A stretch of DNA of 52,619 bases. Origin: a virus. The notes below the pieces were generated by a model. The model did not search any database and was not told where the DNA came from. It saw only the letters and a list, made by a program, of their open reading frames with translations. Below, one piece after another: positions 1 through 52,619 of the stretch. How positions within the stretch are numbered: the first letter of the stretch is position 1; each line of letters begins with the position of its first letter. A program made the position numbers and the translations under genes. The stretch covers positions 1-52,619 of the IMG/VR virus record IMGVR_UViG_3300007516_000025; one strand, given 5' to 3'.

Positions 1-208
1 ATAAACTATATTATATATAAACTATATTATATATAAACTATATTATATATAAACTATATTATATATAAACTATATTATATATAAACTATATAAACTATAT
101 AAACTATATTATATATAAACTATATTATATATAAACTATATAAACTATATTATATATATACTATATTATATATAAACTATATTATATAAACTATATTATA
201 TAAACTAT
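1..208. repeat. AT-rich tandem repeat array at the left edge
   Basis: The array repeats the 16-bp unit ATAAACTATATTATAT. The core AAACT (once degenerate, ATACT) recurs about 15 times, at steps of 16,16,16,16,16,9,9,16,16,9,16,16,14 and 14 bp. The array therefore mixes full units with shortened 9- and 14-bp units, as expected from slippage. It contains no plausible gene. The window starts inside it, so the true length is unknown. It may be an AT-rich unwinding element or origin, or just a slippage-prone spacer at which the assembly broke. Each unit carries TATAAACTA, loosely like the T4 late promoter TATAAATA, but this is weak in such AT-rich DNA. Confidence 0.95.
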
Positions 209-216
209 TTAATTTA

Positions 217-238
217 GATACAGTGTTAACACTGTATC
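217..238. repeat. 22-bp perfect palindrome between repeat array and first gene
   Basis: The arms GATACAGTGTT and AACACTGTATC are exact reverse complements with no loop. The site lies between the tandem array and the first gene and ends one base before an ATG at 239. It is more GC-rich than its surroundings. A loop-free dyad in a non-coding position suits a protein-binding operator better than an RNA terminator, and no T-run follows. Function is inferred only from position and symmetry. Confidence 0.9.
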
Positions 239-289
239 ATGTTTCAGTTGACTAATTTACTAATTATTACTCGCGTTGCTCGTAATAGT

Positions 290-724
290 ATGTCCACTAA
301 TTTAAGAAGATCAATTAAAATCTTTTATCGAGTTAAATTTTTTAAAAGATACTTAATTATTCTAATTAAAATCACTCATTGGGCGAACACCATGGAAAAA
401 AATTTAACAATTCTACAATTTACAGCTATTATTACTTATGAATCAGGAAGAACTTTAAGTGATATTCTTACAGAAATTAGAGCAGTTAAAGGTGTAACAA
501 TTGTAAACGTGATAAAGAAAAGTGAAAAATTGTTTAATAACAATTTTTTTCAAATAGCAGATATTGAACAAAGAGATATTTTTAGAACAATACTTTTAGT
601 TAAAGTAGAAATATCTAAATTAAAGAATTTAAACATTCAGTATTATTTAAAGAGTAAGATATCCCAGATTGGATCAATAAAAAATTGCATTATAAAAATA
701 GGAAACCTAAATTATGAACCCTAG
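290..724 (+). CDS. Hypothetical small alpha/beta protein
   Basis: Function not recognised. The conserved-looking core starts at the internal Met at 392 and alternates beta and alpha segments (ILQFTAIITYE, a helix, GVTIVNV, then FRTILLVKVEI and a final helix/strand). This is compatible with a small ferredoxin-like or ACT-like fold. The start is uncertain: 239, 290 and 392 are all in-frame ATGs and none has a clear ribosome site. I chose 290 because the stretch before 392 (LRRSIK, then ITHWANT) reads like protein and is less AT-biased than real spacer. The gene overlaps the next one by 11 bases, so the two are probably translated together. Confidence 0.55.
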   Translation: MSTNLRRSIKIFYRVKFFKRYLIILIKITHWANTMEKNLTILQFTAIITYESGRTLSDILTEIRAVKGVTIVNVIKKSEKLFNNNFFQIADIEQRDIFRTILLVKVEISKLKNLNIQYYLKSKISQIGSIKNCIIKIGNLNYEP

Positions 725-1181
725 AAGAAGAAAAGAATACTTAAAATTAAAACAATTTGTATTTAATCATACTGAATATCCCATTAATGAATTAGAGAGT
801 ATATTCGCTGATATATTTAATAATTTTATCAGGACCGGTAAATTAGTGTTACAGATGCCTCACTCTACAGACCCCCAAGCAGGAGCTCCAGCTGAACAGG
901 TGACCGTCGGTATGGATGAGCCCCTAGAAGCTGTTAGAGAGGCACTAGACCACGCCCCAGAGTCACATGAGGTATACACAGGGTCGTCAGATCTGTCAAG
1001 CGATGAATCACCAAGCACAGATGAAGAAGAATTAAGCTTTGATGAATGTCCCGAATCTGAAGAGCTAGAAAACGAAGATCTTGCAAATATAGAAAAATTA
1101 AGTACTTCGAACAATAAGAAAATTAAAAGTCTTAATCCACCAGTAGCTCGCGGTAGAAAAAAGAACTCTGCAAATAAATAA
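714..1181 (+). CDS. Hypothetical acidic low-complexity protein
   Basis: Function not recognised. A short basic/helical N-terminus (about residues 1-45) leads into a long disordered acidic stretch rich in Ser, Asp and Glu (about 50-130), then a basic tail containing RGRKK. The codons for about residues 50-100 (roughly 860-1010) use far more G and C than the rest of the gene, so this part may have a separate origin. The ATG overlaps the stop of the upstream gene. Acidic disordered proteins of this size in T4-like phages can be scaffold or DNA-mimic proteins, but nothing here decides that. Confidence 0.7.
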   Translation: MNPRRRKEYLKLKQFVFNHTEYPINELESIFADIFNNFIRTGKLVLQMPHSTDPQAGAPAEQVTVGMDEPLEAVREALDHAPESHEVYTGSSDLSSDESPSTDEEELSFDECPESEELENEDLANIEKLSTSNNKKIKSLNPPVARGRKKNSANK

Positions 1182-1209
1182 TACTTGTTGAGTTTACAAA
1201 AGGAAATAT

Positions 1210-2022
1210 ATGAAAATTATAAAAGAGACCTCTTCAGTAGCTGGTGGTAGTGTTCAAGGCGGATCGGGTATTATTCCGAAAAGACCAATTACTAGAAATA
1301 ATGCAGTATATTCCGACATAGAACCTGAAGATGAACTTGAAGATATACCCGAGGCGGATGTTCAGGCGGAAGAAAGAAAAAAAATGAGTATTCAGTCTCA
1401 ACAATTGGAAAAACTGACAAATGGTATTATTCAAGAAAATATGTTTGAAAATGATTTGTTTAGATTGTATTTTACAAAGAAAATAGCTAAAAACATAATT
1501 TTAAAAGAGTATTCGAGTAATAGTACTGGTATAGATTTATTGTTAAGAACTTTTAAGAAAATAGAAAACCCAATTAAAGAATGGTTTTTAAACCTCAAAA
1601 CAAACCCAGAACAAAGACAACTATATCAAGATTCATTTTTCCTTAGATTAAAGAGATTTATCGAGTTATTAAATGTAGATCAGGCTCAAGCAGGGGAATT
1701 TATAAAGGCTATGAAGTCTAATCAACCCCAAAAAGAAGAGCAGGGTACGGCACTTTTTACTGATGATGAAATTCAAACAGGAAAAAGAAAATACAAAGAT
1801 ATCATTGGAGATATTGATCCAGCTCAATTTAACTCAGAAGACTTAACAGGATACAATTTTGCGAAAGAAGCATTTAAATATGTAAGTTCTCAAATTCAAA
1901 ATGATTATTTGTTATTATCAAATAAAAAAGATAGAATTGTATATTATCAATATCTGATTATTCACTTATCTTATAGATTCGCTCAATGGTCAGAAGAAGC
2001 CAATATTGGCGGAAACCTATAA
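1210..2022 (+). CDS. Hypothetical protein, mostly helical
   Basis: Function not recognised. The first 70 residues are Gly/Ser-rich and then acidic, and look disordered. Residues 80-270 appear helical, with mixed charge and many aromatic residues, and lack a recognisable catalytic motif. A good ribosome site (AAAAGGAAA) lies just before the ATG after a 28-base gap. It belongs to the run of small unknown genes preceding the metallopeptidase and sugar genes. Confidence 0.7.
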   Translation: MKIIKETSSVAGGSVQGGSGIIPKRPITRNNAVYSDIEPEDELEDIPEADVQAEERKKMSIQSQQLEKLTNGIIQENMFENDLFRLYFTKKIAKNIILKEYSSNSTGIDLLLRTFKKIENPIKEWFLNLKTNPEQRQLYQDSFFLRLKRFIELLNVDQAQAGEFIKAMKSNQPQKEEQGTALFTDDEIQTGKRKYKDIIGDIDPAQFNSEDLTGYNFAKEAFKYVSSQIQNDYLLLSNKKDRIVYYQYLIIHLSYRFAQWSEEANIGGNL

Positions 2023-2029
2023 GTGATTT

Positions 2030-2446
2030 ATGTCATTCGAATTTATACCTAAAAAACCACGTAAACTTGATGAAATAAAAAATATTATCACAAATTACGA
2101 AGAATTATCAACTTTTCGAACTAACACTAAATTTAACGATCCTTTTGAAAAAAAGAGAGGAAAACCTCTTACTGACTGTCTACTTAAAAGTAGATTTATT
2201 GACGAACAGTTTATACTTACATTAAATTCCATTGATATTATTGATCTTCTACTTATGAGGTTTGAATCCTTGCATGAGTTTTTAGATATTAAAACAAAAC
2301 CAAGTATTTCTCTCTTGACAAAGAGATTTGAAGATTCACTGATCATCTTTAGGGAAGATGAACTATATCAAGAACATATTGAGCATATAAAAACAGCTCG
2401 TAAATATAAAGAAAAATGGAAAAAATATATTAATGCAAAAAAATAG
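2030..2446 (+). CDS. Hypothetical protein
   Basis: Function not recognised. A 138-residue soluble helical protein with a basic C-terminus (ARKYKEKWKKYINAKK). It has no signal peptide, membrane segment or metal motif. It lies 7 bases after the previous gene, and its last 14 bases overlap the start of the metallopeptidase-like gene, which suggests coupled translation. A near-palindrome TCTACTT-AA-AAGTAGA lies inside at 2179-2194. Confidence 0.65.
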   Translation: MSFEFIPKKPRKLDEIKNIITNYEELSTFRTNTKFNDPFEKKRGKPLTDCLLKSRFIDEQFILTLNSIDIIDLLLMRFESLHEFLDIKTKPSISLLTKRFEDSLIIFREDELYQEHIEHIKTARKYKEKWKKYINAKK

Positions 2447-3092
2447 CGTTGTTGGTGTCAAAATAGCTAAAAATTTAGAATTATATTATGTAAATGACGG
2501 ATTTCCTTTAGATTTAAAACAAATTAAATCATTTTTAAGATCAAATATACCAAAAAAATATTTCTCAAATGTAGACATGGTATATTATTATAATTTAGAC
2601 AATAATAAAAAAGCGTATTATGAAAATAATACAATATTTATAACCTCAACACAGTGTCGGTCGAATAAAGATTTTCTTAAAAGCCTTCTTCACGAAACAG
2701 GTCATAGTTTTTATGATACAATTGAAAACCTTGATACATTTGATAGGTTAAAAGAAGAATATACCAGAAAAAAGAATAAAGTTTTAGATAGATTGAAGAG
2801 TAAGTATACAGAAGAATTATCTTCATCCGAAGAATTTAAAAGCTATTACAATGATTTTGAAAAAAATGATAAATTTGAATCATTTATTGAACAAAACATA
2901 GGATTTGATATTTTGTATGGATTTTCTAATCCATATTTTCCATCCCCGTATTGCGTATTATGTTTAGAAGAATATTTTTGCGTAGGTTTGGAAATTTATT
3001 ACACAGAAAATAGGGACTGGATTGAGCAATTTTGTCCCGTATTGAATGAAACGATTAAAACATTAGAAAAGGTGTTAAATGAAGAAGCTTAA
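2433..3092 (+). CDS. Putative zinc metallopeptidase (HETGH motif)
   Basis: The sequence LLHETGH (His87, Glu88, His91) is a classic HExxH zinc site. A later segment, EEYFCVGLEIYY (residues 179-190), offers acidic residues as third zinc ligand. That arrangement recalls the anthrax lethal factor-like (M34/ATLF) families, where a downstream Glu near an aromatic-rich helix binds zinc. No signal peptide or membrane segment is visible, so it would act in the infected cell or in the virion. It overlaps both neighbours by 14 bases and directly precedes the sugar cassette. The metallopeptidase class is well supported. The substrate is unknown; virion protein maturation or attack on a host protein are both possible. 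Confidence 0.7.
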   Translation: MQKNSVVGVKIAKNLELYYVNDGFPLDLKQIKSFLRSNIPKKYFSNVDMVYYYNLDNNKKAYYENNTIFITSTQCRSNKDFLKSLLHETGHSFYDTIENLDTFDRLKEEYTRKKNKVLDRLKSKYTEELSSSEEFKSYYNDFEKNDKFESFIEQNIGFDILYGFSNPYFPSPYCVLCLEEYFCVGLEIYYTENRDWIEQFCPVLNETIKTLEKVLNEEA

Positions 3093-4338
3093 GGTGTTAA
3101 CAATTTCTGATTATCCATTGGGTGCATCTGGTGTATCGCACACTATGAAGGAAATTGTCAAAAGTCTATTGATTGATGAGAATATTGAAATTTGTTCAAT
3201 GGGTATTTTGAATAAAAAGATGGACCTACAACCATCAAAACCAGATCCAAGATGGTCTGTTTTCCCTATCGAGGGGTTTCGTGATATTAGTGCTTATAGA
3301 CAGTTTGTTGATGGGTTTAAACCAGATTTAATAATCTTTCAATCAGACCCTAGATTTTATAAAGAGTTTCTCTTATCTGATAATGAGTGGAGAAAGAATG
3401 TACCATTGATTTGGTATACGATATGGGATAATTATCCATATCCAATTTATAATGATAAAATCTGGGATTCTGTTGATTATACTGTTTGTATAAGTCAGGT
3501 TACATACGATATTGTTAATAAAGTTAGTCCCAACGTTAAAAATTACTATATGCCACATGCAGTAAATCCACAAGTCTTCAAGACCTATGACAAAAACATG
3601 GTTAATCAATTCATTGATAAGAATTTACCTTATCAGAAAGATAAATTTACTGTTTTTTGGAATAATAAGAATGCGCGTCGGAAGAATGGAGCCACCCTTA
3701 TTGATGTATTTGGGAAATTTGCTAATAACGTAGGTAGGGACAAAGTTTTTATGTTAATGCATACCAACGTAGATGATCCCAATGGATTTGATTTACTCAG
3801 AATTGTTCAAGATTTTGGTCTTCAAGATTGTATTGGTTTCTCACAAGAGAAAGTTCCCGATTATGTAATTGCAATGCTTAACAATTGTGCTGATGTCACT
3901 ATTAACATATCTGATAATGAGGGTTTCGGCTTAAACGTTATCGAATCCTTGTCTTGTGGTACACCTGTTATTGCCAATTTAACAGGTGGTATGATTGAAC
4001 AAATGATTTTAGAAGACGGTACAAGCCCAGGTATTGGAATTAAGCCATCGTGTACTTATATTATAGGTGAACCGGCGAATAATAATCCAATGGCGGCACC
4101 ATATATTTATGAGAATAGGGTATCTAATGTCGATATTGAAAACGCTTTAGTAAAAATGTTCAACATGCCTAAAGAGGACAGACAAGCTCTAGGGAGACTA
4201 GGACAAGAACACATTAATAAGAATTTCTCATATGAGAAATTCGGGCAGTTTTGGCCTAATTTCGTAAGAGAAGTCAACAATAAGTGTGAATCTTGGCCTA
4301 GAATTGATTATTTGCCATATACATTTACAGAAATTTAA
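3079..4338 (+). CDS. Glycosyltransferase, GT-B fold (GT4-like)
   Basis: A 419-residue protein with two Rossmann-like halves. The C-terminal half carries the retaining-GT motif EGFGLNVIE (Glu281 to Glu289, E-x7-E) followed by SLSCGTPVIA, which binds the nucleotide-sugar donor in GT4 enzymes. The N-terminus (SDYPLGASGVSHTMKEIVKSLL) fits the acceptor-side domain. The length is normal for the family. It starts a run of six sugar genes and overlaps the metallopeptidase-like gene by 14 bases. Sugar donor and acceptor cannot be read from the sequence. A 22-bp perfect palindrome lies inside the gene at 4221-4242. Confidence 0.9.
   Translation: MKKLKVLTISDYPLGASGVSHTMKEIVKSLLIDENIEICSMGILNKKMDLQPSKPDPRWSVFPIEGFRDISAYRQFVDGFKPDLIIFQSDPRFYKEFLLSDNEWRKNVPLIWYTIWDNYPYPIYNDKIWDSVDYTVCISQVTYDIVNKVSPNVKNYYMPHAVNPQVFKTYDKNMVNQFIDKNLPYQKDKFTVFWNNKNARRKNGATLIDVFGKFANNVGRDKVFMLMHTNVDDPNGFDLLRIVQDFGLQDCIGFSQEKVPDYVIAMLNNCADVTINISDNEGFGLNVIESLSCGTPVIANLTGGMIEQMILEDGTSPGIGIKPSCTYIIGEPANNNPMAAPYIYENRVSNVDIENALVKMFNMPKEDRQALGRLGQEHINKNFSYEKFGQFWPNFVREVNNKCESWPRIDYLPYTFTEI
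4221..4242. repeat. 22-bp perfect palindrome inside a glycosyltransferase gene
   Basis: The arms GAATTTCTCAT and ATGAGAAATTC are exact reverse complements with no loop. The site is entirely coding (NFSYEKF). In mRNA it could only fold with a few bases opened as a loop. In DNA it is a complete dyad. Confidence 0.9.
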
Positions 4339-4351
4339 CTCAAGGATTATA

Positions 4352-5536
4352 ATGAAGAAAATTTTAGTCACAGCCCCTGTGTACTCTCAATCGGGCTACG
4401 GGCAACATGCGAGAACTTTGATTGCGGCTTTAATGACATTAGAGGGTGTTGATATTTATCTAAACCCTACTCAATGGGCCAAATCAGCCAGAATTACTAA
4501 TTTTGAGAATTGGTATTGGTGTGAATTATTAGAGAAAAAATTCGTAGAAAGTATGAACGGTGACGAACGTTATTTTGATATCAGCATACAAGTTGCGCCC
4601 GTACATGAATTTAAATCGATGGCCCCTATAAACATTGGACTAACTGCATTAGTCGAGACCGATAGGGTTTCTGTAGAATATATAAATGCCATTAATTCAA
4701 TGACAGAGGTTATTGTTTTATCTGAATTTAATTTAGATGTTATTAAAAATTCTATTTATGAAAATATTAAGATTAATAAAACTGTATTAAAAGCAAATTA
4801 TGCTTTTGTAACAGAATCAAGTGATTCTTTAGAACTAGAATTGACAACTGATTTTAATTTTTTGGTTATTAATCAAATATGTGAAAGAAAAAATTTCGGT
4901 TTAACCCTTGAGGTATTTTTAGATACATTTAAAAACGAAGAAAATGTAGGTTTGATTTGTAAAGTTCATCGTTTAAATGGTTCTACGATTGATAAATACA
5001 TGACAACAGAGTACATCAGAAATGTAAAGAATAAATTCCCAAATAGTAAGTGTAAAATTTACTTATTACACGGTGATTTTGAAGATTCCAAAATGAAGTC
5101 TTTGTATACCAATCCAAAAATTCAATGTTTAGTGACATCTACAAGAGGTGAATCATGGGGATTGCCTATATTTGAAGCGGCTTGTCTTGGTTTGCCTGTA
5201 ATTGCCCCTGATTATAGTGGATATAGAGATTTTATGTATATAAGCAAAACAGAAAAAATGTTTTTAAGTACAAAATACAAATTAGAAAAAATTAATCCAC
5301 AATTTATATGGGAAAAAGTATTAATTGAAAATAGCTTATGGGCAACAGTTGACAATTTATCATATAAGAAATGTTTTTTGAATATGTATAAAGATTACCC
5401 AAAATATAAATCCATGGCCAATAAATTGAAAACATATTTAAAAACAGAATTCGATGAAGTTAAGGTATATAAGCAATATACTGATGTATTTAAAAAATAC
5501 ATCGATATTGAGTGTGAAGATATAGTGGTGCTATAA
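4352..5536 (+). CDS. Glycosyltransferase, GT-B fold (GT4-like)
   Basis: The start at 4352 is chosen because MKKILVTAPVYSQSGYGQHAR is a typical GT-B N-terminus and CAAGGA lies upstream; the frame is open farther back but would run into the previous gene. The donor-site motif ESWGLPIFE (Glu267 to Glu275, E-x7-E) is followed by AACLGLPVIAPDYSGY. At 394 residues the length is typical. It is a second GT4-like enzyme in tandem with the one at 3079 but clearly diverged, so the two probably add different sugars or make different linkages. Confidence 0.88.
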   Translation: MKKILVTAPVYSQSGYGQHARTLIAALMTLEGVDIYLNPTQWAKSARITNFENWYWCELLEKKFVESMNGDERYFDISIQVAPVHEFKSMAPINIGLTALVETDRVSVEYINAINSMTEVIVLSEFNLDVIKNSIYENIKINKTVLKANYAFVTESSDSLELELTTDFNFLVINQICERKNFGLTLEVFLDTFKNEENVGLICKVHRLNGSTIDKYMTTEYIRNVKNKFPNSKCKIYLLHGDFEDSKMKSLYTNPKIQCLVTSTRGESWGLPIFEAACLGLPVIAPDYSGYRDFMYISKTEKMFLSTKYKLEKINPQFIWEKVLIENSLWATVDNLSYKKCFLNMYKDYPKYKSMANKLKTYLKTEFDEVKVYKQYTDVFKKYIDIECEDIVVL

Positions 5537-6387
5537 TGAACAATATATATTTTATTTCAGACTTCTTCCTTAGAGAAGTAGAAGGTGGTGCTGAACAATA
5601 CGATGATGTTATTATTAAGCACTTTGGTATTAAAAATTTAATTAAAAGCTCTGTTTTGACAGTAGAAATGTTGACATCTTTATGTAAAAGAAACAAAGAT
5701 ATCAAATTTATTATTTCAAATTCTTCGTTTTTGAAAAATGACGTTATGAAAATTTTGTCTGAAAAAGAATTTATAGTTATTGAACATGATTATAAGTTTT
5801 TAAAAGACAGGAATATTACAAATTACAAATCAACAAATTACATCGTTCCAGTAGAAATGGTTTTAGAAAATATTCGCAATCTCTATAAGAATGCAAAACT
5901 TGTCATATGTCAAACAACGTTTCACGAAGAAATTATTAAGTCTAATTTATCACTTACGAATACATTTAATTTAAAATGTAGTCTGTTCAGTGAAAATACT
6001 CTAGAATTACTTAAAAAACTGAAAAACCTTAATGTTATTCCGCTTGATGTTTCTGTTTTTGTAAATTATGATAACTATAATAAAGGCTCTGATTTATCTA
6101 AAAAATATTGTATAGATAACAAATTAGAGTTTGATTCTATAGAACCAGCTTCTCATGATGAATACCTAGACTCTCTTACAAATTATAATAATTTCGTATT
6201 TATCCCTAGAATTTTAGAATCCTGTAGCCGAGTTGTTATTGAAGCAATGTGTCTTGGTTTAAATATTGTGACAAGAAATACTCCAATCTCTAAAGAGGTT
6301 GATTTTATTGAAAGTGATGATAAAATCCTGTTTTTAAGGGACAGAAAGAGTGTTTTATTATTGAAGATTAAAGAATTTATAGAGTAA
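5536..6387 (+). CDS. Short GT-B glycosyltransferase-like protein
   Basis: The N-terminus has the GT4 signature VEGGAEQYDDVIIKHF after a short first strand. The C-terminal part has ESCSRVVIE (Glu228 to Glu236, E-x7-E) and AMCLGLNIVTRN. At 283 residues it is about 100 residues shorter than usual GT4 enzymes, so it is either a compact version or a reduced paralogue. The ATG overlaps the last base of the upstream stop codon, so translation is probably coupled. Activity and sugar are unknown. Confidence 0.75.
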   Translation: MNNIYFISDFFLREVEGGAEQYDDVIIKHFGIKNLIKSSVLTVEMLTSLCKRNKDIKFIISNSSFLKNDVMKILSEKEFIVIEHDYKFLKDRNITNYKSTNYIVPVEMVLENIRNLYKNAKLVICQTTFHEEIIKSNLSLTNTFNLKCSLFSENTLELLKKLKNLNVIPLDVSVFVNYDNYNKGSDLSKKYCIDNKLEFDSIEPASHDEYLDSLTNYNNFVFIPRILESCSRVVIEAMCLGLNIVTRNTPISKEVDFIESDDKILFLRDRKSVLLLKIKEFIE

Positions 6388-6427
6388 AACAGAATTTATT
6401 ATAATAAACTAAAGGAAGATTTTTAAA

Positions 6428-7162
6428 ATGGATGAAACAGAAAAACAAACAACTCTTTTGATTAAATCATTTTTACGCAAAGAATGTGTAGAAGCGTTAG
6501 TTTCATCAATTAGAAAATATTATAAAAATATCAAGATTGTAATTGTAGACGATTCGGATTTAGTATTCAATTTTAATGATATTAATATTGATATCTATAA
6601 CATTAAATTTGATTCTGGTATCTCTGTTGGTAGAAATTACGGAATTGATAGAATTAATACAAAATATTTTGTATTACTTGACGATGATTTTGTTTTTACA
6701 AGTGATACAAAAATACATCTTTTGTATCAGACTATAGAATCTTCTGATTTAGATATTCTTGGTGGTGCTGTTATAGAAAATTCTAGATATTTATCGTATA
6801 ATGGTAATTTTTTTATCAATGAAGAAAATAACACTCTGGAGTTGCGTAAATTAAATCTACAAAAAGAAGTATTGACTGTTTGTGATATAATTCCAAACTT
6901 TTTTATTGCTAAAACGGAAAAAATTAAAGAAATAAGGTGGGATGACTGTCTTAAAGTAGCAGAACATGCAGCATTTTTTTATAAATGCAAGGGTCGTGCT
7001 AAGGTAGGATATACAAATATTGCCTCTATTAACCATTGTCAAAAAAGTAATAAAAATTACCACGAATACAGAAAAAGAAGCATGGAATATTTCAAAATTT
7101 GGCTAAATAAATTACCGTTTAGTGGTTTTGTTGACATAAATTCAGAAAAGTATAAAGTATAA
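6428..7162 (+). CDS. Glycosyltransferase family 2-like (GT-A)
   Basis: The GT-A pattern is clear: VIVDDSD (Asp41-Asp42) at the nucleotide-binding strand, GISVGRNYGID in the following helix, and LLDDDFVF (Asp85-Asp87) as the metal-binding DxD-type site. At 244 residues it is a single catalytic domain without a membrane anchor, so it probably acts in the cytoplasm. It is preceded by a 40-base gap holding AAAGGAAG and an AT palindrome (6395-6408). It belongs to the sugar cassette. Confidence 0.85.
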   Translation: MDETEKQTTLLIKSFLRKECVEALVSSIRKYYKNIKIVIVDDSDLVFNFNDINIDIYNIKFDSGISVGRNYGIDRINTKYFVLLDDDFVFTSDTKIHLLYQTIESSDLDILGGAVIENSRYLSYNGNFFINEENNTLELRKLNLQKEVLTVCDIIPNFFIAKTEKIKEIRWDDCLKVAEHAAFFYKCKGRAKVGYTNIASINHCQKSNKNYHEYRKRSMEYFKIWLNKLPFSGFVDINSEKYKV

Positions 7163-7165
7163 AGC

Positions 7166-7906
7166 ATGAAAATCAAAATAGTCGTTCCGTTTTATAATTC
7201 AAAATGGATTTGTAAATGCATAGAATCAATACAATCACAAATATTTACAAATTTTGATTGTTTAATAATTGATGATTGTTCTACTATGGATTTAGAGGAA
7301 TCTATTTATAAATTAATTCATAATGATTCAAGATTCAAATATATTAAAAATGATAATAGATTATATGCATTAGAAAATATTTATAATGGGCTATTATCGC
7401 TATATGAGAACAACAATGAAGATATCGCCACAGTTATTGATGGCGATGATTGGTTATCTGATGAACATAGTTTGCAAAAAGTAATTGATATTTATGTAAA
7501 TTCTAATTGCATGTTAACTCACGGTAGCTGGAACACAAATCCTGATGGATTTAAGGACTCTTCTACAAATTCAGAATATGCAAAAAAAATAATTGATAAA
7601 AGTGATTTTAGATTTTGTGCATGGAAATGTTCTCAACTAAGAACATTTAAATATTCGTTATTTAAAAATATTTTAAAAAAGGATCTTCTAAATTCAGATG
7701 GTAGTTTTTTCAAAACTACATACGATCTTGCACTTATGTTTCCGATGATGGAAATGGCCCCCAATAGAATTCAATTTATTAAAGATGATCTATATATTTA
7801 CAATATATTAAATGAATTAAATGATTACAAGGTTCACAGAAAAGAACAGCTTCATATTGAAAAAATCATAAGATCCAAAAAGAAATATAGCAAACTTTTT
7901 GATTAA
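7166..7906 (+). CDS. Glycosyltransferase family 2 (GT-A)
   Basis: A canonical GT2 start, IKIVVPFYNSKWICKCIESI, is followed by LIIDDCST (Asp36-Asp37) and the DxD site VIDGDDW (Asp92, Asp94, Asp95). It has 246 residues and no membrane segment. The gene starts 3 bases after the previous GT-A gene. The two GT-A proteins are not close copies, so they probably perform successive steps. Confidence 0.88.
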   Translation: MKIKIVVPFYNSKWICKCIESIQSQIFTNFDCLIIDDCSTMDLEESIYKLIHNDSRFKYIKNDNRLYALENIYNGLLSLYENNNEDIATVIDGDDWLSDEHSLQKVIDIYVNSNCMLTHGSWNTNPDGFKDSSTNSEYAKKIIDKSDFRFCAWKCSQLRTFKYSLFKNILKKDLLNSDGSFFKTTYDLALMFPMMEMAPNRIQFIKDDLYIYNILNELNDYKVHRKEQLHIEKIIRSKKKYSKLFD

Positions 7907-7947
7907 CAAAAGTTTACATGTGTTTATAATCTTGCGGAGAGGTTAAG

Positions 7948-8799
7948 ATGAATAAAATCCTTATCGTTGGTGGCAATAGTTATATTGGATACTCTATAGT
8001 AAAAGCGTTTTTAACCACGCCATATAATATAACTATTTTTGACGATATGTCAAAATTTGATTATGCACCTGTATATGCAAATTCATTTGATTCAAAAAAT
8101 GATCAAGGTAGCTTAGAACACTTATTAAATATAGCTGATAATTATAATTTTATTATTTGGATTCCACATGAATCTCTATTCAAAAATACTGATTATAAAC
8201 AATACGAAATTATTGAATTATTAAAAGGTGTTCATAAGCATTTTATATTGTTATCTGATTCATCTGTCTACGGCTTGGATAACATGTTTTGTGAAAGTGA
8301 CGAAAATAGCTGTACTGATTCATCAAGTAATAATAATTATGAGCTGCTCTTATTAGAAGATTATGTTAAAGAAAATTTAACAACTTATAGTATTTTAAGA
8401 GTTGCTAATCTATATGGACATACAACTTCAAATCTTATACAAACAGATCTCTTATTAAATAAAGAGATGAAAGATTTGGTAAACACCAAACTTTTACCCT
8501 ATCTTGTTGATGATAAACCTATCTGTATAATACACATTAATGATCTCGGGTTATCAATAGTAAAAATTATTGAAAAGAAATTATGTGGTATTATTAACAT
8601 AGGTGCTCAAAATACCACTTGGAACGATCTAATAAATCAAGTTGTAAAATTTCAACATAATGATTATTATGAAGAAATTACTGTAGATTCAAATTTAGAC
8701 GAAAATATTTTTAAACACTTAGATTTAGATAAATTAAAAACTATCGGATTTAAGCCCATGTATAAAATTCATAATTTTATACATCAATTACAAAACTAA
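7948..8799 (+). CDS. NAD-dependent epimerase/dehydratase-like protein (extended SDR)
   Basis: The N-terminal ILIVGGNSYIG gives a Rossmann glycine motif (Gly8, Gly9, Gly14). LSDSSVYG (Ser105-Ser106) matches the family's Ser-containing active-site strand. ILRVANLYG and the C-terminal layout also fit sugar epimerases/dehydratases. The usual YxxxK appears as Tyr131-Glu-Leu-Leu-Leu135, so the catalytic Lys is missing at its expected place. The protein may be an altered enzyme or may bind without catalysis. It closes the sugar cassette and has a strong ribosome site (GGAGAGG, about 7936-7942). Confidence 0.8.
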   Translation: MNKILIVGGNSYIGYSIVKAFLTTPYNITIFDDMSKFDYAPVYANSFDSKNDQGSLEHLLNIADNYNFIIWIPHESLFKNTDYKQYEIIELLKGVHKHFILLSDSSVYGLDNMFCESDENSCTDSSSNNNYELLLLEDYVKENLTTYSILRVANLYGHTTSNLIQTDLLLNKEMKDLVNTKLLPYLVDDKPICIIHINDLGLSIVKIIEKKLCGIINIGAQNTTWNDLINQVVKFQHNDYYEEITVDSNLDENIFKHLDLDKLKTIGFKPMYKIHNFIHQLQN

Positions 8800-8803
8800 G
8801 GAG
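8798..8803 (+). promoter_or_regulatory. Strong ribosome binding site AAGGAG
   Basis: AAGGAG lies 5 bases before the ATG at 8809 and overlaps the stop of the epimerase-like gene. It is one of the best Shine-Dalgarno matches in the window and suggests high translation of the small acidic protein that follows. Confidence 0.75.
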
Positions 8804-8808
8804 TTTTT

Positions 8809-9048
8809 ATGAAATTAGCGTTAGATTCAGTTGTTTGCTTTATGATGCTTTTACAAAAAGCATTGATGGAAGATTTGGATATGACTACTCTTGTAGAGAG
8901 TATGGAATTTGAATTAAGAGAAGATGATTTGCTATACGTTAGCAATCAAGAATCATTTAATCTTGATACAAGTTCGTTATTATCAGATCTAGACGATGAC
9001 GATGATGACTCAGAATCATTGTCATTTGATTTTCTTGAAACAAAATAG
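8809..9048 (+). CDS. Small acidic hypothetical protein
   Basis: Function not recognised. 79 residues: a hydrophobic/helical N-terminal half (LDSVVCFMMLLQKALMEDL) and an acidic C-terminal half with a run of Asp (SDLDDDDDDSES). The strong AAGGAG site suggests abundant expression. Possible roles are a small structural, scaffold or inhibitor protein; the sequence does not discriminate. Confidence 0.7.
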   Translation: MKLALDSVVCFMMLLQKALMEDLDMTTLVESMEFELREDDLLYVSNQESFNLDTSSLLSDLDDDDDDSESLSFDFLETK

Positions 9049-9057
9049 GTCTTTACA

Positions 9058-9282
9058 ATGTATAGAATTTTTTATTGTGAAGAGTGTAATAAACATTTTA
9101 AATTAAAATTTAATTCACATACAACATGTGAATGTGGTGTTGAAATGCAGAGGATATATGACTCCAGTATTTTAACAAAAGTAATTCAATTTACACAAAC
9201 TAAAGAAGACTTAATTCTAGATCTTAGAAAAGATCTAGAAGATAATAAGAAAAAATTCAAAAATGAATTAGAGGAATTATAA
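9058..9282 (+). CDS. Small zinc-ribbon protein
   Basis: 74 residues. The first 27 hold a compact metal site, Cys7-x2-Cys10 and Cys24-x-Cys26, in the style of small regulatory zinc ribbons (FmdB-like). The rest is a charged helix or coiled coil (KEDLILDLRKDLEDNKKKF). It lies between the small acidic protein and a membrane protein. The zinc site is clear but the role is unknown. An 11-bp perfect inverted repeat falls within the helix codons. Confidence 0.7.
   Translation: MYRIFYCEECNKHFKLKFNSHTTCECGVEMQRIYDSSILTKVIQFTQTKEDLILDLRKDLEDNKKKFKNELEEL
9215..9240. repeat. Perfect inverted repeat, 11-bp arms, 4-base loop
   Basis: TTCTAGATCTT, loop AGAA, AAGATCTAGAA. It lies in the 3' part of the zinc-ribbon gene (ILDLRKDLE). 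The RNA hairpin has a GNRA-sized tetraloop and would be stable. No T-run follows, so a simple terminator is unlikely. Confidence 0.9.
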
Positions 9283-9283
9283 G

Positions 9284-9673
9284 ATGTTGGAATTGACAAT
9301 TGTATTTACATTAATATTTTTAGTTGTGTTTTCGTTTTTAACATATAAGTTATTAATGAAAACAACAGATAAGATTATGCAAAGAACTAACGAATTAGTT
9401 ATTAATAAAATTGAAGAAATAGAAACAGAAAAAAATCAATTATGGGTGAGCCTTGATACTTTTATAGATATCATGTCGGCTACAAAAGAAGATATTTCTA
9501 GAAATGTTGATTCTTTTTGTGAAATGCTTACAGATGTAGAAAATAACGAAGGATATCTAGATCCAGAGGTTGTGAAGCAAGTTATTGTGGTTTCTTCTAA
9601 ATTTAAATTAAAAATTAATGATATTTATTCGAATTTATTGAAAAAGGCAACAGATGAAAAATATACTAGATAA
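9284..9673 (+). CDS. Membrane-anchored coiled-coil protein
   Basis: 129 residues. Residues 3-25 (ELTIVFTLIFLVVFSFLTYKLL) form one membrane helix with the bulk on the other side, followed by charged helical segments. It overlaps the sigma-factor gene by 20 bases. The layout (one N-terminal membrane helix plus coiled coil) would suit an inner-membrane spanin, but it lies far from the lysis cassette, so it is best left unassigned. Confidence 0.7.
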   Translation: MLELTIVFTLIFLVVFSFLTYKLLMKTTDKIMQRTNELVINKIEEIETEKNQLWVSLDTFIDIMSATKEDISRNVDSFCEMLTDVENNEGYLDPEVVKQVIVVSSKFKLKINDIYSNLLKKATDEKYTR

Positions 9674-10373
9674 ATCATTAAAAACTAAGGCGGAAAAACC
9701 TAAAAGAAATAACTATTTCAATGAAAAAACAGAGGCTGCTGTACTTGAATATATTGCCGAAACTGTTCATGAAAAAAGAAATAAAATATTTATTGATAAA
9801 TTAGAGCCTATCTTCAGACATTTAATCACTGGTATTGTAGTTAGAAAGAAATATAGTTATTTACCAGACCTAGAGGCACTAACTAATGATTGTCTTATTT
9901 TTTTGATGTCTATCTTAGATAAGTTTAACCCAGAAAGAGGCTCAAAAGCTTATTCTTATATAACAAGAACGACTATCAATTGGTTTTATCACGAAGCTAA
10001 AAAATATATAAGAAGACAGAGACCTTTTGAAAACAAAATCAGTTTTACCAGCAAGGTTTGTATCAATGGCAGCATCAATGGCATGGTAACACACAATGAA
10101 GCAATACACAATATTGAGAAATCTGAATTTTTTATTGCATTTTATAAATTTTTGGAAAACTTGTCTAGAGATTGTGGTGATGAAAAGTATAAATTATTGA
10201 TTGATTCTGTTGCTGTTATTTTTAAGAATAACGACGAGCTTGAATCATTACAAAAAAAAGATATTAATTGTTATTTGATGCACGTATCTGGCTTAACTCC
10301 TAAAGAAATTTATCATTATTCTACAAAATTTAGAAAAGAATATAAGGGGTTTAAGTTTCAGTGGTTAAATTGA
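9654..10373 (+). CDS. Late-transcription sigma factor (gp55-like)
   Basis: The core segment (about residues 70-130: TNDCLIFLMSILDKFNPERG, then SKAYSYITRTTINWFYHEAKKYIRRQRP) matches the sigma region 2 pattern of T4 gp55-type and related phage sigma factors. There, a helix pair around a NPERGSKAYSYI-type element binds RNA polymerase and the -10 element. At 239 residues it is longer than T4 gp55 (185). The extra C-terminal helical part may make sliding-clamp or polymerase contacts, which is inference. It would direct RNA polymerase to late promoters, so the structural genes downstream are its likely targets. Confidence 0.75.
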   Translation: MKNILDKSLKTKAEKPKRNNYFNEKTEAAVLEYIAETVHEKRNKIFIDKLEPIFRHLITGIVVRKKYSYLPDLEALTNDCLIFLMSILDKFNPERGSKAYSYITRTTINWFYHEAKKYIRRQRPFENKISFTSKVCINGSINGMVTHNEAIHNIEKSEFFIAFYKFLENLSRDCGDEKYKLLIDSVAVIFKNNDELESLQKKDINCYLMHVSGLTPKEIYHYSTKFRKEYKGFKFQWLN

Positions 10374-10394
10374 TAATGATTCTAATTAATATTT

Positions 10395-10742
10395 ATGACA
10401 AAGAAAAAAACAGTACTAAAACGAGACAACACTAGAGTTGTTGCAAAGATCTTTGAAACGATTAATAAAGACCGGGAAGACGCGTTTAAGACGTTTAGTG
10501 AGTTTAGTAAGACATTAGCCTATATAGACGTGGAAACGAACCCAGACGCATACGCCAAAGCGTCTAATTCACTTGTAAAGGTGATAGAAGCCATGCAAAA
10601 ATCTACTCAACAGATGATAGATGTATTTGGCGTATATTCAAAATCTGGTGATATTGATGAAGGTGAAATAGAAAAAGATTTCTACGATCAACTTTACAGC
10701 AATGAAACAGTTGAAATGGAGCCTTCCAAAGATAATGAATAA
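10395..10742 (+). CDS. Small helical protein, possible terminase small subunit
   Basis: 115 residues, nearly all helical with a basic start (MTKKKTVLKRDNTRVVAK) and an acidic tail. The central helix pair (ASNSLVKVIEAMQKSTQQMIDVFGVYSKSG) loosely resembles the T4 gp16 central helices in length and pattern. It is not next to the terminase large subunit, so the assignment is weak. It overlaps the tail-lysin gene by 8 bases. Confidence 0.5.
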   Translation: MTKKKTVLKRDNTRVVAKIFETINKDREDAFKTFSEFSKTLAYIDVETNPDAYAKASNSLVKVIEAMQKSTQQMIDVFGVYSKSGDIDEGEIEKDFYDQLYSNETVEMEPSKDNE

Positions 10743-12312
10743 TTTTAATGATTTAGAAAAAAACTTTGATTTTGGTCAATTAAATAAATTCGATCCAAAA
10801 TATGGGGGCGGGAAAAAGATTGGAAGTTCCAATAACTTATCTTATAACGAGGCTATTAATCTTGTAATTGAAGATAAATTTAAACCAGATGCTCTTTCAT
10901 CGATTTCTGAATATATTGGTTATGTTTTATACAATAGACAAGAAAATATTGAATCTTATTTTAATTTTGCTGATATTATCTCTAGAAAATTAAGTAATTC
11001 CCCTAGAGCTCGGGTCAATATTATTGTGAGAATACCAGAACTGCATACAGTATTACCTATTCCTGATAATGATAACGATATAGATATAATAGGAATGTAT
11101 CCATCTTTTTCTGGAGCTGATGTTATATTGCCGGGTATTGGTGATTTGGTAAGAGTTAAGTTTACTAATATTTACAACCAAACAGACGGCATTTATATTG
11201 GACCCTATGATTCTGGTGGGATAGTATTAAACACCACCACAGGTGCTACTAGTGTTGCCATTGTTACCGATGCAAGTAATCAAAAAGAGACAGATGCTGA
11301 CAAGATCCCTTTATCATTAACAGATCCAAGTTATAATGAAAAAATAAAAGAACTCGCAAAAGAGTATTATTTTGCCGAGGGTAAAGCCGCAAAAAATATA
11401 TCAAATTTTCAAAAACCAAATTTTATTGAAAGGGAAATTACATTTAATTTTCAAAGAAGACCTCTCCCTGTCAATACTTTAGTAATTCATGAATCAACAG
11501 GTGATCGTGTAATTGAACTAGAGAATGCTCTTTTGAAAAATGGCACAGGTGTACATTTTTGTATTGATATATTAGGTAACATATTTTCTTATAATGATCC
11601 ATTGGTTCAGGTTTACCATGCATCTGCTTGTAATCCAAGATCTATAGGTATAGAAGTTTTAACAGCTGTTCGTCAAGGTAATATGGATTCTGGATTGACT
11701 CAAGCAAATATAGATTTGTTTAATCAAAAGAATATTAATATTGAAGAATTTAAAAAAGTCAGATCAAATAGGACAGTACTTTTGGGAGACGAGGCTGCTT
11801 TTACATCTCCCTCTCCTACAGTTTATGAAAGAGTAAATGGCAAAAAAACAACGAAGGTATTACAGCATTCTTTCAATAGTTTCGTTGTTCCTCCGCTTAA
11901 ACAACTAGAGGCTACATATCAAGTAGCTAGATATGTTTGTGGGAAGTACAATATACCAGTATCGTTTCCTGGGACTAGTATAAAAAATCATACATTCAAA
12001 TGGACGGTAGATAAAAAATGTAAAGATGGTACTGGAATTATGTCCCATCATCAATTTGGAGATCATTCTGATGGTACTTTTATTCTTCACTATGTTCTTT
12101 GTAGATTCAATGATTACTCTAAAGAAGAATCATTGAATTTAACTTTGAAGGCAGCGAAAATAGTTAAACAAAACAGGAATCAACCTATCCCCAGACCAGG
12201 AAATACTGTATCTAAAGTAGAATCATCTTCACAGTCAAAATCAAAAACTGTTTGGAATAATAATATAGTGACAAAGAAGGTACCAGGGTTGCCTTCTTGG
12301 GTATTAAAATAA
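10735..12312 (+). CDS. Baseplate hub tail lysin with N-acetylmuramoyl-L-alanine amidase domain
   Basis: The start at 10735 gives MNNFNDLEK and overlaps the previous stop. Residues 90-165 (VNIIVRIPELHTVLPIP, then GADVILPGIGDLVRVKF) look like the OB-fold of T4 gp5-type hub proteins. Residues 245-470 form a type-2 amidase/PGRP domain: LVIHESTG (His252), VHFCIDILGNI, VYHASACNPRSIGIE (His295) and MSHHQFGDHSDG supply the zinc and catalytic residues. The amide bond between muramic acid and the peptide is the expected target, letting the tail cross the cell wall. T4 gp5 uses a lysozyme domain in this role, so the catalytic module differs. A Ser/Lys-rich linker ends the protein. Confidence 0.8.
   Translation: MNNFNDLEKNFDFGQLNKFDPKYGGGKKIGSSNNLSYNEAINLVIEDKFKPDALSSISEYIGYVLYNRQENIESYFNFADIISRKLSNSPRARVNIIVRIPELHTVLPIPDNDNDIDIIGMYPSFSGADVILPGIGDLVRVKFTNIYNQTDGIYIGPYDSGGIVLNTTTGATSVAIVTDASNQKETDADKIPLSLTDPSYNEKIKELAKEYYFAEGKAAKNISNFQKPNFIEREITFNFQRRPLPVNTLVIHESTGDRVIELENALLKNGTGVHFCIDILGNIFSYNDPLVQVYHASACNPRSIGIEVLTAVRQGNMDSGLTQANIDLFNQKNINIEEFKKVRSNRTVLLGDEAAFTSPSPTVYERVNGKKTTKVLQHSFNSFVVPPLKQLEATYQVARYVCGKYNIPVSFPGTSIKNHTFKWTVDKKCKDGTGIMSHHQFGDHSDGTFILHYVLCRFNDYSKEESLNLTLKAAKIVKQNRNQPIPRPGNTVSKVESSSQSKSKTVWNNNIVTKKVPGLPSWVLK
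12105..12138. repeat. Perfect inverted repeat, 11-bp arms, 12-base loop
   Basis: ATTCAATGATT (12105-12115) pairs with AATCATTGAAT (12128-12138). It lies in the 3' part of the tail-lysin gene, near the end of the amidase domain. Confidence 0.9.
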
Positions 12313-13187
12313 TGGAAGAATACAAAAGAAACTTAAAGAAATTCAAAGAAAATGGACATGGTGTAGGGTGTACTGATTTACCCGAACCACAAGCGGAATT
12401 TAATCAAGCTGATTGTGAAAAAGTCATAGACGGGAAAAACAATGCATCCATTGTTTTAGGGAGAGATAGACCCAAGGGTGTTTTTTCCGGCTATGGTGGC
12501 GCAGGTTTGGAAAACTGTGGTTCTATTGACCTTGTTGTTGGTCGTGTTGGTGGTATTGACAAGTTAAAACTCAAAGAGGATAATACTAAAGTTAATAACG
12601 ATTATTTTTTAGATGCCGCTAGAATATTGGTAGTTCAAAAAACGAATGCTGATGAAAATCTTAAATTAGCTAAGGGTAAAGTAGGAAATTCTTTTGGCAA
12701 ATCAGCCGCTATTATAAAAGCAGACGAGGTTAGAATAGTTTCTCGTAATGGAGTAAAGATTGTCACAGGAACAGATAAATATGATTCAAATGGCATACTG
12801 ATAAATACTTTGTCTGGTATTGATTTGATTGCTAATAACGACGACAAAGACCTCCAACCAATAGTACTTGGCGAAAATTTAAAAGAATGTCTATCTGATA
12901 TTATGTCTGATTTAAGAAAAACGTATTCTGAAATTACTACTATATATGAAATTCTGACTACTTTAGCAACTGTAATGGCAACGCACGTCCACGCTGTGGC
13001 CCCGCTAGCGCCTCTCACGGCCCCAAGCATCGAAATGGCAGCTGCTAGCGCAACAGCTAACGCCCAAGCCGGTCTTCATATTATAGATACTGCTATATCA
13101 GCTTCAAAAAATGCAGCTAATGCGGTTAAATACTTAGAAGTATTTAGCACAAAATATATTAATAGTAAATTTAACAATTCTAATTAA
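12312..13187 (+). CDS. Putative baseplate spike/hub protein
   Basis: The start at 12312 overlaps the upstream stop (TAATG). The middle (about 95-205) consists of short beta repeats such as IKADEVRIVSRNGVKIVTG and LSGIDLIANND, as in the beta-helical or prism parts of phage spike proteins. Next comes LQPIVLGENLKECLSDIM, a helical stretch and MATHVHAVAPLAPLTAPS, where HxH recalls the iron-binding HxH of spike tips; here it lies internally and not at the end. The C-terminus is Ala-rich helix. Position after the tail lysin supports a hub or spike role. The segment around 12960-13060 is strikingly GC-rich. Confidence 0.6.
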   Translation: MEEYKRNLKKFKENGHGVGCTDLPEPQAEFNQADCEKVIDGKNNASIVLGRDRPKGVFSGYGGAGLENCGSIDLVVGRVGGIDKLKLKEDNTKVNNDYFLDAARILVVQKTNADENLKLAKGKVGNSFGKSAAIIKADEVRIVSRNGVKIVTGTDKYDSNGILINTLSGIDLIANNDDKDLQPIVLGENLKECLSDIMSDLRKTYSEITTIYEILTTLATVMATHVHAVAPLAPLTAPSIEMAAASATANAQAGLHIIDTAISASKNAANAVKYLEVFSTKYINSKFNNSN

Positions 13188-13191
13188 AAAT

Positions 13192-15465
13192 ATGTCTGAA
13201 GAACAAAAACAAAATCTATCCCAATATTTATCTTCGGTCCAAGAGACCGAAGTATCTGATTTACATTTGTTCTCAAATGCTGTAGAGGGGTACTCTACAA
13301 ATATTGAAAATGATATTAATCCTTATATTTTTGATTTTGTGGCATTGACACCTGATATAAGAAAAATTTTTCTCATAAAAATAATAAAACCTTTAGAAAA
13401 AAGAAAAATTGATTATGCAGAAATTGAACTAATAAGAATAAAGTTATTAAAAAAAATAAAAGAAAAATATGAATTAGATTATGAAATTGATAATAATTCT
13501 TTACAATTTTTAAACTTTCATTATCCTAAATTTAGCTATGATTTTGTGACTTACAACTATGCAGGCTTTTATGATACTATCATATTAGAAGAAAAACAAC
13601 CAACAGAAGCAGCTCCACCAGAAGAAAATTTATCTTCAGTAAATAAAGAAAAACCAGAAGAAAAACCAGAAGAAATAGTAGATGATACCTTTATCAGAAA
13701 ACAACAGATTGATGATTATAAAAATATTTTAACATCTAGAGAAAATCGCATTGATATAGGTGATAGGCTGAAGAGAGGTTTGGGTAATTCTATTGTTAGT
13801 GCTACTACTGGCGTAAAAGTGGTTGTGCCATGGAAAATAGATACCTCTATAAACGGTATTTATAATAATTTTTTTAGCAAGTTCGATTTAGGGCAATTGA
13901 TCGGTAGATTCCTCAACGATTTAAGAACTTTAGACCCTACCATAGAATGCATCATTGACTCGGGTTCTCGATTTGTAAATAATCCTAATATTTGGGATTA
14001 TTTACAAATCCCAAATACTGTCAAAATAGGTAATTTAATACTACCAGCTTTTGATATGAATGCATTTATAAGCGATACAACAAGTATATTTAATTTTTAT
14101 GATTCAATAGTAGAATTTTTACTTAGACAGATAACAAATTATATTGTATTAAACTTTATTTCAGTTTTTGATTTTGCATCTGGATTTATTAATGGACTAA
14201 TAGATGAATATGTTGATCCAAATAACACATATAGCTTTATTAAAAACAGAGGAATAAGTTTAGTAAATAAAGATACTTCTGTTCCTAGTTCTCACTATAA
14301 ATATATGCCTATTGATTTTGATATTAAAACATATGTTTTAAAAAACAAAAATGAGGAAGAAATTAAACAATTATTATCTGATTTTGGTTTCGAATTGAGT
14401 TTCGAGCAATTAATTGATATAATTAAAAATCTTTTTCGTAATTTTAATATAAACCAATTGAAATCTATTGTCGGTGATGAATACAATTCATCAATGTACT
14501 TTATTATAAAACAAGTTATTTTACTTGTTATAAAAAACTTTGATTTACCGGAAGAAAGTTATCAAGGCATATTATTAATCTTACAAGCACTTATGGATAA
14601 AGATAGTTTCGAACAAAGCGAGGCGACTCTAGACAATTGTCTCCACTATGATCCATATGATGATTTGACTGCAAGGCTCGGAGAACTTGGGTATGAAAAT
14701 GATATCATTGTTGAAATTTTAAGCCTACAAAAAGATTCAGCTCGTAAAAATATGACTATGATGTGCAAAATTTTAAAGGGCGAACTTTTTAAACCTGATA
14801 TTAAAAAATATTCTAACCCAAAAATACAGGCAATATTGGAAAAAAATGTAGATAATGTTATGTCTATATTATCTATTAATAAATATGGAACACTTTTAAG
14901 CAGTTTAGAAGATTATTATTATAAAGCTAACGGTAATGCTCTCATTGGTTCTATAATTTTTGATTTAAATACTAGTAATAGATACAAAACAGAAATCTCA
15001 GAAAAATATAAATCCAAACTTGATGATTTAGGATTAATATATTCAAAAATAAAACAAGACTTCCCAGAAAAATATAAATCCAATAAACAATTTGGTGAAT
15101 TGACAAGAATAGAATCTTTCAGATTTTCAAATGAAAATTTTGATTTAGGAGTATCTGATCAAAATTTAGCGATAACGTATAAAGAAAATTCATATTCTTA
15201 CATTTATAGACGAAATAATGCAAATTTACAAGACATTATTTCAAACAGTCCTCTGTCCCTTGAAATCAAAGAAATATTTTTTAATAATCTTAAAAATATT
15301 GTTATTTTAACAACAGAAGACTTGGTTAATGAATTTTATATTGAGGAATATATAAAATTCAATATAAATTTAGAAGATAGTCTGAAGTTTAAATATATAT
15401 CAAATTTAGATAAGATAATAAATATAGATGGTATAAAGACAAATATTAAGAGAGAATTAGAATGA
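13192..15465 (+). CDS. Large hypothetical baseplate-region protein
   Basis: Function not recognised. 757 residues: a helical N-terminal domain (1-135), a flexible Pro/Glu linker (about 138-160, repeating EEKPEE), then a long helical region with Asn/Ile/Tyr-rich sequence. No signal peptide and no enzyme motif. Its place between the spike-like gene and gp25/gp6 makes a baseplate or tail-completion role likely. Several perfect inverted repeats lie inside, one with 16-bp arms at 13970-14010. The next gene's start overlaps its end by 4 bases. Confidence 0.7.
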   Translation: MSEEQKQNLSQYLSSVQETEVSDLHLFSNAVEGYSTNIENDINPYIFDFVALTPDIRKIFLIKIIKPLEKRKIDYAEIELIRIKLLKKIKEKYELDYEIDNNSLQFLNFHYPKFSYDFVTYNYAGFYDTIILEEKQPTEAAPPEENLSSVNKEKPEEKPEEIVDDTFIRKQQIDDYKNILTSRENRIDIGDRLKRGLGNSIVSATTGVKVVVPWKIDTSINGIYNNFFSKFDLGQLIGRFLNDLRTLDPTIECIIDSGSRFVNNPNIWDYLQIPNTVKIGNLILPAFDMNAFISDTTSIFNFYDSIVEFLLRQITNYIVLNFISVFDFASGFINGLIDEYVDPNNTYSFIKNRGISLVNKDTSVPSSHYKYMPIDFDIKTYVLKNKNEEEIKQLLSDFGFELSFEQLIDIIKNLFRNFNINQLKSIVGDEYNSSMYFIIKQVILLVIKNFDLPEESYQGILLILQALMDKDSFEQSEATLDNCLHYDPYDDLTARLGELGYENDIIVEILSLQKDSARKNMTMMCKILKGELFKPDIKKYSNPKIQAILEKNVDNVMSILSINKYGTLLSSLEDYYYKANGNALIGSIIFDLNTSNRYKTEISEKYKSKLDDLGLIYSKIKQDFPEKYKSNKQFGELTRIESFRFSNENFDLGVSDQNLAITYKENSYSYIYRRNNANLQDIISNSPLSLEIKEIFFNNLKNIVILTTEDLVNEFYIEEYIKFNINLEDSLKFKYISNLDKIINIDGIKTNIKRELE
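13232..13299. repeat. Two adjacent perfect hairpins near a gene start
   Basis: CTTCGGTC, loop CAAGA, GACCGAAG (13232-13252), then TGTAGAG, loop GGGTA, CTCTACA (13281-13299). Both have 5-base loops, and they lie 40-107 bases into the 13192 gene. Position near the start could influence translation or mRNA stability. Confidence 0.8.
13970..14010. repeat. Perfect inverted repeat, 16-bp arms, 9-base loop
   Basis: GATTTGTAAATAATCC (13970-13985) pairs completely with GGATTATTTACAAATC (13995-14010). It is entirely coding (within RFVNNPNIWDYLQIP). Sixteen consecutive matched pairs at this spacing are very unlikely by chance even in AT-rich DNA. Confidence 0.95.
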
Positions 15466-16433
15466 AAACAGTAGAAGAAACCTCACAAATTTATGTAAAT
15501 AATTTATTAGATCTATATTGTAGAGTATTTCTCCTAAAAGAAAATATGCATCTGCTCGGCACACTTGGTCAATATGGGTCTAAAATTTCATCTGAATTTA
15601 TTGTTGATAATATATTATCAACAATAGAGCCAACAATAATAAGTGTTTTTTCAGAACTTAATAAGAATATCAAAGAATATTTATTGAGGAATTTTCTTCA
15701 TATTGTCAATAATATAAAAGCACTAAACAGCAACATAAGTCCAATAAATATTTCTGATGTTGAAATTGATATGAATCACGTTGACTTCGAACAGCAAAAA
15801 TTTAAAAATACATATAATATTGAAAAATACATTATAGTGGAAGACACTGATATTAACGACGAAAACTTCCAAAACAGACAATATTTTTATAAAAACAAAG
15901 TAAACTCATCAATATTCTATTATTATGTTGAGAACTTTCTCGACGGACAGTATAAAAAATATTTTAAATCAATAAAGATGGGGGCGAGACTAAATTTTAT
16001 AATTAAAGAAGAAGATTTCAAGGGGAAGTTTTTAATCGAAGATTTAAAACAAGAAACAAGTAATTATAGAGAAAAAAACTGGATTTTGTTTCATAATAAT
16101 TTTACAGATTTTATTTTTTCTATAGAATTGTCAAAAACAGAATCTGTAAATCTTGCGACTGATTTAAATTCTGACGAATTACTGGGGCAGTTTATAAATG
16201 CTAACTCATATGAAATTTATGACGAAAGAGTCAATACTATATTAATGACATCTAATCAAATAATTTCTGAAACTTCTTCGTCTGATGTTTCAGAAATTAT
16301 TTCTTATATTAAAAATGATATAAATAACCAAACTATCAAAAATGTTCTTGAAGAGAATAAAGATTTTAATTCTTTGTGTTCTGATATTTTGGCATTAATT
16401 AAAAAATACCAAAATTATAAAGAATTAAATTAA
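15462..16433 (+). CDS. Hypothetical baseplate-region protein
   Basis: Function not recognised. 323 residues, helical N-terminal half and mixed C-terminal half, no signal or membrane segment. The 4-base overlaps with both the 13192 gene and the gp25 gene place it in one translational unit with baseplate genes. It holds the longest loop-free palindrome of the window (15599-15626) and a 16-bp inverted repeat (16258-16302). Confidence 0.7.
   Translation: MKTVEETSQIYVNNLLDLYCRVFLLKENMHLLGTLGQYGSKISSEFIVDNILSTIEPTIISVFSELNKNIKEYLLRNFLHIVNNIKALNSNISPINISDVEIDMNHVDFEQQKFKNTYNIEKYIIVEDTDINDENFQNRQYFYKNKVNSSIFYYYVENFLDGQYKKYFKSIKMGARLNFIIKEEDFKGKFLIEDLKQETSNYREKNWILFHNNFTDFIFSIELSKTESVNLATDLNSDELLGQFINANSYEIYDERVNTILMTSNQIISETSSSDVSEIISYIKNDINNQTIKNVLEENKDFNSLCSDILALIKKYQNYKELN
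15599..15626. repeat. 28-bp perfect palindrome inside a gene
   Basis: Two 14-base arms (TATTGTTGATAATA and TATTATCAACAATA) are exact reverse complements with no loop. The site is coding (IVDNILSTIE), 137 bases into the 15462 gene. As DNA it is a complete dyad and a potential cruciform. Confidence 0.95.
16258..16302. repeat. Perfect inverted repeat, 16-bp arms, 13-base loop
   Basis: AAATAATTTCTGAAAC (16258-16273) pairs with GTTTCAGAAATTATTT (16287-16302). It is in the 3' part of the 15462 gene, about 130 bases before the gp25 start. Confidence 0.95.
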
Positions 16434-16801
16434 TGCCAATACCAATAGATACAAAACTTCCCCTAAATATTAACACCAAAGATGGGTTTTATAGTTCCAA
16501 TACAGATATAAGGGATTCAGTAAAACAAAGTCTTAAGATGTTGTTTCTTACATCAAAAGGGGAAAGAATTCGTGATATTGATTTCGGTATTGGTGTACAC
16601 AAATTTTTATTTGAAATAGAGCAAATACTTGAGTTTAATGATGATTTGTCTTCTGAAATTCGCCGGCAAATAAGTAAATATATGCCGTACATTAAAATAA
16701 TTGACCTATCCGTTAAAACACAGGAAGAAAAGTTTAATATAAAATTGTTTTACAATATATCTAATATGAATATATCAGATAGTTTAACTTTAGAGGTATA
16801 A
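16433..16801 (+). CDS. 25: Baseplate wedge subunit gp25
   Basis: 122 residues, the usual size of T4 gp25/GPW proteins. Characteristic features are the central DIRDSVKQSLKMLFLTSKGER followed by IRDIDFGIGVHKFLFE, where the LLTxxGER and P/DFG-type elements form the family core, and the C-terminal beta strands (FNIKLFYNIS). The protein joins the wedge core and helps attach the wedge to the tube/sheath base. It is directly followed by the gp6 homologue, as is common in contractile-tail clusters. Confidence 0.9.
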   Translation: MPIPIDTKLPLNINTKDGFYSSNTDIRDSVKQSLKMLFLTSKGERIRDIDFGIGVHKFLFEIEQILEFNDDLSSEIRRQISKYMPYIKIIDLSVKTQEEKFNIKLFYNISNMNISDSLTLEV

Positions 16802-16802
16802 T

Positions 16803-18575
16803 ATGACACAAAAAAAAGCACTTTCACTCACAGATAAAGATTTTGACTCAATCAGGCAAGCCTGTCTGTTTTATGCAAAAAAATATTATCCTGATTCATA
16901 TAAAAACCTTTCATCGACTTCATTCGGTTCTATGATTTTTGATATATTTTCTGATATTGGTGATAACTTGTCATATTATATTGATTATAATACTAATGAA
17001 TCCTTATTAGAAAACGCTGTAGAATTTAGAAACATTGAAAAAATTTCTAAACAAATGGGATTAAAATTTACAGGAAGTCACGCAACGTACTCAACTATTG
17101 ATATTTTTGTGTTGATTCCTGCTTCAGCTAATCGCTTACCGAATAATGGATTATTACCCATTATTCGAAAGGGTAGCACTGTTAGTTCCGACGGAGCCTC
17201 TGTATTTACCATAAATGAGGATATCGATTTTACCAATGGTGAAATAAGTTTTGCTGTATCGGATGTTGACAGCAATGGGTATCCAACATCATTTGCTGTT
17301 AAAAAGAGTGGTCAAATTGTGTCTGGGGAATCTGTTCAGAAAAAATATGATATTGGCTCTATTGAAGGGTTTGTTAAAATTCCAATTTTAGATTCAAATT
17401 TTATACATGTTGAATCCGTTTTTGATTCTAGTGGTAATGAGTATCATCAAGTGGATAGTTTATCTCAGTCAATCATTCAACAGAAAGTCCCTAATTCCAA
17501 CATAAACTCTTCCAGTGATCCAAAGTTTTTCTTGAAAAACCAATACGTTTCAAGAAAATTTATTGTTGATAAATCTGGCGATATTTATTTTATTATATTT
17601 GGTAATGGTAAAGAGGATACAATTAGCGATTCTTCTGAACTACTGTTGGATTTGTATGGCAGAGAACAGAACAAAAGCAGTTATTTTGACCCATTAAAAC
17701 TTGTTACAAACAATACAATGGGGATTTCTCCTGCAAACACTACAGTTACTGTCTCTTACAGAACTTCTGGTGGCAATAACTCAAATGTAAGTATTGGCTC
17801 TATCAACAAGGTAAACAATGTTTTAATAGACTTTGATAGTTCCGTGACAGAATTACAAAGAAGAGCTGTTACCTCTTCAGTTGAAGTCACTAACCCCGAG
17901 CAGATCAGTGGTTCTAGAGATATTAAGTTTTCAGAAGAAATGAAATATTTAGCTTATGGATCATACGGATCTCAAAATAGAGCCGTTACTAGAAGTGATT
18001 ATGAATTTATTTGTTATAACATGAACCCAGAATTTGGCAGTGTAAAAAGAGCAAGCGCACTTATTGACAATTCATCATTCAATAAAATGATAAATATTTA
18101 TGTAATTTCTGAGGATTTAAGCACCTCGAACCTTATGCTCACAAGTAAAAGCATAAAAAATAATTTAAAAAATCATATTATGAAATATAATATGATGAAC
18201 GATACAATCAATATTGTAGATTCAAAAGTAGTCAATTTAAAAATTGAATTTAATGCTCTTGTTGTTCAAAATAAAAGTAAATTTGATATTTTACAAGAGT
18301 GCTATATGGAATTAAAAAAATTGTATGTAATAAAACACCAAATTGGAGAACCGTTAATTATATCAGATATTTATAAGGTATTAAATGATTTACCAAACGT
18401 AATAGATATCACAAATGTAATAATTAAATCTGTTGTTGGGAGTAATTATAATTACAATTCATTTGATATTGATGAAAATTTAACATCAGATGAAAATATA
18501 CTCATGTGCCCAGAAGATACAATATTTGAAATTAAATACCTTGATAAAGATATTAAAGGCATTATAATACAATAA
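16803..18575 (+). CDS. 6: Baseplate wedge subunit gp6 (baseplate J-like)
   Basis: 590 residues, close to T4 gp6 (660). The N-terminal FDSIRQACLFYAKKYYPDSY, SFGSMIFDIFSDIGDNLSYYIDYNTNESLLENA and RNIEKISKQMGLK match the conserved dimerisation start of gp6 proteins. ITRSDYEFICYNMNPEFGSVKRASA and the final strands also fit baseplate J-like proteins. Gp6 forms the ring of wedge dimers. It starts one base after gp25. Three inverted repeats with 10-11 bp arms lie inside (17140, 17527 and 18172). Confidence 0.9.
   Translation: MTQKKALSLTDKDFDSIRQACLFYAKKYYPDSYKNLSSTSFGSMIFDIFSDIGDNLSYYIDYNTNESLLENAVEFRNIEKISKQMGLKFTGSHATYSTIDIFVLIPASANRLPNNGLLPIIRKGSTVSSDGASVFTINEDIDFTNGEISFAVSDVDSNGYPTSFAVKKSGQIVSGESVQKKYDIGSIEGFVKIPILDSNFIHVESVFDSSGNEYHQVDSLSQSIIQQKVPNSNINSSSDPKFFLKNQYVSRKFIVDKSGDIYFIIFGNGKEDTISDSSELLLDLYGREQNKSSYFDPLKLVTNNTMGISPANTTVTVSYRTSGGNNSNVSIGSINKVNNVLIDFDSSVTELQRRAVTSSVEVTNPEQISGSRDIKFSEEMKYLAYGSYGSQNRAVTRSDYEFICYNMNPEFGSVKRASALIDNSSFNKMINIYVISEDLSTSNLMLTSKSIKNNLKNHIMKYNMMNDTINIVDSKVVNLKIEFNALVVQNKSKFDILQECYMELKKLYVIKHQIGEPLIISDIYKVLNDLPNVIDITNVIIKSVVGSNYNYNSFDIDENLTSDENILMCPEDTIFEIKYLDKDIKGIIIQ
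17140..17167. repeat. Perfect inverted repeat, 10-bp arms, 8-base loop
   Basis: CGAATAATGG (17140-17149) pairs with CCATTATTCG (17158-17167), inside the gp6 gene (PNNGLLPIIR). Confidence 0.88.
17527..17558. repeat. Perfect inverted repeat, 11-bp arms, 10-base loop
   Basis: TTTTCTTGAAA (17527-17537) pairs with TTTCAAGAAAA (17548-17558), inside the gp6 gene. Confidence 0.88.
18172..18196. repeat. Perfect inverted repeat, 10-bp arms, 5-base loop
   Basis: ATCATATTAT (18172-18181), loop GAAAT, ATAATATGAT (18187-18196), inside the gp6 gene. All arms are AT-rich apart from one G-C pair, so it is weaker evidence than the GC-containing ones. Confidence 0.8.
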
Positions 18576-18584
18576 GGATTCACA

Positions 18585-19943
18585 ATGTCAATTAAAAGAA
18601 TTTATGCATCAAAAGATTGTAGTATCTCGGATGTTTTAGTAAATAACAAAAGAATTCAGGATTCAAACGATGGAGCTTCAGACTCTTTGCAAGTTTTTTC
18701 TATATATGGAAGACCTCGTTCGGGTGTTTTTGAAGATACAGAAAAGAGCAGAATTCTTATTCATTTTGATATGGATGAATTTATTGATTTCAACAGTGAG
18801 CAGGTTTTAGATAATGATCCGAAATATTATCTAAAATTATTTGATGTAAAACATCACCAAACAACACCTTCTAACTTCACTGTTGTTGTCAATCCACTAA
18901 ATTCAGAGTTCTATGAAGGAGTTGGTCTTGATCAAGATAATTTTACAGATAAATCAGAGTCAAATTGGAATGATAGATTTTCCGGGGCATCTTGGGTATT
19001 GCCGGGTGGGGACTATAATTCTTTGTATGAATATACTCAGACTTTTTCTCATGAAAGTCAAAATTTATCAATAGATATTACCGAACTAGTTGAACTTTGG
19101 TTGTCTGATGCTCTTACAAATAACGGTATTATTATAAGAATTTCAGAAGATGAAGAAGAGTCTACAGAATCGTTTTTCAAAAAGAAATTTTCATCAAGGA
19201 CAAGTGAATATTTTTTCTCTCAACCAATTATAGAAAGAGTTGATCATGTTTCCACACTTAACTCTAGTGAAAAGTTTTCATTAAGATCAAGTGATTCTGT
19301 GGTTCATGATAATGTTATTACGTTTGAAAATAAATATTTCGATAATTTCCTTGATGTAGATTCAACAAATAACATTGTGGTCAACTTTTATACAGATAAT
19401 TTAAAGCAAGATCTCTTATTTTCTAAAGTTGGAAGCAGAATCGTTCAAGGATTTTATTCCACTTCGTTTTCAACAGATACAGAATACGGATTTTTATATA
19501 TAGATTGGGTATCTCTAGATACCACAAAATTATTTAAATCACAAACCATAGAAATTTTCGATTATTTAAGTTATTACTCAAGTGAAAAAATTAAAATAAA
19601 TATTCAGAATTTTAAAAAATCATATAATACTTTTGAAAAAATTAAATTTAATTTATTTACGAAATGCTTAACAAATAAACAAAACTATTATACAAAATTT
19701 ATCGAAGAAGATGATAATATTATATTAAATAATATGAGATTTAAACTTAGAAGAGTCGTTGACGGTTTAATTATTTTTGATTATGATCACGAAAATAATT
19801 CAACAAAATTAAATTGGGATTCAAATGGCAATTGGTTCAAATTAGATATTTCTCTGCTTGAACCAAATTATATGTATGAGCTATCATTTAAAAACTATAA
19901 CTCTGAACTCGGTGAAAAATTTAAATTTAAGGCGACAAAATAA
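18585..19943 (+). CDS. Virion/baseplate protein with DNRLRE-like domain
   Basis: Residues 1-200 follow the DNRLRE-type beta-sandwich pattern: a start like YASKDCSISDVLVNN, then GASDSLQVFSIYGR, SRILIHFDMDEF, and later LSIDITELVELWLSDALTNNGIIIRIS. Such domains occur in extracellular proteins and in structural proteins of large phages. The C-terminal half is another beta-rich region. The place directly after gp6 and before two giant structural proteins suggests a peripheral baseplate component. The stop overlaps the start of the next gene by one base. Confidence 0.65.
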   Translation: MSIKRIYASKDCSISDVLVNNKRIQDSNDGASDSLQVFSIYGRPRSGVFEDTEKSRILIHFDMDEFIDFNSEQVLDNDPKYYLKLFDVKHHQTTPSNFTVVVNPLNSEFYEGVGLDQDNFTDKSESNWNDRFSGASWVLPGGDYNSLYEYTQTFSHESQNLSIDITELVELWLSDALTNNGIIIRISEDEEESTESFFKKKFSSRTSEYFFSQPIIERVDHVSTLNSSEKFSLRSSDSVVHDNVITFENKYFDNFLDVDSTNNIVVNFYTDNLKQDLLFSKVGSRIVQGFYSTSFSTDTEYGFLYIDWVSLDTTKLFKSQTIEIFDYLSYYSSEKIKINIQNFKKSYNTFEKIKFNLFTKCLTNKQNYYTKFIEEDDNIILNNMRFKLRRVVDGLIIFDYDHENNSTKLNWDSNGNWFKLDISLLEPNYMYELSFKNYNSELGEKFKFKATK

Positions 19944-22900
19944 TGTCTTTAAAAGATTTATTTAATAAAAAAGAAGTTGTTAATAATGTTGTAGAAGAAT
20001 TTTCTGAAATATATTCTTCTAATGAAATCAATACAGCAAATTCAATTATAAAACACAAAATATTACCAAATATTAATTTTAAAAACCCTGCTAATTTTGT
20101 TAAGTTTGGGTTTGCTGAAGAATATTATAAAAATTCTTTTAACTATATATTAGATTCTTTTCCATATGATGGAAGTAGAGAGCAAGAAATTGGGTGGCTC
20201 AATAATGCAACTTATTTGGATAAATTTATATTTAATGAAGTTCACACTAGATTTGTAGGTAGTCTATCGTTCGATGAACGTTCTGAATATAGTTTAATAC
20301 CAAGTGATCATATTGAAGGATTGTATTATAAATCAGCCACTCCAAATTACATAAAAATATATGGTGGATTAAATAAAAGTTTAGCGTATTCAGAATTTTC
20401 TGATAGCAGAATAAAGATAAACTATAAAGATGGTTTCACGTTTTCTTTTTATTATAAGTCGGAAGAAAGACCCCTTAATGATGGGGGTCTTCCATCTATC
20501 GACCGTGCCGACAAAGTAATATTTAACCTTGTCAATTCTGATAATAATATACCTTTAGAAAATAGAATTAATTTCATCGTAAAAGAATATTATTTTATCC
20601 AAAGTCCTCTACCAAGCGAATATCGACTAGAATATATATTCACAATAGAAAACAGTGAAGTAAAAAGAGGTTATTTACCTATTTCCCTAGACGACTGGAA
20701 TCATTATTCTTATACAATTGAATATGTAGATACACAATTTATTATTAAAACTTTTAAAAATGGCTTGAGAGTCAAAACGGATTATCAAAACTTTTCTAAT
20801 GATATGAATATTAGCGATAATTATGATTGTTATATTACTGGCACTATTGGTTGTTTATCCATCAATGATGGATATGTCGAAGAATATGGTTATGGTCAAT
20901 TATATGGAGCAAAAACTGACGAATTCAAAATTTACTCAAGATTAATTGATGAAGTAGAAATGAATAGTTCTTATAATTCTAGAGATTATTCTACATTAAA
21001 TAATACCAATAATAATAATAAATTATCATTATATTTTAAGTTTAATGAAGGTATAATTGGTGATGATATAAATGATTCAATTGTATTAGATTATTCAGGT
21101 AGAAAATCTAATTGTAAAATTGAAAATTATAGAAACAATAAATCTTTAGAATCTGGCTTGGTTTCAATGGGATTTATTGAATTTCAGGAACCTTGTTTAA
21201 ATCCCAATAACCAAAGCACTATTGAAGACATTAGTAAATATATATTAATTGGCAAAGTGTATGATTCTCAAAATTCATATACTCTTTTTAATACGTTTCC
21301 GAATTGGATACAAGAAGAGGATGAATTAACTTCAGATCATCTATTCTATTTGTGTCAAATACTTGCATCTCAACTAGATGAGATATATATGCAAATTAAG
21401 AATATGAATAAAATATCTAGTTTGCAATATAATAATACAGGCACGGAAAGTGAAGAAATATTATCCATTATGATTAACAGCTATGGATTGGATATTAAAG
21501 ACATTTTATCAAGTGTTTCGTTTGATGAATGGAATATGATTAAAAATGATGAATTCACATATGGTGCAACGATACAAAAGATTAAATCTGTATTGTATCG
21601 TAACTTATATAATAACTTAATTGATATTAATAAATCAAAAGGCACAAAAGAAAGCCTCCGAATGTTATTCAGAACGTTAGGGGTTCAAGATAATTTATAT
21701 AGTATTAATTTATATACCGACAATGATATCAACAAGGTCGAAGATTCGTTTGAAGTTGAAAACATAGAAAAAAAATATATAAACTTCAATAAACATGTAT
21801 TTGCTACATTTACTCCTGATGTAACTCACTATATTACGGGTAGTAACATAAGTACGGTCACACCAACATCAAATGATGATTATGGTATATCATATACATT
21901 TGAAACTAATTTCAAATTTCCGTATACTTTTTCTGAATACGACAAGCAGTATTCATACTATCCACAATCATTTTTAACATCATCTGTCTTTGGTTTTAAT
22001 TCACTTTTGGATGCTGGTAATTCATTAGAAACCGGCTCTTTAAGTGTCAACTTTGGAGTAAGTAGAGAAAATAGATATTCTGAATATGGTAGATTATTAT
22101 TGTACTCATCTTCATCGCTGGGCGAATCGTCTATATCATCTGACTTGATGAAGCTCTACAATGGCTCTAGATGGCAGTTTACGGCCACTCTCAGCCCGTC
22201 GGTACCTCTTTTGATATCAGCCATCGACTATGAAGTAACAGCCCCCTACAAGTGTACCCTGACAGCTATAAATGTAGACGAAATGTTTGACGATGTCATA
22301 TTATCGACAGATATCTCTATTAAATCATTTTGCGAAAATAAAACATTTTATGTAGGTGCAAAAAGAGAGAACACAAGTGGGAATATTTTAACAGCCTCTA
22401 TAGGTAAAATATATAATTTTAGAGGTTGGATGGGAGAACATGAATATAGTGACATCCATTCACGTTCGAAAAATATAAGTAACTTTGGAACGAACACCCC
22501 AAGTCGCAATATGTCTTTTGGTACATTTTTCTCTGGTTCTTACGTTCCGAACTTTGATAGCTTAATCTTTAATTGGGATTTTGAAAATGTAACTACAAGC
22601 GACGATAGTGGACTTGTTATGGTGGAAGATTTTTCTAAACCATACTCATATACGAACACTCGAACTTACCCAAAATATTTTACTGAAAATCTTTGTAAAA
22701 TAAATCAAGGACATGGAATAGGATTCCCAGCTTTGGAAAATACGGTTTTTGGTGTTGAATCTTTATCTATTCAAAAAAATAATACAATTGATAATATTTC
22801 TATCAATAACATTTCAATCATTGATAGTGATGATTTATTTTATAAAAGAATAACAAAACCTGTTGATAAGATTTTAACCGTAGAAAAAAATATTGCAGAT

Positions 22901-23359
22901 TCTATTAATAGAGAAATATTAAAATATTTCTCAAATATGCAACAATTATCGAATTGTTTTGGTTTTCCTTATGAAAAGTATAGAGAATCATATAAAGGAT
23001 TAGATAATATTAAGTTATTATTTTTCGAAAAAATGAATAATGATTTGATAGAGTATACTAGATTTTTAGATTTTTACAAATGGATAGATTTTTCAATGTT
23101 CTATTTAATTCAACAAATTATTCCGTTGTCGCTAGATAGCGGGCTTTATGGTAATTTTATTGAAAATCACGTATTAAAGAGAAATAAATTAAAATACCAT
23201 AAACTGTTTCAAAAAATTAATAAAAAAGAATTAAATAATGAATTTACTCTGTCATTACCTAATTTTTCAGAACTTAATTGGGATCAGACGAAAACAGGAC
23301 AATCACTAATTAATTTTGATTGGAACCCTTTAAATATTCCAAATAAAATAGGTCTATAA
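19943..23359 (+). CDS. Giant virion structural protein with LamG-like domain
   Basis: 1138 residues. Residues 140-340 look like a LamG/concanavalin fold: FTFSFYYKSEER, LDDWNHYSYTIEYVDTQFIIKTFKNG, then GAKTDEFKIYSRLIDEVEM. Another similar sandwich may lie around 640-860. The segment NLIDINKSKGTKESLRMLFRTLGVQ is of a type found in tail proteins of large phages. The likely place is the periphery of the baseplate, possibly binding a cell-surface glycan. About 22130-22300 has much higher G+C than the rest. It overlaps both neighbours by one base. Confidence 0.65.
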   Translation: MSLKDLFNKKEVVNNVVEEFSEIYSSNEINTANSIIKHKILPNINFKNPANFVKFGFAEEYYKNSFNYILDSFPYDGSREQEIGWLNNATYLDKFIFNEVHTRFVGSLSFDERSEYSLIPSDHIEGLYYKSATPNYIKIYGGLNKSLAYSEFSDSRIKINYKDGFTFSFYYKSEERPLNDGGLPSIDRADKVIFNLVNSDNNIPLENRINFIVKEYYFIQSPLPSEYRLEYIFTIENSEVKRGYLPISLDDWNHYSYTIEYVDTQFIIKTFKNGLRVKTDYQNFSNDMNISDNYDCYITGTIGCLSINDGYVEEYGYGQLYGAKTDEFKIYSRLIDEVEMNSSYNSRDYSTLNNTNNNNKLSLYFKFNEGIIGDDINDSIVLDYSGRKSNCKIENYRNNKSLESGLVSMGFIEFQEPCLNPNNQSTIEDISKYILIGKVYDSQNSYTLFNTFPNWIQEEDELTSDHLFYLCQILASQLDEIYMQIKNMNKISSLQYNNTGTESEEILSIMINSYGLDIKDILSSVSFDEWNMIKNDEFTYGATIQKIKSVLYRNLYNNLIDINKSKGTKESLRMLFRTLGVQDNLYSINLYTDNDINKVEDSFEVENIEKKYINFNKHVFATFTPDVTHYITGSNISTVTPTSNDDYGISYTFETNFKFPYTFSEYDKQYSYYPQSFLTSSVFGFNSLLDAGNSLETGSLSVNFGVSRENRYSEYGRLLLYSSSSLGESSISSDLMKLYNGSRWQFTATLSPSVPLLISAIDYEVTAPYKCTLTAINVDEMFDDVILSTDISIKSFCENKTFYVGAKRENTSGNILTASIGKIYNFRGWMGEHEYSDIHSRSKNISNFGTNTPSRNMSFGTFFSGSYVPNFDSLIFNWDFENVTTSDDSGLVMVEDFSKPYSYTNTRTYPKYFTENLCKINQGHGIGFPALENTVFGVESLSIQKNNTIDNISINNISIIDSDDLFYKRITKPVDKILTVEKNIADSINREILKYFSNMQQLSNCFGFPYEKYRESYKGLDNIKLLFFEKMNNDLIEYTRFLDFYKWIDFSMFYLIQQIIPLSLDSGLYGNFIENHVLKRNKLKYHKLFQKINKKELNNEFTLSLPNFSELNWDQTKTGQSLINFDWNPLNIPNKIGL
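20856..20874. repeat. Near loop-free inverted repeat, 9-bp arms, 1-base centre
   Basis: TATCCATCA, centre A, TGATGGATA. It lies within the LamG-like part of the 19943 gene (LSINDGYV). Confidence 0.85.
22911..22932. repeat. Inverted repeat, 10-bp arms, 2-base centre
   Basis: GAGAAATATT, AA, AATATTTCTC, in the 3' third of the 19943 gene (REILKYFSN). Confidence 0.85.
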
Positions 23360-26300
23360 TGATTAAAAAAGCACACACAGTTAAGGGATTCGTAGATGAT
23401 ATTGAAGTAATTACAGTTGAACCACTTTTAGAGACAAGTGGTAAACTAGAAAACATCAATACAATCAATGACGAATCTTTATATTTCGATATAAACAGAG
23501 AATTTTCCCCTGCGGAAAACCCAGAAGAAGAACCGTTATTTAACTCAAATAATACAGATTTTAATTTTCGGTATTTTCAACAGAACAAGTTAATGAACAA
23601 TTCCTCTGATTCTCAATTTTATGATGAGTTAAATCAGGTTTGGGTTCAAGAAATATTAAATACAGAACAAAAAATACTTGATTATAAAAATGATTTTAAT
23701 AATCAAATAGGTCAAATTAGTAAACCAGATGATGTGGAGTATTTTAATCAAATCGTAAATTCGAATCCGGTTAAAATGGGGCCTATTAAGAATTTTGGTG
23801 CATTAAAAAAAGATGGACTCACACCAATTCAGCGATATAATTTTAAAACAAATAATACGGTTGTGAAAATTATCAAAGATGAAAAATCAGGTGATTTTTA
23901 TATGTGTGGCACTTTTACTACTGTTAAAGGAGAAGCAATTTCTAAATTGTGTAAGGTTAATAAAAATGGAACAGTTGTTAACTTAAACATTAGTATACAT
24001 GGAGTAATTCTAGATATGGGTTTGCATGGTGATAATATTATCATCGTTGGGAAATTTACTGAAGTTAACGGTAATGATAGGGAAAATTTTGCCGTAATTA
24101 ACAAAAACACTTACGCCTTAACTGCTCATAAAATGGACACAAATAATGAAATTCATACAATTTCTATATATAATCAAAGAGGTTTCATTGTTGGTGCATT
24201 TACTGAAGTTGACAGTAATATTAGGAATAGGGTAGCATTTATAAATGTTGATGACTTTACGCTTAGATCAGACGTTCTAAACACAAATGATACTGTATTT
24301 GATTGTTTTATAGATCAAGCTCAAGACTTTTTATATCTTGCTGGAAAGTTTACTGACATTAATACACCAACACCAAATATTACTATATCTCCTACTCCCA
24401 CAGACGGAGGAACATATTATACTGTTGGAAATGTGTTGACTGTGACAGGTGGAGACGCAACTGTAACTGTCGTCTCAGCTATAACGACAGGGCCGATAAC
24501 TGGTTTTTACATAAACAATGGTGGTAATTTTTATGAAACTGGCGAAACCCTGACTGCTGGTAACGGTTCGTCTTTTACTGTTGATTCGGTGGATGGCATG
24601 GGTAGTATAACATCTTTAGGTATGATTAGCGGAGGTTCTGGGTTTGCTGGTGGTTGGAATATATATTCTCTAACATACACCGGTCCAGGATCCGGTGCGG
24701 ATGCTGAAATAGGTGCATATGGAGATGCCAGTGGTCAAATTACTGCTGTATCAATAAATTCACAACCTACAACATTCGGATATACTACAGGCGCTGGTAA
24801 AGCTACTACTGGTGGCTCTGGTTTTGGTGGTACAATTAATATTTTAACTTCCACATTACCAAATGCAACCTTGTATTATTGCGCAAGAGTGACGTTAGCA
24901 ACAATGTTAGTAGATTATTCTTGGATACCGCAATTTAATAATTTTGTTTATAATATATGTGATAATGGTGTGTCTTTTTTTTCTGCATCTGGAGATTTTA
25001 CCACTATAAATTCAAACAATTGCGGTAAAACAGCCATTATTAAAAAAGGTGCATTTTCAACATATGTTAAAATTTCTGATAATGCTGCTAATTCTTTATA
25101 TTTTTATGATGATATCTCTTATTTTTCCGGTCGTACCCTTGATTCGGCTGGTAATGATAATAAGTTGTTTGTATCATATGATAATGGAACACAAGAGTTT
25201 ATAAATAATGATATATTTTTTAAAAGAATATCATATTCCGTTTTAACTACGGCAGGCAAAAGAATGGCCTTGTTTGTAGATGAAGAAAATATATTTCTAA
25301 ATTTTGTACATAATGAATTTGGTAATTTTCAAAATGTTGAACCTTTAATAAATCAAAAAGATTATGAAATTTATTCAATTGGAGACAATGCTTTAGTAAA
25401 ATCCTTAAATAACAAAGGTATTTATAGAGTTGGTAGTGAAGAATATTATGAAAAATATGTGGATCACTATGCAGGTTATGTCGATTTTGATATAGAAGAT
25501 AATTCCACTTTAAGATTTGATTTATTTAGACAATTATATAATAATAAAGAAATTAATCTTTATACCAATAAATCAAATCAAGATACAACCATTTTGAAAA
25601 CAATTGTTAAAAATAAAAATATCAAAAATGTTAAAGTTGTTCAAAAAGTGTTTCCTTTTGAACACGAGAATTTTTCCAATCATAGAGAAGATTTTATATT
25701 CGGAGATTGGAAAGATTATTTATTTGATAAATATGAAAAATATAGTTATATATTAGAAGGATTGACCGAATTTAATTATGATAATTATAGGTTAATGTCT
25801 GAAAATACACCCTATAAATATACGTCTTATAATCCTTTAGGTATAAAATCTAAATGGCCACTTGAAAGTATTTATATTAAAAAAGGAGTTGAGGCATATA
25901 ATTTTTATTTTGGCGAATTAACCTATAACGATACCGGGAGTCTTGATCAACAAATAAGAGATTTTGATTTCAATGTTCCTGTAAATTTATCGTTTGATGG
26001 ATTTTCTCTTTCGTATTCTGTAAACAAAATTTCTTCCGACGATCCATCTTTTTTTACAGATACTGCTGTTGTTGAGTTTAGTGATATTTTTCCGAAATCC
26101 AACTCTAAGCCATTTTTTAACTCTGAAGAAGAATTTTCTATATTTATGAAAAAGAAATATAGAAAATATTCTACTATTATGGAGTATAATTCATCTGAAC
26201 ATATAGATGAATTATTAAATAACGAACAAATAATTAATATTTTTACTTTAACCGGCTCTATTAACAATCAGTTAGATTTCAAAATTAATAAAATTGTCGA

Positions 26301-28011
26301 TAAAAATATTAAAAAAATTGATTTTATATTTGAATATAATGAATTGTTTAGACCATATGAAGAGATTTATCCATTACAACAAGGTTTGAAATTAGCTGCA
26401 ATATTATCTGACACTTTAAATGGAAATGCAGTTCAAATGTCATATTTTTATAGACCTGGAATATTCTGGAATAGTTTAATGCATAGTCTTCCTATTCATG
26501 AATCAACTCCGCTGGCGGCAGGAAATTTACCAATAGATTTAATTGATTTAACTGATGACGATTATAATGATAAAATTTTAGATAATATTGAAAGAATCCC
26601 ATTTGATACCATTTATAACCCATTAAAATATCTATTTGATAAATCGAACAGAGTAATCGGCCAACCTACATTATCCATCTTTAGTAGTGGTACCACTCAA
26701 GGTTATTCTAGCGTTGAGTATGATAACCTTGACGATTATTCTTTTGATGAAAAATATAGCACCATTATACAAGGGTTTTATTCTGGTATTAATGATTTCT
26801 TTTTAAAAAATGAAAAAAAAGTTAGTATAAACAGTAAATTAGAAAATGAGCTTCCTGTATTTTACACAGAAAATACATATGGTATGAAAATATCAATCAG
26901 AAGAAATGTTGAAAATATAAATAATGTTGTTGTAGGTGATTGTGGTCCATCTTTTTGGGTGAATAATGGCGGTCTCCCATGGCAAGAAATTTCTCCTATG
27001 CATTTTCCTATTTATATGAGTATAATCAGTATTGGACCAAAAACTATTGGACCCGAAGAATTAATTAATTTTAAAATTGTTTTCAATCCACTGGAAACGA
27101 GAAAGTATACTTTCTCTGAGATATTTGACTACGCCACTGGTACGTTTTTATCCACTAAACAAATTGAGACAAGCGATCATAACCATTTGCAGAATATTCA
27201 ATCTTGCATGGACATTTTTAATTTTGAAAAAGTTGATCAAACTCTAAAGTGGACCCCTACTTTGAAACAAGAGTTTCCATTTCTTGATCATAGCGATATT
27301 AACTCAGGTAATCCAATCGCCAGTGAAAATATAGATCCCTCAAATATTTACGGTATTAGTGATTTAAAAGGATATATGAGAAATTATGGTAAATTAAGTG
27401 AAGGTGGTCTATATATAGAAATTTCAGATATATTAGGTAATACAAAAGATAAAAACAACAATAATATTATAGTCACTGATTCACTAGCTGATGCGTTTGG
27501 TATAAATAAAGAAAATATTCCATTAGGTAAACTGAAAGATTCTAAAGAAATTAGCGAATTAGTATGTTTAGTTCCTTATGATATTAAATCAGAAAAAAAT
27601 ATATCGATTGATATAAAAAGCAAAAATTATTTGGATAATTTTAAATATTTTGACAAATATATATTTCCTGAAAAATATGATTATGTTACAGGCACACCAT
27701 CTCCATATCTTTTTTATGCATTTGAATGTGCTGCATCTTTAAGTACGCTAGATTTGAGTCATATTTGGCAAAATGTAATGCCTTCTCAATCATTTACCTT
27801 TAAAGAGGGTAAATTAATATTGTCAGAAAATAATGCAGACATATGCAAAAAAATATCTCAACCAAATATAAAATGGCAAATATTCAAAGTTAAAAGAAGA
27901 GCTAAAATTAACAATGGAAAAACCTCTAATTATAATTGGCCATATGATTTCTTTAGTATCGTTGAATGTGGTGCTCTATCTGTTGAAACGGAATTTGAGG
28001 ACAATGAATAA
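23359..28011 (+). CDS. Giant virion protein with interrupted beta-propeller
   Basis: 1550 residues, the largest gene of the window. Residues 170-335 and 503-600 carry delta-60-like propeller repeats, with lines such as YMCGTFTTVKGEAISKLCKV, IIVGKFTEVNGNDRENFAVIN, FIVGAFTEVDSNIRNRVAFIN and FLYLAGKFTDIN. A Gly/Thr-rich insert of about 167 residues (336-502) splits one blade: the blade halves AGKFTDIN and YYCARVTLATMLVDYSW would join well. The remaining 900 residues are beta-rich and unassigned. It is a probable tail or baseplate-associated adhesion protein. Hairpins lie at 26133-26167, 26186-26215 and 26686-26731, with an 18-bp palindrome at 27099-27116. Confidence 0.7.
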   Translation: MIKKAHTVKGFVDDIEVITVEPLLETSGKLENINTINDESLYFDINREFSPAENPEEEPLFNSNNTDFNFRYFQQNKLMNNSSDSQFYDELNQVWVQEILNTEQKILDYKNDFNNQIGQISKPDDVEYFNQIVNSNPVKMGPIKNFGALKKDGLTPIQRYNFKTNNTVVKIIKDEKSGDFYMCGTFTTVKGEAISKLCKVNKNGTVVNLNISIHGVILDMGLHGDNIIIVGKFTEVNGNDRENFAVINKNTYALTAHKMDTNNEIHTISIYNQRGFIVGAFTEVDSNIRNRVAFINVDDFTLRSDVLNTNDTVFDCFIDQAQDFLYLAGKFTDINTPTPNITISPTPTDGGTYYTVGNVLTVTGGDATVTVVSAITTGPITGFYINNGGNFYETGETLTAGNGSSFTVDSVDGMGSITSLGMISGGSGFAGGWNIYSLTYTGPGSGADAEIGAYGDASGQITAVSINSQPTTFGYTTGAGKATTGGSGFGGTINILTSTLPNATLYYCARVTLATMLVDYSWIPQFNNFVYNICDNGVSFFSASGDFTTINSNNCGKTAIIKKGAFSTYVKISDNAANSLYFYDDISYFSGRTLDSAGNDNKLFVSYDNGTQEFINNDIFFKRISYSVLTTAGKRMALFVDEENIFLNFVHNEFGNFQNVEPLINQKDYEIYSIGDNALVKSLNNKGIYRVGSEEYYEKYVDHYAGYVDFDIEDNSTLRFDLFRQLYNNKEINLYTNKSNQDTTILKTIVKNKNIKNVKVVQKVFPFEHENFSNHREDFIFGDWKDYLFDKYEKYSYILEGLTEFNYDNYRLMSENTPYKYTSYNPLGIKSKWPLESIYIKKGVEAYNFYFGELTYNDTGSLDQQIRDFDFNVPVNLSFDGFSLSYSVNKISSDDPSFFTDTAVVEFSDIFPKSNSKPFFNSEEEFSIFMKKKYRKYSTIMEYNSSEHIDELLNNEQIINIFTLTGSINNQLDFKINKIVDKNIKKIDFIFEYNELFRPYEEIYPLQQGLKLAAILSDTLNGNAVQMSYFYRPGIFWNSLMHSLPIHESTPLAAGNLPIDLIDLTDDDYNDKILDNIERIPFDTIYNPLKYLFDKSNRVIGQPTLSIFSSGTTQGYSSVEYDNLDDYSFDEKYSTIIQGFYSGINDFFLKNEKKVSINSKLENELPVFYTENTYGMKISIRRNVENINNVVVGDCGPSFWVNNGGLPWQEISPMHFPIYMSIISIGPKTIGPEELINFKIVFNPLETRKYTFSEIFDYATGTFLSTKQIETSDHNHLQNIQSCMDIFNFEKVDQTLKWTPTLKQEFPFLDHSDINSGNPIASENIDPSNIYGISDLKGYMRNYGKLSEGGLYIEISDILGNTKDKNNNNIIVTDSLADAFGINKENIPLGKLKDSKEISELVCLVPYDIKSEKNISIDIKSKNYLDNFKYFDKYIFPEKYDYVTGTPSPYLFYAFECAASLSTLDLSHIWQNVMPSQSFTFKEGKLILSENNADICKKISQPNIKWQIFKVKRRAKINNGKTSNYNWPYDFFSIVECGALSVETEFEDNE
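26133..26215. repeat. Two adjacent long perfect hairpins
   Basis: ATTTTCTATATTT pairs with AAATATAGAAAAT (13-bp arms, 9-base loop, 26133-26167). ATAATTCATCT pairs with AGATGAATTAT (11-bp arms, 8-base loop, 26186-26215). They are 18 bases apart, inside the 23359 gene. Confidence 0.9.
26686..26731. repeat. Palindrome followed by a 9-bp inverted repeat
   Basis: AGTGGTACCACT (26686-26697, 12-bp palindrome) is directly followed by CAAGGTTAT (26698-26706), which pairs with ATAACCTTG (26723-26731) across 16 bases. It is a third paired arrangement in the 23359 gene region. Confidence 0.82.
27099..27116. repeat. 18-bp perfect palindrome inside a gene
   Basis: GAGAAAGTATACTTTCTC reads the same on both strands. 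It is coding (TRKYTFSE) within the 23359 gene. Confidence 0.9.
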
Positions 28012-28754
28012 TGACATTTTTAAACAATAAAGAAGATATATTACATATTGAACTAACTGATTATGGGAAAGAGAAATTTATTAATGGAAAATTTTCTCCA
28101 TATTATTATTCATTTTCTGATAGAGATATCGTTTATTCAGGTGTTGAAAAATATGTTGGGGATTTAGCAGGTAAAAACAGAAGAATATCACACACTCCTA
28201 GAATTTTATGTTATAAAAATAATTCTAGCACTCTAGGTAATTCAGAGCCATCAAATAAACATAAGCCATCCTTCAATATAAAAGTCATTAAAGGAAACAT
28301 CGTTGATCAGGTAACCAGAACATTAACAGAAGATTTTTCTAATAATACTTTTACAGTTACAATTGAAGCAGAAGATTTTTATAATTTTGATACAGATAGT
28401 TTAGAGTTTTCTTCCTCTATATTACTTGAAATAACAGAAGAAAACTCCTTATTCCAGAAACATAATTTTGATATTGAAGTTTTTAGAATACAAAAAACCG
28501 ATTTAAATTTTCCATTAGTACATACTTTAGAGTTTTTATCTAATAGAAGTGTTGAATTTTCAAGTGCATTTTTTTCAGAAGAAGAAGAAGAAATTACTTT
28601 TCACGAAGACATGCCTGTAGTAAATCCATCTGTGGTTGAATATTTTCTCAATATAAGCGTAGACAAAGAAATTTTATCTAGTTATGCATATGATAATAAT
28701 CTAAATATTGACGAATTGAACCTTAATATCGACGAGGAAATTATTAATTGCTAG
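28011..28754 (+). CDS. Virion structural protein, family shared with the 33612 gene
   Basis: 247 residues. The N-terminal pattern FLNNKEDILHIELTDYGKEK, then GKFSPYYYSFSDRDIVYSG, matches in layout the start of the protein at 33612 (YLDNSGDILLDMVLTDSGRS, then GSFKIAKFALGDDEIDYG). Both read LTDxG, a short basic stretch, GxF, then D-I-x-Y, so they probably share an N-terminal module. The C-terminus is acidic. The role in the virion is unknown. It overlaps its neighbours by 1 and 7 bases. Confidence 0.65.
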   Translation: MTFLNNKEDILHIELTDYGKEKFINGKFSPYYYSFSDRDIVYSGVEKYVGDLAGKNRRISHTPRILCYKNNSSTLGNSEPSNKHKPSFNIKVIKGNIVDQVTRTLTEDFSNNTFTVTIEAEDFYNFDTDSLEFSSSILLEITEENSLFQKHNFDIEVFRIQKTDLNFPLVHTLEFLSNRSVEFSSAFFSEEEEEITFHEDMPVVNPSVVEYFLNISVDKEILSSYAYDNNLNIDELNLNIDEEIINC

Positions 28755-30826
28755 AACTAGATAAAATTTTTGGGTATAATATTAGTAAAATTTATATTGA
28801 CGATATTGTTAGTATTGATATTGAATTTTATAGTTTTGACAGTAAATATACAGATATATTATCTGGTGTTGAATTGGTTGTGAAGCTATGTTCTGATAAA
28901 AATTTAGTTCAAGATACAATCTTAAACGTACAGAACAATAATTTGACTCAATTTAAGAACAATCGCACAACATTTAAAAAGTCTCAAGTAATTGAGACAA
29001 CTAAGACATTCAATTTGTTTGATATTTTTTCAAGTAAGCCTCTTCTCATAAATGGAATAAATGTTTATAAAACAAGTCATAAATTTGACATGGAAACAAA
29101 AGAAGATCTTTATATCTTCAGTAAATTGAACCTTATACAAGATAATATAAGGGCAATTGGTAATTTAAAATTAAAAACATCTGACAGTGTTAAGTTTGAA
29201 AAGATTAAAGAAAATAAACAAACTGTATCAAACAAGTATATTGATACTCAGATATACGAAGATATACTTTTAAGTATGTCTGAAAAATTATTATTAAAGC
29301 CAGAGAAATATGATGAAAAAAATCGACTAATACAAGAAGTATTAGTCGATATAGATTCAGATAAAGAAAAGCAAGTTTATTTCGTGTTTAATTTTGATGA
29401 AATATTTTCACAAAGCAGATTCGCAAATCTGCTTGAGTTTAAATATTTTAACAATTTATTAGAAACATATATAAAGTCTGGTTCTTACAAAATCGAAACA
29501 AATATAGGCAAGAGCGATCTTAATGTTTATTTGGGTAATTTTAGGAAATGTATATCATACACTGTCGTAGATGAAAGAGAAGTCAATTTAAGTATTTACG
29601 TAAAAGATATATTATATGACAGTATACAGGAAATTTATAATAAATCTATCAAGTATTATGAATCTCTAGAAGAACTAAATCACTTATTAAACAACAAAAA
29701 AAATTACAATAATACTCTTGATATATTTACAAGTAATTTCTATAAATCATTCAACTCAGAAGAACTTGTCTCTGTTGTAAATGGCATATTTGAATTTTGT
29801 GAAATATTTGAAATCAATATCGATAAGAATAGTTTATTATCAATATTAAACAACAAGGTATTTAATAAAAAACTATTAGAAAGCCTAATATCTTTTTATG
29901 ATAAATTAACATCAAAGTTATCCTTTTCTCTAAATCCATCTAGATCATCTAATACTATAGAAAATTCATTTAATTATAAACCAATATTTAGAGACAATTT
30001 ATTCTATAAGGTTAGCGATTTTAAGACAATAGAGTTTTCTGACTTATTACAAAATTACACAGAACATTTAGACAAATATTCAATAAGTGAAAGCTCTGAA
30101 TTATTTTATTATTCTTCCGAATTTGTCTTTTCTAATTCAACGTTTTTTTCAGTATTTGACACTTCAAATAAAGAAATTGATAAAATTTTTATTAATTTAC
30201 TTTGTAGTAACAAATTTGATAAAGACGAATTTTATAAACTTATGAATATTCTAAAGTTATATAATTTTGATTTTGAAACCCTTTCTGTTAGTGATTCTTA
30301 CAAAAATCCTGTCATTACTTTAAATAGAAAAACAGATTTTGACAAAACACTTATTAAAAAATCAGATAATTCTACTTTGAGAGACGTAATTATAAATATT
30401 ATTTTTGAGCTGTTCTTCGAGCAACTTCAAAAAACAGCTCAAGGTGAAGATTCCTTGCCACTTCAATCTGTTGACTCTGTCGGTACTTTTGCTGATTATG
30501 TTAAATATAAGAAATTATTTGTAATTGAATTTTATGAACCAATTAAAAATATGTGGATTCCGCTTTCCAATAAAACAAATATTTTTAATTCTTTACTTTG
30601 TAGATATGTGCCTTATTATAATGATTCTATAGGTATACCTTATAATAAAAATGATATTAATGATATATTTAATAAATATTTTATTATAAACACTGATAGT
30701 TATAGAAAACCAGATGTTGTTAAGAGAATATCCATAAAAAACAATGAAATTATTGTACCTAGCTTTAATAATAAAACACAAGAGATTGCCAATAATTTGA
30801 AACTTATAAAAAGAGGCAGGATTTAA
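28748..30826 (+). CDS. Large hypothetical virion protein (TTG start)
   Basis: Function not recognised. 692 residues, rich in Phe, Ile, Asn and Ser, with alternating beta and helical parts, no signal or membrane segment. The start is TTG at 28748, overlapping the upstream stop, with GAGGA about 10 bases before it; no better ATG is near. It lies inside the structural block, so a tail or baseplate role is likely. Three GC-containing inverted repeats lie inside (29322-29350, 29413-29434 and 30405-30442). Confidence 0.7.
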   Translation: MLELDKIFGYNISKIYIDDIVSIDIEFYSFDSKYTDILSGVELVVKLCSDKNLVQDTILNVQNNNLTQFKNNRTTFKKSQVIETTKTFNLFDIFSSKPLLINGINVYKTSHKFDMETKEDLYIFSKLNLIQDNIRAIGNLKLKTSDSVKFEKIKENKQTVSNKYIDTQIYEDILLSMSEKLLLKPEKYDEKNRLIQEVLVDIDSDKEKQVYFVFNFDEIFSQSRFANLLEFKYFNNLLETYIKSGSYKIETNIGKSDLNVYLGNFRKCISYTVVDEREVNLSIYVKDILYDSIQEIYNKSIKYYESLEELNHLLNNKKNYNNTLDIFTSNFYKSFNSEELVSVVNGIFEFCEIFEINIDKNSLLSILNNKVFNKKLLESLISFYDKLTSKLSFSLNPSRSSNTIENSFNYKPIFRDNLFYKVSDFKTIEFSDLLQNYTEHLDKYSISESSELFYYSSEFVFSNSTFFSVFDTSNKEIDKIFINLLCSNKFDKDEFYKLMNILKLYNFDFETLSVSDSYKNPVITLNRKTDFDKTLIKKSDNSTLRDVIINIIFELFFEQLQKTAQGEDSLPLQSVDSVGTFADYVKYKKLFVIEFYEPIKNMWIPLSNKTNIFNSLLCRYVPYYNDSIGIPYNKNDINDIFNKYFIINTDSYRKPDVVKRISIKNNEIIVPSFNNKTQEIANNLKLIKRGRI
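29322..29350. repeat. Perfect inverted repeat, 12-bp arms, 5-base loop
   Basis: ATCGACTAATAC, loop AAGAA, GTATTAGTCGAT. Coding (NRLIQEVLVDID). A second hairpin, AAGCAGATT, CGCA, AATCTGCTT (29413-29434), follows 62 bases later. Confidence 0.92.
30405..30442. repeat. Perfect inverted repeat, 10-bp arms, 18-base loop
   Basis: TTGAGCTGTT (30405-30414) pairs with AACAGCTCAA (30433-30442), in the 3' part of the 28748 gene. Confidence 0.85.
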
Positions 30827-30829
30827 TTT

Positions 30830-33574
30830 ATGAAAAATGTAAAAAAGAACGTTTTTACAAATGGATTTTCAGAAAATTACGATTTTCTAATTAACATTTT
30901 TGACTTTAAATATTCTATCAAGGACAATAAGCTTCTTTTTGCGCAGGACGACGAAAAAAGACTAAAGCTTTTTTCAAATTTCTCTTTTACAGAACCTGTT
31001 TTGGTTGATGAAAAAAGCTCAAGATACAAACAACAAGTTACTATAAATTTTCTCAACAGTGAAGCTGCTCGGCAAATTCTTTATTCAAATTATGTTTATA
31101 ATTCAAATGATGTAGACTTTCACAAAAACATGACCCCTGAAACAATTTTATTTAAAATAATGAATTATGCTTCAAAGGGTTATAAATATGACAATTTTGA
31201 TTTTGAGTACAATTTTCTAATAGATGAAGATTCAACCAAATTCTTTACACTGGAGTCTTCCTACAACTATTATATAAGTAAATATGAGGACAGATTGGGC
31301 AGATTACCGGAAGAAATATTGCCTAATTTTTATGTTTTTTCGTTAAGTGCAAACCCATCAACTAATACTATTTCTGAATCAAATTATGACAACTCTAAGT
31401 TAGTTGGAGATGATAGTCCGTATCAAGGTTTTGATAAAAAATTTGATAATCTGATAACTTTGAACAATAATGCTTCTTTTGAATATGGGATTCCCCATGC
31501 AAGATTATTTATACAAAAATATGCAGAATCATATGATGAAGTAAATGTTGATTACATCAACACATATAGAGAAAGATTTTCAAATATTGTCAATGATATT
31601 GACGATATTAGTTTATTAAATTCTATTGAAAATTTTGTTTTTCAATATCCGATGTCTATAAACTTAACTTTTTCCACGAATAAAACAAATGAATTAAGTC
31701 AAATCATAAAAGAAAGCTCACTAAATTCGAAAATTATAAATGACATAAAATTTAGCGAAGGGTATTTACTCAATAAAGTACCCGTTACAGAAATTACAAC
31801 TACATCTGGTGATATTATGTCGTCGGTAGAGCTAAAAAAAGAGCTAAACTATTCTGATTTTCAAACTTGGCTTGACAAATTTATTGATGATAAATTTGAA
31901 AACATTCAAAATTTAAGTGATTTTAGATTCAACGATATAATCCCGGAAGTATATTCTCAACAATCAGTAAGAGAATTTGACTTAATCAACCTTCCCAGAA
32001 ATGATCAGACCATTATAGGTAATAATTCTTCTGATTTGAATATATACTCTCAATCTGATCTTTTAGGCGACAGTATTGTTAGACAACTTTTATCAATAAA
32101 GATAAAAGACCTTATAATCAAGAATACAAGAACTTACAAACAGATTCTGCATTCAGACTTAAGTGTTGTTGAAACTATTTTTTACAAAATAGAGAAAAGA
32201 GACATAAGAAATAAACTTATTCAAACTTTTTATTTGATCAATGTTCCTGGTTTGGATATATTAAAATATTTTGATACCCAAGTTAAACCCCACAAACAAT
32301 ATAAATATAAAATATTTTCTATCAATGTTGTATTTGGCACCAAATACCAGTACAAAACAAGTTTTTCATATTATAATGAAATACCAAGAAGTGTGAATGT
32401 TCTAGGGCAGGCAATTACTCCCCAAAGCGAACCAATTGTATTTGATCCTAGTTCCAATCCTGAATCCATAGAACAAAGCGAACCTGTAGTAATAGGTCTC
32501 TCTAGTGAATCAACGGGTGAAAAAGCTGCAACACCTATTTTGATTTTTAATACTCAGGTAATAATACCAAACCAAAATTCTAGTAGCTCAAATAAACCTC
32601 CCACTTTCAGTGTATCTGAAAAACCAGTTACGGATAGTACTAAAAAACCAACAGAAAATTCAGTTGTTATAGAATCCGGTAATATTGATCAAAATTTATT
32701 GAATTTAGCATCTCAGACACAACAAGATATAGTTGACGAAGCTGGTTTTAACGGAGTACTTGAAGAAAGTCTTGTACAAGACGAAAACAAGATAAGTTTT
32801 TATGTTGAATACGAACCATCAATTAAAATTCTAGAATTAGAATGCTCTGAGCAACTATCTGAAAGCGTTACTGATAAACCTCCATTATATCCTGAAGTAT
32901 TGTTCTTACCTCTTCTAAATGAATTGAATAAGTTTAATATTTGTTTTTTTGAAATATTTTCAGAAATAGAAGAGAAATTCATAAAAATATTAGAAAGTGA
33001 TATTGATTATAATAATTTTAATCGTATATCACCAATTAGAAATCATGTTGGCCTAACTAAATTGGAAAGGTTTATTCCTACTACCAAAATAAAGTTTAAC
33101 GGTGAAGGTGATACTAAATTCATTCAATTGTTTGTTTCAAGTGAGAAACCTTATTCATATCAAGATTTCTTATTATATAAAACAATTGATTTTAAAACAG
33201 AGAAGAATGTTCTAGAATCGATAACAATAAATAAAGAATATTTTTATTTCTTTCGAACCATTGATAATAAAAATAATATCTCAAACCCATCGCCTATTTA
33301 TAAAGTAATATTGTTTTCTAACAACCAAAGAAGCTTTTTGGATGTAAAAGAATTTGTGTTTGAAGTAATAGAACACACACAGAAAAAACTTCCAATGAAA
33401 AAATACTTGAAAATAGATCCGGCAGGATTTCAAAAGATTATTAATTATGAAACTCAAAAATTAGGATTGGCGAATAAAAAAACCTACAATAATGATTTTC
33501 TGATTAAATTAACCTCGAAACATACCGGTAAACAGATTAGGATAAAATTTAAGTTTAATATTAGTAACATCTAA
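30830..33574 (+). CDS. Large virion structural protein with FN3-like segments
   Basis: 914 residues. The central stretch DILKYFDTQVKPHKQYKYKI and the strand after it (FSINVVFGTKYQY) read like a fibronectin type III-type sandwich. A Ser/Pro/Glu-rich linker follows (about 525-630). The C-terminal part again has a sandwich-like pattern with YFYFFRTIDNKNNISNPSPIY. Proteins of this layout are common structural components of large T4-like phages, usually without a known role. It starts 3 bases after the upstream stop. Confidence 0.65.
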   Translation: MKNVKKNVFTNGFSENYDFLINIFDFKYSIKDNKLLFAQDDEKRLKLFSNFSFTEPVLVDEKSSRYKQQVTINFLNSEAARQILYSNYVYNSNDVDFHKNMTPETILFKIMNYASKGYKYDNFDFEYNFLIDEDSTKFFTLESSYNYYISKYEDRLGRLPEEILPNFYVFSLSANPSTNTISESNYDNSKLVGDDSPYQGFDKKFDNLITLNNNASFEYGIPHARLFIQKYAESYDEVNVDYINTYRERFSNIVNDIDDISLLNSIENFVFQYPMSINLTFSTNKTNELSQIIKESSLNSKIINDIKFSEGYLLNKVPVTEITTTSGDIMSSVELKKELNYSDFQTWLDKFIDDKFENIQNLSDFRFNDIIPEVYSQQSVREFDLINLPRNDQTIIGNNSSDLNIYSQSDLLGDSIVRQLLSIKIKDLIIKNTRTYKQILHSDLSVVETIFYKIEKRDIRNKLIQTFYLINVPGLDILKYFDTQVKPHKQYKYKIFSINVVFGTKYQYKTSFSYYNEIPRSVNVLGQAITPQSEPIVFDPSSNPESIEQSEPVVIGLSSESTGEKAATPILIFNTQVIIPNQNSSSSNKPPTFSVSEKPVTDSTKKPTENSVVIESGNIDQNLLNLASQTQQDIVDEAGFNGVLEESLVQDENKISFYVEYEPSIKILELECSEQLSESVTDKPPLYPEVLFLPLLNELNKFNICFFEIFSEIEEKFIKILESDIDYNNFNRISPIRNHVGLTKLERFIPTTKIKFNGEGDTKFIQLFVSSEKPYSYQDFLLYKTIDFKTEKNVLESITINKEYFYFFRTIDNKNNISNPSPIYKVILFSNNQRSFLDVKEFVFEVIEHTQKKLPMKKYLKIDPAGFQKIINYETQKLGLANKKTYNNDFLIKLTSKHTGKQIRIKFKFNISNI

Positions 33575-33611
33575 TATTGACTAATTAAAAATAGCTTAAA
33601 GGAAATAAAAT

Positions 33612-34505
33612 ATGTCATATTTAGATAATAGCGGCGACATTCTGCTAGACATGGTACTAACGGATTCTGGTCGTTCTCGATTAGCAAGAGGGGATGGCTC
33701 ATTTAAGATCGCTAAATTTGCCCTTGGTGATGATGAGATTGATTATGGATTATATGATCCGAACCATCCTCTTGGTTCTTATTATGCAGATACTGAGATT
33801 ATGAACCTACCTATTTTCCAAGCCGTTACAAATGACACTACTGCTCAAAATAGTAAGCTAATCTCAATTGCTAGAAATGATTTATTATACCTCCCTATCA
33901 TTAAACTGTCCAGTACGCTTGGACCTGGCGGTGGCACATACGATGATGCTGGCGCTTATCTCATCTCCGTGAACCAAGATACTATCACTTCCTTGGGGGT
34001 TGTGGCGGGTGTTGTGGACGGTCAAACAGCTCAAACAGCTCAGCGTACTCCTTTGGTGTTTGAGCAAGGATTAGATACCACAGAGATATCTCCTAGCGCC
34101 GGCTTGGAAGATTATTTACGAGAGACACAATATCTGGTATCAATTGACACCAGATTTGGACATGTTGTTACACCTGTTGGAAAGCCCGCTGAGGCCGACA
34201 TTTCATATGTGAATAGTGATAAAATTGCTTTTTACTTTTTGTCATTGTCGTCTTCTGGTTTTGTAAACAACATTGAGAATACTACAGGATTTTCTGCTAT
34301 TAGAGGTCCGCGAGGCACGATGTTAAAATTTGGTATCAAGGCAAATATGAATTTATCTGTTTCATCATATTTATTTGATACCATAGGTAATACAATTACG
34401 ATTAATGCAGTGTCTTACAAATATTTAGATACGAATATTTATGTATCTGGGTTAAGCACAGGTTATCAAGAAACAATTAAACTTAGATTCATAAGAAAGG
34501 TATAA
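33612..34505 (+). CDS. Virion structural protein
   Basis: 297 residues, beta-rich, with a higher G+C stretch around 33900-34130. The N-terminus shares the LTDxGRxxLARGxGSF, FxxxDDEIDYG pattern with the 28011 protein. A good ribosome site (AAAGGAAA) and a 37-base gap before it suggest strong independent translation. It is likely a multi-copy structural protein, but which part of the virion is unknown. Confidence 0.7.
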   Translation: MSYLDNSGDILLDMVLTDSGRSRLARGDGSFKIAKFALGDDEIDYGLYDPNHPLGSYYADTEIMNLPIFQAVTNDTTAQNSKLISIARNDLLYLPIIKLSSTLGPGGGTYDDAGAYLISVNQDTITSLGVVAGVVDGQTAQTAQRTPLVFEQGLDTTEISPSAGLEDYLRETQYLVSIDTRFGHVVTPVGKPAEADISYVNSDKIAFYFLSLSSSGFVNNIENTTGFSAIRGPRGTMLKFGIKANMNLSVSSYLFDTIGNTITINAVSYKYLDTNIYVSGLSTGYQETIKLRFIRKV

Positions 34506-34508
34506 AAA

Positions 34509-35516
34509 ATGGCTAATGTATTCAAACCCCTAACACCTGATAATATTTCAATAACTACAAATTATGTTAATGCTAATATTCCGATAACTGGAACTTTGGT
34601 TAGTTCAAGTTTAGATGCCAATATTAAAAATTATGCACACGATATGTTTCAATCTGTGTACGATTATGATTATACTTCACCATCTGCTAATAAATTGTTT
34701 GATATTACGTTTGGATTTTCCCAAGACTCAACATTAAATACAGGGCCTGTAGTTGATGCTGAGAAAAAAGTTGCAATTTATAATCAAATGTGTCAAGTCT
34801 TAAATGGTTACGATGAAAATGGTAATATTTTAAAATTTGATGAAGATGGAAACCATCTCAATGGTGGTACTAAGATGAAGGAATGTATTTTTATCAGTTT
34901 TTCCAGATTGTTAACCAAAGATAAAATTAAGCGTGGTAGTTTTAGTTTTAAATACTATGAAGATGATTCTTGGAACAGTCTTTCTGCTTTATCAAATTTG
35001 ACTGACAGCTTGGCCGTCTCTTCATATTTAGTAAACTCACCATCTGGTGAGTATTCTAGATTAAACTTAGATAGTGACACATACCACGGCGGATTATTAT
35101 TCTATGAAGCTGGCGTGTTGGTGTTGACAGGTTCAGTTATTCCTCCTGATGATTTACTTAATCCTGCTAGTTGGTTACGGACTCAACTATTCCAAGAGGG
35201 TACAATTCCTCAAATTGCTGATGTTTTAAGAAATCGTTACGAAAATTGCGTGTTTAATAATACAACAAAAATTAACTCGGTTACTTATTTTTTGAATGTC
35301 GGACATAAAGACTTTAATTATTCTTCTAATAAGACATTTTTAGAAGATTCAAAAATTGTTACCAAGAATAACCCCGAAGATCTACCTACATCATTCATTA
35401 CATCAATTGGATTATATAGTGCTGATAATGAATTACTTGCGGTTGGCAAGTTATCTGAACCAAAAAGAAAAACACCAAATGATTCTTTTGTATTAAAAGC
35501 GAGGCTAGACTATTAA
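34509..35516 (+). CDS. Virion structural protein A with shared C-terminal module
   Basis: 335 residues, beta-rich. The last 40 residues (ITSIGLYSADNELLAVGKLS, then EPKRKTPNDSFVLKARLDY) align with the last 40 of the 36046 protein with 14 identities by eye, so the two share a C-terminal module. The bodies of the two proteins are only loosely similar. Neighbours indicate a tail or baseplate role. It starts 3 bases after the 33612 gene and overlaps the next by 1 base. Confidence 0.7.
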   Translation: MANVFKPLTPDNISITTNYVNANIPITGTLVSSSLDANIKNYAHDMFQSVYDYDYTSPSANKLFDITFGFSQDSTLNTGPVVDAEKKVAIYNQMCQVLNGYDENGNILKFDEDGNHLNGGTKMKECIFISFSRLLTKDKIKRGSFSFKYYEDDSWNSLSALSNLTDSLAVSSYLVNSPSGEYSRLNLDSDTYHGGLLFYEAGVLVLTGSVIPPDDLLNPASWLRTQLFQEGTIPQIADVLRNRYENCVFNNTTKINSVTYFLNVGHKDFNYSSNKTFLEDSKIVTKNNPEDLPTSFITSIGLYSADNELLAVGKLSEPKRKTPNDSFVLKARLDY

Positions 35517-36046
35517 TGAAAAAATTTGTATTCTTCATAATTTTGATGCTCATGTCAATACCAACAACAAGTTTTGCTCAAGAAAAAAAGAATCAATACC
35601 AAATGATAATGGGTATTGATTCTTTACTTAACCAAGTTTCTAATTCTTTAACTGTTTTAACAAGCGATTTAAAGGAAGTAAAAAGAGCGGTTGATATGTT
35701 AACTAATAAAGTTGGTATTATTGAAAATGATTATTCTACTTTCAAGACAAGAGATTGGCCTCAATCTCTCATTAAATTAAACTCGTTAGATACAATGTTC
35801 ACTGTACTTAATACAGATTTCTATAACTTAAAGACAATTTCTTTACCTAGTATTTCGAAAGAATTCGAAAAATATATTGTAAAATTTGAATATCTAGAAA
35901 AGAAAACGGCTATGTCAGATAAAGAAGCAGCCAAACAAGATGCTACTGTTAGTATCACTATTGCAATTGCCGGTGTTATACTCACAGCACTGTTGTCTCT
36001 TTTACTCAACAGAAAATTCAGTCAGAAAGAAAAAGAAAATGTTTAA
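35516..36046 (+). CDS. Exported coiled-coil protein with C-terminal membrane anchor
   Basis: 176 residues. A clear signal peptide (MKKFVFFIILMLMSIPTTSFA, cleavage likely after Ala) is followed by about 120 residues of coiled-coil-like periplasmic domain, then a membrane helix (VSITIAIAGVILTALLSLLL) and a basic tail. There is no lipobox Cys. The layout resembles a unimolecular spanin without the lipid anchor, or a phage membrane receptor/exclusion protein. It sits between two structural paralogues (34509 and 36046), an unusual place. A 14-bp perfect inverted repeat follows the signal peptide codons. Confidence 0.75.
   Translation: MKKFVFFIILMLMSIPTTSFAQEKKNQYQMIMGIDSLLNQVSNSLTVLTSDLKEVKRAVDMLTNKVGIIENDYSTFKTRDWPQSLIKLNSLDTMFTVLNTDFYNLKTISLPSISKEFEKYIVKFEYLEKKTAMSDKEAAKQDATVSITIAIAGVILTALLSLLLNRKFSQKEKENV
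35587..35625. repeat. Perfect inverted repeat, 14-bp arms, 11-base loop
   Basis: AAAGAATCAATACC (35587-35600) pairs with GGTATTGATTCTTT (35612-35625). It lies just after the signal-peptide codons of the 35516 gene (KKNQYQMIMGIDSL). Fourteen contiguous pairs are unlikely by chance. Confidence 0.94.
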
Positions 36047-37281
36047 TGTTTTACAAATTCAAACAACAAGATATACAGATAAATACCTTACAGATAACTC
36101 CGGAAATTATCTATGAATTTTCAGCACAGGTTTCTGGCGATGGTCCCTATTTAAATAAAAACTCATTTACTGCTGAAAATCTTATTAATTCTTCTGTTAA
36201 TATATTTGAATATAATGTTGATAGACAATCAAACCAGAAAATTTATCCATTTGTTAACAGAAATAATTATAATAATTTGTTGAATTTTTCCGATTCTGAA
36301 TACGAATTAGCTGCTGTTGGTGATATTATCACAGGTAGTTACGATGACGAAGTTGGCATAGAATATTTATATTTTACTTATAATGATAGATATAAATATT
36401 TATCATTAAGAAATAAATTAATAAGTTCTAATATTAGTTCTGAAATTATTGATTTCAAGAGTGGTATTTTAAGTTCTATTGAAAGTTCATATTTTCCTGC
36501 TTTATTTATAGATAGAAATATTTATGGTTCTAAAATTTTAGAAAAAAGCGTATCAATTAAAATTCAAATTGATTTTGTAGATACAAGTGGTGAAATTGAC
36601 TTGGCTTCTGGTTATTACTCGGTTGAAGCTTGTGACTATTTTGGTGATGGAAAACTATATACAAAAACAAGTGATATGTATTTTGGGTTTCCTTCAAATA
36701 AAGAATATGTACATGTTGGATATGTTTTTTACTCTTTAGGTATTATTGTTTTTCATAATAATACGTTAAAATTTGGTACAAACGGAACAATGAAAACAGA
36801 GAATGGCACACTTGATTATACTTGGAAAACTTTCGGTTTACAGTTATTCCAATTTGACGATGAAAAAAGATTAATAAAATTTACAATTAAATGCAAGGGA
36901 ATCAATAATATACCCAACATAAACATGTTTTGCAAGGTTGAAAGAAACCACTTAAATCATTCTAATAACTTAACAAGTATTAAACCCGGATCTGTTTTGG
37001 GTTTAAACTCTTTTAGTGCTTTTTCTTTTTTTGAAAATAATCTACTTGAAATTGAAAATATGGTAGATGACTCGTTAATTACAAGAACGCATTCTGTCTA
37101 TCTTGGTGATAGAGATGATTTAGATGATATTGTTTTAGAAAAATTTGAAAAGTCAACTTATATTAGCGAAATAGATATATATGATGCAGATTACAAAAGA
37201 ATTGCAATTGCAAAATTAGCTAATCCAATTAAAAAAAGAGAACAAGATGAATTTATTTTTAAATTAAAGGTTGATATATAA
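36046..37281 (+). CDS. Virion structural protein B with shared C-terminal module
   Basis: 411 residues, beta-rich. The end (ISEIDIYDADYKRIAIAKLA, then NPIKKREQDEFIFKLKVDI) is the partner of the module in the 34509 protein. The duplicated module is probably an attachment element that docks each protein on the same virion component, which is inference. It overlaps both neighbours by one base. Confidence 0.7.
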   Translation: MFYKFKQQDIQINTLQITPEIIYEFSAQVSGDGPYLNKNSFTAENLINSSVNIFEYNVDRQSNQKIYPFVNRNNYNNLLNFSDSEYELAAVGDIITGSYDDEVGIEYLYFTYNDRYKYLSLRNKLISSNISSEIIDFKSGILSSIESSYFPALFIDRNIYGSKILEKSVSIKIQIDFVDTSGEIDLASGYYSVEACDYFGDGKLYTKTSDMYFGFPSNKEYVHVGYVFYSLGIIVFHNNTLKFGTNGTMKTENGTLDYTWKTFGLQLFQFDDEKRLIKFTIKCKGINNIPNINMFCKVERNHLNHSNNLTSIKPGSVLGLNSFSAFSFFENNLLEIENMVDDSLITRTHSVYLGDRDDLDDIVLEKFEKSTYISEIDIYDADYKRIAIAKLANPIKKREQDEFIFKLKVDI

Positions 37282-39008
37282 TGGATCCTAGAATAATCTT
37301 AGAAATGATAAAGAATAATAAATTTATTCTCTTAGAAGCTGTAGATCCTATAGATAGTGATTTTATAAAAATCATGTATCTTCTATATTTTGAATTTTCT
37401 TTAAAGTCACTTGACAGTATAGATTCTGCTTTGAGAAGTACTTACGCGAACGTTCCGTCGCACGATATAGTTAAAAACTTATTCAAAAAACTACTTTCAG
37501 AAAAAGAAAAGGTATTTAACGGTGTAAACAAAGATTTTGGCAGAATTAAGAGAAAAGTTGAAGATGATATGTCTGATATCATCTCAAGCATACAACCTAC
37601 TTTTTCAAATGAAATTGAAAAAATTAGTCCCAAAATAAAAGCAGATTTTGATAGTGTAGATAAATCATCTAATATTGTTGACAAAGACAATCCACTAGGA
37701 CCTCTCGAATTAGAAATAGACAAGAAAGTAGCAGAAGCTCTAGCTAAGGATACACCAGCACAAGAAGATCTCCATACTGTCTTTAATCAGTATATTATAA
37801 CGTTTCATAATTATGTAAAATCCGTGACTACACTCGTTAACGGATTGAATGACTTAGTTTTAACTCTTCTCCAAAACACAGATGGTTCCCCGGTTGTGGC
37901 TAATAATCCTGCGCATAAACCTTTCAACAAACTGGTAAAATCATCAAATAACATGAAGACAGTTAGAAACGGTTTCTATAGTTTTTATAACGATTATTTG
38001 CAGAATGGTTCTGCAAAAGTTCCATATGCTAGTCTTAGAAGATCTTATATTAATCATTTTCACTGGCTGATATCTCGTAAATGGGGTTCTTCTTACAGAT
38101 TTTTTCAATATCAAGAAGTTTTTGTCACCCAAACAAAAGAAATACATACGATGTTTCAGAAAGTAAAAAAAGGTAATCCATCTTCTATTATTTTATCTTT
38201 AGTAAATGATTTAGAGGTTAGATATTATGCATTAAAAAGAATATTAGATCCACTACAAACGGAATTTAATAAATTCTATTTTGATTTTCAGAAATATATT
38301 CACTACCCAATAATGAACAGGGAAGAAAAAGTTATTGACAAATTAATTGATTGGATGAACCCTGGTAAGAGTACTTTATACTCTTTTTATAAGCAGAGAT
38401 GTATCCCATTATTATCTTTTATAAAAAAATATTATGCAGTATTTGCAAGTTCTCATGAAGTGTTTGTTGGTGTGTTGAACAGAAAAGTGGATCATTTAAG
38501 AGACGGCGATCAAGATGAAGATTATATCTTAAAAGATGCAGACGAGGAATTAAGGTTAAAATATCACAAAATTGCTATAGAGACAACTATTTGGCTTAAT
38601 CAAATTAATAGAATTACTCAAACAGCCGCTGAATCCGACAAAAGAATGACGGCTCAAGATTCAGAAATTATTAAAAATCTTATGAAACAAATCTATGCTA
38701 AAGCTTCGGAAATTTTAGAAGATCCTAAAGAATTTGAAGAGTGGAAAAATTCTATTAATATTTCGCAACGAGCTAAAACAGACAAGCTCTCAGACTTTTT
38801 AGAAAAAGTTGTTACAGGTAGAACAAATACCACAAATGATGGATTTGTTAAAGCCCAAAGAAGAGTTATGGGAAGACCGGTGGTACCTACGAAAACCATC
38901 AAAAAATCAGAAAAAGCTATTGATCGCAACAATCCAGCTGGTCAAAATTCACAATTTGAAAGAAATAATTTTCCACCAAATCCAGATATAAGCGAGCCTA
39001 TTGTATAA
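37281..39008 (+). CDS. Large helical hypothetical protein
   Basis: Function not recognised. 575 residues, nearly all helical with many Lys/Glu/Asp, no membrane or signal segment, and a disordered Asn/Pro-rich C-terminus. It closes the structural block and overlaps the RuvC-like gene by one base. A tail or head accessory role is possible. Two 9-bp inverted repeats lie inside (37562-37584 and 37997-38017). Confidence 0.65.
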   Translation: MDPRIILEMIKNNKFILLEAVDPIDSDFIKIMYLLYFEFSLKSLDSIDSALRSTYANVPSHDIVKNLFKKLLSEKEKVFNGVNKDFGRIKRKVEDDMSDIISSIQPTFSNEIEKISPKIKADFDSVDKSSNIVDKDNPLGPLELEIDKKVAEALAKDTPAQEDLHTVFNQYIITFHNYVKSVTTLVNGLNDLVLTLLQNTDGSPVVANNPAHKPFNKLVKSSNNMKTVRNGFYSFYNDYLQNGSAKVPYASLRRSYINHFHWLISRKWGSSYRFFQYQEVFVTQTKEIHTMFQKVKKGNPSSIILSLVNDLEVRYYALKRILDPLQTEFNKFYFDFQKYIHYPIMNREEKVIDKLIDWMNPGKSTLYSFYKQRCIPLLSFIKKYYAVFASSHEVFVGVLNRKVDHLRDGDQDEDYILKDADEELRLKYHKIAIETTIWLNQINRITQTAAESDKRMTAQDSEIIKNLMKQIYAKASEILEDPKEFEEWKNSINISQRAKTDKLSDFLEKVVTGRTNTTNDGFVKAQRRVMGRPVVPTKTIKKSEKAIDRNNPAGQNSQFERNNFPPNPDISEPIV

Positions 39009-39550
39009 TGATTTTAGGTTTAGACATATCTTCATCTGTAATTGGTGTTGCAATTCTTAATGATACATTATTGGAATTTTATCAACACTTTGATGTAAAG
39101 AAATATAAAGTAAAATTTGATTATTTTGATATTCTTTCTAAAATAGAGGCATATTTTGAAGATATTAAATCTAAATATAATGTTACTTCAATTCACATTG
39201 AGGAACCATTAAAGAGAATTTCAAGTGGAACATCTTCAATTAATACAATTATTACTTTGTATTCATATAATTTTCCAATAACTTGGATGGTATATAAAAT
39301 ATTCGGAATTAAGCCAATATATATAAAAGCGTCTCAAGCTAGAAAGAACCTATGTATTAAGAAAAGCAATTTAATTAACAACAAGATTAAATACCATAAA
39401 AACACTAAAGAAATTAAGATAGCAGCCTTGGATGTAATATTAGAGCTTTATCCTGAGCTTATAAATAAGTTTACATTTACTAAAACGGGACTATTACAGC
39501 CATACTGGTTTGACATAGCTGATGCTATCGTCGTTGCCCTCATGGTGTGA
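39008..39550 (+). CDS. RuvC-like Holliday junction resolvase
   Basis: 180 residues, RNase H-like fold. ILGLDISSSVIGVAIL gives the first catalytic Asp6. IHIEEPLKR supplies Glu65/Glu66. WFDIADAIVVA gives the C-terminal Asp169 and Asp172. This is the usual four-acid site of RuvC-type junction resolvases, which bind two metal ions and cut branched DNA. In a T4-like phage it would resolve replication/recombination branches before packaging, a role T4 fills with endonuclease VII. It is followed directly by the primase and SbcCD-like genes, in keeping with a recombination-replication block. Confidence 0.8.
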   Translation: MILGLDISSSVIGVAILNDTLLEFYQHFDVKKYKVKFDYFDILSKIEAYFEDIKSKYNVTSIHIEEPLKRISSGTSSINTIITLYSYNFPITWMVYKIFGIKPIYIKASQARKNLCIKKSNLINNKIKYHKNTKEIKIAALDVILELYPELINKFTFTKTGLLQPYWFDIADAIVVALMV

Positions 39551-39551
39551 T

Positions 39552-40484
39552 ATGCACGAAAAAGAAGTTATTAGTAGATTACTTGGTCAACCAAAGGTGG
39601 AAGGGAGCGAAAGTCTTTTCTTCTGCCCTTATTGTTCCTATGGCAAGAAAAAGTTATCCATAAACTTCACCAAGATGAAGTTCAAATGCTGGAACTGTGG
39701 TAAAGGTGGTAACAATTTAATAAGAATTGTATTCGATTTTGGCTCAGAACAAGTAATTGAATATGCTAAGGCATATTTTTTTGTTGGCGGTGGTATAACT
39801 AAATACAATCTTTTATTAAAGGAAGAACCTAAACTATTAGAACCATTTAAAAATCTAACAGTTGAAAAACTATTAAGCAGTTGTTATGATGATGAAGATA
39901 AACATGTGTTGTATCTAAAATCAAGAGGTTTGACAGAAAGAGATTTCATTTTCTGGAAACCTTATACTGTTAAAGAAGATTATTATAAAGATTTTGTATT
40001 TTTCCCTTCATATAATACAATGTTTAATCAAGATTATTATATTGGTAGAGATATTACAGATCAAGGTAAATACAAATACAAAACACCAAACAAAATTTTA
40101 AAAGATAGTATCTTGTTCAATGAGTACAATATTGATTGGGATAAATCTATTAATTTAGTAGAAGGAATATTTGATGCTATTTCCTGTGGTATTAACAGCA
40201 TACCATTATTGGGTTCAGAGCTTGATACTGAAGGCAAATTATTCGAAAAATTATGCTTTTCTGAATCAGATATCTATTTGATTCTTGATGGCGATGCTAG
40301 GGAAAAAGCCTTTAGCATGATTGAAAAGTTTTTAAAACACGATGTTCGTGTTAAATACGTTCAAATTCCATATGATAAAGATCCCGGAAAATTAACCTCT
40401 TCCGAGATTAAAAAATATAAGAAAAATTATATCATTCATACATCTGTAAAAGATCTAAACTTAAAAGAAAAATATGACTATTAA
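39552..40484 (+). CDS. DnaG-type primase with zinc finger and Toprim domain
   Basis: The start at 39552 (MHEKEVISRLLG) leaves one base after the upstream stop; an ATG at 39522 inside the upstream gene is possible but less likely. The zinc site is Cys25-x2-Cys28 and Cys46-x2-Cys49 (FFCPYCSYGKKK, then FKCWNCGKGG). The catalytic Toprim region includes NLVEGIFDAIS (metal-binding Glu) and YLILDGDAREKA (DxD). It would synthesise RNA primers for lagging-strand synthesis, like T4 gp61. At 310 residues it is close to T4 gp61 in length, with no helicase fusion. It overlaps the SbcCD-like gene by 11 bases. Confidence 0.85.
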   Translation: MHEKEVISRLLGQPKVEGSESLFFCPYCSYGKKKLSINFTKMKFKCWNCGKGGNNLIRIVFDFGSEQVIEYAKAYFFVGGGITKYNLLLKEEPKLLEPFKNLTVEKLLSSCYDDEDKHVLYLKSRGLTERDFIFWKPYTVKEDYYKDFVFFPSYNTMFNQDYYIGRDITDQGKYKYKTPNKILKDSILFNEYNIDWDKSINLVEGIFDAISCGINSIPLLGSELDTEGKLFEKLCFSESDIYLILDGDAREKAFSMIEKFLKHDVRVKYVQIPYDKDPGKLTSSEIKKYKKNYIIHTSVKDLNLKEKYDY

Positions 40485-43431
40485 AATCGCACATATATCA
40501 GATATACATCTTAGAAATGATTCTAGACATAATGAATATATTAAAGTATTTGACAAATTTAAATCTTTAATGCATGAAGAAAAACCTGACATGCTTGTAA
40601 TTACAGGAGATGTCGCGCATACCAAATCAACCATATCCCCAGAATATGTGTCTTTGTTTGCTTCTTTCTTGAGAACCTGTAAAATGTTTCCAGGATTGTT
40701 AAGTATTTATATTACTCCCGGAAATCATGATATTAATGAAAAGAATAGGAATAGATTAGATACAATTTCACCTATTGTTGACATCATTAATAATGAAAAT
40801 GGTGTATACATTTGGAATTTACTTACTTCTTGTGTGTGTGATATTAGTAAAAATGCGTCATTTGTCAATTTTAGTATTCTTGACTCTAACAGAGAATTGG
40901 TAATTGATCCAACCAGATTCAATATAGGTCTCTTCCATGGTATTATCAATGGCGCTCAGACATCGCTAGGACACGTTTTGACGACCGAGGATGAGTCGTT
41001 CCTACCCTGTGACCTCTACATGCTTGGCGACGTCCACAAGCGCCAAAAACTGACCATCTTGGGCCATGATGCTTACTATGCAGGCTCCATGATCCAACAA
41101 GATCATGGAGAGTCCCAAGATAAAGGTGGTATTATCTATGAAATTGATGATATCAATAAAACATTTGAAGTGCGATATTTTGATTTGGAAAATAGCCACA
41201 AGTTTGTAGATATCAAAATTGAAGATTATGATAAAAATAATATTGACAAAAACAATAAAATAAGAATTATTGGTACCGTTGAAGAAATTTCCAATTTCAG
41301 AAATACCCAAAAAAGTAAAATTTCGAATACTTCTTATAAACTTTTAAAAACACCAAAAATTGAAGAGAGTGAAACTGAAGACAAGCAAATTGAAAAAGTT
41401 ACTTTAAATTTAGAAAGTATCGAGAAGATTATTAGAGAGAATTTCGATGAATATGTCAAACTATATGGCGATGATTTATTCAATATGAATGCAAAATATT
41501 TAAAAGAATTAAACTCGGAAAGCGATAATATTTATTGGAAAATTAATAATATTAGTTGGTCTAATATGTTTAATTACGGAAAAGATATCAGCTTAGATTT
41601 TTCTAGTTTTAGAGGGAATATTTTAGGTATTTTTGGGAAAAACAAAACAGGAAAAAGTTCTGTTATCGATGCTATTTGCTATTCAATTTATGGAAAATGG
41701 ACCAAGAGATCTGTTACTAATGATGTTTATATTAACAGCAGAGAAAATCAAGCAGAAACCTTAATAGAAATTGAAGCTGGTGGTATTATATATCGCATTG
41801 AACGTACTTTAAAGAGAAAACTTAAAGGAGCATCTTCAACTGTTAAACTCTTAGAAGATGGGGAAAATATTTGTGGTGATGATAAAAAGAAAACAGAATT
41901 AAAAATTGTTAAAATTTTTGGAAAGTTAGAAAACTTTCTAATGACAACCATTCTTAAACAATACGACGATGTTTCTTTTCTTAAAAGCAAAAGTTCATCA
42001 AGAAAAGAAACTCTTAACCAGTTTTTGGGCTTGGATAGTATTATCCCAATTACGGAAAAAATAGGAAACGATTTAAGCAATGCCAAAGCAATTAAAATTA
42101 ACCTTGAGTCACAGTTGGAAAATTTTTCTCAACAACTTGAAACGTGTTCCAATTATGATGATTTATTATTAGTATCTTCAATTTTAGAAGATAAAAAAGT
42201 TGTTCTATGTTCATCTAAAATTGTGTTGCAAGAAAATATTAATCTTGGAACTTCTTATAGTAAAAGGATTGAAGCATTTTCAAAAATTACCACATTAAAA
42301 GAAAAAATTACTACATTAGAGCTCAAAATCAATGTCGTAAAAATTGATGTCGATAACACTATAATAGAGATGAAACACCCTGACAGTAGAAGAGAAAAAA
42401 GAATAAAACTAAAAGAGCTTTTAGAAAGAGAAAAAACATTTTTGACAAGATTAAAATCTTTAGAGAAAGACGTTTCTCTATTAAAAGAAGTGCCCTGTGG
42501 CACTTCTTTTCCACAGTGCAAATTTTTAGTTTCGGCAAATGAGTCAAAAAACTCGACAGAAAAAGGTATAATTCTACTCGAAGAGCTTAGAACTAACATA
42601 AACTCAAATTATTACGATAGTGTTAGAGAAGATATAAATACTAATGATAAATCCGATTCTCCCCTTTATTTAATTAACGATATATGGATTAATCATAGTT
42701 TTATGGGAAAAGAACTTACTAGAGATAAACAAGACTTATTAAGATTAGAAGCTAATATATTTGATTACAATGAGACACACGAACAATATTACAACATTTT
42801 AGATAAATTAAATATAGAACTAAATGAATTAAATGAAAAAATTATATTAAATGAAAAAGAATTATCTATGAATAGTTTTTTGATTCTTAAATATAATGAT
42901 TTAATCAAAGACCAAAAAGGTACATTAGAAAAACTGACTAAAGCTGAATATAATTTTAATATTCTTAATAGTTATTCAAAAATTATGGGTAAAAGTGGTG
43001 TGGTTGTTCATTTACTTAATTCTCATATTGAACAGATCAAAATTCTCGTGAATATACTTTTATCTTCATTATGCACGTTAGAAGTTGATTTCGAAATTGG
43101 TGATAGTAAATTTGACATTTACTTTAAAGATGTAGAATCCGATGAATTTAAGACAATTGAGTGTGCTTCCGGAATGGAAGAATTTGTTCTAGGGTTAGCT
43201 ATTAGATTAACTTTAAACAAAGTTTCAATGATTTCTAAAAATAGTTTTGTGATTCTTGATGAACCGGGAACTGCTTTGGATATAGATAATCAGAAAATAT
43301 TTGGAGATACATTGGTTAATCTTTTAGGTGATTTTGATAATATTATCATTGTTACACACCTTGAAATTCTTAAAGATTATGTAAACAAAGTTGTAAATAT
43401 TGATATCAAAGATGGGTATTCATATTTATAA
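40474..43431 (+). CDS. SbcD-SbcC fusion (gp47-gp46-like recombination nuclease in one chain)
   Basis: 985 residues, about the sum of T4 gp47 and gp46. The N-terminal nuclease has Asp10 and His12 (HISDIHL), ITGD (Asp46), GNHD (84-86), FHG (His155) and GDVH (His188), the SbcD/Mre11 metal sites. The C-terminal ATPase has Walker A GKNKTGKSS (388-396), a central coiled coil with hook cysteines Cys675 and Cys682 (CGTSFPQC), the signature CASGMEEF (about 897-904) and Walker B FVILDEPGTALD (925-936). These are two proteins in other phages. One chain would ensure 1:1 assembly and processing of DNA ends. Hairpins lie exactly on the hook codons, and 40940-41110 is GC-rich. Confidence 0.9.
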   Translation: MTIKIAHISDIHLRNDSRHNEYIKVFDKFKSLMHEEKPDMLVITGDVAHTKSTISPEYVSLFASFLRTCKMFPGLLSIYITPGNHDINEKNRNRLDTISPIVDIINNENGVYIWNLLTSCVCDISKNASFVNFSILDSNRELVIDPTRFNIGLFHGIINGAQTSLGHVLTTEDESFLPCDLYMLGDVHKRQKLTILGHDAYYAGSMIQQDHGESQDKGGIIYEIDDINKTFEVRYFDLENSHKFVDIKIEDYDKNNIDKNNKIRIIGTVEEISNFRNTQKSKISNTSYKLLKTPKIEESETEDKQIEKVTLNLESIEKIIRENFDEYVKLYGDDLFNMNAKYLKELNSESDNIYWKINNISWSNMFNYGKDISLDFSSFRGNILGIFGKNKTGKSSVIDAICYSIYGKWTKRSVTNDVYINSRENQAETLIEIEAGGIIYRIERTLKRKLKGASSTVKLLEDGENICGDDKKKTELKIVKIFGKLENFLMTTILKQYDDVSFLKSKSSSRKETLNQFLGLDSIIPITEKIGNDLSNAKAIKINLESQLENFSQQLETCSNYDDLLLVSSILEDKKVVLCSSKIVLQENINLGTSYSKRIEAFSKITTLKEKITTLELKINVVKIDVDNTIIEMKHPDSRREKRIKLKELLEREKTFLTRLKSLEKDVSLLKEVPCGTSFPQCKFLVSANESKNSTEKGIILLEELRTNINSNYYDSVREDINTNDKSDSPLYLINDIWINHSFMGKELTRDKQDLLRLEANIFDYNETHEQYYNILDKLNIELNELNEKIILNEKELSMNSFLILKYNDLIKDQKGTLEKLTKAEYNFNILNSYSKIMGKSGVVVHLLNSHIEQIKILVNILLSSLCTLEVDFEIGDSKFDIYFKDVESDEFKTIECASGMEEFVLGLAIRLTLNKVSMISKNSFVILDEPGTALDIDNQKIFGDTLVNLLGDFDNIIIVTHLEILKDYVNKVVNIDIKDGYSYL
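41085..41110. repeat. Perfect inverted repeat, 10-bp arms, 6-base loop
   Basis: CTCCATGATC (41085-41094), loop CAACAA, GATCATGGAG (41101-41110). Coding (SMIQQDHGE), at the end of the nuclease part of the SbcD-SbcC fusion. Confidence 0.9.
42461..42510. repeat. Two adjacent hairpins over the zinc-hook codons
   Basis: TAGAGAAA, GACG, TTTCTCTA (42461-42480, 8-bp arms). Then, 2 bases later, AAAAGAAGTGCC, loop CTGT, GGCACTTCTTTT (42483-42510, 12-bp arms). The second codes for KEVPCGTSF, the tip of the SbcC hook. It has a GC-containing stem and ends in TTTT, so it resembles a rho-independent terminator placed inside a gene. Confidence 0.93.
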
Positions 43432-43463
43432 TATAAAATTACTAATTAATTTTATATTATAAA
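43425..43463. repeat. Perfect inverted repeat, 17-bp arms, 5-base loop, between replication and lysis genes
   Basis: The arms 43425-43441 and 43447-43463 are fully complementary; the loop is CTAAT. All arm bases are A or T, so the RNA hairpin is only moderately stable. It starts within the last codons of the SbcCD-like gene and ends just before the GAGAGG ribosome site of the holin-like gene. It could be a processing or weak termination site, or a DNA dyad. Confidence 0.93.
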
Positions 43464-43479
43464 GAGAGGTATCAATGTT

Positions 43480-43680
43480 ATGGGAAAAATTAAAGGTTGG
43501 GTGGACAATAATTTGTCAAAATTAATGAGTAGGAAACTAATGGTTTGGGCTTTCGCTACTGTATTCTTTGCGTGTGGTGTTCTTGACGCTGAAAGTTGGA
43601 CTGGAATAAGTCTTGGTTATGTTGGCATTCAAGGTATGAGCGATTTAGCAACAAGTTGGAAATCTGCCGGGAAACAATAA
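43480..43680 (+). CDS. Small membrane protein, holin-like
   Basis: 66 residues. One clear membrane segment (KLMVWAFATVFFACGVL) and a second weaker one (TGISLGYVGIQGMSDLA), with a basic N-terminal part. This size and layout resemble small phage holins that use two short membrane segments. Two membrane/exported proteins follow directly, as in a lysis cassette. GAGAGG lies 10 bases before the ATG. A second ATG at 43475 in another frame codes only 16 residues. No endolysin gene is adjacent, so the holin call is tentative. Confidence 0.6.
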   Translation: MGKIKGWVDNNLSKLMSRKLMVWAFATVFFACGVLDAESWTGISLGYVGIQGMSDLATSWKSAGKQ

Positions 43681-43685
43681 AATTT

Positions 43686-44030
43686 ATGAATAAATTATCT
43701 TTATTTAAAATGTTTTTAAAAGAAAATTGGATAAAAATTATAATAGCTATTCTTTTTATTCTTTTTATTTTTTTAACATCTCTTATGATTTTTAGGAAAA
43801 AAATCCATAATATTGTTTTAAAAATTAAAGAAAAAATTGATGAATTGAAACTTAAAACAAACGAAATTTCTATTGATAGAAGAATTATTAAAGAAATTAA
43901 GCAATATGAACTTAAACAATCAGAAGAAAGTTCACAAAAATTCATTGAAGAATTTGAAGAAATTAATCAAATTTCTGAATTTGAAGAAAGAGTCAGAAAG
44001 AAAGTAAGATTATATGGCAAAATTGAGTAA
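43686..44030 (+). CDS. Membrane protein with coiled coil, inner-membrane spanin-like
   Basis: The start at 43686 gives MNKLSLFKMFLKENWIK; an earlier in-frame start would lie inside the holin-like gene. One membrane helix (IIIAILFILFIFLTSLMIF) near the N-terminus is followed by a long charged coiled coil (KIKEKIDELKLKTNEISIDR). This is the layout of i-spanins (Rz), which bridge the periplasm in lysis. It overlaps the next gene by 17 bases, as Rz and Rz1 genes often do. Function is inferred from layout and neighbours. Confidence 0.6.
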   Translation: MNKLSLFKMFLKENWIKIIIAILFILFIFLTSLMIFRKKIHNIVLKIKEKIDELKLKTNEISIDRRIIKEIKQYELKQSEESSQKFIEEFEEINQISEFEERVRKKVRLYGKIE

Positions 44031-44457
44031 AATATTATTTTTATGTTTATTAATATCATCACATAGTTTGATAAGCAGAGCGGATGAGCCTCGCGCAAAA
44101 ATCCAAACTACTTTTAAACAAATACTAGAATTCGAAGAGTTCCCCACATCTTTACTGATTAATGGGGAACTTTTTTTTGGTTTACTTATTTCAGAACCTA
44201 CTTATGACAAGATTATATTGGATAAAATTGAGTTATCCAAACTTCGTAAACAAATCTTAATTTATGAAAATTATGATATTAAACTAGAAGATAATTTTTC
44301 TAGATATAACAAAATTACATCAGAAAAAATTGATGAAATTACACAGATTATCAATAAACCAAGATATGAAAGTTTTTGGGATTCAAATAAAACTTGGATT
44401 ATGTTTGCAACAGGTATCGTATTAGGTGCCGTAATTTATAAGGTAATAGATAAATGA
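44014..44457 (+). CDS. Exported protein with C-terminal membrane anchor, lysis-region
   Basis: 147 residues. A signal peptide (MAKLSKILFLCLLISSHSLIS, then RA) is followed by a periplasmic domain and a C-terminal membrane helix (WIMFATGIVLGAVIYKVI) with a short Lys tail. No lipobox Cys is seen, so it is not a normal o-spanin or u-spanin. It shares topology with the protein at 35516, though sequence similarity is slight. Its place after the i-spanin-like gene suggests a lysis or envelope role. A GC-rich hairpin with a T-run lies inside the gene. Confidence 0.65.
   Translation: MAKLSKILFLCLLISSHSLISRADEPRAKIQTTFKQILEFEEFPTSLLINGELFFGLLISEPTYDKIILDKIELSKLRKQILIYENYDIKLEDNFSRYNKITSEKIDEITQIINKPRYESFWDSNKTWIMFATGIVLGAVIYKVIDK
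44138..44178 (+). terminator. Terminator-like hairpin inside the 44014 gene
   Basis: AGTTCCCCA (44138-44146) pairs with TGGGGAACT (44163-44171) across a 16-base loop, extended outward by a G-T and two A-T pairs, and is followed by seven more T bases. It has the GC core and T-run of a rho-independent terminator, but it lies in frame within coding sequence (EFPTSLLINGELFF). It may attenuate transcription from the lysis genes into the terminase region, or it may be a fortuitous fold. Confidence 0.5.
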
Positions 44458-44690
44458 AAGATGCAGATGATATTGCTAAGTTTATAGTAAGTTCATATGG
44501 CCCTGAGTATTTATACGAATTTAAAAAAAATAATAACTCAGAAGAATTCGTCATAACTAAAAGTGATAAAAAGAAAAAAAACAGAATACTTAATTGCGAA
44601 AAATGTAGCAAGTTGATTGTTTCATTTAACGACAAAAAGAGTTATTACTTAACAAATAAATGCCATTTATGTGGAGTGGCGGAGCAATAA
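44454..44690 (+). CDS. Small zinc-finger protein
   Basis: 78 residues. A C-terminal metal site with Cys48-x2-Cys51 and Cys70-x2-Cys73 (NCEKCSKL, then KCHLCG) forms a small zinc ribbon. The N-terminal half is helical and charged. The start overlaps the previous stop (ATGA). It lies just upstream of the packaging genes. It could bind nucleic acid or protein; no specific function can be given. Confidence 0.65.
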   Translation: MKDADDIAKFIVSSYGPEYLYEFKKNNNSEEFVITKSDKKKKNRILNCEKCSKLIVSFNDKKSYYLTNKCHLCGVAEQ

Positions 44691-44694
44691 TAAT

Positions 44695-45129
44695 ATGGAA
44701 GAAGAAAAAAACAAATTAGAATTACTTAAGGCGCTTGTTCAAGCCGCTAGTGATGTGAAATATAATAAGACAAATGCTTTAAAAAGAGAAAAAACCTATA
44801 CAAATTTTGAAGTTGTAGATAACTTCAATGTAAAAGTTGCCGGTAATTCATGCAGAATTAATTATTCTCAATTAGTGATCGGCAAGAATTTTAGCGAATC
44901 ACATTTAAAATGCGATATTGAAAAAACATTTGCCGACATTGTTAAGTATCTTAAAGACGAGGTTAAGAAGTCTTCAGGTAAAAGCTTAACATTTAAAGAA
45001 GACGAAAAAGACTGTCAAGTTGAATCTGTTTTGCAAATTAATATTAACAAACAGATTAGAAATTACACCAAATGCTATACCATTAAGCAACTGAAGGAAT
45101 TTTTAATTTCTGATGAAAATGATGAATAA
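44695..45129 (+). CDS. Hypothetical protein before terminase
   Basis: Function not recognised. The start at 44695 (MEEEKNKLELLKALVQAASD) is chosen over 44671, which lies inside the upstream gene. 144 residues: an N-terminal helix, then a beta-rich middle (FEVVDNFNVKVAGNSCRINY) and mixed C-terminus. Immediately before the terminase large subunit is the usual place of the small subunit, but the beta-rich sequence does not resemble T4 gp16. It ends 12 bases before the terminase start. Confidence 0.6.
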   Translation: MEEEKNKLELLKALVQAASDVKYNKTNALKREKTYTNFEVVDNFNVKVAGNSCRINYSQLVIGKNFSESHLKCDIEKTFADIVKYLKDEVKKSSGKSLTFKEDEKDCQVESVLQININKQIRNYTKCYTIKQLKEFLISDENDE

Positions 45130-45141
45130 GGTAATATTTGA

Positions 45142-46809
45142 TTGTCGAACGAACAGAAACTAACAGCAACATATAAGAAATCGGAGTTATTTAGGTGTAA
45201 AAATGTCGTCTATTTCATTTCTAATCACATCTATATCCAAACACCTGGTTCTGGTAGAGAGAAATTTGATCTTTGGGACTTCCAAAGAGATTGTTTAAAT
45301 AGTTTTGAAGATACCAGATTTAACATTGTGCTCAAATCAAGACAGCTTGGTTTGAGCACTTTAATTTCAGCTTATGTACTCTGGTTGATGTTGTTTAATC
45401 GAGACAGAAACATTCTTGTCGTATCTATTAGAAGAGAAGACGCCCAAAAACTTATTAAGAAAATTAAATATGCTTATTCATATCTTCCAGATTGGATGAA
45501 AATTTCCAAACCAATTTCTGATAACGTATTTACTTTTGAGTTAGACAATCACTCTAAAGTTGTTGCCTCTGCAACAACAGAGAATATGGCTCGTGGTGAT
45601 GCGCTTACTCATTTATTTATCGACGAAGCAGGCTTTATTGATGGTTTAGAGGACGCTTGGCCCTCAGCTTGGCCGTCTATCTCTGTTGCAGGTAAAAGCA
45701 TTGTATTCAGCACGCCCAATGGGTCTGACAACTTTTTTTATAAGCTTTGGTCAGATGCTGAAGTCAAAGAAAACGAATTTAAAACAACTAAACTTATGTG
45801 GGATGTACGACCAGATAGAGATCAGGCATGGTATAATCGTACATTCAAGACGCTCCCAAGAAAGAAATTTGCCCAAGAATTCGAATGTGACTTTACACTA
45901 TCAGGTGATACAGTTATTGATCCTGAAGATATTGTGTATTATTCAAACTTCATTATTGAAGAAGAGGGTTTTTTCACAAGTGACAGAAAGGGTCGATATT
46001 GGAAAGAACCAGATCTTTCTCATAGTTATATTATTGCTGCGGACGTGGCGCGTGGCGATGGTGAAGATTATTCCTCATTTGTTGTAATGGATGTTGATGC
46101 GGATGAGATTGTTGCTGATTATAAAAATAAGATTAAGACTGATATATATGCAGAAATTTTAGTTGCGGCTGCAACATTATATAATCATGCGTTATTGGTT
46201 GTAGAAAACAACAACCATGGCTGGGCGGTATTGCAACGTATAATTCAAATGAAATATAAAAATTTGTATTACGCCGACAAAAAGACTCTTGAAATTATTG
46301 AGGGATATATTGATGATACAAGATCTGATATTATTGCAGGGTTTCCAACAAATCAAAAAACTAAAGTATTAATTGTAGAAAGACTAGAAGAGGCCATAAG
46401 AAATAAAAGATATTCTATTTATTCAGATAAGATAATTGACGAATTTAGGCAATTTGTTTGGATTAATGGTAAGGCCACTACCAAAAAAGGTTATCATGAT
46501 GACCTAGTTATATCATTAGCAATCTGTATCTTTGTTAAAGAATTTATTTATGGAAAATCAGAGATAAAAGCAGATTTGAACAGATTGATTCTTCCACTTA
46601 TCGGTAAAGAAACCAGAAATATGGAAACTAAAATACCGGGAATGATAGGATTTAAGAAAAAAGACAATAATTTTAATATATATAATTCATTGTCAAAAGC
46701 AGATGAAGATATTCGTCAACATTATTGGGTATTGGATAAGAAACCAGGTGCAAAAAAACCAGTTCAAGAAATCTCATATTCAAAAGCTCTACCAATTATA
46801 AAGATTTAA
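45142..46809 (+). CDS. terL: Terminase large subunit (gp17-like), TTG start
   Basis: 555 residues, near T4 gp17. The ATPase has Walker A LKSRQLGLST (64-73), Walker B THLFIDEAG (Asp161-Glu162) and the coupling motif FSTPNG (189-194). The nuclease domain has Asp301 (AADVARGDGED), Glu355 (VVENNNHG) and Asp453/Asp454 (YHDDLVISLA). The enzyme cuts concatemeric DNA and pumps it into the prohead through the portal, coded next. The start is TTG with AAGG about 10 bases upstream; no ATG fits. A 14-bp inverted repeat with one G-T pair lies over the Walker A codons. Confidence 0.95.
   Translation: MSNEQKLTATYKKSELFRCKNVVYFISNHIYIQTPGSGREKFDLWDFQRDCLNSFEDTRFNIVLKSRQLGLSTLISAYVLWLMLFNRDRNILVVSIRREDAQKLIKKIKYAYSYLPDWMKISKPISDNVFTFELDNHSKVVASATTENMARGDALTHLFIDEAGFIDGLEDAWPSAWPSISVAGKSIVFSTPNGSDNFFYKLWSDAEVKENEFKTTKLMWDVRPDRDQAWYNRTFKTLPRKKFAQEFECDFTLSGDTVIDPEDIVYYSNFIIEEEGFFTSDRKGRYWKEPDLSHSYIIAADVARGDGEDYSSFVVMDVDADEIVADYKNKIKTDIYAEILVAAATLYNHALLVVENNNHGWAVLQRIIQMKYKNLYYADKKTLEIIEGYIDDTRSDIIAGFPTNQKTKVLIVERLEEAIRNKRYSIYSDKIIDEFRQFVWINGKATTKKGYHDDLVISLAICIFVKEFIYGKSEIKADLNRLILPLIGKETRNMETKIPGMIGFKKKDNNFNIYNSLSKADEDIRQHYWVLDKKPGAKKPVQEISYSKALPIIKI
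45328..45359. repeat. Near-perfect inverted repeat over terminase Walker A codons
   Basis: GTGCTCAAATCAAG (45328-45341), loop ACAG, CTTGGTTTGAGCAC (45346-45359). Thirteen Watson-Crick pairs and one G-T pair. It codes VLKSRQLGLST, the Walker A motif, where codon choice must obey both protein and hairpin. Confidence 0.92.
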
Positions 46810-46812
46810 AAC

Positions 46813-48849
46813 ATGCCAAAATACAAGCCAGAAAATAAAAATCCATATAATCCATCTAATGTACTTTACAAAAGATTGACTAAACTGTGGTCTTCTCAAT
46901 TATCTGCAATCAAAGATCCTAAAGCCTTTAATATTTCTTACGAAAAATTACAGCATAGAAATTTTAGATCTGCATCAGGACAGAGTTTTAAGAGAGAGGA
47001 TAAAGAACATCCATTATATTATCTAAATTCAGAAAAATTTGCTAATGCAGCAAGAGCTGAAAGATATGCCGATTTTGAACAGATGGAATATTTTCCTGAA
47101 TCAGCGGCTGCATTAGATATTTATGCAAACGAAATTACTACATATTCAGAATTTTCTCCACCCATTAACGTCAAGACAAACAACATTGAGATCAAAGAAA
47201 CGTTAAATTATCTATTTTATGATATTCTCAATGTTAAGAACAATATCTTTTCGTGGGTTAGAACACTTATTAAGTATGGTGATATGTTTCTTTATCTTCA
47301 TACCGATCAAGAACTAGGTGTTAAAGATGCAACAGCGTTACCAACAGCCGAAGTGGAAAGGCTTGAGGGTGAAGATGAAAGTAACCCCAATTATGTTCAG
47401 TTTCAGTGGAATAGAGGTGGAATGACATTTGAAAACGCTTGGCAGATTTGTCACTTTCGTCTTTTGGGTAATGATAAGTTTTTCCCTTATGGCACATCTG
47501 TACTCGATCCTGCTCGTAGAATTTGGAGGCAATTAGATCACTTAGAAAACGCCATGATGTCATATCGTATTGTAAGAGCGCCCGAAAGAAAAGTTTTCTA
47601 TCTTGATGTCGGTGGCCTTAATGATGAAGAAATTAAGCTATTTTTAGAGCAGACTCGCGGTAATATTAGAAGAAATGTTGTGACAGATCCTGAATCTGGT
47701 AGAAGCGATCAACGTTATAATCCTTGGTCTTCTGAAGAAGATTTTTTTATTCCCGTACGTGGTCAAAATTCAGGTACAAAGATTGAACAATTACCCGGTG
47801 GTCAGTTCACTGGAGTTGTTGATGATATTAAATATTTGAGAGACAAGTTTTTCTCAGCTATTAAAATTCCTGCTGCATATCTATCACAAGATAATACAGA
47901 AGACAAACAATCATTAGCTCAAAAGGATCTAATGTTTGCGAAGACTGTTCTTCGCTTACAGGGTGCTGTTCTTTCTGGTTTAACACAAATTGCAGTTACT
48001 CATCTTTATATCTTGGGATTTAGAGGTCAAGATTTATTATCATTTGACATCAGTTTGAATAATCCATCTAAAATTGCTGAAATGCAAGAATTAGAACAGT
48101 TCAAAATTCGCTGTGAAATTGGTACGGCAATGGTTGAGAAATTCTTTTCAACAGATATGGTATACAAGAAAGTATTCTCAATGCCCGATGATGAAATTAT
48201 TAAAGAAAAGATGATGCGTGTTCAAGACGTCAAATTTGATCTATTCTTGAGTCAGTTTGCTTCTGAGAATTCACCTGATATGGGTGGTGCTCTTGGTGGT
48301 GGAGCTATGGATGATATGGGCGGTATGGGAGGCATGGACCTCGGTGGAGGCATGGAAGGTATGCCAGATATGGGTGGGGAAATGGACCTCGGTGGAGACG
48401 CTGGTGGTGAAATGGGTGATTTACCAATGCCTGATAATGACGAGCTTGGTGAAGTTGATCAACAAATGAATCGACTTGATGCTGCTGAAAGATATGTCAA
48501 TCCAAATGCCAAAGCTAAAGATGGTAGAAAGTTCGACTCAATTAAGCGTCATAATGCCGCAAAAGTTAATCCACTTGGTGCAAAACAAAAAACGGCATCT
48601 GTTTTTAATAGTGTCAAGGGCACAGGTAATAATATTCGACCTGATCAAAAAACAGAAATTATCCCATCTTTGACGGGCAGAAATAGTGCCTATGACAAGA
48701 TGAAATCCTTGAGTAAAGGTAGAGTGACAAATGATTCTGTGTTAAGAGCTGGTAATAATAATCTGCTTTTAGAGAGCTTGCAGCTCTATCTAAATAATAA
48801 TCAACTAATTAATGATGACAATAATACGGAAGATAAAGATGAAGCATAA
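46813..48849 (+). CDS. 20: Portal protein (gp20-like) with Gly/Met-rich tail
   Basis: The body (1-480) has the gp20 layout: an N-terminal helical part with EQMEYFPESAAALDIYANEIT, a wing region with LIKYGDMFLYL, then PYGTSVLDPARRIWRQLDHLENAMMSYRIVRAPERKVFYLDVG, and the stem/crown with SAIKIPAAYLSQDN, SLAQKDLMFAKTVLRLQGAV. It forms the dodecameric head vertex ring and DNA channel. Residues about 486-545 are a Gly/Met/Asp-rich low-complexity stretch (GGGAMDDMGGMGGMDLGGGM, continuing), followed by a basic disordered tail. That extension makes it 678 residues against 524 in T4. The gene starts 3 bases after terminase. Confidence 0.92.
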   Translation: MPKYKPENKNPYNPSNVLYKRLTKLWSSQLSAIKDPKAFNISYEKLQHRNFRSASGQSFKREDKEHPLYYLNSEKFANAARAERYADFEQMEYFPESAAALDIYANEITTYSEFSPPINVKTNNIEIKETLNYLFYDILNVKNNIFSWVRTLIKYGDMFLYLHTDQELGVKDATALPTAEVERLEGEDESNPNYVQFQWNRGGMTFENAWQICHFRLLGNDKFFPYGTSVLDPARRIWRQLDHLENAMMSYRIVRAPERKVFYLDVGGLNDEEIKLFLEQTRGNIRRNVVTDPESGRSDQRYNPWSSEEDFFIPVRGQNSGTKIEQLPGGQFTGVVDDIKYLRDKFFSAIKIPAAYLSQDNTEDKQSLAQKDLMFAKTVLRLQGAVLSGLTQIAVTHLYILGFRGQDLLSFDISLNNPSKIAEMQELEQFKIRCEIGTAMVEKFFSTDMVYKKVFSMPDDEIIKEKMMRVQDVKFDLFLSQFASENSPDMGGALGGGAMDDMGGMGGMDLGGGMEGMPDMGGEMDLGGDAGGEMGDLPMPDNDELGEVDQQMNRLDAAERYVNPNAKAKDGRKFDSIKRHNAAKVNPLGAKQKTASVFNSVKGTGNNIRPDQKTEIIPSLTGRNSAYDKMKSLSKGRVTNDSVLRAGNNNLLLESLQLYLNNNQLINDDNNTEDKDEA

Positions 48850-49642
48850 TAAAAAAAAGAATATAGCTATAATTTTTGATATTTTGTTATTAGAGCAAGC
48901 TCGATATAAAATACTTCAAAATAGTGAAGATTATAATAAGATTGAACTCATTTTGAAGAAACATTTTCATGAGAATTCGTCTTTGTTAAAGGAATACTCA
49001 TTTTTCAATATTCTATCTACATTAAACACAAGTGGTGATCAATCAAAGGCCACAAAAATTTTACAAGAAGTTAAAAATTCATATAAGAATTTAGATAAAG
49101 ATTTAATTGAAAAAGATTTAACTCTATTGAAAGAAGATATTTCACACAATTTAGAAAGTAATTTTTATGAAAACTTTGTAAATAATTATAAAATCTATGC
49201 TACAATTTATAATATTTTAAATGAATGTATTTCAGACCCATTACAGCGTATTAAACTAGAAGATAAAATTGTTGATAATATGCTTTTAGAAGATAAGTCA
49301 GAATCACCTGATTATCTACTTGATTCCAGTACGATTAGTTATAATAAAGAATATATTAAATTTAGTAATAAAACAATTAACTTACTTCCTGAACAAAAAA
49401 CATTTTTAAATAAATATATAAATACTTATACAAATGATTTTGACTTTTTTATCTATCTCAACGAAGAAGTTAGGCGCTGTAAAGAGATTATTGATGTCAA
49501 TAAATCAAAAATTGACAGCGAAGAAGTTAAAAATATTCTTATGGAAAAGATTAATAACTTACCAAAGAAACATAAATTAGGAAAAGAGGATTTGGAATTC
49601 ATTTTAGAAATTCAAACCCTCGCAAGCAAATTGAATGATTAA
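48839..49642 (+). CDS. Hypothetical helical protein in the head module
   Basis: Function not recognised. The start at 48839 (MKHNKKKNIAIIFDILLLEQA) overlaps the portal stop and has GGAAG upstream. 268 residues, helical with many charged residues and no membrane segment. The place between portal and prohead protease is where T4 keeps core/scaffold genes (67 and 68), so a prohead core role is reasonable but not shown. It overlaps the next gene by 8 bases. Confidence 0.65.
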   Translation: MKHNKKKNIAIIFDILLLEQARYKILQNSEDYNKIELILKKHFHENSSLLKEYSFFNILSTLNTSGDQSKATKILQEVKNSYKNLDKDLIEKDLTLLKEDISHNLESNFYENFVNNYKIYATIYNILNECISDPLQRIKLEDKIVDNMLLEDKSESPDYLLDSSTISYNKEYIKFSNKTINLLPEQKTFLNKYINTYTNDFDFFIYLNEEVRRCKEIIDVNKSKIDSEEVKNILMEKINNLPKKHKLGKEDLEFILEIQTLASKLND

Positions 49643-50186
49643 AGAAAATTTTAAAATCTTATTGAATGAAGAAAAAGATATTTATATTGAATTAGATATT
49701 TCAAGAACGCTTGACGATAATTTGATCATTAATGATCATCCTTATTTTTCTATCATTATTTCAGATAACCACAATAAAATCATTACAATTCCCAAAAAAG
49801 GATTCGATGAATACACTTTACCAAGACAAATGAAGTTCTTTGATTATATGTGCCAAAAAGGCGTTATTGCTTTTGGTAGTGTTCATGGAACAATTATGCA
49901 CCAATCCCTAGAAGGTAAGTTACCTCATAATCTTGATGTAAATTCTATTCAAGTTGCATTGATGTGTATTTATGATTTTGTGAAGACAGAATTCGAAAAA
50001 GATTTAAAATCGAAAGAACATAGAGAGAAGTTCGAGCGTTCATTACTTGATCCATCAGACGAAGATTCTACAGAATTAGGTGAGGTTCCTCACGAAAAAG
50101 AAAAAGGTACAATACCTAAGACTCCATGGGGATACATGGGTGGTGGATACAATGGTGGTCTTGGTAGTTATTCTCGATTATATTAA
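49635..50186 (+). CDS. Hypothetical protein in the head module
   Basis: Function not recognised. 183 residues: an alpha/beta N-terminal domain (1-125, with YFSIIISDNHNKIITIPKKG and GVIAFGSVHGTIMHQ) and a disordered C-terminal tail with Gly/Tyr-rich end (WGYMGGGYNGGLGSYSRLY). It lies upstream of the protease in the head gene run, so a prohead role is possible. A 16-bp palindrome is inside at 49723-49738. Confidence 0.65.
   Translation: MIKENFKILLNEEKDIYIELDISRTLDDNLIINDHPYFSIIISDNHNKIITIPKKGFDEYTLPRQMKFFDYMCQKGVIAFGSVHGTIMHQSLEGKLPHNLDVNSIQVALMCIYDFVKTEFEKDLKSKEHREKFERSLLDPSDEDSTELGEVPHEKEKGTIPKTPWGYMGGGYNGGLGSYSRLY
49723..49738. repeat. 16-bp perfect palindrome inside a gene
   Basis: TGATCATTAATGATCA reads the same on both strands. 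It is coding (LIINDH) in the 49635 gene. At 16 bp it is the weakest of the loop-free palindromes listed and could be chance. Confidence 0.85.
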
Positions 50187-50205
50187 TATAAGGTAATTTA
50201 AAAAT

Positions 50206-50442
50206 ATGAAAGTCAAAATCAAAAAAGGTGAATTAAAAAGAATGTTATCTGAGGAAACTGCTAGGTTTTTTTCACCAGAAGTATCCCCTCTATTAGAAGC
50301 TGTTTCAAAATTGGTAGAATTGTATGAAGGTTCAAATAGTGGTGGCAGAGAGATATTAGATGAAGTTTTTACGCTTTTAGAAAAAGAATTAATGCTTGAT
50401 AAAGGTGATAAAAGAATTAAGGATTTAATCAATGCAAGATAA
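50206..50442 (+). CDS. Small helical protein, possible prohead core component
   Basis: Function not recognised. 78 residues. A basic N-terminus (MKVKIKKGELKRMLSEETARF) followed by amphipathic helices. The KKGELKRML start resembles in style the MKTSELKNMIKESIREVL start of the 51054 protein, so both may bear a short N-terminal assembly motif. It overlaps the protease gene by 11 bases. Small helical proteins beside gp21 in T4 are core proteins cleaved during maturation; this remains inference. Confidence 0.6.
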   Translation: MKVKIKKGELKRMLSEETARFFSPEVSPLLEAVSKLVELYEGSNSGGREILDEVFTLLEKELMLDKGDKRIKDLINAR

Positions 50443-51046
50443 TAGATTTCTTATTAGAGAATTTAATGAACATGTTGAATTACTTCAAGAAAATTCCGTA
50501 AAAGTAAAAGATGATTATATCTTTAAGGATGTTCTATTACAGGTCGCAGATAAAAAAAATGCTAATAATAGAATTTATCCACTTAAGACATTAAAAGAAC
50601 AAGTAAATCAATATCAAATTAAGATTAAAAACAAAGGTGCAGTAGGTGAATTAGGACATCCCGAAAGAGCAGAAGTTGATCCAAAACTTATCTCACATCA
50701 CATTGATTCTATTTGGATGGTAAACAATGAAGTTCGCGGAGATGTAAGAATCCTTGGTAAAACCAGAGAAGGCTCTGAAACAGTTAATTTAATTGAATCA
50801 GATATTAAGCTCGGATTGTCTTCTAGAGGATTAGGTTCAATTATTAATAAAGGGGATCATATTGAAGTTCAAAAAGATTTCTCGTTTGTTTGCTGGGATA
50901 TTGTTATTGATCCTTCTACAGATAGAGCGTTTCTAAATGAATCAAGGTCATTAATTCCATATAATCAACTTATTTCACATGAATCTAATCTAGTTAATGT
51001 AAACAATTTGGCTGAATTGATTGCCAACAAATATAAAAGAAAGTAG
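50432..51046 (+). CDS. 21: Prohead core protease (gp21-like)
   Basis: 204 residues, close to T4 gp21 (212). The serine-protease signature of the family is clear: GELGHPERAEV (His76) and IKLGLSSRGLGS (Ser130/Ser131), with the framing segments NANNRIYPLKTLKEQV, WMVNNEVRGDVRIL and CWDIVIDPSTDRAFL. It cleaves scaffold and capsid proteins before packaging. Its position behind the portal and ahead of a scaffold-like protein matches head clusters of this group. Confidence 0.92.
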   Translation: MQDNRFLIREFNEHVELLQENSVKVKDDYIFKDVLLQVADKKNANNRIYPLKTLKEQVNQYQIKIKNKGAVGELGHPERAEVDPKLISHHIDSIWMVNNEVRGDVRILGKTREGSETVNLIESDIKLGLSSRGLGSIINKGDHIEVQKDFSFVCWDIVIDPSTDRAFLNESRSLIPYNQLISHESNLVNVNNLAELIANKYKRK

Positions 51047-51053
51047 GTCTTAA

Positions 51054-51386
51054 ATGAAAACAAGCGAATTAAAAAATATGATTAAAGAAAGTATTAGAGA
51101 AGTACTAAGCGAACAAAATACACTTAAACTTCTTTTTACTGAGAGTTTAAAAACTAGTATCGGCTTAATTCTAGAAAATACGAACAGAGGTTCACATGGT
51201 AATTTTAATAAAGAGGAAAAGTCTGAGCAAGATATTATGAGAGAAAATGCTCAGTTTTCTAGAAATATGTCTAAAGGAATTGCTAAAGTTAATGCACCGA
51301 AAAAAGAACAACTATTTAAAAATACTGATCCAATGTTGTCTAAAATGATGGCAATGACTAGTATTGATGATTTTGAAGAAGAATAA
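51054..51386 (+). CDS. Small protein, scaffold-like, with N-terminal helix motif
   Basis: 110 residues. The start SELKNMIKESIREVLSEQNT is an amphipathic helix with a short repeat style common in head-assembly proteins of large phages. The rest is hydrophilic with an acidic end (MTSIDDFEEE). It starts 7 bases after the protease gene, the place of T4 gp22 scaffold, but is much shorter than gp22 (269 residues). It could be a reduced core protein or an unrelated small protein. Confidence 0.6.
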   Translation: MKTSELKNMIKESIREVLSEQNTLKLLFTESLKTSIGLILENTNRGSHGNFNKEEKSEQDIMRENAQFSRNMSKGIAKVNAPKKEQLFKNTDPMLSKMMAMTSIDDFEEE

Positions 51387-51407
51387 ACACAACAAAGAGA
51401 GTTTAAA

Positions 51408-51617
51408 ATGGCAAAGGTAGTAAATTTTGAGACAAGATGCAGAGATAATGAACACTCCGATAGATTAATTAAGAGATTTGTTAAAAAGACGTCTAAAGTA
51501 GGTCTAGTAAGAGACCAATTGGATAATATGCATTTTGTTTCTGATTCAGAAAAGAAACGTTTGAAGAAAAAGCGCAAATTGAAGCTTGCAAGAAAGTTCA
51601 ATATTGAAAATAATTAA
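51408..51617 (+). CDS. Ribosomal protein bS21-like
   Basis: 69 residues, the size of bS21 (71 in E. coli). The pattern fits: LIKRFVKKTSKVGLVRDQLD corresponds to the bS21 helix with RRFKR-type residues and K-x-G-hydrophobic, then FVSDSEKKRLKKKRKLKLARK to its P/S-x-x-x-R-K-R basic C-terminal helix. It is nearly all helix with extreme positive charge. bS21 is the small-subunit protein most often carried by phages, where it may replace the host copy and favour phage mRNAs. A GAGAG-type ribosome site is upstream. Position in a head module is unusual for a translation gene. Alternative: a DNA-binding basic head protein. Confidence 0.65.
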   Translation: MAKVVNFETRCRDNEHSDRLIKRFVKKTSKVGLVRDQLDNMHFVSDSEKKRLKKKRKLKLARKFNIENN

Positions 51618-51631
51618 AGGATATTAATATT

Positions 51632-52078
51632 ATGGCTATCACATCAGGAAGACCATCATTAGGTAATGCATCAGCGTATCAGGTATCAGGTTGGCCGTGG
51701 GTCACTGGTTCAATTATGGCGGTTGGCAAATATTTTAAGGAAGTTAACTTTCCTTCAGTGACTAAAAGTTTTACAGTTGTTAATTTAGATGCAACACATA
51801 TTCACCCTGCTGCTGATCAAACAGGTACAAAGGCTATATTTATCTTTTTTGGAGATGTAAGTGTTGCTGATACTGTTCAACCTGATCAAATTTTAAACAA
51901 TCACTTTATTACAATTCCTGAAGATAAAAACGGATTCGTGTTTGATGTAAAATGCAGAAAGATTTTCGTTGGTTGTCATGATATTGTAGGAATAGGAGCT
52001 TTTCAAATTTTTGCAGAACTAACCAATGTGCCTGCTGTAGATATGCCTGCATTAAGTGGGAATGGAATAGATGATTAA
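51632..52078 (+). CDS. Virion structural protein (possible capsid decoration)
   Basis: 148 residues, a single beta-sandwich-like domain. The start ITSGRPSLGNASAYQVSGWP with WVTGSI, then FPSVTKSFTVVNLDA and the strand-rich remainder resemble small virion proteins found near the capsid gene in large phages. No signal or membrane segment. AAAGGATATT precedes the start. Whether it decorates the capsid or serves the tail cannot be decided. It overlaps the FN3 gene by 8 bases. Confidence 0.6.
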   Translation: MAITSGRPSLGNASAYQVSGWPWVTGSIMAVGKYFKEVNFPSVTKSFTVVNLDATHIHPAADQTGTKAIFIFFGDVSVADTVQPDQILNNHFITIPEDKNGFVFDVKCRKIFVGCHDIVGIGAFQIFAELTNVPAVDMPALSGNGIDD

Positions 52079-52619
52079 CCGATATAAAATACTTAAAAAC
52101 TATAACATATTTGGTTTGTTTAAACGAACTCTTAGTTTACCGGCGTTGACACTTGACATTGAAGCACCTACGGTTCCTGCTTCGTTGGTTGTGTCTGCCC
52201 TTGCTCCGACAACTTTGACACTTACTTGGGCTGCATCGATCGACAATGTTGACGTCGTATCATACCAAGTTGAGCAGAAACTAACATCTGCGGGTGACGG
52301 CACCTACGTTCAGATTTACACTGGTATTTCATTGACGTCGGCTGTGACCGGCCTTGTCCAAAACACGAACTACAGTTTTCGTGTTCGGGCGACAGATGCG
52401 GCAGAAAACTCTTCAGCTTATAGCTCGGCCGTAACGGCTTTGACACTTGACAGTGAAGCACCTACGGTTCCGGCTTCGTTAGCGGCATCTGCACTTGCTG
52501 CAACGACTTTAACACTGACTTGGGCGGCGTCAACCGACAACGTTGGTGTCGTGTCTTATCAGGTGCAGCAGAAACTAACGTCTGCGGGTGACGGCACTTA
52601 CGTTCAGATCTACACGGGG
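52071..52619 (+). CDS. Fibronectin type III repeat protein (partial, runs off the window)
   Basis: An open frame from the ATG at 52071 runs through 183 codons to the window end without a stop. After about 24 residues (MINRYKILKNYNIFGLFKR), FN3 domains begin with EAPTVPASLVVSALAPTTLT, LTWAASIDNV, VSYQVEQK, YSFRVRATDAAENSSAYSS. This is one complete domain (about residues 26-123) and most of a second. The DNA is about 55% G+C in 52141-52200 by hand count, far above its neighbours. FN3 repeats on phage capsids or tails usually bind cell-surface glycans loosely. It overlaps the previous gene by 8 bases. Confidence 0.8.
   Translation, partial: MINRYKILKNYNIFGLFKRTLSLPALTLDIEAPTVPASLVVSALAPTTLTLTWAASIDNVDVVSYQVEQKLTSAGDGTYVQIYTGISLTSAVTGLVQNTNYSFRVRATDAAENSSAYSSAVTALTLDSEAPTVPASLAASALAATTLTLTWAASTDNVGVVSYQVQQKLTSAGDGTYVQIYTG
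52146..52619 (+). repeat. Tandem FN3-coding repeat, 294-bp period
   Basis: The first unit starts at 52146 (TTGACACTTGACATTGAAGC) and the second at 52440 (TTGACACTTGACAGTGAAGC), 294 bp or 98 codons apart. Over the 60 residues visible in both, 53 are identical. The close DNA match suggests recent duplication, and more copies may follow beyond the window. Confidence 0.88.

Follow-up and report, generated by a model that had tools for sequence, protein, structure and literature searches.

Ribosomal protein bS21 belongs to the 30S subunit, where it lies next to the 16S rRNA end that carries the anti-Shine-Dalgarno. Phage bS21 has been called the most common phage-encoded ribosomal protein (PMC6375957, PMC9976891), and of the ribosomal proteins found in uncultivated viruses, 88% were bS21 (PMC6375957). 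Among Bacteroidetes phages the bS21 gene is found near the head genes and is co-expressed with structural genes, and late expression has been proposed; a core structural gene lies within ten genes in 388 of 900 published bS21 phages (PMC9723584). The protein is loosely associated and exchangeable (PMC9578407). That of Pelagibacter phage HTVC008M enters E. coli ribosomes, and the resulting ribosomes made GFP in vitro at ~5% of the wild-type level (PMC6375957). In Bacteroidia, bS21 with Tyr54 serves as an anti-Shine-Dalgarno clamp, and both the Y54A change and a C-terminal truncation in F. johnsoniae bS21 raise translation of strong-Shine-Dalgarno reporters (PMC9976891). In the accessible text of PMC13157829 and PMC11926189, phage S21 appears in the reference lists only.

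The DNA analyzed here, termed the window, is a complete linear virus record of 52,619 bases; because the record is linear, it is probably a fragment of the phage genome. No tRNA genes were detected within it. One plus-strand run of genes continues unbroken from the terminase through the portal protein, proteins of 276, 183 and 78 amino acids, the prohead protease, a 110-aa protein, bS21 and a 148-aa protein to an fn3-repeat gene that is still open at the contig end (Table 1). The bS21 gene is separated by 21 nt from the gene before it and by 14 nt from the gene after it. No Pfam match was found for the 148-aa protein. The terminal fn3 ORF (window 52071-52619, plus strand; PF00041 E 3e-11) has a GC content of ~50%, compared to 29% across the window, and is a possible recent acquisition or assembly join. 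Elsewhere, a 985-aa protein (window 40474-43431) has an N-terminal match to calcineurin-like phosphoesterases followed by SMC/AAA domains and resembles an SbcD-SbcC fusion.

Table 1. Genes of the head cluster surrounding the bS21-like gene, with positions in the window.
Feature	Position	Strand	Evidence
Terminase large subunit (gp17-like)	45142..46809	+	phrog_2 E 2.9e-49
Portal protein (gp20-like)	46813..48849	+	phrog_213 E 2.8e-62
Head-cluster protein, 276 aa, kept in relatives	48812..49642	+	44 matches in relatives' loci set
Head-cluster protein, 183 aa, kept in relatives	49635..50186	+	37 matches in relatives' loci set
T4-type prohead protease (gp21-like)	50432..51046	+	PF03420 E 1.8e-20; phrog_207 E 6.1e-42
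110-aa protein, no assigned function, directly before bS21	51054..51386	+	homologues in same place in 14/14 bS21-bearing L005-L049 loci
bS21-like ribosomal protein gene, 69 aa	51408..51617	+	PF01165, TIGR00030, phage bS21 HMM, structure model
148-aa protein, no assigned function, directly after bS21	51632..52078	+	homologue in 8/14 loci

An earlier note on this DNA had placed a bS21-like gene within the head cluster. The placement is borne out by the terminase and portal upstream and by the protease two genes before bS21, and the homology by profile searches. The ORF, which runs from ATG to TAA, matches PF01165 at E 2.3e-5 and NCBIfam TIGR00030 at E 3.7e-5, and no family besides bS21 matched it in the Pfam and NCBIfam libraries. 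These E-values are significant, but the scores (24.5 and 23.5 bits) fall below the curated cut-offs of 27 and 28.95, so that the profile check upheld the homology by E-value and not by curated threshold. In PHROGs, S21 reached only E 0.096, with two families of unknown function ahead of it at E 0.028 and 0.072. When PDB sequences were searched with phmmer, 16 of the 19 matches at E ≤1 were bS21, and the other three, two spidroins and the DNA-binding protein tfx (E 0.62 to 0.69), were unrelated.

By direct count, 21 of the 69 residues are K or R. Since the protein is so rich in these residues, an HMM of 15 other phage bS21s was built as a composition control, leaving out the window protein and its nearest relative, L045. 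This model gave the window protein 43.9 bits, compared to at most 12.4 for 5000 same-residue shuffles and 4.6 for the runner-up among the 178 window ORFs, with a training set that had been collected partly by using the window protein as query. Each of the 17 proteins in the family alignment (A4) matches PF01165 independently at E ≤0.01, and 14 of the 17, the window protein not among them, match phrog_21469 (S21) at E ≤0.001. A profile of 16 sequences (A5) retrieved 36 PDB sequences at E ≤0.001, all of them bS21 or organellar bS21. Taken alone, the sub-cut-off library scores and the K/R content would fit a chance product of basic, helical composition. This explanation is contradicted by the profile search and by the synteny described below, and the shuffle control led us to reject a composition artefact; we consider it extremely improbable. 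We accept membership in bS21 despite the low library scores because of the contrast between the HMM score and the shuffles, and because 14 of 45 portal-related records carry an over-cut-off bS21, 13 of them in the same slot. Judged from its sequence, the gene encodes a real, divergent phage homologue of bS21.

Relatives were taken as the best 80 of 593 confirmed portal relatives from viral contigs; a single-protein scan with the window protease found none. Of the 45 closest (L005-L049), 15 match PF01165 at E ≤0.1, 14 of them over the cut-off, and seven of the next 35 match at E ≤0.01, all over the cut-off. All 22 matching relatives among these 80 have bS21 and the portal gene on one and the same strand. 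Fifteen of the L005-L049 loci extend more than 1.2 kb past the protease, and 14 of these have bS21 there, in the order protease, variable gene, bS21. Each of the 14 directly follows a homologue of the 110-aa protein, and in eight the 148-aa homologue comes next. In the exception, L041, the 148-aa family adjoins the protease and the contig stops soon after the 110-aa homologue. Flavobacterium phage immuto has the same core gene order, with no recognisable bS21 in the slot. The proteases of the window and L045 lie on very long branches (7.29 and 3.02, compared to a median of 0.32). We make no claim of congruence between the protease and bS21 trees, given the very long window protease branch and the lack of support for most forks.

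Two further features of these loci were observed. Several small proteins that follow the protease (window 51054-51386; 14408-18387 in the 484-kb phage L004, LR756508.1) start with short helical leaders that resemble one another and end near L-x-E or a like motif; these leaders may act as signals for prohead targeting and cleavage. In L004 the portal gene (7767-11927) encodes 1386 aa with several inserted stretches of intein-like appearance.

An AlphaFold2 model made with 16 sequences has predicted helices at residues 17-31, 33-40 and 46-68 (mean pLDDT 83.6, pTM 0.43). The ten best PDB chains found by Foldseek are all ribosomal, at E 0.42 or worse, and occupy bS21 or organellar bS21 chain slots where the A5 profile search names them. 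With VIA, the nine best rows are bS21-type ribosomal chains at weak values (Z 5.8 to 4.8, rmsd 7.4-8.0) and share one register (model residue 7 on chain residue 2; in the top row, 6 on 1); the next row is a microtubule-associated chain at Z 4.2. Seven of the nine best matches in a viral structure library are named S21 and two are nameless, with weak E-values. The predicted bS21-like fold lends the assignment support but not proof.

The window protein departs from most other phage copies at several otherwise kept residues, and its ribosome binding may therefore be altered. S29, L38, S45 and D46 (window numbering) are shared with L045 and differ from 15 other phage copies, which usually have K/R, R/K, K and P, respectively. 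The position of F. johnsoniae Tyr54 is occupied by K59, which is not aromatic, as placed by extending an ungapped phmmer alignment by a few residues; a clamp of the Bacteroidia type is thus not expected in the window protein. Tyr is found at this position in 2 of 17 copies (L028 and L045). Both loci use Shine-Dalgarno sites, which indicates that Tyr alone does not mark a phage without them.

The genes of the window phage start translation through ordinary Shine-Dalgarno sites: mean duplex energy, computed against a generic anti-Shine-Dalgarno, is -4.43 at 50 called starts and -2.42 at other ATGs (p 1.5e-8). The bS21 gene itself has a weak site, AAAG, placed 10 nt ahead of its start. For the Microcystis phage Mel-JY01 the corresponding energies are -5.29 and -2.66, whereas immuto, at -0.99 and -3.22, makes no use of such sites. 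Shine-Dalgarno sites are used in 17 of 17 bS21-bearing loci tested, including the window and Mel-JY01. To tabulate bS21 against site use, we entered 83 loci (80 viral contigs, the best of 593, with the window, Mel-JY01 and immuto) and kept the 27 that had four or more starts and no less than 2 kb of DNA beyond the protease; the 56 dropped loci include the window and L042, which have too little downstream DNA. bS21 was present in 20 of the 23 loci that use Shine-Dalgarno sites and in none of the four without (Fisher p 0.002), at an energy threshold chosen after a first look at the data; because the four site-less loci represent two lineages, this p overstates independence. The three site-using loci that lack bS21 are L041, L056 and L084, the last of which is borderline for site use and has a site-less locus as its sister. 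Presence of bS21 may be linked with Shine-Dalgarno use in this T4-like family, which we regard as a lead and not as proof.

Its use of Shine-Dalgarno sites makes a typical Bacteroidetes host less likely for the window phage. Comparison with bacterial bS21, suggested in the earlier note as a way to the host, gave none: among solved structures the best match was bS21 from a chloroplast (E 0.0023). No close match to the window protein was found by tblastn of a phage collection at E 0.01, and a scan of viral contigs with the same query gave none. With four relatives as query, a scan of genome contigs returned 11 loci from diverse phyla. One of these, L104 (NZMJ01000169.1), is a phage contig that had been binned as a Maricaulis MAG; it hints, weakly, at an alphaproteobacterial host for some members of the family. 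Its gene order is protease, 110-aa homologue, bS21, as in the window.

We favor, as the probable explanation, that the phage bS21 is made late with the head proteins, replaces host bS21 on the 30S subunit and favors late phage mRNAs bearing Shine-Dalgarno sites. Transcription of the gene would take place late, together with that of the head genes, as suggested by the 21-nt and 14-nt gaps flanking it and by the behavior of other phages. Late expression had been proposed in the earlier note; its support here comes only from where the gene lies and from metatranscriptomic data on other phages that carry bS21 (PMC9723584). A late promoter candidate, TATAAATA, was rejected: it has 29 matches compared to 16.6 expected, but these are on both strands and none is directly before bS21. 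Sigma-70-like sites (40, compared to 34.0 expected) were not used as evidence. Phage bS21 would then displace host bS21 by exchange, as may be supposed from the entry of the HTVC008M protein, a different phage protein, into E. coli ribosomes. Initiation on the resulting subunits would be tuned in favor of the Shine-Dalgarno-bearing late mRNAs, in keeping with the hypothesis that phage bS21 steers initiation to phage mRNAs. The homology with its shuffle control, the predicted helices, the conserved slot and strand, and Shine-Dalgarno use count for this explanation; the sub-cut-off scores, weak fold matches and changed consensus residues count against it.

The low output of E. coli ribosomes carrying HTVC008M bS21 (PMC6375957) suits a brake no less than a factor that redirects translation. 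The phage protein might thus poison the ribosome, displacing host bS21 and lowering host translation generally with no preference for phage mRNAs, and the changed linker residues of the window copy could be read in the same way. However, that assay used a foreign ribosome, and the gene is surrounded by head genes, which call for high translation; a late general brake would hurt the phage. We consider this explanation unlikely. A similarly low probability attaches to a former bS21 turned to another use, for example in binding RNA or as an internal capsid protein carried in the head. Packaging of phage bS21 has been raised (PMC9723584), the gene adjoins the protease and other small head-cluster genes, and consensus residues are changed in the window/L045 branch. 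Relatives in the same slot nevertheless mostly keep the bS21 consensus, with 14 of 15 matching L005-L049 records passing the Pfam cut-off, and bS21 lacks a leading sequence like that of the neighboring 110-aa protein. This last argument assumes that such leaders are linked with prohead targeting.

Beyond the favored explanation of late exchange, a more specific version may be entertained, though we think it doubtful: that bS21 of the head slot is an initiation-specificity factor, kept with Shine-Dalgarno mRNAs and absent where hosts mask the anti-Shine-Dalgarno, and that the linker of the window and L045 branch has been rebuilt so that exchange of its bS21 into 30S at a late stage favors head mRNAs bearing Shine-Dalgarno sites. 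In a bolder form, a bS21 without the Tyr54 clamp might unmask the anti-Shine-Dalgarno in a Bacteroidota host, much as F. johnsoniae Y54A does (PMC9976891). Phage bS21 is common, yet its effect on initiation is unproven, and this gives the family its value. Its related phages differ, at the same head-gene slot, in whether they carry bS21, and they also differ in whether they have Shine-Dalgarno sites; tuning of Shine-Dalgarno initiation by phage bS21 is thereby open to comparative and laboratory test. The gene, of modest interest in itself, gains from its same-strand slot and possible Shine-Dalgarno link.

The open-access literature searched held nothing joining rpsU, phage and prohead protease, and nothing on Mel-JY01. 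Precedent in metagenomic phages, to which the earlier note had appealed, is provided by bS21 near phage head genes (PMC9723584) and by the annotated RpsU of Mel-JY01 (PP395634, WWT39311.1). The latter, annotated as S21, lies two genes past the prohead protease on the same strand, as in the window, in a phage that likewise uses Shine-Dalgarno sites; it is ~20% identical to the window protein over the whole alignment and, unlike it, keeps the K-P-S linker motif. The nearest relative found, from L045 (IMG/VR contig 3300005664_000376), is 45% identical and sister to the window copy in the bS21 tree (99/96), with the changed linker S-D-S common to both; it departs from the window copy in carrying Tyr at the place inferred for Tyr54, in a contig that nevertheless uses Shine-Dalgarno sites. 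HTVC008M is also a T4-like phage with a bS21 gene, but there the gene adjoins CobS, Hsp20 and replication genes outside the head cluster, whereas the window copy is inside it. The Bacteroidetes phages of Chen 2022 (PMC9723584) are like the window phage in being of myovirus type with bS21 in the terminase-portal-protease-capsid region. Their bS21 gene runs on the reverse strand, and its product has an aromatic residue at the Tyr54 position, in contrast to the same-strand gene and the Lys at the inferred position in the window. Since bS21 beside phage head genes had already been described there, the window gene is a divergent addition to a described kind, set apart from those phages by its same-strand slot, its non-aromatic residue at the Tyr54 position and its place in a Shine-Dalgarno-using phage.
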